Assembly (NCBI GenBank): GCA_021775315.1
Contig: JAJFIC010000066.1
Location: forward strand, 1-64,000
From: Paracoccaceae bacterium
GTDB taxonomy: Bacteria; Pseudomonadota; Alphaproteobacteria; Rhodobacterales; Rhodobacteraceae
Reading direction: 5' to 3'
Length of the DNA stretch: 64,000 bases
The notes below the pieces were generated by a model. That model ran no database searches, was not told the DNA's origin, and was given only the letters and a program-made list of their open reading frames with translations. A program made the translations under genes and the position numbers. Shown here one piece after another: positions 1-64,000 of this stretch. The first letter of the stretch is position 1; every line of letters begins with the position of its first letter.

Positions 1-722
1 CATCTTCTGCGCTGACCGGCAAGCTGGTGTTTTGGGGCGCGGTGATATTCGCCGTCGTCAAGGTTGTGGCTGTTGTGATCACGTTCGCCGGTCGCATGGG
101 CGGCGGCGTGTTTTCACCGTCTTTGATGCTGGGCGCGCTGACAGGTCTGGCGTTTGGCACGGCTGCGACCGGGCTGTTTCCGGAAGTTTCAGGGTCCGAA
201 ACCCTTTACGCGCTGGCAGGCATGGGCGCGGTTGCAGCGGCTGTTTTGGGCGCGCCGATTTCCACCACCCTGATCGTGTTTGAATTGACCGGGGACTGGC
301 AAACCGGGTTGGCGGTGATGGTGGCGGTGTCGATGTCAACTGCGCTGGCCAGTCGTCTGGTCGACGGCTCGTTCTTCCTGACGCAACTTGAAAGGCGCAA
401 TGTGCATCTGGCGGCGGGGCCGCAAGCTTATCTGCTGGCGACCTTTGGCGTCGCACGTGTCATGCGTTCACTGGGTGATCCGGGTGCCGCAAAAGACGAG
501 GATTGCTGGGAGCTGATCGAACACGGGATTTATCTGGATGGCAACGCCACGCTGGAACAGGCGATGCCGATGTTTGAAGCCGCAAATCACGACTTTATTC
601 CCGTCGTCACGCTTGGCGGCGAAGACGCGCCACCGGAATTATGGGGCAGCCTGTTTCAGGTCGACGCCTTGCGGGTTTATAACCGCGCGTTGGCGGAAAC
701 CGCCAAAGAGGAACATTCTTAA
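1..722 (+). CDS. CLC-type chloride channel/transporter, C-terminal part (5' end outside window)
   Basis: This is the 3' part of a membrane chloride channel or H+/Cl- antiporter of the CLC family. The reading frame is open from base 3, so the gene starts before the window; the GTG at 27 is internal. The segment GRMGGGVFSPSL is the conserved anion-selectivity stretch of CLC proteins (G-x-F-x-P), followed by hydrophobic helices and a conserved ISTTLIVFELTG helix. After the membrane part (about residue 125) comes a soluble tail with one CBS-like half (TLEQAMPMFEAANHDFIPVV), as in CLC proteins that carry C-terminal CBS domains. The specific substrate and whether it is a channel or exchanger cannot be told from this fragment. 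Confidence 0.88.
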   Translation, partial: SSALTGKLVFWGAVIFAVVKVVAVVITFAGRMGGGVFSPSLMLGALTGLAFGTAATGLFPEVSGSETLYALAGMGAVAAAVLGAPISTTLIVFELTGDWQTGLAVMVAVSMSTALASRLVDGSFFLTQLERRNVHLAAGPQAYLLATFGVARVMRSLGDPGAAKDEDCWELIEHGIYLDGNATLEQAMPMFEAANHDFIPVVTLGGEDAPPELWGSLFQVDALRVYNRALAETAKEEHS

Positions 723-748
723 AGCCAGCAACGCTTAGCGGAATTGCA

Positions 749-1090
749 TTAAAGCTGTTCGACGGTGACTTTGTCGCCGTAAAAGGCCAGATGCCCGGCG
801 ATGGCGTTGACAGTCGTCAGCGGTGTTTCATACGACCAGGCCGCATCCGGGATCACGCCGCTTTTGCCGTGGATGGCGTAATAGCTCGCCTGACCTTTAT
901 GCGGGCATTTGGTCGAACTTTCGGTGCGCTCCAAAAAAGCCATGCCAATATCGTCACGCGGGAAATAGATTACGGCGGGGTAGTCGCCTTCGCTCATTTC
1001 TAGGGCATTGGCTGTCTCGCCAAGAACCGCACCACCCGCGCGCACAACCCATGTTCCCGTCGCTTTGCGAATTTTAATGTGATCTGCCAT
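749..1090 (-). CDS. DUF427 domain protein
   Basis: A small soluble protein (about 113 residues from the chosen start) made of one DUF427 domain. Typical family features are visible: YFPRDDI, the TKCPHKG motif, and W-S-Y-E-x-P near the middle. The function of the family is unknown. The start MADHIKIR at 1090 is preferred because homology begins there and a G-rich stretch (GGGGGG) lies just upstream; in-frame ATGs at 1114 and 1180 exist, but the longest version would run into the aminopeptidase P gene upstream. It lies 59 bp downstream of that gene on the same strand and may be co-transcribed with it. Confidence 0.85.
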   Translation of the reverse strand: MADHIKIRKATGTWVVRAGGAVLGETANALEMSEGDYPAVIYFPRDDIGMAFLERTESSTKCPHKGQASYYAIHGKSGVIPDAAWSYETPLTTVNAIAGHLAFYGDKVTVEQL

Positions 1091-1149
1091 AACGCCCCCC
1101 AATTTGTCAGACATGTGTCTTACACCAAAACAAGGTGCAGAAGACAGAG

Positions 1150-2955
1150 TCAGATTGGCGCACAGGCGGATTTCATCCATTTCCGTGTTTCGGATGTGCA
1201 GTTTTTGGCAACTTTTGCATAAGTTTCAGCATGATAGGCATTCACCCAGTCGCGTTCAGCTGCGGTTAGGGCGGCGGTGTCGATCAGGTTTCGGTCGATC
1301 GGCGCGAATGTGATCGTTTCAAATTGCAGCATGGCCCGGGGGTCACCGGTTGGCAGATCAGGGGCCTTTTCCACCACCACAAGGTTTTCAATGCGAATAC
1401 CAAATTCGCCCTCGCGGTAATAACCCGGCTCATTTGACAGGATCATGCCCGGCTCAAACGGAACGGTTGAAATGCGCGACAGCCTTTGTGGGCCTTCATG
1501 AACACCCAGAAACACTCCGACACCATGACCGGTTCCGTGGTCAAAATCCTGCCCGGCCGCCCAAAGCGCGCGGCGCGCCAACGGATCAAGGTCGCGCCCG
1601 GCAAGGCCAACTGGCCAGCGTGCCAGCGATATAGCAATGACGCCTTGCAGAACCCGGGTGAAACAGGCGCGGTGCTCAACAGTTGGGGGTCCGATGGCGA
1701 TTGTGCGGGTGATATCGGTTGTGCCGTCACGGTATTGGCCGCCGCTATCCACCAGCAGCAGATCGCCGGTTTGGATGGTCCGATTGCTGTCTTCGGTCAC
1801 CCGGTAATGGTTAATTGCACCGTTTGGGCCGGTGCCGCAAATGGTTTCAAAGCTGATATCGATCAGTAAGTTCGAGCTGGACCTGAGACCCTCAAGTTTG
1901 CGCACCACGTCAATCTCGGTCAGGTTTGGTGCCGGGCCCTGGGCGTCAAGCCATGCCAGAAGTTCCGCCATGGCGACAGCATCGCGCAGATGCGCCGTCT
2001 TTGTGCCAGCGATTTCCACCGGGTTTTTGCGGGCCTTGGGCAACGCGCAGGGGTCATCGGCATAGTCGATTGCGATTTTAGCTGCGCTCAGGCGGTCGCT
2101 GATCCAAAGCGGGGCGGTGGTTTTATCCACGCCAACCGGGCCTGAAAGGGCAGCAAGTGCGAGGCCAAATTCATCCTGCGGCTGAATGGTTATGTCAGGG
2201 CCAAGAAACCCGTGCACATCTGCATCGGCTTTGGCGGGATCGGTGAAAAGCGCGACCTTGCCCGCCGCGTCGATAATCGCAAAAGCCAGCGCAACTGGCG
2301 TGCGTTCGATGTCTGAACCACGAATATTCAACAGCCAGGCAATGCTGTCGGGCAATGTCAGAACCGCAGCACTCTGGCCTTTGGCGTTGATCACGGCCCC
2401 GATGCGTTTGCGTTTGGCGGCACTGGGTTCGCCCGAAAATTCAAGGGCATGCGGTTGGATTGCACCGCTTGGCGGAGGCGGCTGATCGGGCCAGATGCGA
2501 TCCACCAGATTGTCGGATTGGCGCAATGTGATGCCTGTGCCCTCAAGCGTTTGGGTCAACTTGTCGATCTGCTCTTTGCCGTGCAGCCAGGGATCAATCC
2601 CGATGATGCCACCATTTGGTAGCGCTTGTTTCAGCCATGCGCCAAGATCGGTTGACGGCCAGGGCACCGGGGTGAAATGCGAAAGATCAATCTGGTCGCG
2701 GACCTGAAGCGTGTAGCGCCCGTCAATGAAAACCCCGGCCTGATCAATCAAGGCGGCGCAAAAACCGGCGGAACCTGTGAACCCCGTCAGCCATGCCAAT
2801 CGTTCATCGCGCGCAGGCACGTTTTCACCCTGATGGGCATCTGCGCGCGGGACTAAAAAGCCCGACAGCCCTTCTTTGCGCAACACATCGCGCAAGCGCG
2901 CAAGTCGTGGTGGGCCGTCGGAAGGATGGGTCGTGGCATTGAAAGATTGCAGCAT
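1150..2955 (-). CDS. pepP: Xaa-Pro aminopeptidase (aminopeptidase P, M24B)
   Basis: A cytosolic metallo-aminopeptidase that removes an N-terminal residue preceding proline. The protein of about 601 residues has the three-part layout of long aminopeptidase P: two creatinase-like N-terminal domains (from RLARLRDVLRKEGL) and a C-terminal pita-bread M24 domain. The metal ligands expected for M24 are present: Asp in LLVDSGGQYRDGTTD (two Asp), His in GTGHGVGVFLGVHEGP, Glu in SNEPGYY and Glu in GIRIENL. The start MLQSFNATTHPS at 2955 fits the family better than the upstream ATG at 3015, which adds a poorly conserved leader. Bacterial pepP is often shorter (about 440 aa); this is the long type common in alphaproteobacteria. 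Confidence 0.93.
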   Translation of the reverse strand: MLQSFNATTHPSDGPPRLARLRDVLRKEGLSGFLVPRADAHQGENVPARDERLAWLTGFTGSAGFCAALIDQAGVFIDGRYTLQVRDQIDLSHFTPVPWPSTDLGAWLKQALPNGGIIGIDPWLHGKEQIDKLTQTLEGTGITLRQSDNLVDRIWPDQPPPPSGAIQPHALEFSGEPSAAKRKRIGAVINAKGQSAAVLTLPDSIAWLLNIRGSDIERTPVALAFAIIDAAGKVALFTDPAKADADVHGFLGPDITIQPQDEFGLALAALSGPVGVDKTTAPLWISDRLSAAKIAIDYADDPCALPKARKNPVEIAGTKTAHLRDAVAMAELLAWLDAQGPAPNLTEIDVVRKLEGLRSSSNLLIDISFETICGTGPNGAINHYRVTEDSNRTIQTGDLLLVDSGGQYRDGTTDITRTIAIGPPTVEHRACFTRVLQGVIAISLARWPVGLAGRDLDPLARRALWAAGQDFDHGTGHGVGVFLGVHEGPQRLSRISTVPFEPGMILSNEPGYYREGEFGIRIENLVVVEKAPDLPTGDPRAMLQFETITFAPIDRNLIDTAALTAAERDWVNAYHAETYAKVAKNCTSETRKWMKSACAPI

Positions 2956-3089
2956 TTTCGGTTTGTCCTGATTTGCCCGGCCACAAAGCATTGCGGAATT
3001 TGGCGGTGGGTTCAACTGCTACGCGGTGGTTGGGTGAAGTTTTGTGCGCGACGCGGACCGGGCCGACGACGCCTGAACGGCGCGTCGGC

Positions 3090-3165
3090 GGGGGGCGCTG
3101 CCCCCGGTGAATTGTCCTTTAGACAATTGCACCCCCCCGGGAGTATTTTTCCAACGATGAAACGG
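3090..3165. repeat. Intergenic hairpin plus GAGTATTT element, copy 1 (3' of cobT)
   Basis: Just past the cobT stop there are two inverted repeats: GGGGG-CGCTG-CCCCC (3091-3105) and AATTGTC-CTTTA-GACAATT (3110-3128). They are followed by the motif GGGAGTATTTTTCCAACGAT at 3140-3159. Similar hairpin/GAGTATTT/AATGAAG arrangements lie 3' of the SDR gene (about 9753) and of the metallo-hydrolase gene (about 17582), always in the same orientation relative to the neighbouring stop codon. It probably ends the cobST transcript. Confidence 0.6.
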
Positions 3166-3169
3166 CAGA

Positions 3170-5056
3170 TTAGCCTGTGCGTTTGACGCGTTCGATGCCC
3201 AACAGACGTGCGCGGGCGCGTGGGTCGGGGTCAAACAATGCGGCCAATTGTTCGGTAATGGCGCCCGCCAATTGATCGACATCCGTGATGGTCACGGCGC
3301 GTTCATAATAGCGCGTCACGTCGTGGCCGATGCCGATGGCGATTAATTCGACGGCTTTGCGTTTTTCGACCATGGCGATCACGTCGCGCAGGTGTTTTTC
3401 CAGATACGAGGCGGAATTGACGCTAAGCGTGCTGTCATCAACCGGCGCGCCATCAGAAATGACCATCAGAATGCGGCGCGCCTCAGGGCGGTTGCACATG
3501 CGCCGATGGGCCCATTCCAGCGCCTCGCCGTCGATGTTTTCCTTCAGCAGGCCCTCTTTCATCATCAGGCCAAGGTTTGGCCGGGTGCGTCGCCACGGCG
3601 CGTCGGCACCTTTATAGATGATGTGGCGCAGATCGTTTAGGCGGCCCGGTGTTTGGGCGCGGCCATCTGCCAGCCATTTTTCGCGGCTTTGCCCGCCTTT
3701 CCAGGCGCGGGTCGTGAAACCAAGGATTTCGACCTTGACCTGACAGCGTTCAAGCGTTCGGGCCAGAACATCAGCACATATTGCCGCGATTGAGATCGGG
3801 CGACCGCGCATCGAGCCGGAATTGTCCAGAAGCATCGTCACGATTGTGTCTTTGAAATCGGTGTCTTTTTCCATCTTGAACGACAGTGGCGTCGTCGGGT
3901 TGGCGACCACACGGGCCAGACGACCGGCATCCAGAATGCCTTCTTCCAGATCAAACAGCCATGATCGGTTCTGTTGCGCCTGTAGGCGGCGTTGCAGTTT
4001 GTTGGCCAGACGCGAAACAGCGCCCTTCAGCGGTTCAAGCTGCTGGTCCAGATAGGCGCGCAGGCGTTCAAGTTCGGCGGGTTCTGCCAGATCTTCGGCT
4101 TTGATTTCTTCGTCAAATTCTGTCGCGAACACTTTGTAATTCGGATCGGCATCTGAATGCGGCGGCGGTGGCGGGGGTTCTAACGGAGGTTCGCCATCGG
4201 CCATTTCAGCCTCGTCCGACATGTCCATATCGTCCATGTCTTCCATTGAGACTTGTGATTGGGTTTCGTCGGTTTCGGTGGACTGGTCGTCAGGGTTTTC
4301 GTCCATGTCATCGGACTGGTCCTGATCGTCACCGCCATCGCTGTCGGGTTCTTCCTGTTCTTCGCTGTCGTCCTCGGCGTCGTCTTCCTGATCCTGATCT
4401 TGCTGGTCGGGGTCTTCGCCAAGCTGATCGCCATAGCCCAGATCGTCGATGATCTGGCGGGCAAGGCGGGAAAATTCGATCTGGTTGGAAAGCACATCAT
4501 TGATGTTTTCCATGGTGGTGCCGGCCTGATCCTGCATGAAATCACGCCACAGGTTCATGACGTTGTCAGCACCCTTGGGCAGGTCGCGACCGGTGGCAAG
4601 GTGACGCACGAGGTATCCGGCGGCGGTGGCCAGCGGGGCCTGTGCGGCTTCTTTAATGTCGGCATATCCCTGACGGTCGGCTTCGTCTGCAATCTTGGCG
4701 TCGATATTGCCTGCGGTGCCGGGCATCACCCGGGTGCCCATGGCCTCGCAGCGGGCGGTTTCCATCGCCTCATAAAGATCGCGGGCCATCTGGCCTTGGG
4801 GGGTGTATTTGCGGTGGGTGGCCTCGTTGTGAAAACGCAGGCGCAGCGCGAATGCATCAGCAGTGCCGCGCGCCAACATCACCTCGTCACGTGTCATCCG
4901 CCGGGTGACTTGCGGCAGGCGCACAGTGTCATCGGCCATTCCCGGAGGGTCGACCGAGAACGCAACGTTCAATTCAGGATCGTTCGCCATGGCTTTGGTG
5001 GCCTCGGCGAGGGCCTTTTTGAACGGGTCGGCGGGGTTGTCGGATTTATTGGCCAT
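3170..5056 (-). CDS. cobT: Aerobic cobaltochelatase subunit CobT
   Basis: CobT is the von Willebrand A-containing subunit of the three-part aerobic cobalt chelatase (CobN-CobS-CobT), which inserts Co2+ into hydrogenobyrinate a,c-diamide in cobalamin synthesis. The 628 residues show a basic N-terminal third, a long acidic middle (repeats of D/E/Q around residues 215-300, with a proline run [10 protein letters not shown]) and a C-terminal VWA domain with the metal-site motif DNSGSMRG. Length and architecture match the family. Its ATG overlaps the cobS stop (TAATG at 5054-5058), so the two AAA+/VWA partners are translationally coupled. cobN is not in this window. Confidence 0.95.
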
Positions 5057-6051
5057 TAGCCAAGGCTCACACTCGCCGCACTTTCCGGCAGTTCCTCGTC
5101 AAAGCAGCGCTGATAGAACTCGGCCACTGTCTGGCGCTCCAGTTCGTCGCATTTGTTGAGGAAGGTCAGGCGGAAGGCAAAGCCAACGTTTTTGAAAATC
5201 TCGGCGTTCTGGGCCCAGTTGATCACGGTTCGCGGGCTCATAACGGTTGAGATGTCGCCGTTCATGAACGACGTGCGCGACAGATCGGCAACGGTGACCA
5301 TCTGGCTGATCTGTTTGCGGCCCTTTTCGGTGTTGAAATGCGGGTTTTTGCTTAGCACGATCTGGGTTTCAGCGTCGTGGCTCAGATAATTCAGCGTGGC
5401 CACCATTGACCAACGGTCCATCTGGGCCTGATTGATCTGCTGGGTGCCGTGGTAAAGGCCAGTGGTGTCGCCCAGACCAACCGTGTTGGCCGTGGCGAAC
5501 AGGCGGAAAGACGGATGCGGTGTGATAATTTCGTTCTGGTCCATCAGGGTCAGTTTGCCGTCATGTTCCAGCACACGCTGGATAACGAACATCACATCAG
5601 CACGGCCGGCATCATATTCGTCAAACACGATCGCAACCGGGTAGCGCAGGGCCCATGGCAGGATGCCCTCGTGGAATTCGGTGACTTGTTTGCCGTCTTT
5701 TAGTTTGATCGCATCTTTGCCGATCAGGTCGATCCGGCTGATATGGCTGTCCAGATTGACGCGAACGCAGGGCCAGTTCAGATGGGCCGCGACCTGTTCA
5801 ATATGGGTCGATTTACCTGTGCCGTGATAGCCCTGGATCATAACCCGGCGGTTATGGGAAAACCCGGCCAGAATCGCCATGGTGGTGTCTGGGTCGAACT
5901 TATAGGTCGGGTCGATCTCGGGCACGCGGTCGCCACGTTCGGCAAAGCCATAAACCTCCATATCGGTTTCGAATCCGAAAAGATCACGGACCGAAAACCG
6001 TTTGTTGGGCTCGTTCATTTCCATTTTGCCGTCCGCCATCTTGTGTTCCAT
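5056..6051 (-). CDS. cobS: Aerobic cobaltochelatase subunit CobS
   Basis: CobS is the AAA+ ATPase of aerobic cobaltochelatase and powers cobalt insertion together with CobT. The 331-residue protein begins with a short CobS N-terminal region ([20 protein letters not shown]) and carries Walker [10 protein letters not shown] (residues 74-82) and Walker [10 protein letters not shown]. The ATG at 6051 has GGAAAA just before it; an in-frame ATG at 6039 ([10 protein letters not shown]) is a reasonable alternative. cobS and cobT share one nucleotide at the TAATG junction. The gene follows the J-domain protein gene on the same strand after a gap of about 170 bp, a common order in Rhodobacteraceae. Confidence 0.95.
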
Positions 6052-6218
6052 TTTTCCATTCGGCCCTAAAGGGCCGTTTCCAGCCAGAGTTTAGTGGCGC
6101 AAATTGCACGGATGCGCAAGGGGGCCGGGCGGGGTTCACATTCCGGCGCCATGACCCCGTGTTGAATTGATGCAATTCGGTCAAAAAATTACCGCAGCCA
6201 AGGCCCTTAAGCCCGATA

Positions 6219-6878
6219 TTAACCTTTGAACGAACGACTGTCCTTGATCTGATCCCAGGCCCAGACAACCTCTTGCAGGCGGTCCTCGTCATCCCGGTTG
6301 CCGCCGTTCAGATCAGGGTGCAAATCTTTGACCAAAGATTTATAGGCTTTGCGGATTTCCGGTTTTGTCCAATGGTCTTTGGCATCCAGAACATTCAGCG
6401 CGCGGCGCTCATTCGGGGGCAGGCGACGTGCCATGACCTGACCGCGGCCCGATCCCGGATTTTGCGTGGCGTTTTCCCCCAACACTTCCATCGGGTCATC
6501 AATGCCAAGCCGAGCCCAGGCCTTGGCCTCGTTTGTGGCCCCTTGGTTTGATTCACCGTTTTTGCCGAACGGCTTTGTCGGGCGTTCCCAAACTTTGTCG
6601 GCGGCGAATTGTTCTTCCAGTTCGGCCTCTGAATGGTTCTCAAAAAAGTTCCATTTCAGATTATACGCCCGCACATGGTCAAGACAGTACCAATAGAAAT
6701 CTTCCAGGTTGTCAGGGTGCTTCGGCGCGCGGTATTTGCCCGGCTGTTCGCATCCCTCAAATTCGCATACCCGCGACGAGGTTTCAAACGCACCTGACAT
6801 GCCACGACGCCCACGCGAGCGGCGTTTTTTGTCGGCACCGACAGAAATATCAAAACTAAACGGCGATCGACCAGTCAT
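6219..6878 (-). CDS. J-domain (DnaJ-like) protein
   Basis: A soluble 219-residue protein with a C-terminal J-domain: the segment from DHWTKPEIRKAYKSLV contains the HPD motif (KDLHPDLNGG) needed to stimulate Hsp70 ATPase, and the protein ends soon after helix IV. The N-terminal half has a conserved Cys-containing stretch (VCEFEGCEQPGKYRAPK, then YWYCLDHVRAYN) that could bind metal; this is typical of an alphaproteobacterial J-protein family found beside cobS. It is probably a DnaK co-chaperone with an unknown client. It diverges from bolA across about 95 bp, so a two-way promoter region lies between 6879 and 6973. Confidence 0.87.
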   Translation of the reverse strand: MTGRSPFSFDISVGADKKRRSRGRRGMSGAFETSSRVCEFEGCEQPGKYRAPKHPDNLEDFYWYCLDHVRAYNLKWNFFENHSEAELEEQFAADKVWERPTKPFGKNGESNQGATNEAKAWARLGIDDPMEVLGENATQNPGSGRGQVMARRLPPNERRALNVLDAKDHWTKPEIRKAYKSLVKDLHPDLNGGNRDDEDRLQEVVWAWDQIKDSRSFKG

Positions 6879-6973
6879 TCCGTTATCAATCCTTTTGCTT
6901 TTCGACTCGGATCACACAGTCTAGTGTTTTGCTAGGCAACGCCAAGGGCGAAACGAAAAGGTTATGCAAAAAA

Positions 6974-7231
6974 ATGCGAATTTCTGACCAGATTACGGAA
7001 AAATTGACAGCGGCATTTTCGCCGGAGCATCTGGAAGTGGTGGATGACAGCGAAAGTCATCGCGGTCACGGCGGTTGGCGCGAAGGTGGTGAGACCCATT
7101 TTAACGTCGTCATACGGGCCGAAGCGTTTGGGCCGATGAACCGGGTTGCGCGGCATCGGGCGGTTCACAGCGCCCTGACGCCCGAACTGGTCGGGCGCAT
7201 CCACGCGTTGTCTTTGGATATTTCGGGCTGA
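6974..7231 (+). CDS. BolA family protein
   Basis: A small BolA-type protein (about 85 residues) that, with monothiol glutaredoxins, takes part in iron-sulfur cluster handling and stress or morphology regulation. The class II KH-like fold signature is visible: LEVVDDSESHRGH, then THFNVVIRAEAF, and RVARHRAVHSAL with the invariant C-terminal His. The start MRISDQITEKL at 6974 is preferred over the longer frame from 6929; AAGG lies about a dozen bases before it. It is divergent from the J-domain gene and convergent with the DUF4177 gene, 16 bp away. Confidence 0.93.
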   Translation: MRISDQITEKLTAAFSPEHLEVVDDSESHRGHGGWREGGETHFNVVIRAEAFGPMNRVARHRAVHSALTPELVGRIHALSLDISG

Positions 7232-7247
7232 GGGTGCGCGGGCGGGT

Positions 7248-7733
7248 TTATTCGCCTGCGAGCTTCATATGTTCAGGGTAGTCCTGATTTTCTTCGAGAC
7301 TCAGGCGCGCTTTGCGGTTGCGCAAAATTCCCAAAACACCTGATTGGGTAGCTGGTTCAACGCTTTCCTGCATGTCGGGATTGATCGCGGTGACGTTGGC
7401 TGCGGTTTTGAACACGACCTCATGTTCGGTTTTATCTTCTTTGATTTCGTGCAACTCGATCTGGCGGGTTGGCGGGGTCTCAAAGAATTTCTGGTCGGCA
7501 ACGATCTGACGGCGAAATACCAGCACGGATTGAAAGGATTCGACCCGGCTGGTCAGCCCGGTTTTTTCCTCGCAGGGCAGGCTTTCGGCGCGCAGATATT
7601 CCCATTGCGAGGCGGCCATTTCATTCATGACTTCTGCCAGCACCGAGGCAAAAAGATCCTCGTGACTACGCACCCCTTTAAAGGATTTCGTCCGCTTGGG
7701 CGCGGCAACGACTTTATATTCGTAACGGGTCAT
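7248..7733 (-). CDS. DUF4177-like protein
   Basis: A 161-residue soluble protein of unknown function. It opens with MTRYEYKVVAAPKR and has a conserved W-E-Y-L-R-A-E segment (SQWEYLRAESLPCEE), the pattern of the small DUF4177 fold, followed by a charged, less conserved tail (SLEENQDYPEHMKLAGE). The start at 7733 was chosen because family members begin with this M-x-x-Y-E-Y-K-V motif; in-frame ATGs at 7751 and 7820 only add a low-complexity leader. Confidence 0.7.
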   Translation of the reverse strand: MTRYEYKVVAAPKRTKSFKGVRSHEDLFASVLAEVMNEMAASQWEYLRAESLPCEEKTGLTSRVESFQSVLVFRRQIVADQKFFETPPTRQIELHEIKEDKTEHEVVFKTAANVTAINPDMQESVEPATQSGVLGILRNRKARLSLEENQDYPEHMKLAGE

Positions 7734-8101
7734 ATCCCGACACTTCCCCATATTCTTGCCCCCAAGAATTCTCTGTCCACCGGGGATAAGTACATGATAA
7801 ATTGAGTAAAAATTTAACACCCTTTTTTGGAAACAATCATTTGTAACTGTTTATTAGGATTTTCTACTTTTAGGGGGAGTTATCCACAGTTTGACTATAT
7901 ACTGTGTTTGTTGCACCTTGAGGTTGAAAATGTAGAGATGTTTAAACGCGCATCTTTGCGGCAAGGGCAAAGAAATGGGCCGTTGCCCACAGCATTCAAA
8001 GGAGTGAAGTGCTGAGTCTCACGCTTTGGTGATGACGAAATTTCGGCAGCCACTAACCTGATAAACAAGCAGGTAGAGTGTGATTTCAAGATGTTGTGGG
8101 G
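7734..8101. other. Non-coding stretch with one perfect DnaA box
   Basis: No credible gene was found in these 368 bases. The part around 7790-7930 is distinctly AT-rich for this genome and contains TTATCCACA at 7880-7888, identical to the consensus DnaA box. No cluster of further boxes was seen, so an origin is not claimed. The promoter of the DUF4177 gene should lie near its left side. No tRNA cloverleaf was recognised. Confidence 0.4.
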
Positions 8102-9613
8102 TTAGCTGGCCAGCTTTTTGGCCACCAGTTCGTTCACCGCTTTCGGATTGGCCTTGCCGCCGGTGGCCTTCATCACCTGACCAACGAACCAGCCCGCCAG
8201 TTTTGGGTTGGCCCGAGCCTTGTCAACTTGCGCAGGGTTGTCTGCGATGATTTTGTCAACGGCGGCTTCGATTGCGCCCATATCGGTGACCTGTTTCATG
8301 CCGCGCGATTCGACGATCTGGGCCGGATCACCGCCTTCGGTATACAGGATTTCAAACACGTCCTTGGCGATCTTGCCTGAAATGTCACCCTTGGCGATCA
8401 GATCAATTACGCCGCCAAGCTGGGACGCCGATACCGGACTATCAGAAATGGTGTGATCTTCTTTTTTCAGGCGACCGAACAATTCGTTGATAACCCAATT
8501 GGCAGCCTGTTTTCCGTCGCGGCCCTGCGCCACTTCTTCAAAGAAATGCGCGTTGGCAAGTTCTGCGGTCAAAACGTCCGCGTCATATTCCGTCATGCCG
8601 TAATCAGCGACAAAGCGCGCCTTTTTGGCGTCTGGCAGTTCGGGAAGGCCCGCTTGGATGCCGTCGACCCAATCCTGTTTAATGGTCAGCGGCAGCAAGT
8701 CCGGGCAAGGGAAATAACGATAATCATGCGCCTCTTCTTTTGACCGCATGGAGCGGGTTTCGTTTTTATCAGGATCATAAAGCCGGGTTTCCTGAACGAT
8801 GCTGCCGCCGTCTTCCAGAATGGCAATCTGACGCCGGGATTCATATTCGATCGCGGCTTGGATAAAGCGCATGGAATTCATGTTCTTGATTTCACAACGG
8901 GTGCCAAGTACCCCGAAATCGTCGGTTTCGCGGAATTTTTCGTAGTCCCCCGGCTTGCAGACCGACACATTCACATCGGCGCGCATATTGCCGTTTTGCA
9001 TATTGCCATCGCAGGTGCCGAGATAGCGCAGGATCTGGCGCAGCTTGACCACATAGGCGGCGGCCTCTTCCGGGCCGCGGATGTCAGGGCGGCTGACGAT
9101 TTCCATCAGGGCGACGCCCGTGCGGTTAAGATCGACAAAGGACATGTTTGGGTCCATGTCATGCACGGATTTACCGGCGTCCTGTTCAAGGTGGATGCGT
9201 TCCACCCGGACAAGCCGCGCGGTGCCATTGCCCATTTCGACCAGCACTTCGCCCTCGCCAACGATGGGATGGTAAAGCTGGCTGATCTGATAGCCCTGTG
9301 GCAGGTCGGGGTAGAAATAGTTCTTGCGGTCAAACTGGCTGAACAGATTGATGTCTGCCTTAAGGCCAAGCCCGGTGCGCACCGCCTGTTCAACGCAGAA
9401 TTCGTTGATTGTGGGCAACATGCCGGGCATAGCCGCGTCAACGAAGGCGACGTTGGAATTTGGTTCGGCGCCGAATTTGGTAGAGGCACCGGAAAACAAT
9501 TTGGCGTTGCTGGCGACCTGTGCGTGGACTTCGAGCCCGATAACGAGTTCCCAATCGCCTTTGGCACCGGCAATGGTTTTGGGTTTCGGGGCAGCAAATG
9601 TGACGTCAAGCAT
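8102..9613 (-). CDS. gatB: Asp-tRNA(Asn)/Glu-tRNA(Gln) amidotransferase subunit B
   Basis: GatB is the tRNA-binding and kinase subunit of the GatCAB transamidase, which converts Glu-tRNA(Gln) and Asp-tRNA(Asn) to the correct amidated forms in bacteria that lack GlnRS and/or AsnRS. The 503 residues match the family length. Motifs seen: [32 protein letters not shown], the signature region around [24 protein letters not shown], and the C-terminal YqeY-like domain ([20 protein letters not shown]). gatA and gatC are not adjacent. The ATG at 9613 gives [13 protein letters not shown]. Confidence 0.96.
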
Positions 9614-9729
9614 CGGTATGATCCGTTTGTTCAGGTTGCCCGCGTTTTAAGTCAGGTCGGGGCAAGGGGCAAGGGGCGCTCCCGCCCAAAGGCGATCTTC
9701 GATCTGTTTTGGTTGGGCCGGGCCGCACC

Positions 9730-9776
9730 TTTGGCGCGGTGCGCTTCGCGCGAGAGTATTTGAGGAACAATGAAGG
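9730..9776. repeat. Intergenic hairpin plus GAGTATTT element, copy 2 (3' of the SDR gene)
   Basis: A GC-rich self-complementary stretch (GCGCGGTGCGCTTCGCGCG) is followed by GAGTATTTGAGGAACAATG at 9753-9771 and then AAG, about 20 bp from the SDR stop. Layout and orientation match the copies at about 3140 and 17582. Confidence 0.55.
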
Positions 9777-9793
9777 GCAAGGCGTGGCCCGGT

Positions 9794-10546
9794 TCAGCGC
9801 CCGCCGCCGATATCCACCGAGGTCGAGGTGATATAGGACGCTTTGTCGGACATTAGGTAAAGGATGGTATCGGCAACTTCTTGCGGGGTTCCGGCGCGTT
9901 TTAATGGCAGTTGGTTTGACAAGGCCTCGACCCGGTTTGGCTGGCCGCCTTTGGCATGAATTTCCGTTTCGATAACGCCAGGACGCACGCCCACAACGCG
10001 CACGTTTTCTGCGGCCATTTCGTCGCCCATGCCCTTGGTCAGCACGTCAACCGCGCCTTTGGAGGCGGCATAATCCACATATTGCCCGGCTGAACCTAGT
10101 CTGGCGGCGACTGATGAAACATTAACAATGACGCCGCCGGCGCCGCCAAACCGATCAGCCATGCGCATGGCCGCTTGTTTGGAGCATAAAAATGGGCCGA
10201 TGGTATTTACGTCAAACATCCGGCGCAGGCGGGAATGCGACATGTCCTCGACCCGTTCGGGATCGTCAACGATGCCTGCATTATTGACCAGCGCGCCAAG
10301 CTCTTCAAACTCTTCATCAAACCGGTCAAACATGTGTTCAACGTCAAGCGGGTTTGCCACATCGGCCTGAATAACAACGGCTTTGCGGCCCAAGGCGCGC
10401 ACGTCAGCCGCGGTTTTTTCGGCACCCGCAAGGTCAGAATTATAGCCGATCGCCACGTCATAGCCTGCCTCGGCAGCAGCCACGGCTGTTGCCGCGCCGA
10501 TGCCGGCACTTGCGCCGGTAATCAGAACAGTTTTGGGCGTTCGCAT
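9794..10546 (-). CDS. Short-chain dehydrogenase/reductase (SDR)
   Basis: A classical NAD(P)-dependent oxidoreductase of about 250 residues. It has the nucleotide-binding TGASAGIG motif (residues 10-17), NNAG (about 88-91), the catalytic Ser in VNVSSVAAR and the Y-x3-K pair YAASK (Tyr159, Lys163). The sequence resembles the glucose-1-dehydrogenase/3-oxoacyl-ACP-reductase-like branch, but the substrate cannot be predicted. The start MRTPKTVLITG at 10546 leaves a minimal leader before the first beta strand; the ATG at 10579 is less likely. It follows the cupin gene by 54 bp and may form an operon with it. Confidence 0.88.
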   Translation of the reverse strand: MRTPKTVLITGASAGIGAATAVAAAEAGYDVAIGYNSDLAGAEKTAADVRALGRKAVVIQADVANPLDVEHMFDRFDEEFEELGALVNNAGIVDDPERVEDMSHSRLRRMFDVNTIGPFLCSKQAAMRMADRFGGAGGVIVNVSSVAARLGSAGQYVDYAASKGAVDVLTKGMGDEMAAENVRVVGVRPGVIETEIHAKGGQPNRVEALSNQLPLKRAGTPQEVADTILYLMSDKASYITSTSVDIGGGR

Positions 10547-10600
10547 TTCTGCCCCCACAGAATTCACAATCAAAGCCACAGGGGCTCGAATCCCGTAACG

Positions 10601-11197
10601 TTAACCCTTAAGCGTGTACTGCTCAATCGCAATATCACCTGACCAACGCCATGCGGCCAAAAGTGCGTTTTCTGAGGTACGGTCGGAATGTGAGGTCATT
10701 GAAGGATGGTGGATCATTTCGCCCACATTTCTTTCGGTTTCAGGGCCGTCTGCGGCGCGCCAGAAAGCGCTGCCGCTAAGGATGACAAAAGTTTCCTCGG
10801 CGGCGTGTACGCGGGTGGGATAGTCAAGTTGTGGGGCCTGAACCCACAGGCCAACGCGCAAAGCGGGATCAAAAATCAGGCCGTCGGGGCCGACCAATTC
10901 CGTCTGCATCATGCCGCTGGCAATGCTGTCGCGGATACGCCCGCCAAGGTCGCTGAATTGCCACACCAACCAGGGTGCAGCAGCGCGGATCAGCGACGAT
11001 AATGGATGTGGGTCGTTTTCCAATAGCGCGTGCAGTTGCGCATCAAGCGGGCCGGGTTGGGCTTTTTGCAACCCCTTGGTACGGGCCGCAGCCTGCAACA
11101 AAGCACGGCCAGCCTGATCGCCGCCTGCGCGGTTTTCAGCAGCGTACAGACCGGCGAGAGCGGTCAGAAGTGTAGACAGGGGGCTGGCGTGTCGCAT
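10601..11197 (-). CDS. DMSP-lyase-family cupin (divergent)
   Basis: A 198-residue protein with a helical N-terminal half and a C-terminal single-domain cupin. The cupin part (residues 115-190: VGLWVQAPQLDYP, HAAEETFVILSG, SAFWRAADGP, HHPSMTSHSDRT, LLAAWRWSGDI) has the layout of the DddQ-type dimethylsulfoniopropionate lyases, which cleave DMSP to DMS and acrylate in marine Roseobacters. Here only His131 remains before Glu134/135, with Arg129 where I expect another His, and Phe137 where a Tyr is usual. Metal binding and lyase activity are therefore uncertain. No other DMSP genes flank it. Family assignment is fairly firm; activity is not. Confidence 0.65.
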   Translation of the reverse strand: MRHASPLSTLLTALAGLYAAENRAGGDQAGRALLQAAARTKGLQKAQPGPLDAQLHALLENDPHPLSSLIRAAAPWLVWQFSDLGGRIRDSIASGMMQTELVGPDGLIFDPALRVGLWVQAPQLDYPTRVHAAEETFVILSGSAFWRAADGPETERNVGEMIHHPSMTSHSDRTSENALLAAWRWSGDIAIEQYTLKG

Positions 11198-11306
11198 GGC
11201 GCATCTTCGATCTGGGTTTTTCCAGATGTTGCGACCTGCGTGCCGGTTTTCTGTTCTGTTTCAGACTTGCCCCGGAAAAATTCCGTCGCAATCAGGAAAC
11301 CGGCGA

Positions 11307-13874
11307 CTATGCTTTCAGGATTCGTTCGACCATTTCTGCGGTGTCAGTGGATAGGCCCTTGGTTGCGATTATACGTTCAAGTTGCGCTTGCATCAGGGCT
11401 TGTCGGTCCGTGTCGAACCGTCGCCATGTGTCAAAGGCCGAGGACATGCGGGCTGTGGTTTGCGGGTTCAAAGGATCAAGACGCAGCAACCAATCCGTGA
11501 AAAAGACATAACCTGCGCCAGATGCCGCGTGAAACCCTGCCGGGTTCATCATCGCGAAACCTGCGATCAGGGCGCGGAAACGGTTGGGGTTTTTCCAGTC
11601 GAAATCGGCGTGTTCAGATAAGGCACGGGCGGTGGCGACGGCATCTGTTGGCTGGGCAAGGCTGGCCTGTAGGGTGAACCATTTGTCGATCACCAGCGGG
11701 TTGGCCTGCCATTGTTGGTAGAACTCTGCTGTTTGGGTTTGGGCCTTTCCGGCGCGCATCAGGCAGGAAAGTGCGGCAAGTTGTTCGGTCATATTATTGG
11801 CTGAGGCGAATTGCGCCCGCGCCGCAGCGCCGTCATCAACCAGCGTTAGCAGTGTTAGTGCTGCGGAGCGCAGTGCGCGTTTGCCCGCAGGTCCCGCGTC
11901 GGGGGTGTAGGCGCCATCAACCGCCATGTCGTTGTAAAGACGCGGCAAATCATCGCCCATATTTTCAGCAATAGCATGGTTCAGCTTGCCTCGGGCCGCG
12001 TGGATTGCCACAGGGTCAACCGGGCTGCCGGTTTGGAACACGGCTTGTGCGATTTCATCTTCCGTCGGCAGCGCCAGCGTCAGCGCGCGAAAGGCCGGGT
12101 CGAGATTTTCGTCAAGTGCGACGGTTTTCAGCGCTTGCGGCAGTTGCGAACCGGGCTTTTTGCCGCTTGTGACCATGTTGGTCAGGATGTCGGTGGCAAG
12201 TGTGTTGCCGGCCTCCCACTTGTTGAACGGGTCTGTGTCATGGGCGAGCTGAAATCCAAGCGCGTCTGCGGATTGATCGCGCGCAAGGATGACAGGTGCG
12301 GAAAACCCACGCAGGATCGACGCCACGGGTCGGGCAGGCAGGTCGCTGAAGTGAAAGCTTTGGGTCCGCTCGGTCATTTCCAAAATTTCAGTCGGCAGAA
12401 TTTCATCGCCATTCGGGTTCAATAGCCCAAGCGCAATCGGGATGACCATTGGGGACTTGTCTTGCTGGCCGGGGGTGTCGGGGACTTCCTGACGGAATGT
12501 CAGGGTGAACGTGCCGTCCTGCCACTCCTCGGCAACCGACAGGCGCGGCGTGCCTGCCTGACTGTACCAAAGCCGGAACTGCGTCAGGTCGCGCCCCGTG
12601 CTGTCGGTGAACACCTTTAGCCAATCGTCAATGGTGCAGGCCTGCCCGTCGTGGCGATCAAAATACAGATCAAGCGCTTTTCGATACTGTTCCGGCCCGA
12701 CCAAAGCGCGCAACATACCGATCACCTCGGCGCCTTTTTCGTAAATGGTTGCGGTGTAGAAGTTGTTGATTTCCTTGTACTCAGCCGGTTGAACCGGGTG
12801 TGCCAGCGGGCCTGCATCTTCGCGGAACTGGCGCGCGCGCAATTGCTGGACCTCGGTGATGCGTTTTACGGCGTGGCTGCGTTGATCGCCTGAAAATATC
12901 TGGTCGCGAAAGACGGTCAGCCCTTCTTTCAGCGACAGCTGGAACCAGTCACGGCAGGTGATGCGGTTGCCGGTCCAGTTGTGGAAATATTCATGCGCGA
13001 TGATGCCCTCGATCAGCTCAAAATCACGATCAGTCGCGGTTTCAGGGCTGGCCAGAACGTATTTTGAGTTGAAGATGTTCAGCCCTTTGTTTTCCATTGC
13101 CCCCATGTTGAAATCATCCACGGCCACGATCTGGAACAAATCAAGGTCGTATTCGCGGCCATATTCGGTTTCATCCCACCGCATGGAGCGTTTCAGGCTG
13201 TCCATGGCGTAGCCGCATTTGTCTTCATCGCCGGGGCGCACCCAGACTTTCAGGTCGACCTTGCGACCTGACGCAGTGGTGAAACTGTCGCCGTGGCTGA
13301 CCAGATCCCCGGCCACCAAAGCAAACAGATAGGCCGGTTTTGGCCACGGGTCATGCCATTCGGACCAGCCAGTGCCTTGCTGGGTCGGGTTGCCATTTGA
13401 CAGCAAAACGCCCGGGCTGCCTTCGATCCTGACGGTGAAGGTTGCCATCACGTCCGGGCGGTCAGGGTAGTAGGTGATCTTGCGAAACCCCTCGGCCTCG
13501 CATTGGGTGCAATACATGCCCTTGGACATGTACAACCCGTTAAGTGAACTGTTGGCGGCGGGGTCAATTTCAACCTCAGCCGCAAAGTTGAAGCTGTTCG
13601 GCAGGTTTTCGCTTTTGACGGTCAGCAGATCAGGCGTCAGGTGATAACCGTTATCAATCAGGGGCACGTCATTGATGCTGGCGGAATGCAGTTTCAATTG
13701 CTCACCGTTCAACACCAGATCGCCATCGCTTGCGGCATCGGGATTGCGGCGAAACTGAATGCGCGATGTCACCCGTGTGGCGTTTGGCGACAGGCGAAAG
13801 GTCAGGTGGACGTCATCAATCAGGAATGCAGGCGGGGAGTAGTCGGCCAAGCGGATGGTGGCGGCGGCTGTCAT
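11307..13874 (-). CDS. pepN: Aminopeptidase N (M1 family)
   Basis: A large cytosolic zinc aminopeptidase that trims N-terminal residues from peptides. From the chosen start it has about 855 residues, the usual PepN size. Seen in order: N-terminal beta domain, the substrate-recognition motif GAMEN (residues 258-262), the zinc-binding HEYFHNWTGNR (294-304) with the third ligand Glu downstream (SLKEGLTVFRD), and a C-terminal helical domain. The start at 13874 (MTAAATIRLADY) has GGAG six bases upstream; the in-frame ATG at 13889 has no such site and the long frame from 14057 would overlap the glcB promoter. It is divergent from glcB. Confidence 0.95.
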   Translation of the reverse strand: MTAAATIRLADYSPPAFLIDDVHLTFRLSPNATRVTSRIQFRRNPDAASDGDLVLNGEQLKLHSASINDVPLIDNGYHLTPDLLTVKSENLPNSFNFAAEVEIDPAANSSLNGLYMSKGMYCTQCEAEGFRKITYYPDRPDVMATFTVRIEGSPGVLLSNGNPTQQGTGWSEWHDPWPKPAYLFALVAGDLVSHGDSFTTASGRKVDLKVWVRPGDEDKCGYAMDSLKRSMRWDETEYGREYDLDLFQIVAVDDFNMGAMENKGLNIFNSKYVLASPETATDRDFELIEGIIAHEYFHNWTGNRITCRDWFQLSLKEGLTVFRDQIFSGDQRSHAVKRITEVQQLRARQFREDAGPLAHPVQPAEYKEINNFYTATIYEKGAEVIGMLRALVGPEQYRKALDLYFDRHDGQACTIDDWLKVFTDSTGRDLTQFRLWYSQAGTPRLSVAEEWQDGTFTLTFRQEVPDTPGQQDKSPMVIPIALGLLNPNGDEILPTEILEMTERTQSFHFSDLPARPVASILRGFSAPVILARDQSADALGFQLAHDTDPFNKWEAGNTLATDILTNMVTSGKKPGSQLPQALKTVALDENLDPAFRALTLALPTEDEIAQAVFQTGSPVDPVAIHAARGKLNHAIAENMGDDLPRLYNDMAVDGAYTPDAGPAGKRALRSAALTLLTLVDDGAAARAQFASANNMTEQLAALSCLMRAGKAQTQTAEFYQQWQANPLVIDKWFTLQASLAQPTDAVATARALSEHADFDWKNPNRFRALIAGFAMMNPAGFHAASGAGYVFFTDWLLRLDPLNPQTTARMSSAFDTWRRFDTDRQALMQAQLERIIATKGLSTDTAEMVERILKA

Positions 13875-14096
13875 TTCATTCTCCGTCATTATTGGCGCGG
13901 GTCCCGGCGGCTGATGTCGTATCAGGTCCAAGGCAAATTCAGCGGCAAGCCTAGCCATCTGCGGCGGCGGGGCAAGGGCGGAAACGGCAATTCTGTGCGC
14001 ATGTAGAAATCTCTTGGAATACCGTTGTGTACGCACGGTGTTTCCGATAGGAAACAAAAGCTACAGACAGGAAACCGCAGCACCACGAGGCATATT

Positions 14097-16208
14097 ATGG
14101 CGACAGAAGTAACGAAATCCGGCTTGAAGATTGCCCCGGAACTGGTTGATTTTATTGAACAGAAAGCCTTGCCGGGCACAGGTGTTGAGGCGTCTGTATT
14201 CTGGTCAGGATTCGCCGATCTGGTGCATGATTTCGGCCCTGAGAACCGCGAGCTTTTGCAAATCCGCGCTACGATGCAGACGCAGATAGACGATTGGCAC
14301 AAGGCGCGGCGGGGGCAGCCCCATGACGCGGCGGCCTATCGGGCGTTTCTGGCTGACATCGGTTATCTGGTGCCAAAGGGGCCGGAATTTTCGGTTGATA
14401 CGGCCAATATTGACCCTGAAATCGCGACGATCCCCGGCCCGCAACTGGTCGTACCGGTGATGAACGCACGGTTTGCCCTGAATGCCGCCAATGCCCGTTG
14501 GGGATCGCTGTATGACGCGCTTTATGGCACCGATGCGCTGGGCGATTTACCCGCAGCGGGTGGGTATTCTGAGGCACGTGGGGCACGGGTTGTGGCCTGG
14601 GCTAAGGATTTTCTGGATCAGTCTTTCCCGTTGAAATCCGGGCCGTGGGCAGGCTTGCGCGATATTGATGCAATTGCCGGTGATTTGCAGATGGCCGAGC
14701 AGTTCGCAGGCACCACATCAGATGGTGTCATCCTGAAAAACCACGGCTTGCACGTTCGGATCATCGTTGATGCCAGCAGCGCCATTGGCCAGACCGATCC
14801 GGCAGGTATTGCCGACATGCGCATCGAAAGCGCGCTGTCTGCGATCATGGATTGCGAAGACAGCGTTGCCGCGGTTGATGCCGAAGACAAGGTATTGGCC
14901 TACACCAACTGGCTGGGTCTGATGAAAGGTGATCTGGTTGAAAATGTCAGCAAAGGTGGCAAGACATTTCGGCGAAAACTTGAACCTGATCTGACATATA
15001 CGGACCCCAATGGTGCCAGCCAAATCCTGAAGGGCCGGTCCCTGATGTTGGTGCGCAATGTTGGCCATCTGATGACCAACCCTGCCGTGGTTGACAAGGA
15101 TGGGTTTGAGGTTGGTGAAGGCCTGATGGACGCGCTGGTGACCACGCTGTGTGCCATGCATGATCTGGCGCGTGAGGGTGGCAATTCGATCGCTGGCTCG
15201 GTCTACGTCGTTAAACCCAAAATGCACGGCCCGGATGAGGTCGCTTTTGCAGATCGGGTTTTCAGCCGGGTGGAAACGCTGCTGGGCTTGCCACAATATA
15301 CCGTAAAGCTTGGCATTATGGATGAAGAGCGGCGCACGACACTGAACCTCGGTGAATGTATTCGGGCCGCAAAGCATCGTGTCGCGTTTATCAATACTGG
15401 CTTTTTGGATCGCACTGGTGATGAAATTCACACCTCGATGGAAGCCGGGCCAATGATCCGCAAGGGTGATATGAAAGCGACCGCATGGATTGCGGCTTAC
15501 GAGGATAATAATGTCGACGTTGGGTTGGCTTGCGGGCTGGCTGGCAAGGCGCAAATCGGCAAGGGGATGTGGGCCATGCCCGACCTGATGGCCGATATGC
15601 TGGTGGCCAAAATCGGTCATCCGATGGCGGGGGCGAATTGCGCCTGGGTACCCAGCCCGACGGCCGCTACCTTGCACGCAACGCATTACCACAAGGTCGA
15701 CGTACTGGCACGGCAAGCCGAGATTGCGAGCAGCGGCGCACGTGCGGAACTGGCCGATTTGCTGAGCATCCCCGTGGCCGAGGGGCATAATTGGTCGGTG
15801 CCCGAGATTGTCGCAGAGCTGGAAAATAACGCACAAGGTATCCTTGGTTATGTGGTGCGCTGGGTGGATCAGGGCGTTGGTTGTTCCAAAGTGCCGGACA
15901 TTCATGATATTGGTCTGATGGAAGACCGCGCGACCTGTCGCATTTCATCGCAACATATGGCGAACTGGCTGCATCACGGCGTTGTTTCGGAAAAGCTGGT
16001 GCTTGAAGTTATGCACCGGATGGCGATTGTGGTTGATGAGCAGAATGCGGGTGATGCGGCTTACAGGCCGATGGCACCGGATTATGATGGTGTGGCTTTC
16101 AAGGCGGCGTGTGATCTTGTCTTTGATGGTGTTGCCCAGCCGTCGGGCTATACTGAACCGGTGCTGCATCGACGCAGACTGGAATTAAAGGAGCAGATGA
16201 ATGGCTGA
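14097..16208 (+). CDS. glcB: Malate synthase G
   Basis: Malate synthase G condenses glyoxylate with acetyl-CoA to malate in the glyoxylate/glycolate pathway. The 703-residue protein fits isoform G. Motifs include the large inserted beta domain after residue 130, [17 protein letters not shown] with catalytic acidic residues, the segment [16 protein letters not shown], and [13 protein letters not shown] near the CoA site. The ATG at 14097 has GAGG seven bases before it. The last eight bases (ATGGCTGA) are shared with the next gene, a GlcG-like protein, so the two are co-translated and likely serve glycolate/glyoxylate use. Confidence 0.97.
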
Positions 16209-16629
16209 GATTTCACGCAACAAGGCCCGCGCAATCATTAGCAAAACGCTGGCCCATGGCCGCGCTGCGGAAATGAAACCACTGGCAGTTTTGGTCTTGG
16301 ACGCGGGTGGCCACCCAAAAGCATTTGAGCGCGAAGATAACGCCTCTGCCGGTCGCTTCAAGATCACCGAGGCCAAGGCCTATGGCTGTCTGATGCTGGG
16401 CATGGGCGGCACTGCGCAACGTACGCGCGCCGAAGAGCAGGGTTATTTCTTTAACGCCATAAATGGCGTGTTTGAAGGCAAGGTTCTGCCAGTGCCGGGT
16501 GGTGTGCTGGTGCGCGACAAAAACGGTGCGATCATAGGTGCGGTTGGGGTCAGCGGTGACACGTCGGAAAACGACGCGGCGGCAGCCGTCGCCGGGATCG
16601 AAGCCGCCGGATATACCGCCGAAGCGTGA
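16201..16629 (+). CDS. GlcG/HbpS-family protein (DUF336)
   Basis: A 142-residue protein of the GlcG/HbpS family (heme-binding/DUF336 fold). Seen features: [32 protein letters not shown], the [10 protein letters not shown] core and the glycine-rich end [15 protein letters not shown]. GlcG members lie in glycolate operons and their role is poorly defined; some relatives bind heme. The overlap of its start with the glcB stop supports a link to glyoxylate metabolism. No signal peptide was seen, so it is probably cytosolic. Confidence 0.85.
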
Positions 16630-16738
16630 CCTGAAAACTAATGTTGATAGTTTTTGTCGGGCACAGGCTGGACCGGGTTGAATTCTTGCGGTATCTAGGG
16701 CCGTGAACAGCTTTGATTAGTGTCAGGAAAACAGTTAA

Positions 16739-17518
16739 ATGACCCGCCCTGTTGTTGGTATTATCGGCAATCTTCATTTGATCGGCGACGATTATTCCGT
16801 GCAAGGCACCGGGATTATCAATATCGACGCCGTTGCCCATGTGGCCGAGGCGCTGCCGCTGATGGTGCCCGCAGACCCCAGAGTTATCGACATCCCGACG
16901 CTGGTTGAGGCTTGTGACGGCTTTGTGTTTACCGGTGCGCGGCCCAATGTTCACCCCAGTTATTATGGCGAAGAAGAAACCGAAGCGCACGGCGCGTTTG
17001 ATCATTGCCGCGATCAACTGGTTCTGGATCTGATAACAACCTGCGTGCAGCGTGGCCAGCCGGTTTTGGGCATTTGCCGTGGCTTTCAGGAATTCAATGT
17101 GGCTTTCGGCGGCACGTTATACCCAGAGATTCGCGACCTGCCCGGACGGATGAACCACAGAATGCCGCCAGAAGGCACGATTGAAGAAAAATTCGCGCTT
17201 AGACATTCGATCAAACTAACGTCTGGCGGTGTGTTCGCCGATGTGTTTGGCAGTGATGAAGTGATGGTGAACTCGTTGCACGGTCAGGGCATCAAAGATG
17301 CGGGCGAACGGGTTGTGATTGATGGCGTTGCCCCTGATGGCACGCCTGAGGCGATCTATGTAGAAGGTGCGCCGGGCTTTTGTTTGGCGGTGCAGTGGCA
17401 TCCGGAATGGAACGCGGCCAACGATCCGGTGTCAAAACCACTATTTCAGGCATTTGGCGAGGCGTTGCGGACCTGGAAGAACGGCGCCGGATCTGTTCAG
17501 GCGGCGAAACTGGGCTGA
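16739..17518 (+). CDS. Gamma-glutamyl-gamma-aminobutyrate hydrolase family (peptidase C26)
   Basis: A 259-residue class I glutamine-amidotransferase-like hydrolase related to PuuD, which releases GABA from gamma-glutamyl-GABA in putrescine breakdown. The nucleophile elbow ILGIC-RGFQ gives Cys in VLGICRGFQEFNV, and the His-Glu of the triad is in QWHPEWNA near the C-terminus. The N-terminus (MTRPVVGIIGN) starts directly at the first beta strand, supporting the ATG at 16739. No other puu genes are adjacent, so the true substrate is open. It is convergent with the metallo-hydrolase gene. Confidence 0.85.
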   Translation: MTRPVVGIIGNLHLIGDDYSVQGTGIINIDAVAHVAEALPLMVPADPRVIDIPTLVEACDGFVFTGARPNVHPSYYGEEETEAHGAFDHCRDQLVLDLITTCVQRGQPVLGICRGFQEFNVAFGGTLYPEIRDLPGRMNHRMPPEGTIEEKFALRHSIKLTSGGVFADVFGSDEVMVNSLHGQGIKDAGERVVIDGVAPDGTPEAIYVEGAPGFCLAVQWHPEWNAANDPVSKPLFQAFGEALRTWKNGAGSVQAAKLG

Positions 17519-17564
17519 GGTCTGTCGTCACGCGCCTTTGCGCGCCGGGTCATTTGGCTGCGAT

Positions 17565-17606
17565 GCCTGCCGCCTCCGGCGGGGATATTTAGAAAAAAGA
17601 GAAGGT
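17565..17606. repeat. Intergenic hairpin plus GATATTT element, copy 3 (between convergent genes)
   Basis: The hairpin CCGCC-TCC-GGCGG (17570-17582) runs into GGGATATTTAGAAAAAAGAG (17582-17601) about 20 bp from the metallo-hydrolase stop. This is the clearest of the three copies and matches a motif I remember as frequent in Rhodobacteraceae intergenic DNA. Between two convergent genes it probably acts as a terminator for one or both. Confidence 0.6.
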
Positions 17607-17620
17607 GGGCAGGGGCGTTC

Positions 17621-18598
17621 TTAGTCTTCTGACTGCCAATTCCAAACCGCGGGAATGAAGCGGAAAGTGTCGCCGGTTCGTTGGACATGGCCGACGCCTG
17701 GGAAGGGAAAATGATAGCCGAGGATGGCGATTTTGTCGGCGGCCAGCATGTCGAGCATGCGTTTTCGGGTTTTCACCGTGGTTTCCGGATCAGCGTCACG
17801 CCGGATGACCCAGTCAGGGTGGGCGAAATCCATGAATGAATTGGTGAAACTGTCCCCAAGCGCGATCAGGCTTTGGCCTTGGCTTTCAATCCGAACGCTC
17901 ATATGCCCCGGCGTGTGACCGGGCGTGTCGATCATTGAAATCCCGGGCGCGACCTCGGTTTCATTGGCGGTTCGGGTCCAGTCCACGCCGTCAGCCCGGA
18001 TTGAGTTGACTGCGCCAAGAACGATCTGTTGTTGGTCGGGTGCAACTTGGTTGACCAGATCATCCTGCAACCAATAATCCATCTCGGTGCCGCCGATATA
18101 ATAGCTTGCCTCGGGGAATATCGCCTCGTCAAAATCGTCGCGCAGACCCCAGATATGATCGGGATGGGCATGGGTGATGGCCACATGGGTGATTTCGTCA
18201 GGGTCAACGCCCGCGGCCTCTAAATTGGCCATAAGTTTGCCGACGCTAGGCACAAAGCGACTGCCGGATCCGACATCGACCAAAACCTTGGCGTCACCGA
18301 GTTCGATCAACATATGATTTGTGTGGCGATAACTTTGTTGCGCTGGCAGAAAATGCGCGGCCAGAAAGCGGGCCACTGCGTCAGGGTCGGCATTGACGCC
18401 CAGTTCGCTGGTCGGCATGGTGAAATGACCGTCTGACACAATGGTAATCTTGGCAGCGCCCAGTGTGAACCGATGAAAGGCCGGCTGCTTGCCTGCTGGC
18501 GCGCCCAGTGCGGCCCTGAGGGGGGCGGGCAGCGCAAATGCAGGCGCGAAGGCGGCAAGTTGCAATAGGGCGCGTCGTGTGGGTTTGAACAGCGTCAT
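17621..18598 (-). CDS. Metallo-beta-lactamase-fold hydrolase with Tat-like signal
   Basis: A 325-residue exported hydrolase. The N-terminus has a twin-arginine pair followed by a hydrophobic stretch and an Ala-rich cleavage region (KPTRRALLQLAAFAPAFAL, then PAPLRAAL), suggesting Tat export. The zinc motif H-x-H-x-D-H is present as THAHPDHIWGL; further ligands are likely His in DTPGHTPGHMS, Asp in LIALGDS and the late His in ILGYHFPFPG. Such proteins include lactonases and related enzymes; the substrate is unknown. It is monocistronic and convergent with the C26 hydrolase gene. Confidence 0.85.
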   Translation of the reverse strand: MTLFKPTRRALLQLAAFAPAFALPAPLRAALGAPAGKQPAFHRFTLGAAKITIVSDGHFTMPTSELGVNADPDAVARFLAAHFLPAQQSYRHTNHMLIELGDAKVLVDVGSGSRFVPSVGKLMANLEAAGVDPDEITHVAITHAHPDHIWGLRDDFDEAIFPEASYYIGGTEMDYWLQDDLVNQVAPDQQQIVLGAVNSIRADGVDWTRTANETEVAPGISMIDTPGHTPGHMSVRIESQGQSLIALGDSFTNSFMDFAHPDWVIRRDADPETTVKTRKRMLDMLAADKIAILGYHFPFPGVGHVQRTGDTFRFIPAVWNWQSED

Positions 18599-19290
18599 GG
18601 CAAGGCTCCGAAATCAGGTTCGGACATTATATTCCACTATTTGAATTTAAGAAAGCCTTTTGGCCGCTGGATCGCGCGATAAGGATCACCTATATCGGGC
18701 CGGACCAGGGCACAGAGCAAAATCGGGCCCGGCTGCGGCTTACCTTCACCCACGATAAATTTGGCCTCGACTCCTCAACGACGCAGAAAAGAGGTTGTTT
18801 TTTGTTCGTGGATTCAGGATCAAACATGCCTCAGGGTGCATGACTTCATGCCCAAGGATTCTTGGCCTCAATGATAAATTGATAACGCCTCTTTCCAGCG
18901 TTCCTTCGACGATTAGTGTGGCAAGCAAATCAAAAATCTGACCCTAGGGCGGGCGGAAATGCGGCGAAGCAGGATACTGGTCGCTGGAAGAACAATAGGG
19001 CTGAAAATTCCATCTAGCGTTTCGACGAAGAGAGCGAATTATGCTGCGCATTCGCCGAATGGGAAGTTTGCAGAAATTCGTCTCTATCAATACTGGGGTT
19101 TTAAGACGGATAACGGGTTGAAAGTAAGGGAGAGTTCGTGCGGTCATTTCGGAATTTAACCACGACCATAAAATTGATCTGGGTCAAAGCAAGTTACCGG
19201 AATTACTATAGTTTCTCCAAGTGTTCCTGTGCGGAAGTCTTGCACTACATGTGCCAGACAAAGCTTGGAACGTGAAAGCGGAGGCTTTAG
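18599..19290. other. Non-coding junction before the anaerobic gene block
   Basis: About 690 bases without a convincing gene. It looks richer in A+T and less codon-like than the DNA to its left. Short open frames on both strands show no recognisable family. The useful signals are the FNR-type palindrome at 19174-19187 and a TATAGT hexamer at 19207-19212, near the start of the nfnA gene. This stretch is the left edge of the anaerobic block. Confidence 0.5.
19174..19187 (+). promoter_or_regulatory. FNR/ANR-type operator upstream of nfnA
   Basis: TTGATCTGGGTCAA matches the FNR consensus TTGAT-N4-ATCAA at nine of ten fixed positions. A possible -10 hexamer, TATAGT, begins 20 bases after it, a little closer than the ideal class II spacing. 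The nfnA start codon lies 103 bases downstream. Anaerobic activation of the nfnAB-korAB operon is inferred. Confidence 0.65.
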
Positions 19291-20256
19291 ATGTCCTGTC
19301 GCGATAAAAAGATCGACGGGGAGTCCGAAAAGCCCCGTCACAATCGCCAAACTAATCACGATGGAATTGTTGCGTCGGGATTTTCGATTCTGGCGCGAAC
19401 CGACTTCTCGGAAAATACCTTTCTTTTGGAAATTCTACACCCGGCTATGGCCAAAGCGGCGCATCCCGGGCAGTTTGTGATCGTGATCTCCAATGATCAC
19501 AGCGAGAGGATCCCGCTAACCATCGCGGATTTTGATAGAGAAAAGGGTAGCGTGACGCTGGTCGTGCAAGCGGTCGGAAAATCCACCAGAGAAATGCAGG
19601 CGCAATGCCAGGCGGGCGGCAAAATGTTCGGTATGGTCGGACCGATGGGGATACCAAGCCACGTTTCGGGGAGCCAAAAAGTAATATGTGTTGGTGGTGG
19701 CCTTGGCGTGGCGCCGATCTTTCCGCAAGCACGCGCATTCAAAGAGGCCGGTGCCTACGTCATCGGCGTTGTCGGTTTCCGCAGCCGCGATCTGATCTTT
19801 TGGGAGGACAAATTCCGATCTGTCTGCGACGAATTCGTGATCTGCACAGATGACGGATCAGCTGGGCTGAAGGGTCTGGTAACGCAGGGGATCGAAAACG
19901 CTATCAAGGCGCATGACGATATCGACGAGGTGGTCGCCATCGGTCCACCGATCATGATGCGTGCCTGCGCCGAGACCACCCGCGCACACAAGATCAAGAC
20001 CACGGTGAGCCTCAATCCAATCATGGTGGATGGCACCGGGATGTGTGGTGGTTGCCGTGTCAAAGTTGGCGGGCGCATCAGGTTCGCCTGTGTTGATGGG
20101 CCGGATTTCGACGGACACGAAGTGGATTTCGACGACCTGATGATGCGGCTGCAACGCTACAAGCCGCAGGAGCAGGAGGCGCTGGAACGCTGGTCAGAAA
20201 ATTGTCGCCGTCTGGCGTTGGAACCTGATGCGGTCATTGAAGACGAGGGAAGCTGA
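19291..20256 (+). CDS. NfnA/SudB-like ferredoxin-NADP+ reductase alpha subunit
   Basis: A 321-residue flavoprotein of the NfnA/SudB type: the small subunit of NADH-dependent reduced ferredoxin:NADP+ oxidoreductase, or of related sulfide dehydrogenases. It has an FAD-binding barrel (RIPLTIADFD near residue 73), an NAD-binding half (CVGGGLGVAPIFP, about 133-145) and a C-terminal [2Fe-2S] site with Asp248, Cys252, Cys255 and Cys267; a three-Cys-one-Asp site is known for NfnA. The ATG at 19291 has GGAGG seven bases upstream; the N-terminus carries about 24 extra polar residues. It is followed after 2 bp by the nfnB-like gene. Confidence 0.88.
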   Translation: MSCRDKKIDGESEKPRHNRQTNHDGIVASGFSILARTDFSENTFLLEILHPAMAKAAHPGQFVIVISNDHSERIPLTIADFDREKGSVTLVVQAVGKSTREMQAQCQAGGKMFGMVGPMGIPSHVSGSQKVICVGGGLGVAPIFPQARAFKEAGAYVIGVVGFRSRDLIFWEDKFRSVCDEFVICTDDGSAGLKGLVTQGIENAIKAHDDIDEVVAIGPPIMMRACAETTRAHKIKTTVSLNPIMVDGTGMCGGCRVKVGGRIRFACVDGPDFDGHEVDFDDLMMRLQRYKPQEQEALERWSENCRRLALEPDAVIEDEGS

Positions 20257-20258
20257 CG

Positions 20259-21761
20259 ATGGCCCGTAAGACGATCCGCACCATTCCGCAAGACAGGGCC
20301 TGTATGCCCGTTCAAGACCCAGCAAAGCGTGCTGGCAATTTTGACGAGGTCACGCTTGGCTTTGATGAAGACAATGCGATCTTGGAATGCGAGCGATGCC
20401 TGATGTGCCCGCAACCGGCCTGTGTCGAAGGCTGCCCGGTCAGCATCGATATTCCCGGTTTCATCGCCAAGATGATCGAAAAGGATTTCCGCGGCGCTTA
20501 CGATCTAATGACCGACGCCAATCTGCTGCCGGCGGTGTGTGGTAGGGTCTGTCCGCAAGAGGATCAGTGCGAAGGTGTTTGTCCTGTTGGTTCCACGCTG
20601 GAACCGGTCGCGATTGGACGGCTTGAACGCTGGCTGGGCGACCGTGCAATCGCCGAGGGCTGGCAAAAGCAAAGCCATATCGAGCCACGCCCGTTCCGGG
20701 TCGGGATCGTCGGTTCCGGCCCGGCAAGCGTGGCCTGTGCGGCAGATCTTGCCAAGGCAGGCTGCGCCGTCACGGTCTATGAGGCGCTGCACGCGCCGGG
20801 CGGTGTCCTGCGCTATGGCATCCCTGAATTTCGGCTGCCCAACAGTGTCGTTGATGCCGAGATCGGCAATCTGCAAGCGCTTGGGATTGAGATAAAGTGC
20901 AATACCCTTGTGGGACGGCTGTTCACGATCGAGATGATGCTCGACGAAATGGGCTATGATGCGGTTTTTATCGGCACCGGTGCCGGAACCCCGCGTTTCA
21001 TGGATATTCCCGGCGAAAACCTGAACGGTGTCCTGTCGGCGAACGAGTTGCTGACGCGCTGCAATCTGATGCATGCGGGGCAATTCCCGGACTATGACAC
21101 GCCGCTTGAAATCGGTCGCCGCGTTGCGGTGATCGGTTCCGGCAACACCGCTATGGACGCGATGCGGGTGTCGTTGCGATTGGGTGCCAAAGAGGTTCAC
21201 TGTGTTTACCGGCGAACCGATGCCGAATGCCCGGCGCGGCTGGAAGAACTGCACCACGCGCAGGAGGAAGGTATAGAGTTTCACTGGCTGGCGGCCCCGG
21301 TGGAGCTTCTTGGCGACAAGAACAACCACGTGCGCACGATCCGCTGCGTCAGGATGGAACTGGGGGAACCGGATGCTTCGGGTCGCCGTCGCCCGGTGCC
21401 GATCGAGGGTAGCGAGTTTGATTTTGAGGCCGATACGGTGGTCTACGCAATCGGAACTTCGCCGAACCCGATCCTTGGTCAAACCTCGCATGTTCGGCTC
21501 GACCAGCGTGGCTATATCGAAACCGACGAAAATCTCGCCACTTCGCTGGCGGGCGTCTATGCGGGTGGCGATATTGTCACCGGCGCTGCAACCGTGATCC
21601 TGGCAATGGGGGCAGGGCGCCGCGCCGCGCAGAGCATTCGGCGCTATCTTGGCATTCGCGAAAGCGAGGTTGTGTACGCGCCAGAGCGTTCCGGCTTTGA
21701 AGATAGTCTTTTCGGTATAGACCTGACCGAGCGAAATTTCACACACCTACGGTTAACGTAG
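20259..21761 (+). CDS. NfnB/GltD-like NADPH oxidoreductase (beta subunit)
   Basis: A 500-residue iron-sulfur flavoprotein homologous to NfnB and the small subunit of glutamate synthase. The N-terminal domain has two [4Fe-4S] motifs (CERCLMCPQPACVEGCPV, about residues 46-63, and CGRVCPQEDQCEGVCPVG). Next come an FAD site GSGPASVACAADLAKAG and an NADPH site GSGNTAMDAMR. Paired with the upstream gene it forms an NfnAB-like module, which in anaerobes couples ferredoxin and NADH to NADPH by electron bifurcation. No gltB partner is present, which argues against glutamate synthase. A gap of 19 bp leads to the oxoacid:ferredoxin oxidoreductase genes. Whether this pair really bifurcates cannot be decided from sequence. 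Confidence 0.85.
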   Translation: MARKTIRTIPQDRACMPVQDPAKRAGNFDEVTLGFDEDNAILECERCLMCPQPACVEGCPVSIDIPGFIAKMIEKDFRGAYDLMTDANLLPAVCGRVCPQEDQCEGVCPVGSTLEPVAIGRLERWLGDRAIAEGWQKQSHIEPRPFRVGIVGSGPASVACAADLAKAGCAVTVYEALHAPGGVLRYGIPEFRLPNSVVDAEIGNLQALGIEIKCNTLVGRLFTIEMMLDEMGYDAVFIGTGAGTPRFMDIPGENLNGVLSANELLTRCNLMHAGQFPDYDTPLEIGRRVAVIGSGNTAMDAMRVSLRLGAKEVHCVYRRTDAECPARLEELHHAQEEGIEFHWLAAPVELLGDKNNHVRTIRCVRMELGEPDASGRRRPVPIEGSEFDFEADTVVYAIGTSPNPILGQTSHVRLDQRGYIETDENLATSLAGVYAGGDIVTGAATVILAMGAGRRAAQSIRRYLGIRESEVVYAPERSGFEDSLFGIDLTERNFTHLRLT

Positions 21762-21780
21762 GAATAGCGGAGAAAGAAAA

Positions 21781-23712
21781 ATGACCTCCGATGGCAGACA
21801 GGAATTCGCCGAAAACGCCGAGCTTGGCGACATCCGCGAACTCAAGGGTAAAAAGAGGCCCAAGACCCGACCCGCGATTGTCCTGAACGAACATATTGTC
21901 GAGATTGTCAGCGATTCCGGCGAGGGTGCCCAGCGATGCGGTCAGTCACTGGCGGCAATCGCAGCACGTTCCGGAAACGGGATATGGACGGTCGAAATCA
22001 TTCCCGCCGAGATCCAGCCGCCGCATCGCTCAATTGCTGGCGCCAGTGGCAATCGGGTGCGCATTGCCTCTCAACCTGTCACGAACGGAGGAGATGAGGC
22101 CGACCTTGTGGTTGCCCTGAACGAGCAGGTTCTGCTTAGTCGGCTGCACGCTGGCGAGATAAAACCGGGTGCCATCATCTTGATTGAAAGCATGTGGCAG
22201 TTCGACCCGAACCCGGAAATCGCCACAGCCTATGCCAGCGTCTGCGCCAAGATCAGGGCCGAGGGTTACCGGCTCTATGAAATTCCGATGGAAGCGGAGT
22301 GCCAGAAATATGTGCATGATCCGCGCCGAGGAAAAAACATGTTCGTGTTAGGTATGCTGTGCGCAATTTACAGTTTTGATACTGATATGGCACAGGCACA
22401 AGTGCGGTTTACTTTCGCCAAGAAAGATCAGAAAGTCATCGATGCCAACATCGAGCTGCTTGATGCCGGGCGGAACTGGGCAGACGACAATCTTGACCTG
22501 AAATACGAAATCTCCTCGCATCCGGTGTCAGCCAAGCAGGTGGTAATGAACGGCAACGCGGCCCTTGCCTTAGGTGTTGTCGCCTCAGGCATGGAGGTTT
22601 GTTCAATGTATCCGATCACGCCCGCCACTTCTGCCTCGCATTACCTTAGCGACATCTTCGAGAAAGTCGGATGTGTCGTGCATCAGGCCGAAGACGAAAT
22701 TTCTGCCTGTACCTTTGCAATCGGCGCCTCATACGCAGGCAAATGCGCGGTGACGATAACCTCAGGCCCTGGCTTGTCTCTTAAGCAAGAGGCAATCGGA
22801 TTGGCCGTAATGGCCGAAATCCCGCTGGTCGTGATTAATGTGCAGCGCGGCGGGCCAAGTACGGGATTGCCGACCAAGGTTGAGCAGGGCGACTTGATGG
22901 CGTCTATTTTCGGTGGGCACGGCGACGCGCCGAAAGTGGTGATGGCGGTATCCTCGATTGAGGACTGTTTTTATTCGGCTATCACCGCGCGCAAAATTGC
23001 CGAGACCTTTAATACGGTCGTCATCGTTTTGTCCGATGCAGGCCTGGCCACGGCGCAGCAGCCTTTTGCCAGACCGGTCTTCAACGCAGACTGGCTTGCC
23101 CCCCCGGTCAATCAAAGCGCGGTGCCCGAGGATGCAAAGCCCTACGACTGGGATGAGCGAACAGGGATTGCGACAAGGTTTGTTCCCGGCCAACCGAATG
23201 GGATGCACTGCCTGACCGGTCTTGCACATGATCGCGATAGCCACGTCGCCTATGATCCCGAAATCAACGAGGAAGGTCTGCTGCAACGCAGCCGGAAACT
23301 TGCTGCGTTCCAAACGACGCTGCGGCTGGAACCCGTATATGGCGGCGACGACGGCGATTTGCTTTTGATTGGTTGGGGCAGCACTCGTGGCGCGATAGAA
23401 GAGGCAGTGGCGAATTTGCGGGCGCAAGGTCACAAAGTCTCGTCGCTTCACTTAAAATATCTGCAACCGATGGCTTCTGGGATTGATGCCGTTATGGATC
23501 GTTTCGACAAAGTGATGACCATCGAGAACAACTGGAACGATCCGCCAGACGATCCGCTGATAACCAAGGCCAACCGCCGTTACTCAAGCTTGGCGAACCT
23601 GCTGCGCTCCCGCTGGCTGGTTGATATTGACTGCTGGGGAAAGGCGCGCGGGCAGCCGCTAAAACCGGCCTCGATCATGCAAGCCGCACTTACCAAGCTT
23701 GAAAAACCGTAG
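21781..23712 (+). CDS. korA: 2-oxoacid:ferredoxin oxidoreductase, fused gamma-alpha subunit (KorA-type)
   Basis: The 643-residue subunit joins a gamma domain (about residues 40-210; GEGAQRCGQSLAAIAARSG and the EIQPPHRS region) to an alpha/pyrimidine-binding domain (about 255-600; NGNAALALGVVASGMEVCSM, YPITPATSASHYL, TSGPGLSLKQEAIGLAVM, QRGGPSTGLPTK). This gamma-alpha fusion is typical of KorAB-type enzymes that oxidise 2-oxoglutarate, pyruvate or branched 2-oxoacids with CoA, reducing ferredoxin. About 45 extra N-terminal residues precede the gamma domain. It is followed by korB after 9 bp. The exact oxoacid cannot be told. Confidence 0.9.
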   Translation: MTSDGRQEFAENAELGDIRELKGKKRPKTRPAIVLNEHIVEIVSDSGEGAQRCGQSLAAIAARSGNGIWTVEIIPAEIQPPHRSIAGASGNRVRIASQPVTNGGDEADLVVALNEQVLLSRLHAGEIKPGAIILIESMWQFDPNPEIATAYASVCAKIRAEGYRLYEIPMEAECQKYVHDPRRGKNMFVLGMLCAIYSFDTDMAQAQVRFTFAKKDQKVIDANIELLDAGRNWADDNLDLKYEISSHPVSAKQVVMNGNAALALGVVASGMEVCSMYPITPATSASHYLSDIFEKVGCVVHQAEDEISACTFAIGASYAGKCAVTITSGPGLSLKQEAIGLAVMAEIPLVVINVQRGGPSTGLPTKVEQGDLMASIFGGHGDAPKVVMAVSSIEDCFYSAITARKIAETFNTVVIVLSDAGLATAQQPFARPVFNADWLAPPVNQSAVPEDAKPYDWDERTGIATRFVPGQPNGMHCLTGLAHDRDSHVAYDPEINEEGLLQRSRKLAAFQTTLRLEPVYGGDDGDLLLIGWGSTRGAIEEAVANLRAQGHKVSSLHLKYLQPMASGIDAVMDRFDKVMTIENNWNDPPDDPLITKANRRYSSLANLLRSRWLVDIDCWGKARGQPLKPASIMQAALTKLEKP

Positions 23713-23721
23713 GGGATACCG

Positions 23722-24714
23722 ATGACAGCTCCAATGAGCCAGTGCCTGATGCAAATGGTGCAAACCGACTATGCATTGTCTGACTATCAGAGTGAGATAG
23801 CACCACGCTGGTGCGCAGGCTGCGGTGATAATGCTATCCTGACCGCAATGCAGCGCCTGTGTCGGGATGAACAATTGCCGCCGGAAAAGACCGTCTGCGT
23901 TTCCGGGATCGGCTGTTCGTCACGGCTGCCGCATTACATGAACGCTTATGGGTTTCACGGTGTTCATGGCCGTGCCCTGCCGATTGCGGAAGGTGTCAAG
24001 ATCCGCCGTCCCGACCTGCATGTCTTCGTCACCACCGGTGATGGCGATTGTTGCAGTATCGGTGCCGCGCATTGGCTGCATGCAATCCGCTACAACATGA
24101 ACATGACTGTGCTGTTGCACGACAACCAAATCTATGGCTTGACCAAAAAACAGACGTCACCGACCTCGCCGCACGGGTTAAAAAGCAACACCACGCCGCA
24201 TGGCGCCGTTCTCAATCCGCTCAATCCACTGACGGTTACGCTTGGTGTGGCGAATGTTTCCTTTGTTGCCCAAGCCGTCGACTGGATTCCGGATCTTCTG
24301 TACGAAACTCTTTCCAAGGCCTACCACCACAAGGGTTTGTCCTTCATTCGTATCTTGCAGCGGTGTCCGGAGTTCATGGATCACCGTTTTGACGACTGGG
24401 TCCGGGACCCGTCGAAAATGCGGATCCTCACCCATGCCGACGGCTTGCGCTTAAAGCCCGAGGTTTCGCGCATCTACAAGAACCAAGAAACCCACGACCC
24501 ACGCGATATGGGGCGGGCGTTGGCTATCTCATCGCTTAACGACGAAATTCCGGTCGGCATCCTTTATCGCGATCCATCAGTGCCGTGTTATGACGAATTG
24601 CGCGCCGGTGAACGGCCCAATACGCCAGCGCTGGTTCAGACGGTTCTGAATGAAGAGTTCGACAAAGTTGGAATTTGGCCAGACCCGGCGACGGCGCCGG
24701 AGATCAGGGAGTAG
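23722..24714 (+). CDS. korB: 2-oxoacid:ferredoxin oxidoreductase beta subunit (KorB-type)
   Basis: The 330-residue TPP- and [4Fe-4S]-binding subunit. The cluster ligands appear as WCAGCGD (Cys31, Cys34), GIGCSSR and a late Cys in LQRCPEF; the TPP motif is GDGDCCSIG (about residues 107-115), with the matching N-x-x-Y-G-L-T-K-x-Q-x-S-P-T-S segment. There is no extra ferredoxin domain, so an outside electron carrier is needed; the next gene, 6 bp downstream, ends in a ferredoxin domain. The start MTAPMSQ at 23722 has GGGG upstream. Confidence 0.92.
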   Translation: MTAPMSQCLMQMVQTDYALSDYQSEIAPRWCAGCGDNAILTAMQRLCRDEQLPPEKTVCVSGIGCSSRLPHYMNAYGFHGVHGRALPIAEGVKIRRPDLHVFVTTGDGDCCSIGAAHWLHAIRYNMNMTVLLHDNQIYGLTKKQTSPTSPHGLKSNTTPHGAVLNPLNPLTVTLGVANVSFVAQAVDWIPDLLYETLSKAYHHKGLSFIRILQRCPEFMDHRFDDWVRDPSKMRILTHADGLRLKPEVSRIYKNQETHDPRDMGRALAISSLNDEIPVGILYRDPSVPCYDELRAGERPNTPALVQTVLNEEFDKVGIWPDPATAPEIRE

Positions 24715-24720
24715 TCGACA

Positions 24721-26934
24721 ATGCAACACGCCAAGATTGCCGACGGATTACCTTCCCAGCCAGAGCGGGAGCCTTCTGTTGCCGCCCTGCGTCCAGCGCT
24801 TTTTGCCGGTTATGGTGCTCTTGACGACCTTCGATATGATTACCCGCTGGTGCTTATTGACGGCGGCAGCGGTGAAAATATGTTCCGGCCGCTGAGCCGA
24901 ATTATCGACGATATCCTTCAGGAGACAGCGGCGCCGGATTCGTCCGGCGAGGCGCTGCGTCAGCAGGTTCTGAGGCTTGAGGCGAAAATCCGGCGCAGGG
25001 TAATGCAGTCCGGGCCATGCCAACTTACCGATCTTTGGCGGGACTGCGCCGCTGAATTTATTGCGCAGACTGGCGAAGCACCGTTTGGCCCGCTTGATGT
25101 CAATCTCGACAAGGCGCGGCAGAGCCTTTACGTCGATGGTCTGGTCATCGACTGCGACGATAAAACTCCAGGCCAAGTTCTGGTTCATACTTGGAAAGCG
25201 ATGCATCAAGCCAAGGCCCGCGTGTTTCGCAAAAAGGTTGACGGGCTCACCCTTCGGTTGACGGATATTCTTAAGTCCGACCACATGAAATCCGATGAAG
25301 CGCACGGCGCCGAAGCACTGGCCTCATCGATGGGCTCGTCAGGTGACGGGTCGGTCGATTTTCACGCTTTGTCGGCTGTACTGGCGCGCGCCAGACCAGA
25401 AGACCGCCTGCCCCAAGACCGGGTGGAACGGATCCAAAATGTATTGCGTGTTCTGCAGTCGCAACTTTTCTATGGCCCTGGGCGCGCCTCCAAAAGCGGG
25501 CCTAAGCAGCCCAAACCATACAGCTACACGTTCGAAAGTTGCGCGTCCGCGCTTGACGCAAATCGTGATCGCCTTCGGGATGTGCTTGATTTCACCAAGG
25601 CTCTGACGGTCGCCGAACTGGAGGTTGAAAACAAGTATCGGCCCGAGCTTCATGATCCGATCTTTGAGCGTTTTGACGAAAGCGATCTGACGGCAGATCA
25701 GATCGGGTTGCTGCCCTCAGCGCTGGTTTGCCTGCGCGATGGCGAGACCGATGCGACAGAGATTGCTCGCGCGTTTGAGGCACTGGCCTGCGGGCTGCAA
25801 ATCACGGTCCTAATCCAAACCGATGACATTCTGGGTGCGACTTCGCCCGAACCGCCGCGAAATTCCTTTGGTGCCGGCACGACCCGGATTGCGGCGATGG
25901 CCATGGGCCTCAACAACGGTTTCGTTTTGCAGTCATCCAGCGCTCATCTTTATCGTATGCGCGACAATCTGGTTCGCGGAATGCAATATGACGGGCCGAC
26001 TTTGATCAGCATCTATTCGGGCGCAACGGTGACGGCGCCGGGCGTGCCGGCCTACATACTTTCAGCGGCAGCCACGGAATCGCGGATTTTCCCTGCTTTC
26101 ACCTACGATCCATCCGCCGGCCCGGATTGGGCGCATCGGTTCGACTTGTCAAACAACCCGCAGAACACTGTCGACTGGCCGGAGCATGAGCTAGAGTTTG
26201 AAGACGTGAAAGGTCAACGGCAATCCGAGAAGATCGCGTTCACTTTCGCTGATTTTGCGATTAGCGACGTACGATACGGTCGGTTTTGCCATTCCCTTGC
26301 GCAGGCGGACTGGACGCCGGGAATGGAACCGGCTGCCGACTGGTTGAAACTGCCGCCCGAGACCAACAGCAATCAGAAACCTTATGTTTTCGGCATCGAT
26401 TCCGAAAACCGGTTGCGTCGTACAGTTGTCGACGACAAGATTATTGAGGCTGCCCGCCGCTGCAATGACGCATGGTGCCGGTTGCAGGAACTGGCTGGTA
26501 TCAATAATTCCCATGCTTTGCGTCTGCTGGCACAGGACCGGCTGGAACGCGAAGTGGCTGCGCGAGCGGCTGAGAACACGCAATCTACATTGTCAGGCCC
26601 ACCCTCCGTCGCCGCGCAGTTAGCGAAAGTGGCAGAGGATGCCGCACCGCCCGTCGTCACGGATGTCGCGACTGACGAACAAACCGAAGACACGCCGTGG
26701 ATCGAAACCGCGCGTTGCACGACCTGCAACGAATGTACCCAGATCAACAGCGAACTGTTTGCCTATGACGAAAATATGCAAGCCTACGTTGTGAATCCCG
26801 ACGGCGGTACATATCGCCAGATCGTCGAGGCGGCGGAAAGCTGTCAGGTCAGCATCATCCATCCGGGACAACCACGCAATCCGCAGGAGCCAAACCTTGT
26901 CGATCTGATCGAACGCGCCAAGTCGTTTCACTGA
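24721..26934 (+). CDS. 737-residue PFOR-like protein with C-terminal [4Fe-4S] ferredoxin domain, function unknown
   Basis: I do not recognise a characterised family for the whole protein. Residues about 1-330 are helical and unassigned. Residues about 345-490 resemble the part of pyruvate:ferredoxin oxidoreductase after its TPP motif: VLIQTDDILGAT where PFOR has an LDTEVYSNTGGQ-like strand, AMGLNNGFVLQ, YDGPTLISIYSG and FTYDPSAGPDW. No GDG TPP motif was found, so catalysis by itself is unlikely. The C-terminus is a single-cluster ferredoxin: Cys666, 669, 672 and 708 in CTTCNEC and ESCQVSIIHPG. It is the last gene of the nfnAB-korAB operon, 6 bp after korB, with GGGAG before its start. A role as a ferredoxin or scaffold subunit of the oxidoreductase is inferred. 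Confidence 0.6.
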   Translation: MQHAKIADGLPSQPEREPSVAALRPALFAGYGALDDLRYDYPLVLIDGGSGENMFRPLSRIIDDILQETAAPDSSGEALRQQVLRLEAKIRRRVMQSGPCQLTDLWRDCAAEFIAQTGEAPFGPLDVNLDKARQSLYVDGLVIDCDDKTPGQVLVHTWKAMHQAKARVFRKKVDGLTLRLTDILKSDHMKSDEAHGAEALASSMGSSGDGSVDFHALSAVLARARPEDRLPQDRVERIQNVLRVLQSQLFYGPGRASKSGPKQPKPYSYTFESCASALDANRDRLRDVLDFTKALTVAELEVENKYRPELHDPIFERFDESDLTADQIGLLPSALVCLRDGETDATEIARAFEALACGLQITVLIQTDDILGATSPEPPRNSFGAGTTRIAAMAMGLNNGFVLQSSSAHLYRMRDNLVRGMQYDGPTLISIYSGATVTAPGVPAYILSAAATESRIFPAFTYDPSAGPDWAHRFDLSNNPQNTVDWPEHELEFEDVKGQRQSEKIAFTFADFAISDVRYGRFCHSLAQADWTPGMEPAADWLKLPPETNSNQKPYVFGIDSENRLRRTVVDDKIIEAARRCNDAWCRLQELAGINNSHALRLLAQDRLEREVAARAAENTQSTLSGPPSVAAQLAKVAEDAAPPVVTDVATDEQTEDTPWIETARCTTCNECTQINSELFAYDENMQAYVVNPDGGTYRQIVEAAESCQVSIIHPGQPRNPQEPNLVDLIERAKSFH

Positions 26935-27413
26935 CGGCCAAAGCCGGGGGTGACCGGGATAGCGTTTATTGATACTGTCAATGGCCATACCACTTGAACC
27001 CGCGGCGGGTATTCGCTATCGAAACCATTCTTCTAGGCCATGACGCCGCTTGGTTTTGTTCCGTGCAATTTCTGCCACATTGAAGGAAACCGAGACCGGT
27101 TCGCATCTTCCCGCAAAGCGTCAATTGCGCAACCTACTTCCCCGGAAAGACGTGTCACTATCCCTCAGGCTGGCCATCAGCAAGAACAACTTCACACCAT
27201 CTGAAGTCTGCTTTGGGGCGCCTCAAGCCAACCAAATTGAATTGAGTGGAATGGATCAAGCGCCAATCGCTTGAAACCGGAAGCTTGCAAAATTTCAAAC
27301 TTACCTCATTATATGACCACGCGAAGGGGACGAAACCTCTGATACATCAGGACGTTTTTGGACCCAATTACTCCGCCCACGGATAGGGAAGGTAACGAAA
27401 GATTTAATTTCAC
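26935..27413. other. Non-coding stretch before the Crp/Fnr gene
   Basis: About 480 bases with no supported gene. It should hold the end of the nfnAB-korAB transcript and the promoter of the regulator. A near-palindrome TTGATACTGTCAA (26969-26981) has a five-base rather than six-base gap between TTGA and TCAA and is not accepted as an FNR site. Confidence 0.45.
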
Positions 27414-28142
27414 GTGGTAAAAGACAAACCGCCCGAGCACCCTTCAAAGATTCCCTGCCAAAAGGCGCGTTATCGCACCGAGACAGAGTGGGGGGCTTTA
27501 ACGCGAGACGAGATTAATCTGTTTGATCGCGATGTTGTCTGCAAAACATATTGCTCTGGCGAGACTATCTTTGTGGAAGGGGACGCCTGTAAAGGACTAT
27601 ATTTCGTTGAACATGGGTTGGTTGCGGTCCGCAAAACCGAGATTAATGGGCAATCGACAATCGTCCGCCTTGCCTATCAGGGCGACACTTTAGGCTATCG
27701 ACCGTTATTGGCTAAGGAGAACCATCGGGCCACTGCCGAGGTGATCAACGATACGCATATCTGTTTTATCAACGCCAAGACGATGCGTCACTTTCTACGT
27801 TCCAATCCCAAACTGGGTATGCGTTTTTTGGAACATACCGCATTGGCCCTTGGTCAGGCCGAAGAACGAATGTTTCAGATTGCAGCATTGAGTGTGCGAA
27901 CACGCATCATTCACTTGGTCGTATTGCTGCGAGACCACTACGGCACGATCACCAGCGATGGAACTTTATTTGTTGATTTGCCGATGTCACAGCGCGACAT
28001 GGCAGACATGATTGGCGCAAGACCCGAGTCGGTATCGCGCGCCCTTCGAGACATTCAGGATGATGGTCTAATACACCTGTCCGGTCACACCGTACGCGTT
28101 GATCGAGTGGATCGTCTTGTCGAAGAACTTCACCACCACTGA
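27414..28142 (+). CDS. Crp/Fnr-family transcription regulator lacking the canonical Fnr cysteine cluster
   Basis: A 242-residue regulator with an N-terminal cyclic-nucleotide-binding fold (SGETIFVEGDACKGLYFVEHG) and a C-terminal winged helix-turn-helix. The recognition helix reads RPESVSRALRDIQ, with the E-x-x-S-R arrangement that reads TTGAT-type half sites. True Fnr proteins have a compact Cys cluster near the N-terminus; here Cys15 stands alone in IPCQKARYRTETEWGAL, and further Cys are at 43, 47 and 59. A classical oxygen-sensing [4Fe-4S] cluster is therefore doubtful. The start is GTG at 27414 with no later good choice. Placed between two anaerobic operons, it is the likely regulator of the FNR-type sites nearby. 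Confidence 0.85.
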   Translation: MVKDKPPEHPSKIPCQKARYRTETEWGALTRDEINLFDRDVVCKTYCSGETIFVEGDACKGLYFVEHGLVAVRKTEINGQSTIVRLAYQGDTLGYRPLLAKENHRATAEVINDTHICFINAKTMRHFLRSNPKLGMRFLEHTALALGQAEERMFQIAALSVRTRIIHLVVLLRDHYGTITSDGTLFVDLPMSQRDMADMIGARPESVSRALRDIQDDGLIHLSGHTVRVDRVDRLVEELHHH

Positions 28143-28314
28143 ACTGCGGCAATACCACCTGCGTTAAGCCCCAAATCAAAGCCAAACCAATCCAATTGAA
28201 TTCACTTATCCGCCCAAGCGCGTTTGGCAAATCAAACGCAGCTTCGGGCTGGAAGATGAAGACACTAATCTGGTCGGATTGGGTTCGCATTCATCGGCAA
28301 ACCCTACGTCAAAT

Positions 28315-28328
28315 GACAGGTGCCTGTC
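28315..28328. promoter_or_regulatory. Perfect inverted repeat, possible operator
   Basis: GACAGGTGCCTGTC is a perfect 6+6 inverted repeat with a two-base centre, about 120 bases before the iron-sulfur subunit gene and 25 bases before the FNR-like palindrome. It has no T-run and does not look like a terminator. A protein-binding site is possible; no specific regulator is suggested. Confidence 0.35.
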
Positions 28329-28352
28329 GGCTATATCTCTAATTTACGTATC

Positions 28353-28366
28353 ATGACTTATGTCAT
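28353..28366 (+). promoter_or_regulatory. Crp/Fnr-type palindrome upstream of the molybdoenzyme operon
   Basis: ATGACTTATGTCAT is a perfect palindrome apart from its four central bases and has the TGA-N6-TCA geometry of Crp/Fnr sites, with A/T instead of T/A at the outermost positions of the FNR consensus. It sits about 85-97 bases before the chosen start codon of the iron-sulfur subunit. No convincing -10 box is found at the ideal distance. An upstream ATG (28360) inside it would give a longer protein but lacks a ribosome site. Confidence 0.45.
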
Positions 28367-28449
28367 CGACCGAAATTGCACGTGATTGCACGCTGCTGGC
28401 CAAGATGAAAACTGGATTTTCGTCAACCCACAGAAATAAGGGGCTTAGA

Positions 28450-29199
28450 ATGGAAGTGACACAGAAAACCATTTCTCGCAGAAGCTTAATCGGGAACATT
28501 GGAAAAGGAGCTACGCTGGCCGTTGCTGCCACTGCGCTCCCTAGTCCGGTGAAAGCGGCTGTCGATCAGAAATCGGTGCATTATGCGATGGTCATCGACG
28601 CGCGTAAATGCACCGGGTGCCATGCTTGCTCTGTTGCTTGCAAGGCTGAATTTGAAGTCCCTCTGGGCGTTCACCGATCTTGGGTGGAATATGTTGAAAA
28701 GGGCACATACCCCAACGTATCCAGAAGCTTTTTGCCACGCCTGTGCAATCAGTGTTCGGAGCCGGATTGTGTGTCCGTTTGTCCCACGGGGGCAACGTAC
28801 AAGAGGGAGGAAGACGGCATTGTTGTTGTCGATTCTGATCTTTGTATCGGGTGTAAGTACTGCATGCAGGCTTGCCCCTACGATGTGCGGTTTATTAATC
28901 CCAATACCGGCACAGTAGAAAAATGTGATTTCTGCTTGCATCGGGTGACCCAGGGGCTTGAACCTTCTTGCGTAAACACCTGCCAAGGCAGAGCAAGAAT
29001 TTTTGGTGATCTCAATGACCCGACCAGCGAGGTTGCAAAACTTGTCGCAACAGAACCGGTAACAGTTCTTAGGCAAGAAATGGGAACAAAACCGAACGTC
29101 TTTTATATCGGCGCAGATCATTCGGACGAAAGCGATCTTAGGGTTCCCGGACAATATGTCCGTGTTGATACCCATCGTCCAATTCAGGAACGGAGGTAA
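28450..29199 (+). CDS. Psr/Phs/Ttr-type four-cluster ferredoxin subunit with Tat signal
   Basis: The electron-transfer subunit of a periplasmic molybdoenzyme complex. From the start at 28450 (AAGGGG seven bases before it) the protein has about 249 residues. A Tat-type signal (ISRRSLIGNIGKGATLAVAA) is followed by four [4Fe-4S] motifs: CTGCHACSVACK, CNQCSEPDCVSVCP, CIGCKYCMQACP and CDFCLHRVTQGLEPSCVNTC. This matches PsrB, PhsB, TtrB and related subunits. A frame from 28360 adds 30 residues that weaken the signal peptide. The NrfD-like gene follows after 5 bp. Confidence 0.88.
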   Translation: MEVTQKTISRRSLIGNIGKGATLAVAATALPSPVKAAVDQKSVHYAMVIDARKCTGCHACSVACKAEFEVPLGVHRSWVEYVEKGTYPNVSRSFLPRLCNQCSEPDCVSVCPTGATYKREEDGIVVVDSDLCIGCKYCMQACPYDVRFINPNTGTVEKCDFCLHRVTQGLEPSCVNTCQGRARIFGDLNDPTSEVAKLVATEPVTVLRQEMGTKPNVFYIGADHSDESDLRVPGQYVRVDTHRPIQERR

Positions 29200-29204
29200 A
29201 GGCC

Positions 29205-30200
29205 ATGCTAGATCTAAATTGGGGACTCCCTGTCATCGGGTACTTGTTTTTGGCAGGTGTTGGCGCCGGTGCATTCACCGTAAGTTCCTCCGTACTCTTG
29301 CGAGGCGGAGGTTTCTCAAGCGACCACTTTTCTGTCGCACGTTATGGGGCGTTATTGGCGCCCATTCCAATGATGGTTGGAACCGGTTTGATAATCTTGG
29401 AACTAGGAACGTTCCAGGCAGCCATAGCAAATGGCGATATCGGTTTGTTCTTCCGCTGGATCAACCTGTTCCTGACCATTAACATGTCACCGATGAGCAT
29501 CGGGTCATGGGTTCTGGGACTGTGTATCCTTGTCAGCTTAATCTATGCCTATACATTTCTTTCAAAAGAAAGTGCGCCTGATGACGACAAGAAGGGTTTG
29601 CGTCAAGCGCTAGCATGGGTTGGTATACCACTTGGTATATCTGTCGCGATCTATACTGGTGTCATGTTAGGAGCCACGCCAGCACGGCCATTCTGGAATT
29701 CGCCGGTATTGGCGCTCCTCTTCCTGATTTCGGCATTATCGACCGGGGTTGCTGGAATATTGCTGCTGCGCGCATTGTTTGGTGGGCATAATCCTTCCCA
29801 AAAAATGGGCACACAGAGCGAGTCCGCCAATGCACCCAATCGGGCCACATATCTGCTGGCATCTTCTGATAGCTTGCTGATCGGCGCGGAAATTCTGACT
29901 GTTTTCCTGTTCATCATGTTTGCCCATCTGACAATTGGCAATCCGGCACAAGCCGTGTCGATCATCCTTCCTGGCGGAGAGCTGGCAACCTTGTTCTGGG
30001 TTGGTGTGGTCGCTGTTGGCTTGGTAATTCCGGTTCTGATTGAACTTCGATATGTGATTCCGACACTGCTTTATCGTCAGCCATATGCAATGCCACGCGG
30101 TGTTGAGATGGCGGTATGCGTGGTTATCCTGATTGGCGGATTCATGTTGCGTTACGTTGTGGTTGTCGCCGGCCAGTTGACCGGACCAATGGGAATATAA
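29205..30200 (+). CDS. NrfD/PsrC-family quinone-interacting membrane subunit
   Basis: A 331-residue polytopic membrane protein of the NrfD/PsrC family, which anchors the complex and exchanges electrons with quinones. It has about nine or ten hydrophobic helices, beginning with GLPVIGYLFLAGVGAGAFTV, as in other NrfD proteins, and includes the conserved NMSPMSIGSWVLGL region. There are no heme or iron-sulfur motifs, as expected. The ATG at 29205 has GGAGG before it. Given rquA nearby, both ubiquinol and rhodoquinol are possible partners (inference). Confidence 0.87.
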   Translation: MLDLNWGLPVIGYLFLAGVGAGAFTVSSSVLLRGGGFSSDHFSVARYGALLAPIPMMVGTGLIILELGTFQAAIANGDIGLFFRWINLFLTINMSPMSIGSWVLGLCILVSLIYAYTFLSKESAPDDDKKGLRQALAWVGIPLGISVAIYTGVMLGATPARPFWNSPVLALLFLISALSTGVAGILLLRALFGGHNPSQKMGTQSESANAPNRATYLLASSDSLLIGAEILTVFLFIMFAHLTIGNPAQAVSIILPGGELATLFWVGVVAVGLVIPVLIELRYVIPTLLYRQPYAMPRGVEMAVCVVILIGGFMLRYVVVVAGQLTGPMGI

Positions 30201-30210
30201 GGAGACGATT

Positions 30211-32745
30211 ATGTTAAACCGACGAAATATTCTACAAATGGGAGCCGCCGTACCACTCGCTGCATTGACTGGAGAGGCTCTGACACCGCGTGTCTCCGCA
30301 GGGCCGGTTATCGGTGGCAAAGATTTCTCACCAACAACCGGTAAGGAACGGCAAGCCATCCCCAGCGCCTGCTGGCAGTGCGTGACCCGTTGTCCCTCTA
30401 TTTCCTACGTGGAAGACGGACGGTTGGTAAAAATCGAAGGCCAACCAAAATCGATACGGACCCATGGCGTCATGTGCGCGAAGGGGCAAGGCGGTGTCGG
30501 TCAGTTCTCTGACCCGGATCGCATCCTGCACCCGATGCGTCGGGTTGGCAAACGCGGCGAAGGCAAGTGGAAAAGGATCAGCTGGGACGAAGCCCTGGAC
30601 GAGATTTCCGGGCGCATGAAGAAACTGCGTGACGAGGGAACACCCGAGAAATTCTGTTTTCACTACGGACGCATGAAGGCCAGTCACTCCAAGCTCATCA
30701 AGAGCGTATTCCTTGCCACTTATGGTACCGGGACTATCGGCAACCACACTTCTATTTGCGAGGGGGCTAAATGGACGGCTCAGGAAATGACCTGGGGCGG
30801 GCATTATGATAACTGGGATGTCGATCACACCAACTATGTCCTGAATTTCGGCTCAAACGTGTTTGAAGCTCATACAAACCACATACCAGTGGCGCACAGG
30901 TTGATTGCACGGTTAAGCGAGAAGAATATTCACATGGTGACCTTCGACGTCCGATTGTCGAACACGGCTGCCAAATCGTCAGAATGGGTGCCGATAAAAC
31001 CGGGAACTGATCGCGCCGTTGTTCTTGCCATGTGCAATGTGGTGATGAGCGAAGATCTCTATAAAGGCGAAGGCGAGGAATTCCTGAAATTCGTCAAAGT
31101 GACTGCCGGACGCAGCGCTACCGTCGATGAAAAAATCGCCGCCCTAAAAGCGCATCTTGCCGAGTTTACGCCAGAGTGGGCGGAGGGAATTAGCGGCGTA
31201 TCCGCCGATAAAATCCGCGAGATCGCTCGTGAAGTGGCAACAAACAAGCCGGCCTGTATCATCAGTTACCGGGGGGCTGTGGCCCACCACCATGGGGCTG
31301 ACACCGAACGGGCCGTGCAAATGCTGGCTTCGATCACCGGTAATATTGATAATCCAGGCGGCAGATGCAAAGCCGTCGGGGCGAGTTGGAAATACCCGAA
31401 AGGGCCAAAAGACAAACCCAAATCCCGCAAGCTGAAGATATTGGATGGCCTCAAAGGTGCTGCGAAGATGCCGACCCATCATGTCAGCCATCAAGTGCTG
31501 AAGATGATCAAGGATGGCAGTGCTGGTCGCCCGGATATTTACATGTGGTATTGCTACACACCAGTATATGCCAACGGCGAAGTCCAGGAAAACATCGACA
31601 TCCTCAAGGACGAAGAACTGATACCGTTCAGTGTCTGCGTCAACCCGTTCTATGACGAGTCCGCGGCGCTGGCCGATATCATCCTGCCCGACACACCCTA
31701 TACAGAACGTTGGGGCACGGAAGACATGGTATCACCGGCGCAAATACCGGAATACTACATTCGCCAACCAGCAGTGAAGCCGCTGGGAGAATGCCGCGAT
31801 TTTGCTGATGTTTGCATCGATCTTGCAGACAGGATGGGTTTCCCGCTCGGGATTAAGAGTCACGAGGAATTTGTTATGCAGGCCTGCGAGATGACCCCGA
31901 CGGTAAAAGCTGCTGGCGGTTTTGAATATATGAAGGCCAACGGGGTTTATCACGACCCTGAGGCAAAGCCCCGGTTCTATTCATATATGAACATCATCAA
32001 ACCTGAAAAATATGAGAAAGATGGTGTCGTCTTGGACCCGGATACCGGTGTCTATTGGGACTGGAAGAAAGCTCATGTCGCCAGCGAAGAAGAAGCTTTG
32101 GCGAAGGGTTACACACACACCAAGAAATCCTACAAGGCCTATATCGGCCAAGAGATTGATGGTGTGGTGTATTCGGGCTTCAAACCTGACAAGCTCAATA
32201 AATCGGGCTATATGGAGCTCTATTCCGAAATCGTCGAAGCCCATGATCTTTCAGCCATGCCTTCGTGGACTCCTGCACCCGAACACGTCGCTATGAAGCC
32301 GGATGATCTGATCTTGACCACCTACAAGGTTGCCACTCAGATTCACTCACGCTCCGCCAACTGCAAATATCTGACCGAGATTTATCATGACAATCCGGCC
32401 TGGATTAATCCGGCAACGGCGGCTGAGAGAGGCATCACCGAAGGCAATACGATAACGGTCAATTCGGAGTTTGGAGAAATCAAAACCACCGTCAGGGTAA
32501 CCCCGGCGGTCGTACCAGGGACCATTGCAATTGCCCACCATTGCGGACATTGGGAATACGGTCGCTATGCTTCCGGGAAAAACAGCCCGGAAGGCCAACC
32601 CAGTCCCAAAGCTGAAAAAATCTGGTGGACAACCCACGGCATGCATCCGAATTGGATTATCGGTACCAAGGCAGACCCGATATCTGGCCAGATGCGCTGG
32701 ATGGATACAGTGGTACAGGTAGAAAAGGCCATGGCTGATGCTTGA
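30211..32745 (+). CDS. Molybdopterin oxidoreductase catalytic subunit (Psr/Phs/Ttr/Arr/Srr group), substrate unknown
   Basis: An 844-residue bis-MGD molybdoenzyme. A Tat signal (NRRNILQMGAAVPLAAL) leads it to the periplasm. A [4Fe-4S] site is formed by Cys54, Cys57, Cys61 and Cys89, and the probable Mo ligand is Cys183 in GNHTSICEGAKW, as in the polysulfide/thiosulfate/arsenate reductase group. The C-terminal molybdopterin-binding part includes IHSRSANCKYLTEIYHDNPAW. The order of genes (Fe-S, NrfD, catalytic) and the TorD-like chaperone fit a complex iron-sulfur molybdoenzyme that reduces an outside acceptor such as polysulfide, tetrathionate, arsenate or selenate, or that oxidises a donor. 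I cannot choose among these from the sequence alone. Confidence 0.85.
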   Translation: MLNRRNILQMGAAVPLAALTGEALTPRVSAGPVIGGKDFSPTTGKERQAIPSACWQCVTRCPSISYVEDGRLVKIEGQPKSIRTHGVMCAKGQGGVGQFSDPDRILHPMRRVGKRGEGKWKRISWDEALDEISGRMKKLRDEGTPEKFCFHYGRMKASHSKLIKSVFLATYGTGTIGNHTSICEGAKWTAQEMTWGGHYDNWDVDHTNYVLNFGSNVFEAHTNHIPVAHRLIARLSEKNIHMVTFDVRLSNTAAKSSEWVPIKPGTDRAVVLAMCNVVMSEDLYKGEGEEFLKFVKVTAGRSATVDEKIAALKAHLAEFTPEWAEGISGVSADKIREIAREVATNKPACIISYRGAVAHHHGADTERAVQMLASITGNIDNPGGRCKAVGASWKYPKGPKDKPKSRKLKILDGLKGAAKMPTHHVSHQVLKMIKDGSAGRPDIYMWYCYTPVYANGEVQENIDILKDEELIPFSVCVNPFYDESAALADIILPDTPYTERWGTEDMVSPAQIPEYYIRQPAVKPLGECRDFADVCIDLADRMGFPLGIKSHEEFVMQACEMTPTVKAAGGFEYMKANGVYHDPEAKPRFYSYMNIIKPEKYEKDGVVLDPDTGVYWDWKKAHVASEEEALAKGYTHTKKSYKAYIGQEIDGVVYSGFKPDKLNKSGYMELYSEIVEAHDLSAMPSWTPAPEHVAMKPDDLILTTYKVATQIHSRSANCKYLTEIYHDNPAWINPATAAERGITEGNTITVNSEFGEIKTTVRVTPAVVPGTIAIAHHCGHWEYGRYASGKNSPEGQPSPKAEKIWWTTHGMHPNWIIGTKADPISGQMRWMDTVVQVEKAMADA

Positions 32746-33475
32746 AACCAAGGCCATCATACATCATGATGAATTGGCCAAGAAGGCCATAGAGCAAAGT
32801 CGGCTCTATGGCCTGTTGGCGACTGTTTTTCGTCGGGAGCCGTCGACCGAGTTTTTGTGCCATCTGAGAACGCCGGAATTGATCGTGGCTCTCACAGGTG
32901 TTGGGATTGATTTTGGCAAGGAATTTGGAACCAGAACATTTGCCGATATTGCCGATGAATTGGCGATTGAATATACCCGCCTGTTTTTGGGACCCGGGAA
33001 ACATATTTCACCCCATGAATCGGTACAACTGAAACGTGGCAGTGGCATTTTGTGGGGCCCTGAGACCTCGGCAGTCCAGCAATCCTATCGCGCTGCCGGA
33101 TTTGAAATTGGCGAAGGCGAGACTGATATTCCCGATCACCTCAGTGTTGAACTGGACTTTCTATCGCTTCTGACCAAGGAAGAATCACAGTGTTGGACAA
33201 ATCGGGATCATGAACAAACAGCCAGAATCCTGAATCTTCAACGCGCCTTTATTTCTGGTCACCTCGGCAAATGGGTCGCAATATTTTGCACCAAGGTAAA
33301 GGAAGAAGCCGAATTTGGTTTTTATCCGGCATTTGCCGGTCTCTTGCTAAGCTATTTATCCGGCGAGAAGATGGAAATCGGAATTCGGGCAAGTCTTGTC
33401 GGTCGGCCGGAACAAAATGGCGCAAATGGCCCTGACACCACATATGGGACGGAGGATTCTGCGCGCAGGGCGTAA
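32738..33475 (+). CDS. TorD/DmsD-type molybdoenzyme chaperone
   Basis: A 245-residue all-helical cytosolic chaperone that would hold the molybdoenzyme until cofactor loading and Tat export. Family motifs are visible: EYTRLFLGPGKHISPHESV and PDHLSVELDFLSLL. Its first eight bases overlap the end of the catalytic gene, so translation is coupled, as is common for dedicated redox-enzyme maturation proteins. The C-terminal tail after residue 215 is not conserved. Confidence 0.87.
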   Translation: MLETKAIIHHDELAKKAIEQSRLYGLLATVFRREPSTEFLCHLRTPELIVALTGVGIDFGKEFGTRTFADIADELAIEYTRLFLGPGKHISPHESVQLKRGSGILWGPETSAVQQSYRAAGFEIGEGETDIPDHLSVELDFLSLLTKEESQCWTNRDHEQTARILNLQRAFISGHLGKWVAIFCTKVKEEAEFGFYPAFAGLLLSYLSGEKMEIGIRASLVGRPEQNGANGPDTTYGTEDSARRA

Positions 33476-33659
33476 GTTGGCCTCGCTTATACTGCTCTGC
33501 GTAAGGCGAGCCGAGAATGGAGGTGGTCGTCTGATTAGATGGATTGGTTCCGATTTCATCCGCACACAGGACGCACTTGCGGTGAACCGAAATAGACATT
33601 CGCGCTGAGGGCGTGATAGTCTTCAAAACATGGTTGAAGCGAGCGGAGCCTGCAATATC

Positions 33660-34148
33660 ATGCCCAGACATGAAGCCCAATGTACGCTTTATTACACTTC
33701 AGAACAGCTTTTTGATCTTGCTGCAGACGTCGAGCGTTATCCGGATTTTCTGCCGTGGTGCGTTGCTGCCAGAGTGAGTAGAAGAGAAGGCAATACCTAT
33801 TACTCAGATCAAATCTTTGGTTTTGGCTTGTTCCGCGAGCGTTTTATTTCAAAAACTGTTCTTCAGCGACCGGCACGGATTGTTGTGACCTCGACCAGCA
33901 AAATTTTTCGAAAATTCGAACTCACCTGGCTGTTTGACACGCTGCCTGAAAATGGATGTCGGGTCGCCATTCGGGCTGATCTTGAACTGCAATCAAAGCT
34001 TGTTCAGGATATTTTCCACCGGAGTATCGCTCAAATGGTCGGATCAATCATGTCTGCTTTTGAATCCCGCGCCCACAAGCTCTACAGCCATTCTGCGATC
34101 CCACGTCCGGCGCCAGGAACAGAAAACTCAAACGATTTCACTGGCTGA
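33660..34148 (+). CDS. Coq10/START-type polyketide-cyclase-like protein, possible quinone binder
   Basis: A 162-residue protein of the Coq10/RatA START family, recognisable by LFDLAADVERYPDFLPWC, TSTSKIFRKFELTWLFD and SIAQMVGSIMSAFESRAHKLY. Coq10 proteins bind ubiquinone and are needed for its efficient use in respiration. The start MPRHEAQCTLYY at 33660 has GGAG upstream and opens the domain directly. It sits between the molybdoenzyme operon and rquA-frdABCD, so a link to rhodoquinone delivery is attractive but unproven; it may also just be a second RatA-like copy. Confidence 0.8.
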   Translation: MPRHEAQCTLYYTSEQLFDLAADVERYPDFLPWCVAARVSRREGNTYYSDQIFGFGLFRERFISKTVLQRPARIVVTSTSKIFRKFELTWLFDTLPENGCRVAIRADLELQSKLVQDIFHRSIAQMVGSIMSAFESRAHKLYSHSAIPRPAPGTENSNDFTG

Positions 34149-34192
34149 TGATATCTACTGGATGCGATCCAGATCCGCCTTTCTCCGTGATG

Positions 34193-34234
34193 TTGACTTG
34201 GATCATTCCTGGCGCTGATCTTTCAAATTAGTAT
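34193..34234 (+). promoter_or_regulatory. FNR-type operator and possible -10 box upstream of rquA
   Basis: TTGACTTGGATCAT (34193-34206) matches TTGAT-N4-ATCAA at eight of ten positions. A TAGTAT hexamer (34229-34234) starts 23 bases after the site, which is exactly where a -10 box should be if the site is centred at -41.5. This would place the transcription start near 34241, with a leader of about 96 bases before rquA. An inverted repeat CCAAT-N7-ATTGG lies in that leader (34258-34274). Confidence 0.6.
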
Positions 34235-34336
34235 CGGTATATCATTGAGTTATATTGCCAATCATTAAAATTGGTTCAGACGGTGCAAACAAGTGGCTAT
34301 CCAAAGTCGCCGGACTGGTGTTGGAGGAAATCAAGA

Positions 34337-35149
34337 ATGAATTCTATGCAAAAACCGGCCGGGCGGCAGCGTGTGGACGACGATAACCAAACGGCAGCAC
34401 AAGGGACATATGTGGAAAGTTTGGTTGTTGCCGACTGCGCCGAACAAGCAAACGCGCAACGTTTCTTATCGAACGGTAACAATTTTGACCCGACAATTCC
34501 CGCCTATTTGAGGGATACCTATACTTGGGCTTATCTACGACCAAGTTCCGTGAAATTGCTCGACCGATCGCTCGTCGTGAATACAATTCTGTGGGGGAAT
34601 TACCGCCGATTACTGCGCGCGGCGCTGTCTGAATTGCGCCCCGGCCAAAATGTTTATCAACCAGCGTGTGTCTACGGTGATTTTTCTCATAGCGTCGTCG
34701 AATTCTTGGGGCCAGATGGCCATCTCGATGTCGGCGATGTTGCCCCCGTGCAAGTTGAGAACTGCCGACGCAAGTTGACCGGTTGCAGCAACGCGCGTGT
34801 CCAATTGCACGATGCGGCGGTCAAACTCCATGAAGTCTACGACGCAGTGTGCTGCTTTTTTCTGCTGCACGAGGTGCCGGATCCTTACAAATACCGGATT
34901 GTCGATACTTTATTGGATGCAGTGGAACCGGGCGGCAAAGTTGTGTTCGTTGACTATCATGGTCCGCACAGGTTCCACCCGCTGAAATGGATTATGAGCT
35001 TTGTCGATGATACGCTGGAACCGTTTGCCAAGGCGCTATGGGACAACGAGATTTCCAGCTACAGCAGCCGGAAAGAAGAATTCACTTGGACAAAGCAGAC
35101 CTATTTCGGCGGGTTGTACCAGAAAGTCGTCGCGGAGAGGCGGACATGA
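34337..35149 (+). CDS. rquA: Rhodoquinone biosynthesis protein RquA
   Basis: RquA converts ubiquinone to rhodoquinone; it has a methyltransferase-like fold but is reported to transfer an amino group from S-adenosylmethionine. The 270-residue protein shows the family's conserved blocks: [58 protein letters not shown], and [16 protein letters not shown] followed by [13 protein letters not shown]. The ATG at 34337 has GGAGG nine bases before it; an ATG at 34346 is an alternative. Its stop overlaps the frdA start by four bases (ATGA), so rhodoquinone synthesis and fumarate reductase are made together. Confidence 0.92.
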
Positions 35150-36903
35150 ATATCATCAAAACGGATGTTCTCATTATCGGCGCTGGCGGCGCAGGCCTGA
35201 GGGCCGCGATTGCAATCGCTGAATTGGACCCGAGCATCCAAGTCGCGTTGATCTCCAAAGTCTACCCCATGCGCAGCCACACAGTTGCCGCCGAAGGCGG
35301 TGCTGCCGGAGTGGCCCGCGAAGACGACAGCTTTGAAAACCATTTTAACGATACCGTCACCGGCGGCGACTGGATGAGCGATCAGGATGCGGTCGAGTTC
35401 TTTGTTCATGAAGCCCCAAAAGAACTAACCCAGATGGAGCATTGGGGCTGCCCATGGAGCCGCAAACCCGACGGTCACATCGCGGTGCGGCCGTTTGGTG
35501 GCATGAAAGTCGAACGCACATGGTATGCCGCTGACAAGACCGGCTTTCACATGCTGCACACGCTGTTTCAGACCTCGTTGAAATTCCCGTCCATCCAAAG
35601 ATTTGACGAGTACTATTCGACCGATCTTATCGTCGTGGATGGGTGCTGCCGTGGGGCCACCGCGATCGAGATGCGAAGCGGGCAGATGCATACGTTCAGC
35701 GCGAGGGCGGTCATTATTGCCACCGGCGGTGCCGGGCGTATTTTCCCGTTCACAACCAATGGCGCAATCAAGACCGGTGACGGCATGGCAATGGCCTATC
35801 GCGCCGGGGTGGCCCTGAAGGACATGGAATTCATCCAGTACCACCCGACCGGCCTGCCCGGTACCGGCATCCTGATTACCGAAGGATCACGCGGCGAAGG
35901 CGGGCTTCTGGTCAACAAAGACGGCTACCGGTATTTGCAGGACTACGACCTTGGGCCTCCGGACCCGTCGCCGCGCAATAAGGCCATGGAACTTGGCCCA
36001 CGCGATCGTCTTAGTCAGGCGTTCTGGCACGAACAGAAAAAAGGCCGCACCATCAAGACGCCGCATGGCGATGTGGTTCACCTTGATCTGCGCCATCTGG
36101 GCGAGAAGAAGATCAATGAACGCCTGCCGATGGTGCGTGAATTGGCCACTGCTTATGTCGGCGTCGATCCGGTTTACGAACCGATCCCGGTACGCCCGGT
36201 GATCCACTACACCATGGGTGGCATCGATACCGATATCAATGCGGCCACCAGCATCGATGGATTGTTCGCGGCGGGCGAATGTGCATGCGTCAGCATCAAC
36301 GGTGCCAATCGTCTGGGATCAAATTCGCTGACCGAAATTCTGGTCTTCGGCGCCCGCGCCGGACAAAGCGCCGTACAGATACTGGCGGCGGATTCACCGC
36401 AGGTTGACGAGGCCGCAATCCACGAACAGGCCAACGCGGCGAAAGCCCGGATTGCTGACCTATTCCTGGCCAGTGGCGGCGGCGAAACCGTGTCGGGCCT
36501 GCGCCGCGAAATGAACGACACAATGGAAAGCGGCGCCGGCATTTACCGCACCGACGCCTCGCTGCGCGAAAGCAGCGCCGTGATCAAAGATATCCGCCGC
36601 CGGTTTGCCGATATCGAACTGCAAGACAAAAGCAACGTCTACAACACAGATCTGATACAGGTTCTGGAACTGGGGGCGATGATCGACGTGGCGCAGGCGC
36701 TTATCATTTCGGCCCTGGAACGAAAAGAATCGCGCGGCTCGCACCAGCGTTTGGATTTCACAGAACGCGACGATAAATCCTATCTCAGACACTCGCTGGC
36801 GAGTTTTGTCAAAGGCGGCGATCCCGAAATATCCTATCGGGACGTGACCATCACCCGCTCGCAACCCGGAGAGCGGGTCTATGGCGGAGGTGAGCAGAAA
36901 TGA
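35146..36903 (+). CDS. frdA: Fumarate reductase flavoprotein subunit
   Basis: The catalytic FAD subunit of fumarate reductase (585 residues, close to E. coli FrdA). It has the FAD-binding GAGGAG (residues 12-17), His45 in [10 protein letters not shown] as the covalent FAD site, and the substrate region [20 protein letters not shown]. The E. coli-like FrdABCD set and the rquA coupling argue for fumarate reduction rather than succinate oxidation, though the enzyme is reversible in principle. The start at 35146 is set by the overlap with rquA; an upstream frame from 35038 lies inside rquA. Confidence 0.94.
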
Positions 36904-37643
36904 GCAATCGCATCGTTGAACTTGAAATCCTGCGCTACAATCCCGAAACAGATGAAGAGCCCAAGTTTCAGACCTTTAGCGTACCTTGCGCCGAGGACTG
37001 GGTGGTGCTTGACGCCATCAACTACATCAAGGACGAACTTGACCGCACGCTCAGCTATCGCTGGTCGTGCCACATGGCGGTCTGCGGCAGTTGCGGCATG
37101 ATGATCAACGGTGAACCGATGCTGTCGTGCAAATCCTTCCTGCGCGATCTGCCGGACAGAATACGTGTCGAGCCGCTGACAAACTTTCCGATCGAGCGCG
37201 ATCTGGTCGTCGTCATGGACGATTTTATGGACAAACTCGATAGCGTTAAACCGTTTCTCATCCCGCGCGAAGAAAAGACGGTTGATGAAGGCGAGTTCCT
37301 GCAGACACCGGCCCAGCTCAGCAAGTTCAAGCAATACACGCTGTGTATCAACTGCACGCTGTGCTATGCGGCCTGCCCGCAATACGCCCACAACGAAGGC
37401 TTTGTCGGCCCCGCAGCCTTGGCGCTGGCGCACCGCTATAACCTTGATTCCCGTGATGTCGGGCGGTCGGCCCGCGCCGACGTTGTCGCCAGCAACGCCG
37501 GTATCTGGGAATGCAGTTTCGTCGGAGCCTGTTCCGAGGTTTGCCCACATGGGGTCGATCCGGCCGCCGCTATCCAGCAGACCAAGATCGCCAGCTCCGT
37601 TGATTATTTCAGAGACATGTTGATACCGGGGAGACGCTCATGA
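36900..37643 (+). CDS. frdB: Fumarate reductase iron-sulfur subunit
   Basis: A 247-residue subunit with the three clusters that link FAD to the quinone site: [2Fe-2S] in [14 protein letters not shown] with a later Cys in MLSCK, [4Fe-4S] in [12 protein letters not shown], and [3Fe-4S] in [17 protein letters not shown]. Sequence and length match E. coli FrdB. The start overlaps the frdA stop by four bases and its end overlaps frdC by four, so all are coupled. Confidence 0.95.
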
Positions 37644-38029
37644 GCCGCAGACCATATATTCGACCGGTTTCCAAGGTCTCTTGGTGGCTGTCACAGCCCC
37701 GATATATCCGTTATATGGCCCGCGAGGCCAGTTGCATATTCATCGGCGCCTACAGCGGTGTGCTGGTCGTCGGGCTGATACGACTGTCGCAGGGCGCTGC
37801 CGCTTGGGGTGCTTTCCTTGAAACGCTGCAATCGCCTGTCAGCATCGCGTTCCACCTGTTTGCCCTGGCATTTGCACTGTATCACACGACCACCTGGTTC
37901 AATGTCACGCCCAAGGCGATGCCGTTGCAGTTCGGCCAGACACCGGTGCCGGGAGGGGCGATCATTGGCGCCCATTACCTTGGCTGGATTTTGGTGTCCG
38001 GGCTGATCCTATTTCTTGTCGGAGTGTAG
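37640..38029 (+). CDS. frdC: Fumarate reductase membrane anchor subunit C
   Basis: A 129-residue membrane protein with three hydrophobic helices and the FrdC-type opening RRPYIRPVSKVSWWLSQPRY, followed by YMAREASCIFIGAYSGVL. No heme-ligating His pair typical of SdhC is evident, in keeping with the heme-free E. coli FrdCD type. It should form part of the quinone pocket, here presumably for rhodoquinol. It is translationally coupled to frdB. Confidence 0.9.
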   Translation: MSRRPYIRPVSKVSWWLSQPRYIRYMAREASCIFIGAYSGVLVVGLIRLSQGAAAWGAFLETLQSPVSIAFHLFALAFALYHTTTWFNVTPKAMPLQFGQTPVPGGAIIGAHYLGWILVSGLILFLVGV

Positions 38030-38031
38030 CC

Positions 38032-38379
38032 ATGGCCGTTTCCAACAAACCAATCATCTGGTTGCTGTTTGCCGCCGGTGGAACCTTTGCCGCTTTCGTC
38101 ACGCCAGTGCTGATCTTCATCACCGGTCTTGCGCTTCCGTCCGGCCTGCTGCCGGCCGAGGCGCTGGCTTATGACCGAGTGCTGGCGGTTGCACAGACCC
38201 AGATTGGAAAACTGGTCCTGTTTGCAGTCGTTTTCCTGCCCGTCTGGCACGCGGCGCACCGGCTGCGCATTACGGCCCATGATTTTGGCATCCGCGCCGA
38301 TGCCTTTGTGAAGTATATATGCTACGGACTGGCAGCAACGGCGACGGTTATTTCCGCCATTGCACTTTTCAGCATCTGA
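38032..38379 (+). CDS. frdD: Fumarate reductase membrane anchor subunit D
   Basis: A 115-residue membrane protein with three hydrophobic helices, starting SNKPIIWLLFAAGGTFAAFV, and the FrdD-type segment HAAHRLRITAHDFGI. It completes the FrdABCD set two bases after frdC. The operon ends here; IS3-related debris begins within a few tens of bases. Confidence 0.9.
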   Translation: MAVSNKPIIWLLFAAGGTFAAFVTPVLIFITGLALPSGLLPAEALAYDRVLAVAQTQIGKLVLFAVVFLPVWHAAHRLRITAHDFGIRADAFVKYICYGLAATATVISAIALFSI

Positions 38380-38391
38380 GAAGTAAAAAAA

Positions 38392-39300
38392 CCCTGGATT
38401 TGCAGACACCTTGCTTGGTAATTTTGGAAGCAAGGAGGACGATTTGTCCGGAGTTAAATTCACTCAAGAGATCAAACGCGATGCCGTCGCTCAGGTCGTC
38501 GTGCGCGGATATGCGGTCAGCGAAGTGGCTGAACGATTAGGGATCCACCAGTCGACAGGTGAATGCGCAGCACTCATCAAAAGGGGAACCTGGCGCGCGT
38601 GTCTCCCTTTTCATGGCTTGCCCCCAAACCACTGCCGGGCAGTGAATGAGGTAAGCGGCTATTGAGGCTCATGGTGCAGATTTTTCTGTGCGGTCAATGT
38701 GCCGGGTGCTGATGGTTTTTTTCAGTGTGCTCTACGCTTGGCTAAAGGAACCACTAAGCCAGCGTGCGCAAGAAGACGTCCGGCAAACGGATTTGATCCG
38801 GCAAGCATGGGCTGACAGCGATAAAGTTTATGGTTATCCATTGGCCGGTAGGTGATTGCTAACAATCACAATAAGGCGAAATCTGCATGACGACTTGCGC
38901 GATCAAGGCGAGACCTGTTCCGAGAACCGCGTCGCACGTTTGGCCAGCTTAGTGGGCATCGCAGCACAGACAGGCTACAAACGGCGTGCTGGTCGATATG
39001 GTGGCAAACCTGCGGTCGTCGCAGACAACACATTGGACTGACAGTTCGAAGTTGAAGCGCCTGATCGGGTCTGGCTCACCGACATTACATACATCAAAAC
39101 CCACTAAGGCTGGTCCGTATCTGGCTGTCGTCATTGATCTGTTCTCAAGGCGCGTCGTTGGCCCCTCTCATTTATTGCTTTGCAATCAGCTGTCGGGCAG
39201 GCGGGGTGGATGCAGTCACGCATGACAACGGACCTCGCCTTGCAAGCCCTGCTCAGCGCGGTGCGGTGGCAAAATGACACTGAATTCTCTTTGCGACATA
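38392..39300 (+). mobile_element. Decayed IS3-family insertion sequence
   Basis: Remains of both IS3 transposase frames. OrfA: KFTQEIKRDAVAQ and SEVAERLGIHQST (about 38450-38560). OrfB, broken over several frames: FSVLYAWLKEPLSQRAQEDV, LIRQAWADSDKVYGYP, DDLRDQGETCSENRVARLAS, GYKRRAGRYGGKPAVVADNT, DRVWLTDITYIKTH and YLAVVIDLFSRRVVG. At least three frameshifts or stops interrupt it, and no intact terminal repeats or target duplication could be defined. It lies immediately after frdD and marks the right edge of the anaerobic block. Confidence 0.85.
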
Positions 39301-39427
39301 TTCTACTTCTGCACGGTTTCTTTTTGAACCTTCCCGCCAACGGGGATAGGCTGAAGCCATAAAAGCGTCAGCGGTTGTTTCCGGGGCAGCGGAATTGGTT
39401 TTGGCTCGGGCCGCTTGCGATCACATA

Positions 39428-41413
39428 ATGACGAAAGCGATGCCAATGGCCACCACTCGTGCTTCTTCTCAGCGCACCGCGCTTCTTTGCGGCCCCTATC
39501 AATCCGGCAAATCGACCTTGTTCGAGGCTCTTTTAGCAGCGACCGGCGCCCATGTGTTGCATGGTCAGGGTCTTTCTTTGGCGGACAGTTCACCCGAGGC
39601 AAAGGCACATTCGATGTCGACCGAGATGAATGTGGCAAGTTCTGCGTATTCGGGCGAAAGCTGGACATTCATTGACTGCCCGGGCTCGATCGAGTTGACG
39701 CAGGAAACACGTGACGCCATTTGTGTCGCAGATATCGCCGTGGTTGTGGTGGAGCCGGAAGAAAGCAAAGTGCTGGCGCTAGCCTCGTACCTGAAAATGC
39801 TGGACGAGGCCGGCGTGCCGCATCTGGTCTTCATTAACAAGTTTGACAAGAAAAACCTCTCGGTCCGGGCATTGCTCCAAGCCTTTCAGGGGGCTTCCGA
39901 GCATCCCTTGGTTCTGCGCGAAATTCCGATCCACGAAGGGGATGTGGTCACGGGTCATATCGACCTTGTGTCAGAACGCGCTTTCCACTGGGAAGAGGGC
40001 AAAACATCCAGTCTGATCAAATTGCCCGAGATGGTTTTAGACCGCGAAGTCGAGGCCCGTGCAGAGATGATGGAGAGTCTGGCCGATTTTGACGACGGTC
40101 TTTTGGAAAAACTACTGGAAGACATAACACCATCGAAAACCGATCTTTATGACACTCTGACCAATGACCTTTCGTCAAATCTTGTTGTGCCGGTGTTCTT
40201 TGGCTCGGCCGAACAGGGCCATGGGATTACCCGGCTGATGAAGGCCCTGCGCCATGAGGCGCCGGATATCAAGGTTACGGCCGAACGTTTGGGCGTAAAA
40301 GCCAATGCGCAAGTTTGGGTGAAGGTGTTCAAAACGCTGCATGCAGGCCATGCGGGCAAGGTGTCTTATGGCCGTGTCCTTTCTGGTTCGCTCAAAGCGG
40401 GTGATCATCTTGCCGGGGTGCGGCCCTCAGGGATGAGCAAGCTTTTTGGTCGCAAAATGGAGCTGATCAGCGGTGCCGTTGCCGGCGATGTGGTTGCCCT
40501 TACTAAGATGGAAGAGGTTCAGACCGGTGATCTGATCTCAACAGATAGCCGTAAGGCGCGCGACGTTCCCCCACCAACCCCGTTGTATTCGCTGGCGATC
40601 AAAACCAGTAAACGCGGTGATGAAGTGAAACTGCCTGAGGCTTTGCACAAACTTCTGGATGAAGACCCGTCGCTTTCTTCTGAATTTGACGATGCCACCG
40701 GCGAACAAGTACTGCGCGGCCAAGGTGATGTGCAGCTAGGACTGGTGCTGGAAAAACTGAAAGGTCGCTATGGGCTTACGGTATCCGCCACCACTCCAAA
40801 GATAGCTTACCGCGAAAGTATCCGCAAAACTGTGATCAAAAAGGTTCGCCACAAAAAGCAAAGTGGTGGGCATGGTGAATTTGGGGAAGTCGAGCTGAAG
40901 GTCTCGCCGCGTGCGCGGGGAAAAGAGTTCAAGTTCTCTGAGTCAATTCGTGGCGGCGTTGTCCCCCGACAGTATTTCAGTGCCGTTGAAACCGGGGTGC
41001 TGGACGCAATGGTCGAGGGCCCGCAGGGCAATCAGGTTGTTGACGTAGCGGTTGAACTGACAGATGGCAAACACCATTCGGTTGATAGCTCGGAAATGGC
41101 ATTTCGCAGGGCAGGCGCACAGGCAACGCGCGAAGCTTTGGCAGCTGCCGATTCAGTGGTTCTTGAACCTGTTAACAACGTAAAAATTTCGGTACCGGAC
41201 CAGTTCATTTCGTCGATCCAGAAAATTATCACTGGTAGACGCGGGCAGATTCTCGGGATGGAAACAAAGGCAGGATGGACCGGCTGGGAAGAGGTCTCAA
41301 GCCAGATACCCACTGCCGAAATGCAGGACCTGATCACTGAAATCCGCTCAGTCACGCAAGGGGTTGGATCGTTCGAGACCAGCTTTGATCATTTGCAGGA
41401 GGTGCTGGTGTAG
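39428..41413 (+). CDS. EF-G-like GTPase (FusA paralogue)
   Basis: A protein of about 661 residues with the domain order of elongation factor G: GTPase domain with P-loop GPYQSGKST and NKFDKK, domain II (KVFKTLHAGHAGKVSYGRVL), and domains III-V (KQSGGHGEFGEVEL, then VEGPQGNQVVDVAVELTDG). The G3 motif reads DCPGS rather than DTPGH, so the catalytic His of translational GTPases is missing. Such EF-G-like paralogues occur widely in Roseobacters and their role is unclear; the normal fusA must lie elsewhere. ATGs at 39428, 39440 and 39446 are all possible starts and none has a clear ribosome site. Confidence 0.82.
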   Translation: MTKAMPMATTRASSQRTALLCGPYQSGKSTLFEALLAATGAHVLHGQGLSLADSSPEAKAHSMSTEMNVASSAYSGESWTFIDCPGSIELTQETRDAICVADIAVVVVEPEESKVLALASYLKMLDEAGVPHLVFINKFDKKNLSVRALLQAFQGASEHPLVLREIPIHEGDVVTGHIDLVSERAFHWEEGKTSSLIKLPEMVLDREVEARAEMMESLADFDDGLLEKLLEDITPSKTDLYDTLTNDLSSNLVVPVFFGSAEQGHGITRLMKALRHEAPDIKVTAERLGVKANAQVWVKVFKTLHAGHAGKVSYGRVLSGSLKAGDHLAGVRPSGMSKLFGRKMELISGAVAGDVVALTKMEEVQTGDLISTDSRKARDVPPPTPLYSLAIKTSKRGDEVKLPEALHKLLDEDPSLSSEFDDATGEQVLRGQGDVQLGLVLEKLKGRYGLTVSATTPKIAYRESIRKTVIKKVRHKKQSGGHGEFGEVELKVSPRARGKEFKFSESIRGGVVPRQYFSAVETGVLDAMVEGPQGNQVVDVAVELTDGKHHSVDSSEMAFRRAGAQATREALAAADSVVLEPVNNVKISVPDQFISSIQKIITGRRGQILGMETKAGWTGWEEVSSQIPTAEMQDLITEIRSVTQGVGSFETSFDHLQEVLV

Positions 41414-41544
41414 CAGGCGGCCTGGCGGCATTGACACATTAGCGTGTCGATCAGCCTTACAACGGATAAGTAAGGTTGAGTGAACAAGATACCCTACGCC
41501 CGCCACTGTTTTCCGCCGACAATAATTCATCGGGCTGTCTGTCG

Positions 41545-42357
41545 TTAGCAAAAGGCGATCGTTGCGCCCGGCAGGTCGATGCCGTCTAGCCGGGTGGTCC
41601 AGCGGTCGCCGGGCGATATCGGTACGGCGTCAGTCAAGGTTCCGGTGGTAATGATCTCTCCCTCGCCGACAGGTGTTGCGCCGGGGTCAGTTGCCAGCGT
41701 GTCGAGAAGATGGTCGAGCGCCCGTAACGGACCATCCAAAACATCCGCGCCGCAGCCCGTCAGCCGCTTGCCGTCCGGCCCCTCAAGCAAGATACGAAAA
41801 CGCGGTAGCTGGTTGATGATGGATTGCGTCAGGGGCAACCGCGGGCCGAGATAGAGCGCGCTGTGCAGTCCGAAAGCGGCGGCACAGTCCGTACCGGAAA
41901 AGCGCCAGTCAGGGAAGGGCGAAAATACGATCTCGAACCCGTGTGACACCCAAGCGATGCACCCGGCAAGCTCAGCCTCGCTCATCCCCGCTCGGGGCGC
42001 GGACTTCAAGCCGAATGCGATCTCCGGTTCTAGCCGTGGTTCGGGCATCGGCGGTAAAGTGTGCAATCCATCGCCAATCTCGTGCAGAGTTGTATCCCAC
42101 ACCGGCCCCCATATCGGGCCCGAGACGCCGTAGATCGGCCAGATCGTGCGGTTTGTGAAACCAATCTTGCGGCCCACCTGCCGCTCGCCCCGTGCTTCGC
42201 GCAGCGCAGTGATCCTATGGGCCACACGATACGCCGCTTTGGCGTCGAAGCCAGAGTCGCCATCGGAAAATGAAGCGATCTGGCGGCCGGTGTCATAGGC
42301 ATCAAGCAGTTCAGCGACATAGGCCTCAATCGTGGCATCTGCTATCGAACCTGTCAT
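41545..42357 (-). CDS. 2-keto-4-pentenoate hydratase family protein
   Basis: A 270-residue enzyme of the hydratase/fumarylacetoacetase-like fold (2-oxopent-4-enoate hydratase, MhpD type). Seen: GRKIGFTNRTIWPIYGV, EPEIAFGLKSAP with the metal-binding Glu pair, HGFEIVFSPF and TGTLTDAVPISPGDRW. The ATG at 42357 has a strong AGGAGG seven bases upstream. It follows the aconitase X gene on the same strand, suggesting one catabolic pathway that handles a hydroxy- or keto-acid; the substrate is not known. Confidence 0.85.
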   Translation of the reverse strand: MTGSIADATIEAYVAELLDAYDTGRQIASFSDGDSGFDAKAAYRVAHRITALREARGERQVGRKIGFTNRTIWPIYGVSGPIWGPVWDTTLHEIGDGLHTLPPMPEPRLEPEIAFGLKSAPRAGMSEAELAGCIAWVSHGFEIVFSPFPDWRFSGTDCAAAFGLHSALYLGPRLPLTQSIINQLPRFRILLEGPDGKRLTGCGADVLDGPLRALDHLLDTLATDPGATPVGEGEIITTGTLTDAVPISPGDRWTTRLDGIDLPGATIAFC

Positions 42358-42535
42358 CCAAGAGCCTCCTTGCAGCATGAACGGCAATCTGACCTGATGT
42401 ATGGCTGGGGGTTGGAAGAAAGTGCGTTAACGATATCTGATTGCCTTCCATCAAGTGGTCCTGCTTGAATGTTAGTGCATGATTGGCGTGGGTTCCACCG
42501 TGATGATGGTTTCGGGTGTCCGCGCGCAATCCGGT

Positions 42536-44246
42536 TTACGCTTCCAGCCAGTGCGGAAGGCCGTCCGGCGCGTTTCCGTCGAGGGCACAGGTCACGCAAT
42601 CCTTAAGGCTGCCAAACCGTACACGCCGGCCCGAAAGTCCAAAAGCATAATGTGCGTATTTCCCCGAGTTGGTCATCAGGACACGAGCGTGCGAAGGAAA
42701 CACCGGTTCGGTGATTGAACACCAGCAAAGATCAGGGATCAACTGAACGCCAGCAGCTTCAAGCCGTCCTGCGACGCCTTCGGATTGCGCTTGCTCCAGT
42801 TCATCCCGGCCTATCGTCACGATCACCTCCGTGTCCGGATGTCTTTGACGCCCGTCTAGCAGATCTGCAAGCAGGCGGACTTCGGAGGACGAGACGTGGG
42901 GGCTGCCTATGGCCACCAGATCAACCCGCGTTTCAGTGCCGTTGAGTTCGTGCCACGCAGTTGCCAAGTCGACGACGCCGCAAGAAATGTGATCTGCGCC
43001 TTTAGCCAGTGCGAGATGCGCTTCCGGTGTGTGGCCTGCAATATGCAGCATTGGCGCGCCAGAGGTCGTACCAAAAGCGGCGCAAAGCGCCTTGAGATCA
43101 TCCCTGGTGAGGCGCGCGTCTCTCAGCCCGGTCAAAAGCGGCACGCGATCGGGCGAGAGCTTGCCAGCCAGCCAGCCCACCAAAGGCCAAATCGATTCAT
43201 CATAGGCGAGCTCGGGTAGTGCAAAATTGATCACTCTGCCGGGCGCGCGGCCGGCGTCGGTGTACACGCCGGACACCGGCGCACGGCCGGTCATTGCAAT
43301 GCAGAGATCCAGGTAATCGGGATGCTTGGCCGTGCGCGCACCGATCACGCTATTTGCAAATATCACAGCATTGGATTCCGACCAACCGATGCATTCGCCT
43401 TGCTGCGGTGCATCGCTTAGCAGGTAGGGGGCACAAGTAAAGGTCGGTCGCGCGCCCATCTTCACGTAAGCGTCGGCCAGTCGGCTTGCGCGCGTCCCGA
43501 ACTTTGAAGGGACACCCCGAGATTTCCAGTTCTCCCGGTCCACCGAAATCGCGTTGATAGTGGTCGGTATCGAAACCTGCGCCCCCATGGCCGCCAGTTT
43601 TTCCGCGAATATCAAGTTCGCGGAATGCGCTAGAATACAGCCATCAATATGCCCACGAGTCACGTCCATCAGACGCGGAGCCTGCTGTGCGACCGCCATG
43701 AGGCAGACAATCTCTATCGCGGTCTGCGTGGCCAGACCGGCGCTTCCGTTCAGCATCGCGCGGTCTTTTTCCTCTAGGTGCAATTCGCCGAAATCGGCTT
43801 GTTCTAAGGCGATGTCTATAGTGTCCGCTACTAGCCTTCGTGCGCGGATGGTGGCAGTTTTTGACCGTTTGAGACTGTCATAATTTGCTTTTGACAGCCG
43901 CAGCGTGGCGACGGGCCGATCGAAGATCCGTTCTGATACAAGAGCGCCCAGTGTAAGGACCTCTTCATCTTCGCAAAAGATAAGTGCAGCAGGGGCACAG
44001 CCAGCCAGCGCAAGTTCAAGCAATACGCCACTTCCGCTGCACGACCCGCGTGATGTTGACATCATCAGCATTTTGGAGGCGATGCACTGGCCGTAATTTG
44101 GGTGGTGGACATCAATGATATGGCCGGTTGCGGGATCGACCCCCCCCCCAGAAACTCAGCCCTTCGTCGCAGTGAAGGATTTCGCCTTGGGCGTCGGCCG
44201 CTACAATCATGAGCGCAGTCACAAGACTTGATGAAGTATTGTTCAA
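42536..44246 (-). pseudogene. Aconitase X (DUF126-DUF521 fusion) interrupted by a frameshift at a G10 tract
   Basis: Aconitase X enzymes are iron-sulfur hydro-lyases; known members include cis-3-hydroxy-L-proline dehydratase. Codons from about 44246 (TTG) or 44222 (GTG) encode the small DUF126 domain up to GLSFWGG, and the frame resumes as VDPATGHIIDVHHP, then STRGSCSGSGVLLELALAG and the large DUF521 domain (IPTTINAISVDRENW, CAPYLLSDAPQQGECIGWSE, MTGRAPVSGVYTDAGR) to 42536. A run of ten C on the plus strand (44140-44149) puts the two parts one base out of frame; nine would restore SFWGGVDPATG. Without the shift a 511-residue remainder from 44071 lacks the small domain. This could be a real mutation, slippage or a sequencing error. 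It lies between MFS and hydratase genes on the same strand. Confidence 0.75.
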
Positions 44247-44360
44247 TTTTCCACCCCTACAGACACGAGACCTCTGTCTCAATGTACTGACACTATAGCT
44301 AGGCTCGCGAAAGCGTCATTATGCTAAATTGCGGCCCGTCTAAAATCGCCCATCGCTAGC

Positions 44361-45599
44361 TTAGCTCTCCATCCGCGCCAGAAACCTGCGCAGACGGGCC
44401 AGAATGGCAAGCAGGATGGTGCACACCACCGTTAGGGCAGCCAGTGGTAAAACGAAACTGCCGGACAGATCAGACAAAACACCGAAAGTGATCGGCCCCA
44501 TTACGCCACCGATCTCGGCAAAGGTGAAAAACAGCCCGCCTGCAAGGCCAAGCCGTTCTTCCGGGATGCGCGGTGTCTCCATCAGCAGCAGGATCGCCAC
44601 TGTCATCATTGCGCCACGCGCAAGGCCTTGCAGGATTAGCCCCGCGACCATCAGCGGCCCGGCCGATACTTGTAACAATAGGCTTGCCGCCAACGAGAAC
44701 ACGAAGAGCACCGCCATGACCATCAGCCGCCGTTCCGGCACAGCAAGGCGCGGGACCACCAGCGCACCGACGATCCCGACCGTTGAGGGGATCGCGGCCC
44801 AATACCCGGCTTGCACAGCCGAAAACCCATGGCCGCGTAGAATCTCGGGCAGCCAGTTGTTCAGACCGTGGTTGATGAAAAAGATACCGATACTCATCGC
44901 CAGGATCATCTGTACCTCGGGAAGGCGCACGATCTCGCTAAAGGCCGACAGGTTAAATTTCTTGCCGCCGTCTTCTTCCCCACTATGTTTGCGGCCGCCC
45001 GGCAGGCTCGCAATCGCGAACCAAACCGCGCCACTCAGCGCGACCAGAACGGCATAAACCATCATCACGCCTCGCCAATCGTTGCCCACCATTGGCATGA
45101 CAACGCTATTGGTCAGCGACAGCGAAAGGATCCCGCCGAGATAGGGCCCGGTCACATATATCCCCATCGCTGACGCGCGGGTTTTTCCCTGAAAGAGGCG
45201 CGCAATCAGCTTAGGTGCCCCAATCGAAATCATCGGCCCTCCAACCCCAAATAGCGCGACTGCAAGCAGCAATTGAACCGGAGTTTCAGCGTAGCTGCGC
45301 GCCAGCCCGGATGAGGCCATCAAGAGGGTTGCCAGCAATAGCATACGCCGCGCGCCCAGACGGTCGAGTAGGATACCGCAGGGAATGGCGGCCAAAATAT
45401 AGGTCAGGGGCCATGCCCCAAGGATTACTCCCATCAAACCGTTACTAATGCCAAGTTCAGCACTTATCGGGCTTACCAAGGGTGCCATCGCCGCAGCGGT
45501 CAATCCAAAGCAAAAATAGATCAACCAGACCCCAAAAAGGATCAGCCATCGCACCGGTGCTGTTTTACAGGGGACAGACGGAGAGAGGGTATGGGTCAA
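44361..45599 (-). CDS. MFS transporter
   Basis: A 412-residue major facilitator superfamily transporter with twelve hydrophobic helices. The loop 2-3 motif is visible as GILLDRLGARRMLLLATLLM and a charged central loop (GGRKHSGEEDGGKKFN) separates the two halves. It resembles the CynX/NarK-like or oxalate:formate-like branches, but the substrate cannot be assigned. It is the first gene before aconitase X and the hydratase, all on the minus strand, so it may import the substrate of that pathway. Confidence 0.87.
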   Translation of the reverse strand: MTHTLSPSVPCKTAPVRWLILFGVWLIYFCFGLTAAAMAPLVSPISAELGISNGLMGVILGAWPLTYILAAIPCGILLDRLGARRMLLLATLLMASSGLARSYAETPVQLLLAVALFGVGGPMISIGAPKLIARLFQGKTRASAMGIYVTGPYLGGILSLSLTNSVVMPMVGNDWRGVMMVYAVLVALSGAVWFAIASLPGGRKHSGEEDGGKKFNLSAFSEIVRLPEVQMILAMSIGIFFINHGLNNWLPEILRGHGFSAVQAGYWAAIPSTVGIVGALVVPRLAVPERRLMVMAVLFVFSLAASLLLQVSAGPLMVAGLILQGLARGAMMTVAILLLMETPRIPEERLGLAGGLFFTFAEIGGVMGPITFGVLSDLSGSFVLPLAALTVVCTILLAILARLRRFLARMES

Positions 45600-45768
45600 A
45601 GTTCCACCTTTGGTGCTTGGGCCGCATCGGCGTGACAGAGAGCCTGTCGCAAATTATGGTGTGCCAATAATAACGTTAACGTCAGGAAACGGGATGAAGC
45701 GGAAATTGTAGAACAAAACCAAGGTTTGGTTAATTCCGGTTAATGACCCAATTCAGCTCATCCGGGTG

Positions 45769-46173
45769 TTACGATTTCAAATGATGGATATAGGGCTTCA
45801 GGTCCAGCAGGGGTGTTCCGTCAATGCAGTCCATCGCGGTCACAGTCATGATGGTTTTATCAATTGACAAAATCTCAACGGTGCTCAATCCAATCGGGTT
45901 AGGACGCGCGGGAGACCGGATCGAAAAAACGCCGCGCTCTTCATTGGCTTCAGACCATTTTGGCACCGTCTTCAATACGCTTCTGTCCGCTTGATCTAGC
46001 CAATACAAAACCTGGACATGAGCACCAACCTTCAGGCCGTTGATTGCCGAGGCGTATTTTTCATCAACGATGATCTGACTGGTCCCATTTTCGGGTCTGG
46101 CTTGCCCAGGGCACTCTGCTGTCGTTTGGTAAGGTGTTTTGATGTGGCCTACGAATACCAATTCTGCGCTCAT
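45769..46173 (-). CDS. tRNA (N6-threonylcarbamoyladenosine(37)-N6)-methyltransferase TrmO family
   Basis: A 134-residue TrmO/TsaA/YaeB-like protein, which methylates t6A37 of some tRNAs using S-adenosylmethionine. The conserved core is clear: RGVFSIRSPARPNPIGLSTV and DCIDGTPLLDLKPYI. The N-terminal VFVGHIKTPYQ also fits. It is shorter than E. coli TrmO (about 235 aa), lacking the C-terminal domain, which is common for this family. It is a single gene with about 170 bases on its 3' side before the MFS gene start. Confidence 0.85.
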   Translation of the reverse strand: MSAELVFVGHIKTPYQTTAECPGQARPENGTSQIIVDEKYASAINGLKVGAHVQVLYWLDQADRSVLKTVPKWSEANEERGVFSIRSPARPNPIGLSTVEILSIDKTIMTVTAMDCIDGTPLLDLKPYIHHLKS

Positions 46174-46299
46174 GCGCTTACTCCTTCTCGGGAAAACCGA
46201 TCCTGCATTAGTGTCGATGACCGCTTCTGGCCAAAATTTGTCTGTAATCTTAACCTAAAGAAACAAATCATCCCTGTCAGCCATCGGCGAAGAATGCAC

Positions 46300-46417
46300 A
46301 TGGCGTCGAGGCTGTTTTGGACTGGCTCAAACTCAAGCGGATCATGGCCGGAATTTACGCCAGCAAGACGGGTCGACCGAGCTATCCATTGCTAACCCAT
46401 ATTAGCACAACCATGCA
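46300..46417 (+). mobile_element. Fragment of an IS5-family transposase
   Basis: The plus-strand frame from about 46308 reads LDWLKLKRIMAGIYASKTGR and then PSYPLL, which resembles the N-terminal part of IS5-group transposases, and ends at TAA (46419-46421). Only some 35 codons remain. The rest of the 46174-46417 gap shows no gene other than the likely promoter of trmO. Confidence 0.5.
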
Positions 46418-47380
46418 CTAAGTGGCATCTTGGGCGACAACCGCAATAACATCACCCCTGCGCGACAACCCTTGTCCCCCAATGCAAAGCACCCATCCGT
46501 CATGAGGTGCAAAATAGGCGCGCGGTTTCGTGCCTACCCGGTCGATGAACCGCCCATGCCCCAGAATGTCGCCCTCGCGCACTGCGTCCCCCAAATCGAT
46601 GGCTGGCACAAAAATCATATCATCATCGCAGATCAGAAATCTGTCGGACGGAGGCAGACGCACATAGTGCGATGTCGGCGGGGCCTCTTTCACTGGCAGA
46701 TGCCCAAGGGCTGCAACCATCCGCGCCAGACCCTCGGTCGCGAGGGTAGCCGTGTGTCGCGTCACCATGCCTGCGCCACCCAGTTCGGACGAGATAATGA
46801 CTTTTCCCAAATTTTCGGCAACCGCATCAATTGTCATTGAGGCGTGGTCTTCGTTTATCAACACGGTGAACGGCGCGCCGAAGGCCATGCTGGCGGCCTT
46901 TGCCAAGGCGACTTGCGAGGACGCTTCGGGCACCAATATGCTGGACGCAAAGTTCAAGGTGCGCCCGCCAGAATGAAGGTCCACGATGTGATCAGACAGG
47001 GGCATCATCGTCTCGCTCAGCCAATGGGCAATGCGCTGTGTGAGGCTGCCCAAAGGATCACCTGGGAACACACGGTTCAAATTCAACCCGTCATCGGGCG
47101 TCAGACGTGTTCCCGCCATCACGGCAGGCAAGTTGAGGGCCGGCAGAAGGATCAAGCGCCCGACCAGTGCGTTGGTATCGACAGCATGCGCCAAGGCATC
47201 AATCGCAACGGGCCCCTCGTATTCGTCGCCATGCATCCCGCCCAAGATCAATGTGGTCGGCCCTTCAGAGCCATTCAAACAATGAATGGGCAGGCGGACC
47301 GATTGCCATGCACTTTTGTTGGTTGAATTGTGAAAATGCACATATCCTGAGGTTAAGCCGGGTTGGTCGAGCACGATCAT
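46418..47380 (-). CDS. Succinylglutamate desuccinylase/aspartoacylase family deacylase (DoeB/EutE-like)
   Basis: A 320-residue zinc carboxypeptidase-fold deacylase. The zinc ligands are in GGMHGDEYEGPVAI (His and Glu) and the later His in VDLHSGGRTL; LGGAGMVTRH is also typical. The close family includes DoeB (EutE), which removes the acetyl group from N-alpha-acetyl-diaminobutyrate in ectoine breakdown. It is the last gene of the five-gene minus-strand cluster and overlaps the EutB-like gene by four bases. Since the ectoine hydrolase gene is absent here, another N-acyl amino acid may be the substrate. Confidence 0.78.
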   Translation of the reverse strand: MIVLDQPGLTSGYVHFHNSTNKSAWQSVRLPIHCLNGSEGPTTLILGGMHGDEYEGPVAIDALAHAVDTNALVGRLILLPALNLPAVMAGTRLTPDDGLNLNRVFPGDPLGSLTQRIAHWLSETMMPLSDHIVDLHSGGRTLNFASSILVPEASSQVALAKAASMAFGAPFTVLINEDHASMTIDAVAENLGKVIISSELGGAGMVTRHTATLATEGLARMVAALGHLPVKEAPPTSHYVRLPPSDRFLICDDDMIFVPAIDLGDAVREGDILGHGRFIDRVGTKPRAYFAPHDGWVLCIGGQGLSRRGDVIAVVAQDAT

Positions 47381-48348
47381 GGCATTGCGCCAATAACCGG
47401 TGCGATCCGGTCGCGGTCAAAGTTCGCGCCACATAGGATCACCGCGCTGACCTTGCCAGTGCGGTTGGGCGCATCCGCTTCCCATGCCGCTTGTGCCAAT
47501 CCCGCTGACCCTTCGACCAGCATTTTTTCGGTCCATGCCATATGACGGATGCCGTCGGCGATCTTGTCCTCGGTACAATCAATCAGTTCATCGATGACTT
47601 CGCTGCCCAGCGGCAGTGTGATCGACCCTTCGTCGATTCCACCGGCACATCCGTCTGCCAAGGTATCAGTATGTGTGACCTCGACGTTGTGACCAGCCCG
47701 GATGCTGGCGGCCATGGCGGCTGAATTGATCGCGCTGACGCCTACAAGTCGTGTTGTTGGCGAAAACGCCTTGAGTACAGCACCGATGCCTGAGATCAAG
47801 CCGCCGCCACCGATCGAAACATAAACCACATCGAGGCGCGGCAGCTGTTCCAGCAATTCCAGCGCAATCGTGCCTTGCCCGGCAATGACCTGCGGATCGT
47901 TGTAGGGCGAGACATAGATTTTGCCCTGCTCTTTGGCCAGCTGTTGCGCGTGCTGTTCGGCCAACCCGGCATCGTTTGAATGCAGAATAGTCTCAACCCC
48001 AAGCGCCTTGATCCGCGACAGTTTTTCCCGCGCAACGGTTTCGGGCAGGACAACCGTCAGGTCATGACCCGTCATCTGCGCCGCGGTGGCAAGTGCTAGT
48101 CCGTGATTGCCAGAGGATGCGGTGATCGCGGGCACTTCTGTTGATAGGGACGTCAGTTTTGACAAGGCGCCGCGAAATTTGAACGATCCGGTTTGCTGAA
48201 AATTCTCGGCCTTGAACACAAGGCCGGTGTCGTCGTCAAAAGACATTCGGGACGGGATGCAGGGCGTCAGCGTCAGCCAGTGTTTGATGCGGCGATGGGC
48301 AGCGACCGAAAGGGCGGCTTGTTCAAGAACGGCTGAGGAGGCGGTCAT
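47377..48348 (-). CDS. Threonine dehydratase-like PLP enzyme (EutB-like)
   Basis: A 323-residue PLP-dependent fold-type II dehydratase. The PLP lysine motif is QQTGSFKFRGALSKL, the phosphate-binding loop is SIGGGGLISGIG, and SSGNHGLALA is the substrate loop. In ectoine/hydroxyectoine clusters the EutB protein belongs to this family. The start MTASSAVLEQAA at 48348 has AAGGA upstream and leaves 10 bp after the EutC-like gene; a longer frame from 48525 lies inside that gene. It could also be an ordinary threonine/serine dehydratase, but the neighbours favour EutB. Confidence 0.8.
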   Translation of the reverse strand: MTASSAVLEQAALSVAAHRRIKHWLTLTPCIPSRMSFDDDTGLVFKAENFQQTGSFKFRGALSKLTSLSTEVPAITASSGNHGLALATAAQMTGHDLTVVLPETVAREKLSRIKALGVETILHSNDAGLAEQHAQQLAKEQGKIYVSPYNDPQVIAGQGTIALELLEQLPRLDVVYVSIGGGGLISGIGAVLKAFSPTTRLVGVSAINSAAMAASIRAGHNVEVTHTDTLADGCAGGIDEGSITLPLGSEVIDELIDCTEDKIADGIRHMAWTEKMLVEGSAGLAQAAWEADAPNRTGKVSAVILCGANFDRDRIAPVIGAMP

Positions 48349-48358
48349 AGGATGTCCT

Positions 48359-49318
48359 TTATGGGGTTTTGGCGAAGGCTGCGGCGTCGATGATAGCTTG
48401 CGTGATGGCGATGTCTTGGGCTGCGATCCCGGTAAGGTCAACGATGGTGATATCATCATCAGACGAGCGTCCCGGTTGTGTGTCTGACAGGATGTGGCCC
48501 AATTCGGTGACTTGCAATGATGCATTGCTACGACAGGCAGTTTGAAATTCGCCGTGGTTCAAAGACTGGCTTGCCCTATCGCAGACCCGCAAAGATGCGG
48601 TGAAAACCAGCTCTGTCGGTAGCTCCTGTTTGCCCGGACAATCGGCGCCAATTGCGGTTACATGAGTGCCTTTGCGTACCAAGCCATCTGCAAACAGAGG
48701 CTCTGTCGCGGTTGTTGTTGTTATGATGATGTCTGCGGCACCAATGGCCGCCTCTAAATTTGACACGACGACGGCACAGTGGCCCGTCGCATTCAGATCG
48801 GTGGTCAATGTCTGCCCGGCAACGGTATTTCGCGCCCATATGTGAAAATTCAGCGTCCGCTCTGGCATCAACTGTGCAAGGCATGTGGCCTGAAACCGGG
48901 CCTGAATGCCCGCGCCGATGATCAAGACCTCTGTCGCATCGGAACGCGCCAGAGCGCGGGTCGCCAAAGCGCCGCCGATTGCGGTGCGCATATCGGTCAA
49001 CCAACCTTCGTCGCGCAAAATGGCGAGGGTTTCGCCTGTGGTTGCGGAAAAGGCCAACATCATACCGTTGGATGAGGGCAAGTCTTTGGCCGGATTGTCA
49101 TAGAACCCTGAAGCGATTTTGATCACATAGCTGGCAGTGTCCGCAATATGGCCCGACTTGACGTGACAATCGCCGTTCGCTTCGGGAAAGGCCAGATGCA
49201 CCACATCAGCCGTTTGCACTTTGCTTTGTGCGGACGCGACATATGCGTTGTGGATGCGCTCAACGGCAACGTCAAAATCAAACAGCGCCACGATCTGCGG
49301 TTTATCTAGGTCTAACAT
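48359..49318 (-). CDS. Ornithine cyclodeaminase/mu-crystallin family protein (EutC-like)
   Basis: A 319-residue NAD-dependent enzyme of the ornithine cyclodeaminase family. It has the Rossmann motif IIGAGIQARFQA, the substrate region GYVIKIASGFYDN-like (SYVIKIASGFYDN) and GMMLAFSATTGETLAIL, LTDMRTAIGGALATR and HVTAIGADCPGKQEL. EutC of ectoine catabolism is of this type. It is followed by the EutB-like gene and preceded after 73 bp by the aminotransferase gene. A second member of the same family lies two genes upstream, an unusual duplication. Confidence 0.83.
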   Translation of the reverse strand: MLDLDKPQIVALFDFDVAVERIHNAYVASAQSKVQTADVVHLAFPEANGDCHVKSGHIADTASYVIKIASGFYDNPAKDLPSSNGMMLAFSATTGETLAILRDEGWLTDMRTAIGGALATRALARSDATEVLIIGAGIQARFQATCLAQLMPERTLNFHIWARNTVAGQTLTTDLNATGHCAVVVSNLEAAIGAADIIITTTTATEPLFADGLVRKGTHVTAIGADCPGKQELPTELVFTASLRVCDRASQSLNHGEFQTACRSNASLQVTELGHILSDTQPGRSSDDDITIVDLTGIAAQDIAITQAIIDAAAFAKTP

Positions 49319-49390
49319 CGAAAGCCTCTCTCAGAACCGTTCTTTTAGGATACTCTTCGGTTTCGAAACGATTATATCCACGCGATCGGG

Positions 49391-50533
49391 TCACGCGGTA
49401 GTATCCGATTTGGTAGCCAAACCCGCCAGAAAAGTGCTGACCTTGGCCAAACCAATGCGCAGGATCTCAGGGTCATTGGCGTAGCCAACGCGCAGCCAGC
49501 CTTCCATGTGCATGACCGACCCGGGCGTAAACATCACGCCAGTTTGTTCAAGCAGCTGAATGCAGAAATCGCGCGACGGCATATCAAAATCATATTTCAA
49601 CAGCGCTGTGGTACCCGCCTTGGGCTTCACATAAGAAATCGACGGTTCCCCAGCGACCCAGGCATCCAAGATTGCAAGGTTGCCGCGTGTGATCCGTTGA
49701 CTACGCGCGAGGATTTTGTCCTTGGCCTCCAGCGCCATGGCGGCAAAGTAATCGTCCAACATACCGACGCTGATGGTGTTGTAGTCGCGATGGATCGACA
49801 CAGCCTCAAGCACGTCCGCAGGCCCCGCGATCCATCCCAGCCGCAGCCCAGCAAGGGAGAACGTCTTGGACATGCCTGCAACGCTGATGCCTTTTTCATA
49901 GACATCGGCCATGGCTGGGGCGAAACCATCGCCGGTTTGGTTGGTGCCGCGATAGACCTCGTCACACAGCACATAAGCGCCGGCGTCACGGGCAATCGCT
50001 ACGAAGGCGTTCAACGCATCTGCCTCCATCAATGCGCCGGTGGGGTTATTCGGATTGTTCAGTACGATCAACTTGGTCTCTGGGCGCACCATCGCCTTGA
50101 GCTCCGCAAGGTCAGGCAAAAAACCGTTTTCGGGACGGAGGTGCAGAATATCAACTTCAGCCCCATAGCTTTCGGGGATCGAATAGTGCTGCTGATACGT
50201 CGGGTGCACGGAAATCACATGATCGCCGGGTTCGACCAACGTTTCATGGACCAATGCATTGGCCCCATTGGCCCCATGCGTTACCACAACGTTGTCGCGG
50301 GTTTGCTTGGAATACATCGTGCAGATCGCATCGCGCAGCCGGTCGGACCCTTGGATCGCGCCGTAGGTCAATTTCATGGGCAACAGGTCAGACATCACGC
50401 TGTCGTTTTTGCCCGACATTTCCAGCAGTTGTTCAATCGTCAGGGACGCCACACAGGTTTCTGCCAGATTAAATTCGCAGCGGTTCTCGAATTCGTTCAT
50501 CCAGATTTCAACGCCAAAGGGTTTGATCTTCAT
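49391..50533 (-). CDS. Class I/II aminotransferase
   Basis: A 380-residue fold-type I PLP aminotransferase. The PLP lysine is in GMSKTFSLAGLRLGW; NNPNNPTGALM and CDEVYRG are also seen, and the C-terminal Arg that binds the substrate carboxylate fits GWLRVGYAND. The start MKIKPFGVEIW at 50533 overlaps the stop of the upstream cyclodeaminase-family gene by four bases. Together they suggest amino-acid-like substrates in the operon; the exact one is unknown. Confidence 0.85.
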   Translation of the reverse strand: MKIKPFGVEIWMNEFENRCEFNLAETCVASLTIEQLLEMSGKNDSVMSDLLPMKLTYGAIQGSDRLRDAICTMYSKQTRDNVVVTHGANGANALVHETLVEPGDHVISVHPTYQQHYSIPESYGAEVDILHLRPENGFLPDLAELKAMVRPETKLIVLNNPNNPTGALMEADALNAFVAIARDAGAYVLCDEVYRGTNQTGDGFAPAMADVYEKGISVAGMSKTFSLAGLRLGWIAGPADVLEAVSIHRDYNTISVGMLDDYFAAMALEAKDKILARSQRITRGNLAILDAWVAGEPSISYVKPKAGTTALLKYDFDMPSRDFCIQLLEQTGVMFTPGSVMHMEGWLRVGYANDPEILRIGLAKVSTFLAGLATKSDTTA

Positions 50534-51489
50534 CGTGTTTTCCTTTCGCTGATCACTTGGGCCAATTTCCATATGCCATGTGCCATTGCTATGTCTTCCA
50601 GCCCCAACCCGATTGAGCGGAAATAAATGGGTGCATCAACCTGCGGTGTCACGCAAGTGCCGCTGACCAATCCGGTAAGGTCGCCCAGAATGCGATCCTT
50701 ATTCCAGCCGTGATCTTGCGCGGCAAGGCGCATATCTGCTGCGCTGTCCGGGGTCGTTGGCAGGTAGTCGCAGTATACCTGCGCCTCGCAAAGAAACGCC
50801 GGCGGGACTTCATGGGCGTTTGGCGCATTGGTGCTGACTGAGGTGAACAGCGATGGTTTGCCCGTGTCCGCAGGGTCGATGACCGGCGTGCCGGACGACG
50901 TGCACAACATAACAACATCGCTGTCAGCAAGGCAGTCGCGCGCGGTCGCGGCGATGGTAAGCCGGGGATCGGTCTGGCGCCAAAGGGCGGCCCGCTCGGC
51001 TGAGAGATTGGGGGAATAGACCGAGACCTCTTGCCAGTCACGCAAGGCCGCAACATGGCGCAGATGGGCAAGAGCGACAGGACCGCTTCCGATGATCGCA
51101 AGGCGGCGAGCCGAGGCGGGTGTAAGCAGATCAACAGCCAGTGCAGTTGTGCCCGCCGTTCGTTCTGTTGTCAGCAGGCCAGCATTGCACCAGACAAGTG
51201 GCTGACCTGTCTGCATCGACATCAATGCAGTCCATGCGGTGATCACTGGTGTTGTGTCAGTGACGATATAAGGAGAGAGCTTTGCGCCAAAAACACCCGG
51301 CCCCTTCAACGCACCCATATAGGTGATGAAGTCCCCGCCGCCGCCGGGAAAGTCAGTTATGGTTTGCGCAGGCTGCACAGCGCTGCCGTCACCCAAGGCG
51401 CGAAAAAGTGCGGTTAATTCGGCCTTCACATCCAGCTGCGGCAACAGCTTTGCGACGGCTTGCGCATCAAGAATTTGGGGGCGGTTCAT
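50530..51489 (-). CDS. Second ornithine cyclodeaminase/mu-crystallin family protein
   Basis: A 319-residue member of the same family as the product of 48359-49318 but clearly diverged. The Rossmann motif is IIGSGPVALAHLRHVAALRD, with FPGGGGDFITYMGALKG and TALMSMQTGQPLVWCNAGLL upstream. The start MNRPQILDAQAV at 51489 lies four bases after the stop of a short upstream frame. Its stop overlaps the aminotransferase start. Family members include ornithine cyclodeaminase, alanine dehydrogenase and ketimine reductases; no choice is possible here. Confidence 0.82.
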   Translation of the reverse strand: MNRPQILDAQAVAKLLPQLDVKAELTALFRALGDGSAVQPAQTITDFPGGGGDFITYMGALKGPGVFGAKLSPYIVTDTTPVITAWTALMSMQTGQPLVWCNAGLLTTERTAGTTALAVDLLTPASARRLAIIGSGPVALAHLRHVAALRDWQEVSVYSPNLSAERAALWRQTDPRLTIAATARDCLADSDVVMLCTSSGTPVIDPADTGKPSLFTSVSTNAPNAHEVPPAFLCEAQVYCDYLPTTPDSAADMRLAAQDHGWNKDRILGDLTGLVSGTCVTPQVDAPIYFRSIGLGLEDIAMAHGIWKLAQVISERKTR

Positions 51490-51493
51490 TTGA

Positions 51494-51742
51494 TTACCCT
51501 TTGAGGATTGAAACGACCTCATCCAGCCGCGCTTTGTCACCAGCGGCAAGGACATGACCCGCCATGTCTAACGTAAGCGGATCGCCGTTCCAATGGATTT
51601 GTCTCGTTGACTCAGTTGAGCCAAAACAGCCGATGCCACCCCAGATCAAGCAGCCATTATTTCGAACCAGCGAGCGAATGCCCTGACGCGTGTTTGGCGA
51701 AGAATTCTGGGTTTTCCATTCGTCAATTGCTGCGCAACTCAC
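51494..51742 (-). pseudogene. Short 3' fragment of an upstream operon gene, unidentified
   Basis: An 82-codon open frame ends four bases before the start of the second cyclodeaminase-family gene, at the usual operon spacing. Its last 35 codons look conserved (HWNGDPLTLDMAGHVLAAGD, then ARLDEVVSILKG), while the first half does not look like a protein start. I read it as the remaining end of a truncated gene at the head of the operon. I cannot name the family; an intact small gene is a less likely alternative. Confidence 0.4.
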
Positions 51743-51807
51743 CTATGGCGTCAATCAGGCGGGCGCTGGCACGAAAAAAGCATTGGTGGTGAACCGGGCA
51801 CAAGGGA

Positions 51808-51987
51808 TCAACGCATTTTTTGAATTTTCAATTTGTCTTGTTTTGCTCTGTTCTTGGTCGATTCCTCAGAACGTGTGAGAGCTTTGGCAATAGCCTTTAA
51901 ACTCATCCCCTTCGTCGCCAGCATATGCAGCTTTTGAATTTCCTCTTGTGTCCAGGCTTGCCGGTGGCGTTCGTAACGTTCGGTCAT
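51808..51987 (-). CDS. Small SANT/HTH-like protein
   Basis: A 59-residue basic protein: MTERYERHRQAWTQEEIQKL, then a helical segment with MLATKGMSLKAIAKALTRSE and a basic end KNRAKQDKL. The W-T-x-E-E start and the second and third helices look like a Myb/SANT or homeodomain-like DNA-binding fold. Similar very short proteins are common in Roseobacters. It stands alone between the truncated operon end and the next unknown gene; its target is unknown. Confidence 0.55.
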   Translation of the reverse strand: MTERYERHRQAWTQEEIQKLHMLATKGMSLKAIAKALTRSEESTKNRAKQDKLKIQKMR

Positions 51988-52100
51988 TGGTCTCATCTAC
52001 CTTATCATTGTGTCAGAGCTATCATAAAGCATGGTCCGCCGCTCATGCCATGTATTCGCCGTGTATCGCTTATGCAATTTGGTGAGTAGGGCCATGAAAT

Positions 52101-52616
52101 TCATCTGTTTTCAAGGAAATGGTGAGCCTCAAGAATAGTCGTGGCCAGCCCGTCAAAAAAGCCCGGCACACTGACATCTACAAGTCCTGTGGATGCGTGC
52201 GATCCATCAGAAATATCTTTGTTTGGTTTCACAACAAAAAACGAGTTTGGGGCATTGAGCAACTCTCGATAACTCGCGCCTTTTCCATGTTTCAGCACGT
52301 TGATTGCCAGATAATATTGATGGAACCTATGGGCGAGGTCAGTTTGCTCAGCTTCCAACATCAATGATTTCAATTTGCGTGAAAACGGTCCCCGTCTAAA
52401 GTGGTGCTGCATCCGCGCCTCGAAAAGAGTGAAGATATCGACCGCTGCCAATTCAAGCGCAACAGTCGCGGCGCGGAGCTCTTCAACTTGAGCGCTGGAC
52501 CCGTTCTGTTTGTCCATAAGTTTCAGAATGTCTGAGACGCGATCTTCTGACATCTTTGCATTGATCTTTGCAGTCGCAACCAGCTCAGGTACGTTCTGCA
52601 GGGATTTAGGGTTCAT
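52101..52616 (-). CDS. Hypothetical protein, mainly helical
   Basis: A 171-residue soluble protein with no family I can name. Mostly helical by composition, with a central conserved-looking stretch FEARMQHHFRRGPFSRKLKS and then LAHRFHQYYLAINVLKHGKG. That resembles small HEPN-like helical proteins, but the R-x4-6-H motif is not clear and no toxin or antitoxin partner is next to it. It precedes the cardiolipin synthase gene end by about 60 bases in the opposite reading order but is on the same strand. Confidence 0.5.
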   Translation of the reverse strand: MNPKSLQNVPELVATAKINAKMSEDRVSDILKLMDKQNGSSAQVEELRAATVALELAAVDIFTLFEARMQHHFRRGPFSRKLKSLMLEAEQTDLAHRFHQYYLAINVLKHGKGASYRELLNAPNSFFVVKPNKDISDGSHASTGLVDVSVPGFFDGLATTILEAHHFLENR

Positions 52617-52675
52617 CTTTTGGCAGACTCCACTTGGGTTATTCCACCCTCACTACACGAGTATTTGTTAAACGT

Positions 52676-54226
52676 CTAAAGGTATGAATGAATTGGAAGA
52701 TGGCCGATCAACCACGAAAACCCTCGCCAAAAAACCGGAACCTCAGGCTCAAAAACCATAACCTGAGGCAGCCCAGGTCGAGCTAAATGCCATTGTAGGA
52801 TAGGTCCATGCATAGATAATACGTAAGATTGTGCTGGTGCCGTATCGCGCTTAAAGATGTCTGAAAGTTCCGCAACCAGATCGGGTTGTTCAAACAGCAC
52901 CCCCATTTCGGTATTTAAAAATGCTGACCGTAAATCGAAATTGAACGAACCAACAAATGCAACCTGATGATCAATCACAAATACTTTTGAATGCAGGAAA
53001 TCCCGTTTCCTTTTTTCGTGCGTTGGCGGCGCAAATTCATATAGGTCAATGCCGGCCATCAACACCTTTTCCCTATACCGGCGGTATGCGCCATGCGCCA
53101 AAACGATGTCGGTTGCTGAAAGCCCATTGGTGAGCAACGAAATGTTTATTCCCTTTTGCGCCAGTTTGGTCAGCGCTGCCATTCCAATGGCTCCAGGCAC
53201 AAAATATGGGGTCGTCAATTGGACATCACTTTTTGCAGCGCCAATGACAGTCTGAATAGCCTCAGCCATCCAGGGTTCATTATGCAGGCCAAAGGCCTTC
53301 TCCGGCGGGTCAGCCACAACCCGAACGGCCTCCGTCCAGAAGAGCCTATTGGTCAATATTGCTGCTGCGTCCTGTCCGTCCAAAGATTGCGCCTTGAAAG
53401 CCTGCACACGTGCCGCCTTAGCCTTGCGGCCAAAACGATTGCGAAGCAATTGCAGGTTCACTTTCAGGTTCGGTGACAGCTTCGCAATGGGTAGAGAAAG
53501 CTCCGAATTCCAGTAATTGTCAAAAATGGTTTCAACTTGCCCAACGGCAGGTCCGACAAGCATAATATCTGAATCCCGCGTATTGGGCTGGCCTTTGTTC
53601 GCCACCCCGAAATACGAGTCACCAATATTACGCCCGCCGACAATTGCAAGCTGGCCATCGACGATCCAGGCCTTGCAATGCATTCGCCGGTTGAATCGCG
53701 CTACCCCCAGCAGTAATTCCAGTGCGCGATGTACGGACTTTCCCCGGATGCGTGTCGGATTGAACAGCCGCACCTCGATTTGTGGATGTCGGCTGAGGGC
53801 CAGATAGACCGGATCAAGCCCATGTACATGGGCATCATCAAGCAAAAGGCGCACCCGAACACCCCGATCGGCAGCCGCTAACACTTCACGCACCAAAAGC
53901 CATCCGGTCAGATCTGTACTCCAATAATAGTACATCATATCAAGGCTGCGTCCCGCCTTCACTGTAGAAACAGCACGGGCTGCAAACGCGTCCGCGTTTT
54001 CAAACAGACTCATCAACCCGGATTGTCCCACATGATTGGCGGTGTGCGGTTCTATCAATGAGTCGAGCTGCGTTTTTTCTTCGCTGTGTGGCAACGAATA
54101 ACTTGGCATCCCGCGAGATCGTTTTGTAAAACGCCGATGGTGCCATAGAGCAATCCCAGACGCCGAAGAAAACAGCACCGCCAAGGTCAAGAACCAGAGA
54201 ATTCCATTGATGCCCAGTTCAATCAT
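52676..54226 (-). CDS. cls: Cardiolipin synthase (phospholipase D family)
   Basis: A 516-residue membrane-linked enzyme that makes cardiolipin from two phosphatidylglycerol molecules. It has an N-terminal transmembrane helix (INGILWFLTLAVLFSSASGI) and two HKD motifs: HCKAWIVDGQLAIVGGRN and HSKVFVIDHQVAFVGSFN. The layout and length fit ClsA-type enzymes, though only one TM helix is clear. No operon partner is evident. Confidence 0.9.
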   Translation of the reverse strand: MIELGINGILWFLTLAVLFSSASGIALWHHRRFTKRSRGMPSYSLPHSEEKTQLDSLIEPHTANHVGQSGLMSLFENADAFAARAVSTVKAGRSLDMMYYYWSTDLTGWLLVREVLAAADRGVRVRLLLDDAHVHGLDPVYLALSRHPQIEVRLFNPTRIRGKSVHRALELLLGVARFNRRMHCKAWIVDGQLAIVGGRNIGDSYFGVANKGQPNTRDSDIMLVGPAVGQVETIFDNYWNSELSLPIAKLSPNLKVNLQLLRNRFGRKAKAARVQAFKAQSLDGQDAAAILTNRLFWTEAVRVVADPPEKAFGLHNEPWMAEAIQTVIGAAKSDVQLTTPYFVPGAIGMAALTKLAQKGINISLLTNGLSATDIVLAHGAYRRYREKVLMAGIDLYEFAPPTHEKRKRDFLHSKVFVIDHQVAFVGSFNFDLRSAFLNTEMGVLFEQPDLVAELSDIFKRDTAPAQSYVLSMHGPILQWHLARPGLPQVMVFEPEVPVFWRGFSWLIGHLPIHSYL

Positions 54227-54567
54227 GGCGCCAATCTCGCCTGTAATCTAGGCATCCGCAAGCTTGCTTATAATCGAAAATTGTCCAGCCTGGATCTTTC
54301 GCGAATTTGTGTCGCTCACTTAACTGCTTGCCGCCAGTAGACATCCGTTGAGATCGTTGGGCACCTATGGCTTGTTCTTGAATTGCTGAAATGAGCGAAG
54401 TTACCGCTGGCGGCACATAAACGCTGCGTCTGTAGGCTATCCCTCAGCGTATTTATGGACAGCGCGCAATAGCAACTTTGGCACCTAAGATTGCGACCTG
54501 ACGTGACTCTGGTGTTTTGGCGCAAAGCACGTCAGGCTTGCAAAAAAAACTGAACCAAGAGGTTGTC
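54227..54567. other. Non-coding divergent promoter region
   Basis: About 340 bases between the divergent cls and GST genes. Short open frames on the minus strand (54219-54416) show no family resemblance. No repeat or RNA was recognised; promoters for both genes should lie here. Confidence 0.4.
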
Positions 54568-55188
54568 ATGATCACCGTTCACCATCTGAACAATTCTCGG
54601 TCCCAACGCGTACTTTGGCTACTGGAAGAACTCAGCATACCTTATGCGGTTGAAATACATCTGCGTGATGTGGTGACCAATCTTGCGCCACCATCATTGA
54701 TTGCCCAGCACCCTTTGGGTAAATCACCGATGATCGAAGACAACGGACGGATGGTCACCGAAAGCGGCGCGATTGTTGAGTATCTGTGTGCCCGTTACGG
54801 GCCGCATTTGGTACCAGCAAGCGATACGGACGCATATATCAGCCATCTGGAACTGATGCACTTTGCCGAAGGCTCGGCAATGACCCCGATCCTTTTGAAC
54901 CTCTATGTCGGCAAGTTAGGCAAAGCCGGAGCGCCGCTTGCGCCGCGGATCACACAACAGTTGGAAAGTCACTTTGACTATATGGAGGGGATGCTTCGCC
55001 CCTCAGGTCATTTCGTGCAGGACGATCTGTCAGCGGTGGATATCATGCTGAGTTTCCCTGCTGAAATCGCAATTCGCCAAGGTTATGGCGACAGGTTGCC
55101 AAAACTTGCGGCTTTCGTCGAACATTTGCAATCTCGACCAGCCTACAAGCGTGCGATTGAAAAGGGTGGCAAATACGCGTTTGTCTGA
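54568..55188 (+). CDS. Glutathione S-transferase
   Basis: A 206-residue cytosolic GST. The thioredoxin-like N-terminal domain opens with MITVHHLNNSRSQRVLWLLE, where Ser in NNSRSQR is the likely glutathione-activating residue. ESGAIVEYL is the glutathione gamma-glutamyl site and the helical C-terminal domain follows. The start at 54568 (AGAGG eight bases upstream) is preferred over 54517. The substrate is not known. Confidence 0.87.
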   Translation: MITVHHLNNSRSQRVLWLLEELSIPYAVEIHLRDVVTNLAPPSLIAQHPLGKSPMIEDNGRMVTESGAIVEYLCARYGPHLVPASDTDAYISHLELMHFAEGSAMTPILLNLYVGKLGKAGAPLAPRITQQLESHFDYMEGMLRPSGHFVQDDLSAVDIMLSFPAEIAIRQGYGDRLPKLAAFVEHLQSRPAYKRAIEKGGKYAFV

Positions 55189-55319
55189 GACAAAGGGCTG
55201 GCCGCTTTGGTCGCCCAATTCACTGAAGTCAATGTTTGATAGCTGTCTCTGAAACATCGTCTAACAATGCTAACTTGTGGCAGGCAGAGCAGTTTAGTAA
55301 CTTTTCTGAATGACCAAAC

Positions 55320-55600
55320 GCCTGCGTTTCCGCTACCTCAAAACCAGCCCCGAACGTTGTGGCACGATCCCCGCCCCGACCAAGGGCTTGGATGCGAGGC
55401 GATTGCGTCCAGGCTTGGCTGTTCGCCTGACAGTCTATGGGCTTGGTGCCACCACGTAGAACGCGATGCTGGAAAGCGCGATGGTCTGAACAGCGAAGAG
55501 AAAGCGCGGCTGAGAGCATTGGAACGCGAGGTGGGGAAGTTATCGCAACCAATCCTGACGCAGCCCAGCCACGTCCTGATGACAATGTAAACCGGGAGTT
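55320..55600 (+). mobile_element. Remnant of an IS3-family OrfA
   Basis: The plus-strand frame around 55385-55560 reads GCEAIASRLGCSPDSLWAWC, then HHVERDAGKRDGLNSEEKAR and LRALEREVGKL, matching the helix-turn-helix and leucine-zipper part of IS3-group OrfA. The remaining transposase is absent. Both sides (55189-55320 and 55600-55723) show no other feature. Confidence 0.7.
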
Positions 55601-55723
55601 CTTTGCGCTGATGCCGAAGTTGCGTCGCGATTTTACTAAATTGCGCTGCAAGTTTTCGCATCACTTAAGGTTATCATTAGCACTCGTCAGCCAATCTCAG
55701 GTGATCTGAGGATTGGGGATGAT

Positions 55724-57679
55724 ATGGATAACGCGGTGATTTCGACCCGGCGCAAGGCCGGAAATATGTTGGTGTGGGTCGGGCATCCGGCGGCACGCAA
55801 CATACCAATTCTGGCGATTGGGTTTTGGTTTGTCTGGTTGTTGGCCGGGCGATTGCAAAGCTATGATCTGGCGCTTTTGGTCCAATATTTTTCCGAGATC
55901 TCGCCGCAGCAATGGGCCTTGGCGCTGGCTGTGACCTCAATCAGCTTTCTGGCCGTTGCGGGATATGACGTTCTGGCAACACGCGCCGTCGGAATGCCGG
56001 TGCCGCTTGGCGACGCGCTAAAAATCGGGTTTGTCGCCACCGCGCTGGCGCAACTGATTGGATTGGGGCTGGCCACCGGCGCGCTGGTACGATGGCGCAT
56101 GCTTGGGGGCGCGCATTTTTCGCTGTGGCAGGCCAGTGTTTTGACGATTTCGGTGACCACGGGTTTCCTGTTGGCTTCGATGTTTTTCGCCGCTGTAACC
56201 TCGTTGCTGTGGTTAGGGCTGGGCCCGCTCGCAACGATGGCCGGACTGGCCACATTGCTGGGGTTTGGGGGATTGGTTTTGGCCTCCATAACCCGGCCAG
56301 AGATTTCGATTGCCGGGCGTCGATTGCAGCTGCCAAAACTGAGACTGGTCTTTGGTTTTATAGCCTTGGCGATTGTTGATCTGGGTGGCGCGGCACTGGC
56401 CTTTTGGTTGATCCTGCCCGCTGAAATGGCCGTCGGATTTACCGTCATTCTGCCGATTTTTGTGCTGGCGACCGGGGCCGGAATTCTGTCAGGGGTGCCG
56501 GGGGGTGTCGGCCCGTTTGAGCTGACCTGCCTCGCGCTGATGCCAATGCACGGGCAAGAACCCTTGCTGGCGGCGATACTCGGGTTTCGTGTGGTTTATT
56601 ATCTGGTGCCCGGCATTGCGGCGTTCGCCATGTTTTTATGGGCGGAATGGTCACGTTCCGGGGTGCTGCCGGTCCCAACGCAGATCAAAGATGCCACCAG
56701 ACAACGGCAATTGCCCTTTGCTATCGCTGAACGGGTGGCCAAGGCGCAAAGGGCTGAGGCGCGATTGATCCATTCCGGGGATTTTGGATATCTCAGCAAC
56801 GAGCAAAATTCCGGTCATTTCCTTGTCGCTGAGGCCGGAAATTCCCTGATCGCGCTTTCAGACCCGGTTGCCGAAAGGCGGGACTGGCCCGCATTGATTG
56901 CCAGACTGAAGATCGAGGCGCAAATGCGAAACACCCAGCCGGTCATCTACAAATGCAGTGGCGAAGTCGCCGAACTGGCGCGCAAAGCGGGGTATCGCGT
57001 CTGCCGGATCGGGCAAGAGGCGGTGTTGGATCCGCAAGAATTCACCTTGAACGGTGCCGCAATGCGCAGCATGCGCCGCAAATTGCGCCAGGCCGAGGCT
57101 GCAAATATCCGTGTTGAGTGCGTGGAAAACGAAGTTCTGCCGTTGGCGCAAATGCAGATTGTGTCGCGCCAATGGGTCGCCCGACGTGGTGGGGAACGCG
57201 GCTTTTCCATGGGCCGGTTTTCACCCGCAACCACCCAACAACACCGGCATTTTCTGGCTTGGCAGGGTGGCCGTTTGGTCGGCTTTATCGGGCTTTGGCA
57301 GACAGAGGGTGAAACGGCCCTTGATCTGATGCGCACAAGTGACGACGCACCGACCGGCGTGATGCAGGCGTTGGTCTGTGCTGCCATTCAGGACGCCGCC
57401 AGTGCGGGCATCGCCCGGTTTTCACTGGCGTCCGTGCCGTTCCTGCCACTTGCAGCGACCCCCAATTTGTCAGAGCGGCTGTGCGATTGGCTGTGGCGCA
57501 AACGGGCGGGCTGGCACGGCGGTCAGGGGCTATATCAGTTCAAACAAGGCTTTCGCCCGAATTGGGAGCCGCGATACCTGGCGACCAGCGGCCTGATCCC
57601 CGCCGCAATCGCCGGGGTAGACATCGCGCGCAGCGTTGCGGCCGGAAAAGTCAGCCCTCGTCGCCAAAAACCCGGCTGA
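55724..57679 (+). CDS. MprF-like phosphatidylglycerol aminoacyltransferase
   Basis: A 651-residue protein with an N-terminal membrane domain (about eight or nine helices, residues 20-330; includes the flippase-type motif SGVPGGVGPFELTCLAL) and a C-terminal cytosolic GNAT-like domain of the DUF2156/LPG synthetase type (HSGDFGYLSNEQNSGHFLVA, RRKLRQAEAANI, RGGERGFSMGRF). MprF adds Lys or Ala to phosphatidylglycerol and flips the lipid, giving resistance to cationic peptides. The amino acid used is unknown. GGGGAT precedes the ATG. Its 3' end overlaps purB by 29 bases on the opposite strand. Confidence 0.85.
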   Translation: MDNAVISTRRKAGNMLVWVGHPAARNIPILAIGFWFVWLLAGRLQSYDLALLVQYFSEISPQQWALALAVTSISFLAVAGYDVLATRAVGMPVPLGDALKIGFVATALAQLIGLGLATGALVRWRMLGGAHFSLWQASVLTISVTTGFLLASMFFAAVTSLLWLGLGPLATMAGLATLLGFGGLVLASITRPEISIAGRRLQLPKLRLVFGFIALAIVDLGGAALAFWLILPAEMAVGFTVILPIFVLATGAGILSGVPGGVGPFELTCLALMPMHGQEPLLAAILGFRVVYYLVPGIAAFAMFLWAEWSRSGVLPVPTQIKDATRQRQLPFAIAERVAKAQRAEARLIHSGDFGYLSNEQNSGHFLVAEAGNSLIALSDPVAERRDWPALIARLKIEAQMRNTQPVIYKCSGEVAELARKAGYRVCRIGQEAVLDPQEFTLNGAAMRSMRRKLRQAEAANIRVECVENEVLPLAQMQIVSRQWVARRGGERGFSMGRFSPATTQQHRHFLAWQGGRLVGFIGLWQTEGETALDLMRTSDDAPTGVMQALVCAAIQDAASAGIARFSLASVPFLPLAATPNLSERLCDWLWRKRAGWHGGQGLYQFKQGFRPNWEPRYLATSGLIPAAIAGVDIARSVAAGKVSPRRQKPG

Positions 57680-58961
57680 ATATCGTATCCACATGTTTGG
57701 TGTGATAGCCAAGGTCGAACTTGTCCTCGATCTCAGCATCGCTCATGACCGCGGTGACTTCGCTGTCGGCCTTAAGCTCCTGCATGAAATCTTTGCCCTC
57801 TTCCCAGACACGCATCGCGTTGCGCTGCACCAACCGATAGCTGTCTTCGCGACTGACACCTTTTTGTGTCAGCGCCAGCAACACCCGTTGCGAATGTACC
57901 AAGCCTTTGAATTTATTCAGATTTGCCATCATATTGTCGGGATAAACCAACAGCCTATCGACAACGGATGTCAGACGAACAAGCGCGAAATCAAGTGTGA
58001 TCGTGGCATCAGGGCCGATATTACGCTCAACACTTGAATGGGAAATATCCCGCTCGTGCCACAGTGCGACGTTTTCCATCGCCGGGGCAACGCACATCCG
58101 GACAAGCCGCGACAACCCGGTCAGGTTTTCCGTCAACACCGGATTGCGTTTGTGCGGCATGGCGGATGAACCTTTTTGACCGGGCGCAAAAAACTCCTCA
58201 GCCTCCAGCACTTCGGTACGCTGCAAATGTCGAATTTCAATCGCTACGTTTTCCACGGATGACGCAACCACACCGAGGGCTGCAAAAAACGCGGCGTGGC
58301 GATCACGCGGGATAACCTGGGTGCTGATCGGTTCCGCCACAAGGCCCATTTGGGCGCAAACATGCGCCTCAATCGCGGGGTCGATATTGGCGAAAGTGCC
58401 AACTGCGCCCGATACAGCCCCGGTCGCGATCTCTTCGCGGGCAGTGAGCAGGCGGCGTTTGTTGCGCTCCATCTCGGCATAAAAACGCGCAAATTTCAGG
58501 CCCATCGTCACCGGTTCTGCGTGGATGCCGTGGGATCGACCGATACAGATCGTGTCTTTATGTTCAAACGCCCGGCGTTTCAGCGCCGCCAGCAGATTGT
58601 CCATATCGGCCAGCAAAATATCCGCCGCGCGTACCAGTTGCACATTAAAAGCTGTGTCCAGAACGTCGGAACTCGTCATTCCCTGATGCACAAACCGGGC
58701 TTCGTCGCTGCCGACGATTTCCGCCAGATGGGTCAGAAACGCGATAACATCATGTTTGGTGACGGCCTCAATCTCATCAATCCGCGCGACGTCAAATTCC
58801 ACGTCTTTGGCCTTCCACACCGCTTGTGCGTTTTCACGTGGGATCACACCCAGATCGGCCATTGCGTCACAGGCATGGGCCTCGATGTCGTACCAGATGC
58901 GAAACTTGGTTTCCGGGCTCCAGATCGAGACCATCTCAGGGCGGGAATAGCGAGGGATCAT
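57651..58961 (-). CDS. purB: Adenylosuccinate lyase
   Basis: PurB carries out two fumarate-releasing steps in purine synthesis (SAICAR to AICAR, adenylosuccinate to AMP). The 436-residue protein belongs to the fumarase/aspartase superfamily, with the signature GSSAMPHKRNP and GMTSSDVLDTAFNVQL, and SHGIHAEPVTMGLKF. Length and start (MIPRYSRPEMV) are canonical. It is convergent with the MprF-like gene. Confidence 0.97.
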   Translation of the reverse strand: MIPRYSRPEMVSIWSPETKFRIWYDIEAHACDAMADLGVIPRENAQAVWKAKDVEFDVARIDEIEAVTKHDVIAFLTHLAEIVGSDEARFVHQGMTSSDVLDTAFNVQLVRAADILLADMDNLLAALKRRAFEHKDTICIGRSHGIHAEPVTMGLKFARFYAEMERNKRRLLTAREEIATGAVSGAVGTFANIDPAIEAHVCAQMGLVAEPISTQVIPRDRHAAFFAALGVVASSVENVAIEIRHLQRTEVLEAEEFFAPGQKGSSAMPHKRNPVLTENLTGLSRLVRMCVAPAMENVALWHERDISHSSVERNIGPDATITLDFALVRLTSVVDRLLVYPDNMMANLNKFKGLVHSQRVLLALTQKGVSREDSYRLVQRNAMRVWEEGKDFMQELKADSEVTAVMSDAEIEDKFDLGYHTKHVDTIFSRVFGDEG

Positions 58962-59044
58962 GATCTGACCTTTTCGTGAGTTGAGAGAGGATTGAGCGCG
59001 TCATAAACTGCCAGCAGAACAGGGACAAGGGAAGGAAGCGTCGC

Positions 59045-59386
59045 ATGCGGCTATTGCTGGGGTTTATTATGGTTTTTGCGCTGCCAGCGCAGGTTTTCGC
59101 CGCAGATTGGACGCCGCTGCGCGGGGCGGAAATCGCCGTGGCACTGGATGGGCGGGGCCTTGACTATGACGGCGCCAACCAACGTTTTTTTGCATCCGGG
59201 CGCACATTGTACAACGCTGGCGAAGACAGTTGGGGCTATTGGCGGGTCAACGGGGATAAGTATTGCTCGCAATGGCCGCCGGGGCAGGTTTGGGATTGTT
59301 ACCGGCTGGAACGCAGCCTGGATGGCCTGTCCTTGCGGTTTCTTGATCCCGAGGGGCGGCCATTCGTCGGAAAATATGTGGAATAA
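59045..59386 (+). CDS. Small exported protein, unknown function
   Basis: A 113-residue protein with a clear Sec signal peptide (MRLLLGFIMVFALPAQVFAA, cleavage after Ala-x-Ala) and a mature part of about 93 residues rich in Trp, Tyr and Gly. The pair of Cys in KYCSQWPPGQVWDCYRLE may form a disulfide. Similar small periplasmic proteins (DUF995-like) occur in Rhodobacteraceae. The function is unknown. It is divergent from purB and 87 bp before bioY. Confidence 0.65.
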   Translation: MRLLLGFIMVFALPAQVFAADWTPLRGAEIAVALDGRGLDYDGANQRFFASGRTLYNAGEDSWGYWRVNGDKYCSQWPPGQVWDCYRLERSLDGLSLRFLDPEGRPFVGKYVE

Positions 59387-59472
59387 GCCCGAAAAAATGG
59401 GGGATAGGGCTTGCAAGGCCTTTGTGCATTGGGCAAAACGCGCTGAATGCTAACCAAACAAAGGAAAAATGA

Positions 59473-60078
59473 ATGGCTTTGGTGATGACTGATACGGTCC
59501 TGAGCGAGGAAATCTGGCCCGCTGAGGGGGCTGCTCTGTGGGTGAAACGCGCGGTTCTGGTCGTGCTGGGGATTGCGGTTCTTGCGATTTCGGCGAAAAT
59601 CAAGGTGCCGATGTGGCCTTCGCCGGTGCCAATCACGCTGGGCACTTTCGCAGTTCTGACTTTGGGTGCCGCTTATGGCCCGCGTTTGGGTTTGGTTACG
59701 GTTTTCGGCTATATGCTGATCGGCGCACTTGGTTTTGACGTGTTTGCCGGGTCTTCTGCCGAGGCAAACGGCCTGACATATATGATGGGCAGCACCGGCG
59801 GTTATCTGGTTGGGTTCGTTCTGGCAACGCTGGCGCTGGGATACGCGGCGCGCATGGGTTGGGACCGTAAGGTTTGGCAAATGGCCACGGCGATGCTGGT
59901 TGGCAATGTCCTGATCTATGTCCCCGGCATTTTGTGGCTGGCGCATCTTTACACATGGCAAAAGCCGATCCTTGAATGGGGTCTGACGCCTTTCCTGGTG
60001 GGTGACGTGCTGAAACTGGTTCTGGCGGCCATGATTGTTCCGGCCGTGTGGAAACTGGTCGGCAAAGCCCGCGCTTAA
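59473..60078 (+). CDS. bioY: Biotin transporter BioY (S component of ECF transporter)
   Basis: A 201-residue membrane protein of the BioY family that binds and imports biotin, alone or with BioMN. Six hydrophobic helices are seen and the family motifs SAKIKVPMWPSPVPITLGTF and TGGYLVGFVLATLALG. No bioMN genes are adjacent, so it may work as a stand-alone BioY or share an ECF module. An N-terminal extension of about 20 polar residues precedes helix 1. The terminator at 60102-60131 ends the transcript. Confidence 0.92.
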   Translation: MALVMTDTVLSEEIWPAEGAALWVKRAVLVVLGIAVLAISAKIKVPMWPSPVPITLGTFAVLTLGAAYGPRLGLVTVFGYMLIGALGFDVFAGSSAEANGLTYMMGSTGGYLVGFVLATLALGYAARMGWDRKVWQMATAMLVGNVLIYVPGILWLAHLYTWQKPILEWGLTPFLVGDVLKLVLAAMIVPAVWKLVGKARA

Positions 60079-60101
60079 TCCATACACAATGATTTTCTAT
60101 T

Positions 60102-60131
60102 AAGGGCGCGGGCCGGTTCCGCGCCCTTTTT
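60102..60131 (+). terminator. Rho-independent terminator after bioY
   Basis: A nine-base stem AGGGCGCGG / CCGCGCCCT (60103-60111 with 60119-60127) closes a seven-base loop and ends in a T-run (to 60131), 25 bases after the bioY stop. Confidence 0.85.
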
Positions 60132-60195
60132 CGTTGGAACTGCCATCTGAACGTCAGATGCATAAGCAGGCAAATGTAAAAGCCCCATGGCCCAA

Positions 60196-60225
60196 AAGCC
60201 AAAGCCGCCCGTTAAGGCGGCCTTG
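60196..60225 (-). terminator. Rho-independent terminator after gltA
   Basis: On the minus strand, GCCGCC-TTAACG-GGCGGC (60204-60221) is followed by TTTGGCTTTT, a hairpin and T-rich tail 30 bases past the gltA stop. It faces the bioY terminator, so the convergent pair is insulated. Confidence 0.75.
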
Positions 60226-60254
60226 TTGAGTGTTTTAGGTTTGTTTATAGCGCC

Positions 60255-61550
60255 TTAGCGCGATTCAACATCAATATAGTCGCGGTTTGCAGCCCCGATA
60301 TAAAGCTGACGGGGTCGCCCGATTTTTTGGGTCGGATCGCCAATCATTTCTTTCCACTGGGCAATCCAGCCGACGGTGCGGCTAAGCGCAAAGATCGGTG
60401 TGAACATCGAGGTCGAAAAGCCCATGGCGTCCAGAATGATGCCGGAATAAAAATCGACATTCGGATACAGCTTTTTGGACACGAAATATTCGTCCTCCAG
60501 CGCGATCCGCTCAAGTTCCTTGGCGACTTGCAGGGTCGGGTTGTTCTCAATCCCCAACAGGCCCAGAACTTCGTCGGCACTTTCTTTCATAACTTTGGCG
60601 CGCGGGTCAAAGTTCTTGTAAACCCGGTGGCCAAAACCCATCAGGCGGAACGGATCGTCCTTGTCCTTGGCGCGGCGCACATATTCCGGAATGTTGTCAA
60701 CCGTGCCGATTTCACGCAACATTGACAACGCTGCCTCGTTCGCACCGCCATGGGCAGGGCCCCATAGACAGGCAATACCGGCCGCGATACAGGCAAACGG
60801 GTTCGCGCCAGATGAGCCAGCAAGCCGAACGGTCGAGGTCGAAGCGTTCTGTTCGTGATCCGCATGCAAGGTAAAGATCCGGTCCATTGCCCGGCTCAGA
60901 ATCGGGTTAACCTCGTAATCTTCCGCAGGAACGGCAAAGCACATGCGCAAGAAGTTCGACGCATAGTCAAGGTCGTTGCGCGGATAAACAAAAGGCTGAC
61001 CGATCGAATATTTATAGGCCATCGCCGCAATCGTCGGCAATTTGGCGATCATGCGGATCGATGCGACCTCGCGCTGATAGGGGTCATTGATGTCAGTGCT
61101 GTCGTGGTAAAACGCCGACATTGCGCCCACAACGCCAACCATTGTCGCCATCGGATGCGCGTCGCGCCGGAATCCACGGAAAAAATTGTGCATCTGTTCG
61201 TGGACCATGGTGTGATTGGTCACGCGGCTTTCAAAATCATCCAGCTCGTCCGCCGAAGGCAGTTCGCCGTACAGCAGCAGATAGCAGACCTCCAGGTAAT
61301 GCGATTTTTCCGCCAACTGGTCGATGGGATAGCCGCGATACAGCAGCTCGCCCTTTTCGCCGTCAATAAAGGTGATGTCAGATTCACAAGAAGCAGTCGA
61401 CGTAAAGCCGGGATCGAACGTGAAAATATCACCATCTGCATAGAGGCGGCGAATATCGATAACGTCCGGGCCAAGCACCGGTGACATCATCGGTAATTCA
61501 AATGTCTTGCCATCAAAGCTCAGGGTCGCTGTTTTTTTGTTTTCTGCCAT
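60255..61550 (-). CDS. gltA: Citrate synthase
   Basis: A type II (Gram-negative, NADH-sensitive class) citrate synthase of 431 residues, which makes citrate from oxaloacetate and acetyl-CoA. The catalytic His in [14 protein letters not shown], His in [11 protein letters not shown] and the late Asp are visible, and the opening [17 protein letters not shown] matches alphaproteobacterial GltA. It lies downstream of gltX on the same strand after 145 bases. Confidence 0.97.
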
Positions 61551-61670
61551 GTAATCTACCTCTCGTCATTCCAAATTCGGGCCATGTCTGGCCCAAGATC
61601 AGACCAAAACCCTCTTAAGCGTCCTCAATAAGGAGAACCCTTAAAGTATTTCTTAACCTCTCCGGAGGGC

Positions 61671-61687
61671 GGCTGATCCAATCAGCC
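61671..61687 (-). terminator. Hairpin 3' of gltX
   Basis: GGCTGAT-CCA-ATCAGCC is a perfect seven-base inverted repeat 9 bases after the gltX stop. There is no T-run, so it is either a weak terminator or an RNA-stabilising hairpin between gltX and gltA. Confidence 0.4.
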
Positions 61688-61695
61688 CCGGTCGG

Positions 61696-63111
61696 TCAGA
61701 CAGCCGCATCTTCCAGCCGCGCGATCGTTTCGTCTTGTCCAATCAGGAGCATGACATCAAACACGCTTGGTGACACAGTGCGTCCGGTCAATGCCGCCCG
61801 AAGTGGTTGGGCGACCTTGCCGAGCTTAAGGGATTGCGCGTCCGCAAAGTCGCGCAAGGCTGCCTCAAGACTATCGTGGTCCCATTTAGCATTTCGCAGT
61901 CGCGGCGTCAAACGGTTCAGCATACCGCGGGATACTGAATCAAGCTGTTGTGAGGCCCCGGCATCTGCCTTGAATGGGCGTTTTGACAGGATAAAATGTG
62001 CTTTATCAACGAGTTCCGGCAATAACTTCGCGCGATCCTTTAAAACAGGCATGGCATGCTGCAGTGCGGCAATTTGTGCGTCATCCAGCGCAGATTGGCC
62101 AGTTTCCGTTAAGAATTCAACAATTTCTGCCACCAAATGTGCATCCGCAGCATTTCTGATATGCTGACCAGACAGATTATCCAGTTTTTTAAAGTCAAAC
62201 CGCGCCGGAGATTTGCCGATTCCCGCCAGAGTGAACCATTCAATCGCCTGCGCGGTGGTGAAATATTCGTCGTTGCCATGGCTCCAACCCAGCCGCGCCA
62301 GATAATTGCGCATCGCCTCGGGCAGATAGCCCATGTCGCGGTATTCCTCGACCCCAAGGGCGCCGTGGCGTTTGGACAGTTTCTTGCCATCCTCGCCATG
62401 GATCAGCGGAATATGGGCAAAGACCGGCACTTTCCACCCCATCGCCAGATAAATGAAAGTCTGACGAGCGGCATTCGACAAATGGTCATCGCCCCGGATG
62501 ATGTGCGTGACGCCCATATCGTGGTCATCCACAACCACCGCCAGCATATAGGTGGGCGAGCCGTCAGCCCGCAGCAGCACCAGATCATCCAGCGTGTCTT
62601 TGCGAAAGGTCACCTTGCCCTGCACCTTGTCGCGAATGGTGATTTCGCCGTCCTTGGGGGCCTTCAGGCGGACCACGAAAGGGGCGTCAGGATGGCTTGC
62701 CGGATCGCTGTCGCGCCATGGGCTTTGAAACAAGGTGGCGTGACCGGCGGCACGGGCGATATCACGCGCGGCCTCGATCTCTTCCTTGGTGGAAAAGCAT
62801 TTATAGGCATGGCCATAGGCCAACATTTGCTGCGCCACGTCAGCGTGACGATCCATGCGCGACGCCTGCGACAGCGCCTCGCCATCCCAATCAAGACCCA
62901 ACCATTTCAAGCCCTTAAAGATCGCTTCGGTCGCTTCCGGGGTTGAGCGTTCCTTGTCCGTGTCTTCGATCCTAAGCAGGAATTTACCGCCATTGGCACG
63001 GGCGAACAACCAGTTGAACAGGGCCGTTCGGGCGCCGCCAATATGCAGATATCCCGTCGGTGACGGGGCAAAGCGGGTCACGATCTGGGGGTCAGAATGT
63101 GCATTCGTCAT
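61696..63111 (-). CDS. gltX: Glutamyl-tRNA synthetase
   Basis: A class I aminoacyl-tRNA synthetase of 471 residues. The HIGH-type motif is [13 protein letters not shown] and the KMSKS-type motif is KKLSKRHGA, both normal for GluRS. Together with GatCAB it may be the source of Glu-tRNA(Gln); whether this copy is non-discriminating cannot be told from sequence alone. The ATG at 63111 has no serious rival. Divergent from comEC. Confidence 0.97.
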
Positions 63112-63187
63112 GATTTGTTAACCTTTCGGCAACCAAGGGCTGGCAGACTAGGACGCTGTTTAGGCAAAGGGGGGGGCGATAACAAGG

Positions 63188-64000
63188 GTGCGCGCGTGGT
63201 CTGTGATATCCGATCTGGCCGAAAGGCAGCGTGGCACATTGCTGCTGTGGATGCCGTTCGGTCTGGCGCTGGGTATCGGGGCCTATTTTTCCTTGCAGGT
63301 TGAGCCGGGATTGAACCTTTATGGCTGGGCTGCTGGCGCCGCAACTCTGGCACTGCTGGCTGCGCGCAAGGCTCCGTTTACAATGGCCGTCCCACTGATT
63401 GCGTTGTTGCTGGTCGCCATGGGATTTATCAATGCAGGCGCAAATGCCCACCGAAAGGCAGCGCCTGTGCTGTCCTATCACTATTATGGTCCGGTTGAAG
63501 GGCGGATAATCGCGGTGGATCGGTCAAGCAGCAACATGCCAAGGATCACGCTTGATCAGATCCATCTGAAAGCCAGATCAAAGGCAAGAACGCCGCATAA
63601 CCTACGCATATCATTGCATTATCCACGCTTATTCACACCACTTGAGCCGGGTCGCCACGTCATGGTAACCGCCAGCCTGTCACCGCCGTCCGGGCCGGTT
63701 GAGCCCGGTGGCTTTGACTTTCAACGCTTTGCCTGGTTTCGCAGCTTAGGGGCGATAGGATACAGCCGTACACCACTGGTTGAGGTCAGCGCGCCTGACC
63801 AAAGTGGCTGGTCCATGGGGTTGATGCGCTTGCGGATGCGGCTGGCGGCTGGCATTCGCGCCCGCATCGACGGGCAAACCGGGGCGTTTGCAGCCGCCAT
63901 TCTGACCGGGGATCGATCAGCCATCGCGCCGGAAATGCTGACTAGGTTGAGGGCCTCCAATCTGGCGCATTTGCTGGCAATTTCGGGCCTGCATATGGGC
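63188..64000 (+). CDS. comEC: ComEC/Rec2-family DNA-uptake protein, N-terminal part (3' end outside window)
   Basis: An open frame from GTG 63188 runs out of the window without a stop (271 codons). It starts with several hydrophobic helices (LLWMPFGLALGIGAYFSL), then an OB-fold-like periplasmic domain (GRIIAVDRSSSNMPRITLDQ, PGGFDFQRFAWFRSLGAIGY) and the ComEC signature at the end: LTGDRSAIAPEMLTRLRASN and HLLAISGLHMG. ComEC forms the inner-membrane channel for DNA uptake. GTG codons at 63188 and 63203 are both possible starts. It is divergent from gltX. Confidence 0.88.
   Translation, partial: MRAWSVISDLAERQRGTLLLWMPFGLALGIGAYFSLQVEPGLNLYGWAAGAATLALLAARKAPFTMAVPLIALLLVAMGFINAGANAHRKAAPVLSYHYYGPVEGRIIAVDRSSSNMPRITLDQIHLKARSKARTPHNLRISLHYPRLFTPLEPGRHVMVTASLSPPSGPVEPGGFDFQRFAWFRSLGAIGYSRTPLVEVSAPDQSGWSMGLMRLRMRLAAGIRARIDGQTGAFAAAILTGDRSAIAPEMLTRLRASNLAHLLAISGLHMG

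Follow-up and report, generated by a model that had tools for sequence, protein, structure and literature searches.

Surveys of environmental arsenic respiration depend on models of arrA, arxA and aioA, and unnamed Cys-type branches have been placed near these molybdoenzyme families (Wells et al. 2023, PMC10100899). The presence of the ArxXSR sensory genes is variable among known arx loci (PMC6549141), and the related sensor AioX holds arsenite in a pocket of Tyr88, Cys106, Tyr131, Ser161, Ser163, His192 and Asp210 (PMC5908839). A cold-seep survey reported arrA in Desulfobacterota and Nitrospirota (PMC10060404), a set that could overlap with the lineage described below.

The analysis of the window, the 64,000-nucleotide stretch of a Paracoccaceae bacterium genome studied here, reveals a membrane-anchored molybdoenzyme module whose genes are tightly packed on the forward strand in the order B-C-A-D, upstream of rquA and frdABC (Table 1). 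All four open reading frames and their domains are present and make up a complete CISM module, as the earlier note had recognized in describing a full respiratory module, and the Tat export it assigned to A and the Fe-S subunit agrees with the motifs RRNILQMG in A and SRRSLIGN... in B, the latter read from the ATG at 28450 in an ORF listed from 28360. The frames, the domains and homologues of 54 to 84% identity rule out a product of chance; PADLOC gave no match. The START-domain protein may bind quinones, and the real start of rquA probably lies within ORF 34271..35149. Across the whole window 40 FNR boxes were found against 28.6 expected, a number barely above chance that 4 of 100 shuffles also reached, so boxes close to promoters count as leads only. 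Homologues of the Crp/Fnr regulator were detected by tblastn in loci L023, L024, L032, L034, L037, L046 and L065, and the same operon is preceded by such homologues in other alphaproteobacterial loci, with Cys43 and Cys58 common to the aligned regulators.

Table 1. Features of the module and its surroundings (positions in the window)
Feature	Position	Strand	Evidence and remarks
Crp/Fnr-family regulator	27414..28142	+	Pfam cNMP_binding and HTH_Crp_2; directly upstream of module
B, Tat-exported 4Fe-4S electron-transfer subunit	28450..29199	+	Fer4_11; NCBIfam TtrB/DsrO/NrfC-like
C, NrfD/PsrC-type membrane anchor, quinone side	29205..30200	+	PF03916, E 3e-38
A, catalytic molybdopterin subunit, 844 aa	30211..32745	+	Fe4S4, Molybdopterin and Molydop_binding domains
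D, TorD-family chaperone	32738..33475	+	PF02613, E 1e-23; 8 bp overlap with A
Coq10/RatA-like START-domain protein	33630..34148	+	PF03364; NCBIfam RatA family below cut-off
FNR-like box TTGACTTGGATCAT	34193..34206	+	Upstream of rquA; 2 mismatches; alone not above chance
rquA, rhodoquinone biosynthesis	34271..35149	+	NF038261, 311.7 bits (cut-off 175)
frdA, quinol:fumarate reductase flavoprotein	35146..36903	+	NF006686, 976 bits (cut-off 854); 4 bp overlap with rquA
frdB	36900..37643	+	NF009051, 379 bits (cut-off 333)
frdC	37640..38029	+	PF02300, E 5e-40

Curated models assigned A to no known family, every scored NCBIfam equivalog being far under its cut-off: the best were PhsA (NF012032, 340.7 of 694 bits) and DmsA (310 of 778), with ArrA (NF041714) at 187.8 of 1600 and TtrA (NF011567) at 116 of 1750, and for these models the earlier view of A as an enzyme without PsrA, PhsA, TtrA or ArrA features is borne out. 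Identity is equal, at about 30%, against ArrA, ArxA and PhsA. The tree proposed in the earlier note as a check was built, and in the panel used it placed A inside no characterized clade, the outcome that was to have refuted the note's claim thus not being seen. Instead, good support places A in a lineage apart from ArrA/ArxA, PsrA/PhsA and TtrA: a 100/100 clade unites the ArrA and ArxA rows to the exclusion of the window enzyme, PsrA and PhsA form a separate one (100/98), and the TtrA-like rows L150 and L152 stand apart, where L105 is to be read as ArrA-like only (1109 bits, below cut-off) and the TtrA rows are likewise below cut-off. For the deep branching of the lineage, AU tests rejected neither a union with ArrA/ArxA (p 0.24) nor one with PsrA/PhsA (p 0.11); a firm union with ArrA/ArxA was considered and is neither supported nor rejected. 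Plasmid homologues were also considered as close named relatives and discarded, the best match being only 38%. No paper describing the lineage was found in the literature searched.

The catalytic residues and predicted fold of A were then compared with those of its relatives. R154, H179, C183, K187 and R354 are invariant in a 34-member alignment, and Cys183, named earlier as the likely Mo ligand, aligns with the ligand Cys of ArrA, ArxA and PsrA. The ArrA positions R165, H189 and C193 are kept as R154, H179 and C183, the first two of which we take to form the arsenate pocket in ArrA, and the C-terminal GHWxYGRYAS of ArrA is kept as GHWEYGRYAS; equivalents of R154, H179, C183 and R354 are found in SoeA too. 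The predicted fold is nearest to ArrA (Z 40.1 over 696 residues), followed by NapA (35.9) and PsrA (35.0).

At least 80 genome contigs carry A enzymes of 54 to 84% identity, in Alpha- and Gammaproteobacteria, Magnetococcales, Desulfobacterota, Nitrospirota, Nitrospinota and Brocadiaceae, from Black Sea and Arabian Sea MAGs, sediments, groundwater and symbionts, and in the cultured Sedimenticola hydrogenitrophicus SB48, Aromatoleum toluclasticum MF63 and Jhaorihella thermophila DSM 23413. The enzyme, which the earlier note regarded as something new for a marine-type Roseobacter, is no peculiarity of that group: it is rare within the family (4 of 394 Rhodobacteraceae genomes, two of these four carrying a 40%-identical sister type) but widespread in other anaerobes.

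The gene surroundings of these homologues point to arsenic. AioX/ArrX-type sensor or ars genes occur in 27 of the 80 homologous loci, and in 18 of the 29 with full flanks; XSR sensor genes are present in 25 of 80, and ACR3, ArsA, ArsD or ArsC lie beside A in L030, L045, L079, L094 and L099. The sensor aligns to AioX at E 1e-60 to 1e-63, to ArrX at 1e-38 to 1e-43 and to PhnD/PtxB at about 1e-14. Its arsenite pocket reads YCYSSHD or, where Thr takes the place of Ser163, YCYSTHD in almost all copies; L075 differs, and Glu stands in for Asp in L082 and L085. Of 24 sensor-bearing loci, 10 have strong sigma-54 sites upstream of the operon (for example TGGCACGGCAATTGCT in L091), vs 3 of 45 that have no sensor (Fisher p 8e-4). 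A sigma-54 promoter on sensor-bearing operons fits the regulator that accompanies the sensor. In the window, no sensor or ars gene and no significant sigma-54 site was found, a Crp-type regulator lying upstream instead.

Another contig of the window's genome (C107) bears ArsR, an aquaporin, ArsD, ArsA and X-S-R; NarG is present, a search for AioA found none, and there is no ArrA or ArxA among the genome's seven molybdopterin proteins. Across the 394 Rhodobacteraceae genomes the sensor X occurs in 32 and A in four, all four with X (p 4e-5), and A is found in 3 of 5 X genomes without AioA vs 1 of 389 others (p 4e-6). The X of the window's genome is similar to the X adjoining aioA in relatives and so may be left over from an aio locus that has since disappeared. 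A constant pairing of sensor and enzyme was considered and failed outside Rhodobacteraceae, where 1 of 7 close-type genomes has the sensor; with sister types included, the figures are 2 of 9 genomes vs 2 of 71 controls (p 0.06).

The earlier note had left the substrate open among sulfur, selenium and arsenic compounds; the lineage does lie in no characterized clade of the panel used, but the sensor genes, ars genes, sigma-54 promoters, phyletic pattern and fold together favor arsenic, which is rather probably the substrate in one direction or the other. We propose, with about even confidence, that the module acts on arsenic oxyanions as a membrane-anchored oxidoreductase in the periplasm, from a lineage distinct from ArrA/ArxA and AioA, and that its most likely role in this organism is that of a rhodoquinol-driven terminal arsenate reductase. 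In such a system, A would be matured by TorD ahead of Tat export, rhodoquinol (the RquA product) or ubiquinol would be oxidized at the NrfD anchor, and electrons would pass through the B-subunit clusters and the N-terminal 4Fe-4S cluster of A to the Cys183-ligated Mo-bisPGD, where arsenate would be reduced to arsenite in the periplasm. The potential of rhodoquinone, -63 mV (PMC11707229), suits arsenate reduction. The link to rhodoquinone genes that had been drawn holds for the window, where rquA adjoins, but among the homologous loci it recurs beside the enzyme only in L032.

Reduction appears about twice as likely as oxidation. Homologues occur in Desulfobacterales, where coupling arsenite oxidation to sulfate reduction is implausible. 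Direction is not readable from sequence; Arx, for comparison, reportedly works in either direction in vitro (PMC6620896). An Arx-like arsenite oxidase feeding ubiquinone and coupled to nitrate or oxygen would fit the AioX-like sensors, AioX and ArxX being arsenite binders (PMC5908839), the NarG of this genome and the tendency of Rhodobacteraceae to carry the enzyme mostly where AioA is absent, as if substituting for it; the anaerobic neighborhood of rquA and frdABC and the large number of homologues from sulfate-reducing lineages, which have no acceptor that would fit, nevertheless make it unlikely.

A PsrA/PhsA-like or MOLY-cluster-like reductase of polysulfide, thiosulfate or elemental sulfur would accord with PhsA as the top-scoring model, yet at half its cut-off, with Thermus Psr as the best solved relative by sequence and with the abundance of homologues in Desulfobacterota and Nitrospirota, where MolyA occurs (PMC12998232). 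We consider it decidedly unlikely, as the tree sets A apart from PsrA/PhsA, the predicted fold is closer to ArrA, ars genes and arsenic sensors are repeatedly found in the vicinity, and MOLY clusters, compared here by description, are reported to lack the membrane anchor (PMC12998232) that NrfD provides in the window. The resemblance of the Desulfobacterota homologues to a cluster proposed for sulfur disproportionation is an observation that counts against arsenic. That arsenic sensing is incidental to a reductase of antimonate, selenite/selenate or thioarsenate is very improbable, even in a superfamily whose specificity shifts between oxyanions of As, Se, Sb and S (PMC7331816, PMC10100899), given that in a panel including antimonite, selenate, thiosulfate and tetrathionate AioX and ArxX bound arsenite only and ArrX arsenate only, plus phosphate weakly (PMC5908839), and that the X proteins at related loci keep the AioX-family Cys106.

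The curated ArrA and AioA models both fall under cut-off on the window enzyme, so the lineage may be missed by surveys. If it handles arsenic, arsenic respiration is more widely distributed than estimated, a third lineage joins the enzymes known for arsenate respiration and arsenite oxidation, the enzyme would take part in the arsenic cycle of oxygen-poor marine waters and of sediments, and rhodoquinone would be tied to an acceptor besides fumarate. That this is a third widespread respiratory arsenic-oxyanion lineage besides ArrA/ArxA and AioA, and in its rhodoquinol-driven form the first rhodoquinone-linked arsenate respiration, is a tentative claim, somewhat less likely than not.

Known systems of similar make-up compare with the module as follows. 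Like this lineage, the MOLY cluster (MolyA, MolyB, TorD) occurs in anaerobic Desulfobacterota and combines A and B subunit genes with one for TorD. PsrABC/PhsABC have the same subunit types and Cys ligand, at about 30% identity in a separate clade, without the Arg154-type and GHWxYGR features of the window A. ArxB2ABCD with ArxXSR (Cereibacter ORIO, Sulfuricella skB26) shares the NrfD anchor and chaperone, and its XSR and ars genes resemble those of operons related to the window's; it differs in identity (about 30%), clade and gene order, and no ArxB2 gene was seen. The operon on plasmid pAZKH of Azoarcus sp. KH32C, for which no characterization was found, combines B-NrfD-A-TorD with X, a kinase, a sigma-54 regulator and ars genes and adjoins an arsenic resistance island; it has the same B-C-A-D order and belongs to the same supported group of lineages, as a sister lineage at 39 to 40% identity. 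ArrAB(CD) of Shewanella ANA-3 (PDB 6cz7) differs from the window module in gene order, and its A is only about 29 to 30% identical to the window A, which lies outside the ArrA/ArxA clade; it likewise has a Tat-exported A, a Cys-ligated Mo, a B subunit and a chaperone, with an NrfD-type anchor in many members, and it shares with the window enzyme the closest fold, the GHWxYGRYAS motif and the positions of Arg165, His189 and Cys193.

The module proposed in the earlier note (catalytic subunit, Fe-S subunit, NrfD anchor and TorD chaperone) was found present and intact on the forward strand by ORF and domain models, with domains as that note described, and its four genes are close-packed: neighbours either overlap or lie no more than about 10 bases apart. 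Twin-arginine signals open both the catalytic and the Fe-S proteins, in line with the Tat export that had been proposed for them. On the 3' side follow a Coq10/RatA-like START-domain protein, for which a quinone-handling role would fit, RquA (312 bits against a curated cut-off of 175) and the fumarate reductase subunits FrdA, FrdB and FrdC, while the 5' side holds a Crp/Fnr-type regulator and, farther off, ferredoxin-linked 2-oxoacid oxidoreductase and NfnAB-like genes. The genes adjoining the module are anaerobic in character. The rquA link has only one second case, a Methyloligella MAG (L032) in which the homologous operon is adjoined by rquA and a Crp-type gene. Cys15, Cys43, Cys58 and mostly Cys116 recur across the Crp-type regulator and its homologues. 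These proteins lack the FNR N-terminal pattern and may represent a three-cysteine metalloid or Fe-S sensor; the look-alike sequences 5' of both the regulator and the Fe-S subunit genes are a possible common operator.

Features of the window and of the arsenic island on another contig (C107) of the same genome
Feature	Position	Strand	Basis or content
FNR-like box TTGATCTGGGTCAA	19174-19187		5' of the gene run
Gene run	19291-26934		NfnAB-like pair, 2-oxoacid:ferredoxin oxidoreductase pair, 737-aa protein (C-terminal ferredoxin domain, no further family match)
Look-alike sequence CCAACCAAATTGAATTGAG	~27229-27250		by eye
Crp-type regulator	27414-28142
Look-alike sequence CCAATCCAATTGAATTCAC	~28185-28205		by eye
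Fe-S subunit (B)	28450-29199	+	ORF, domain search; twin-arginine signal at start
NrfD (C)	29205-30200	+	ORF, domain search
Catalytic subunit (A)	30211-32745	+	ORF, domain search; twin-arginine signal at start
TorD (D)	32738-33475	+	ORF, domain search
Coq10/RatA-like	33630-34148		between chaperone gene and rquA
EF-G-like protein, 672 aa	39395-41413		possibly a second, divergent EF-G
Aconitase X	42536-44071
Arsenic island	C107 (L108:1297-10549)		ArsR, MIP aquaporin, PatB-like, ArsD, ArsA; opposite strand: sigma-54 regulator, kinase, AioX-type sensor

Membership of the catalytic subunit in a known family was rejected by the curated NCBIfam models, every top score lying below its cut-off (PhsA 341/694 bits, DmsA 310/778, ArrA 188/1600, TtrA 116/1750); among solved structures, Thermus polysulfide reductase and Shewanella ArrA come nearest to it in sequence. 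In a 35-row maximum-likelihood tree, built without SrrA, SrdA, AnrA and MolyA, the protein and its 54-84% identical homologues form one clade (100/100) that joins the Azoarcus KH32C and haloarchaeal/Thermomicrobium types (100/100), apart from ArrA plus ArxA (100/100), PsrA plus PhsA, and TtrA. Within this panel, the outcome that would have refuted the earlier note, a position inside one characterised clade, was therefore not observed. At the deeper nodes, constraining the lineage to join ArrA/ArxA was not rejected (AU p 0.24), and the same holds for joining it to PsrA/PhsA (p 0.11).

One scan of named genome contigs revealed 80 loci at 54-84% identity, nearly all full-length, in Rhodospirillales, Rhodobacterales, Gammaproteobacteria, Magnetococcales, Desulfobacterota, Nitrospirota, Nitrospinota, Planctomycetota (Brocadiaceae) and one betaproteobacterium. 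The enzyme is rare in Rhodobacteraceae (4/394 genomes at an E threshold of 1e-100, half of these four carrying the 40% identical sister type). In Desulfobacterota, Nitrospirota and several gammaproteobacteria (L044, L045, L054, L060, L086, L095 and others) a gene for a 10-11-haem cytochrome of about 518 aa, often with an 8-haem one, lies directly 5' of the B and A genes, suggesting another electron route there.

Clustering of all flanking ORFs revealed a recurrent periplasmic binding protein, histidine kinase and sigma-54 response regulator near the homologues. Against PDB the binding protein matched AioX (E 1e-60 to 1e-63) and ArrX (1e-38 to 1e-43) much more strongly than phosphonate/phosphite binding proteins (about 1e-14). 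Nearly all sensor copies retain the seven residues that form the arsenite pocket in AioX, Cys106 among them (PMC5908839), with Thr replacing Ser163 in some. Sensor or ars genes occur at 27 of the 80 loci, and at 18 of the 29 with full flanks; ACR3, ArsA, ArsD or ArsC adjoin the enzyme gene at five (L030, L045, L079, L094, L099), and the sister-type operon of Azoarcus KH32C is situated in an arsenic island. Sigma-54 promoter sites precede the operon at 10/24 sensor-bearing loci versus 3/45 others (p 8e-4), an excess that ties the sensor to the enzyme. Outside Rhodobacteraceae, the sensor was found in only 1/7 close-type genomes, or 2/9 including sister types versus 2/71 controls (p 0.06); known arx clusters likewise vary in sensor genes (PMC6549141).

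Among the 394 Rhodobacteraceae genomes, 32 carry an X-type sensor, 27 of these with AioA. All four enzyme carriers have the sensor (p 4e-5), and the enzyme occurs in 3/5 genomes with sensor but without AioA versus 1/389 others (p 4e-6). The C107 island lacks aioBA, and the AioA model matched mainly formate dehydrogenase in the window's genome, far under cut-off; judging from their sequences, the seven molybdopterin proteins of this genome would be NuoG, formate dehydrogenase, NarG, a BisC/TorA-like protein, the window enzyme, and SoeA-like and PadB-like proteins. In a same-genus relative (G169) the sensor adjoins aioA; the sensor in the window's genome may therefore once have worked with an Aio that has since been lost.

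The predicted structure of the catalytic subunit (mean pLDDT 86.8) is closest to ArrA (Z 40.1, rmsd 2.5, 696 residues), followed by NapA (35.9) and PsrA (35.0). ArrA Arg165, His189 and Cys193 align with Arg154, His179 and Cys183, invariant across 34 homologues, and Lys187 aligns one position off from Lys198. In ArrA, Arg165 and His189 belong to the arsenate pocket and Cys193 is the Mo ligand. Since SoeA also has some of the equivalent residues, they support an arsenic substrate and do not prove it. Overall, we consider arsenic the probable substrate.

Given arsenic, reduction is reasonably favoured over oxidation. Quinol would be oxidised at NrfD, electrons would pass via the B subunit to A, and arsenate would be reduced at the periplasmic Mo site. 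Rhodoquinone, at -63 mV (PMC11707229), is a better donor for arsenate than ubiquinone. It is possible that the enzyme instead oxidises arsenite, coupled to nitrate. In sulfate-reducing lineages the homologues would gain little from oxidising arsenite.

Our literature search found no paper describing the lineage of this candidate arsenate reductase as arsenic-linked; unnamed Cys-type branches near these families are described by Wells et al. (PMC10100899). The window enzyme is a member of neither ArrA nor ArxA, by model or tree, but it has the C-terminal GHWxYGRYAS in common with ArrA, and in its proposed working ArrABC is the closest known system.
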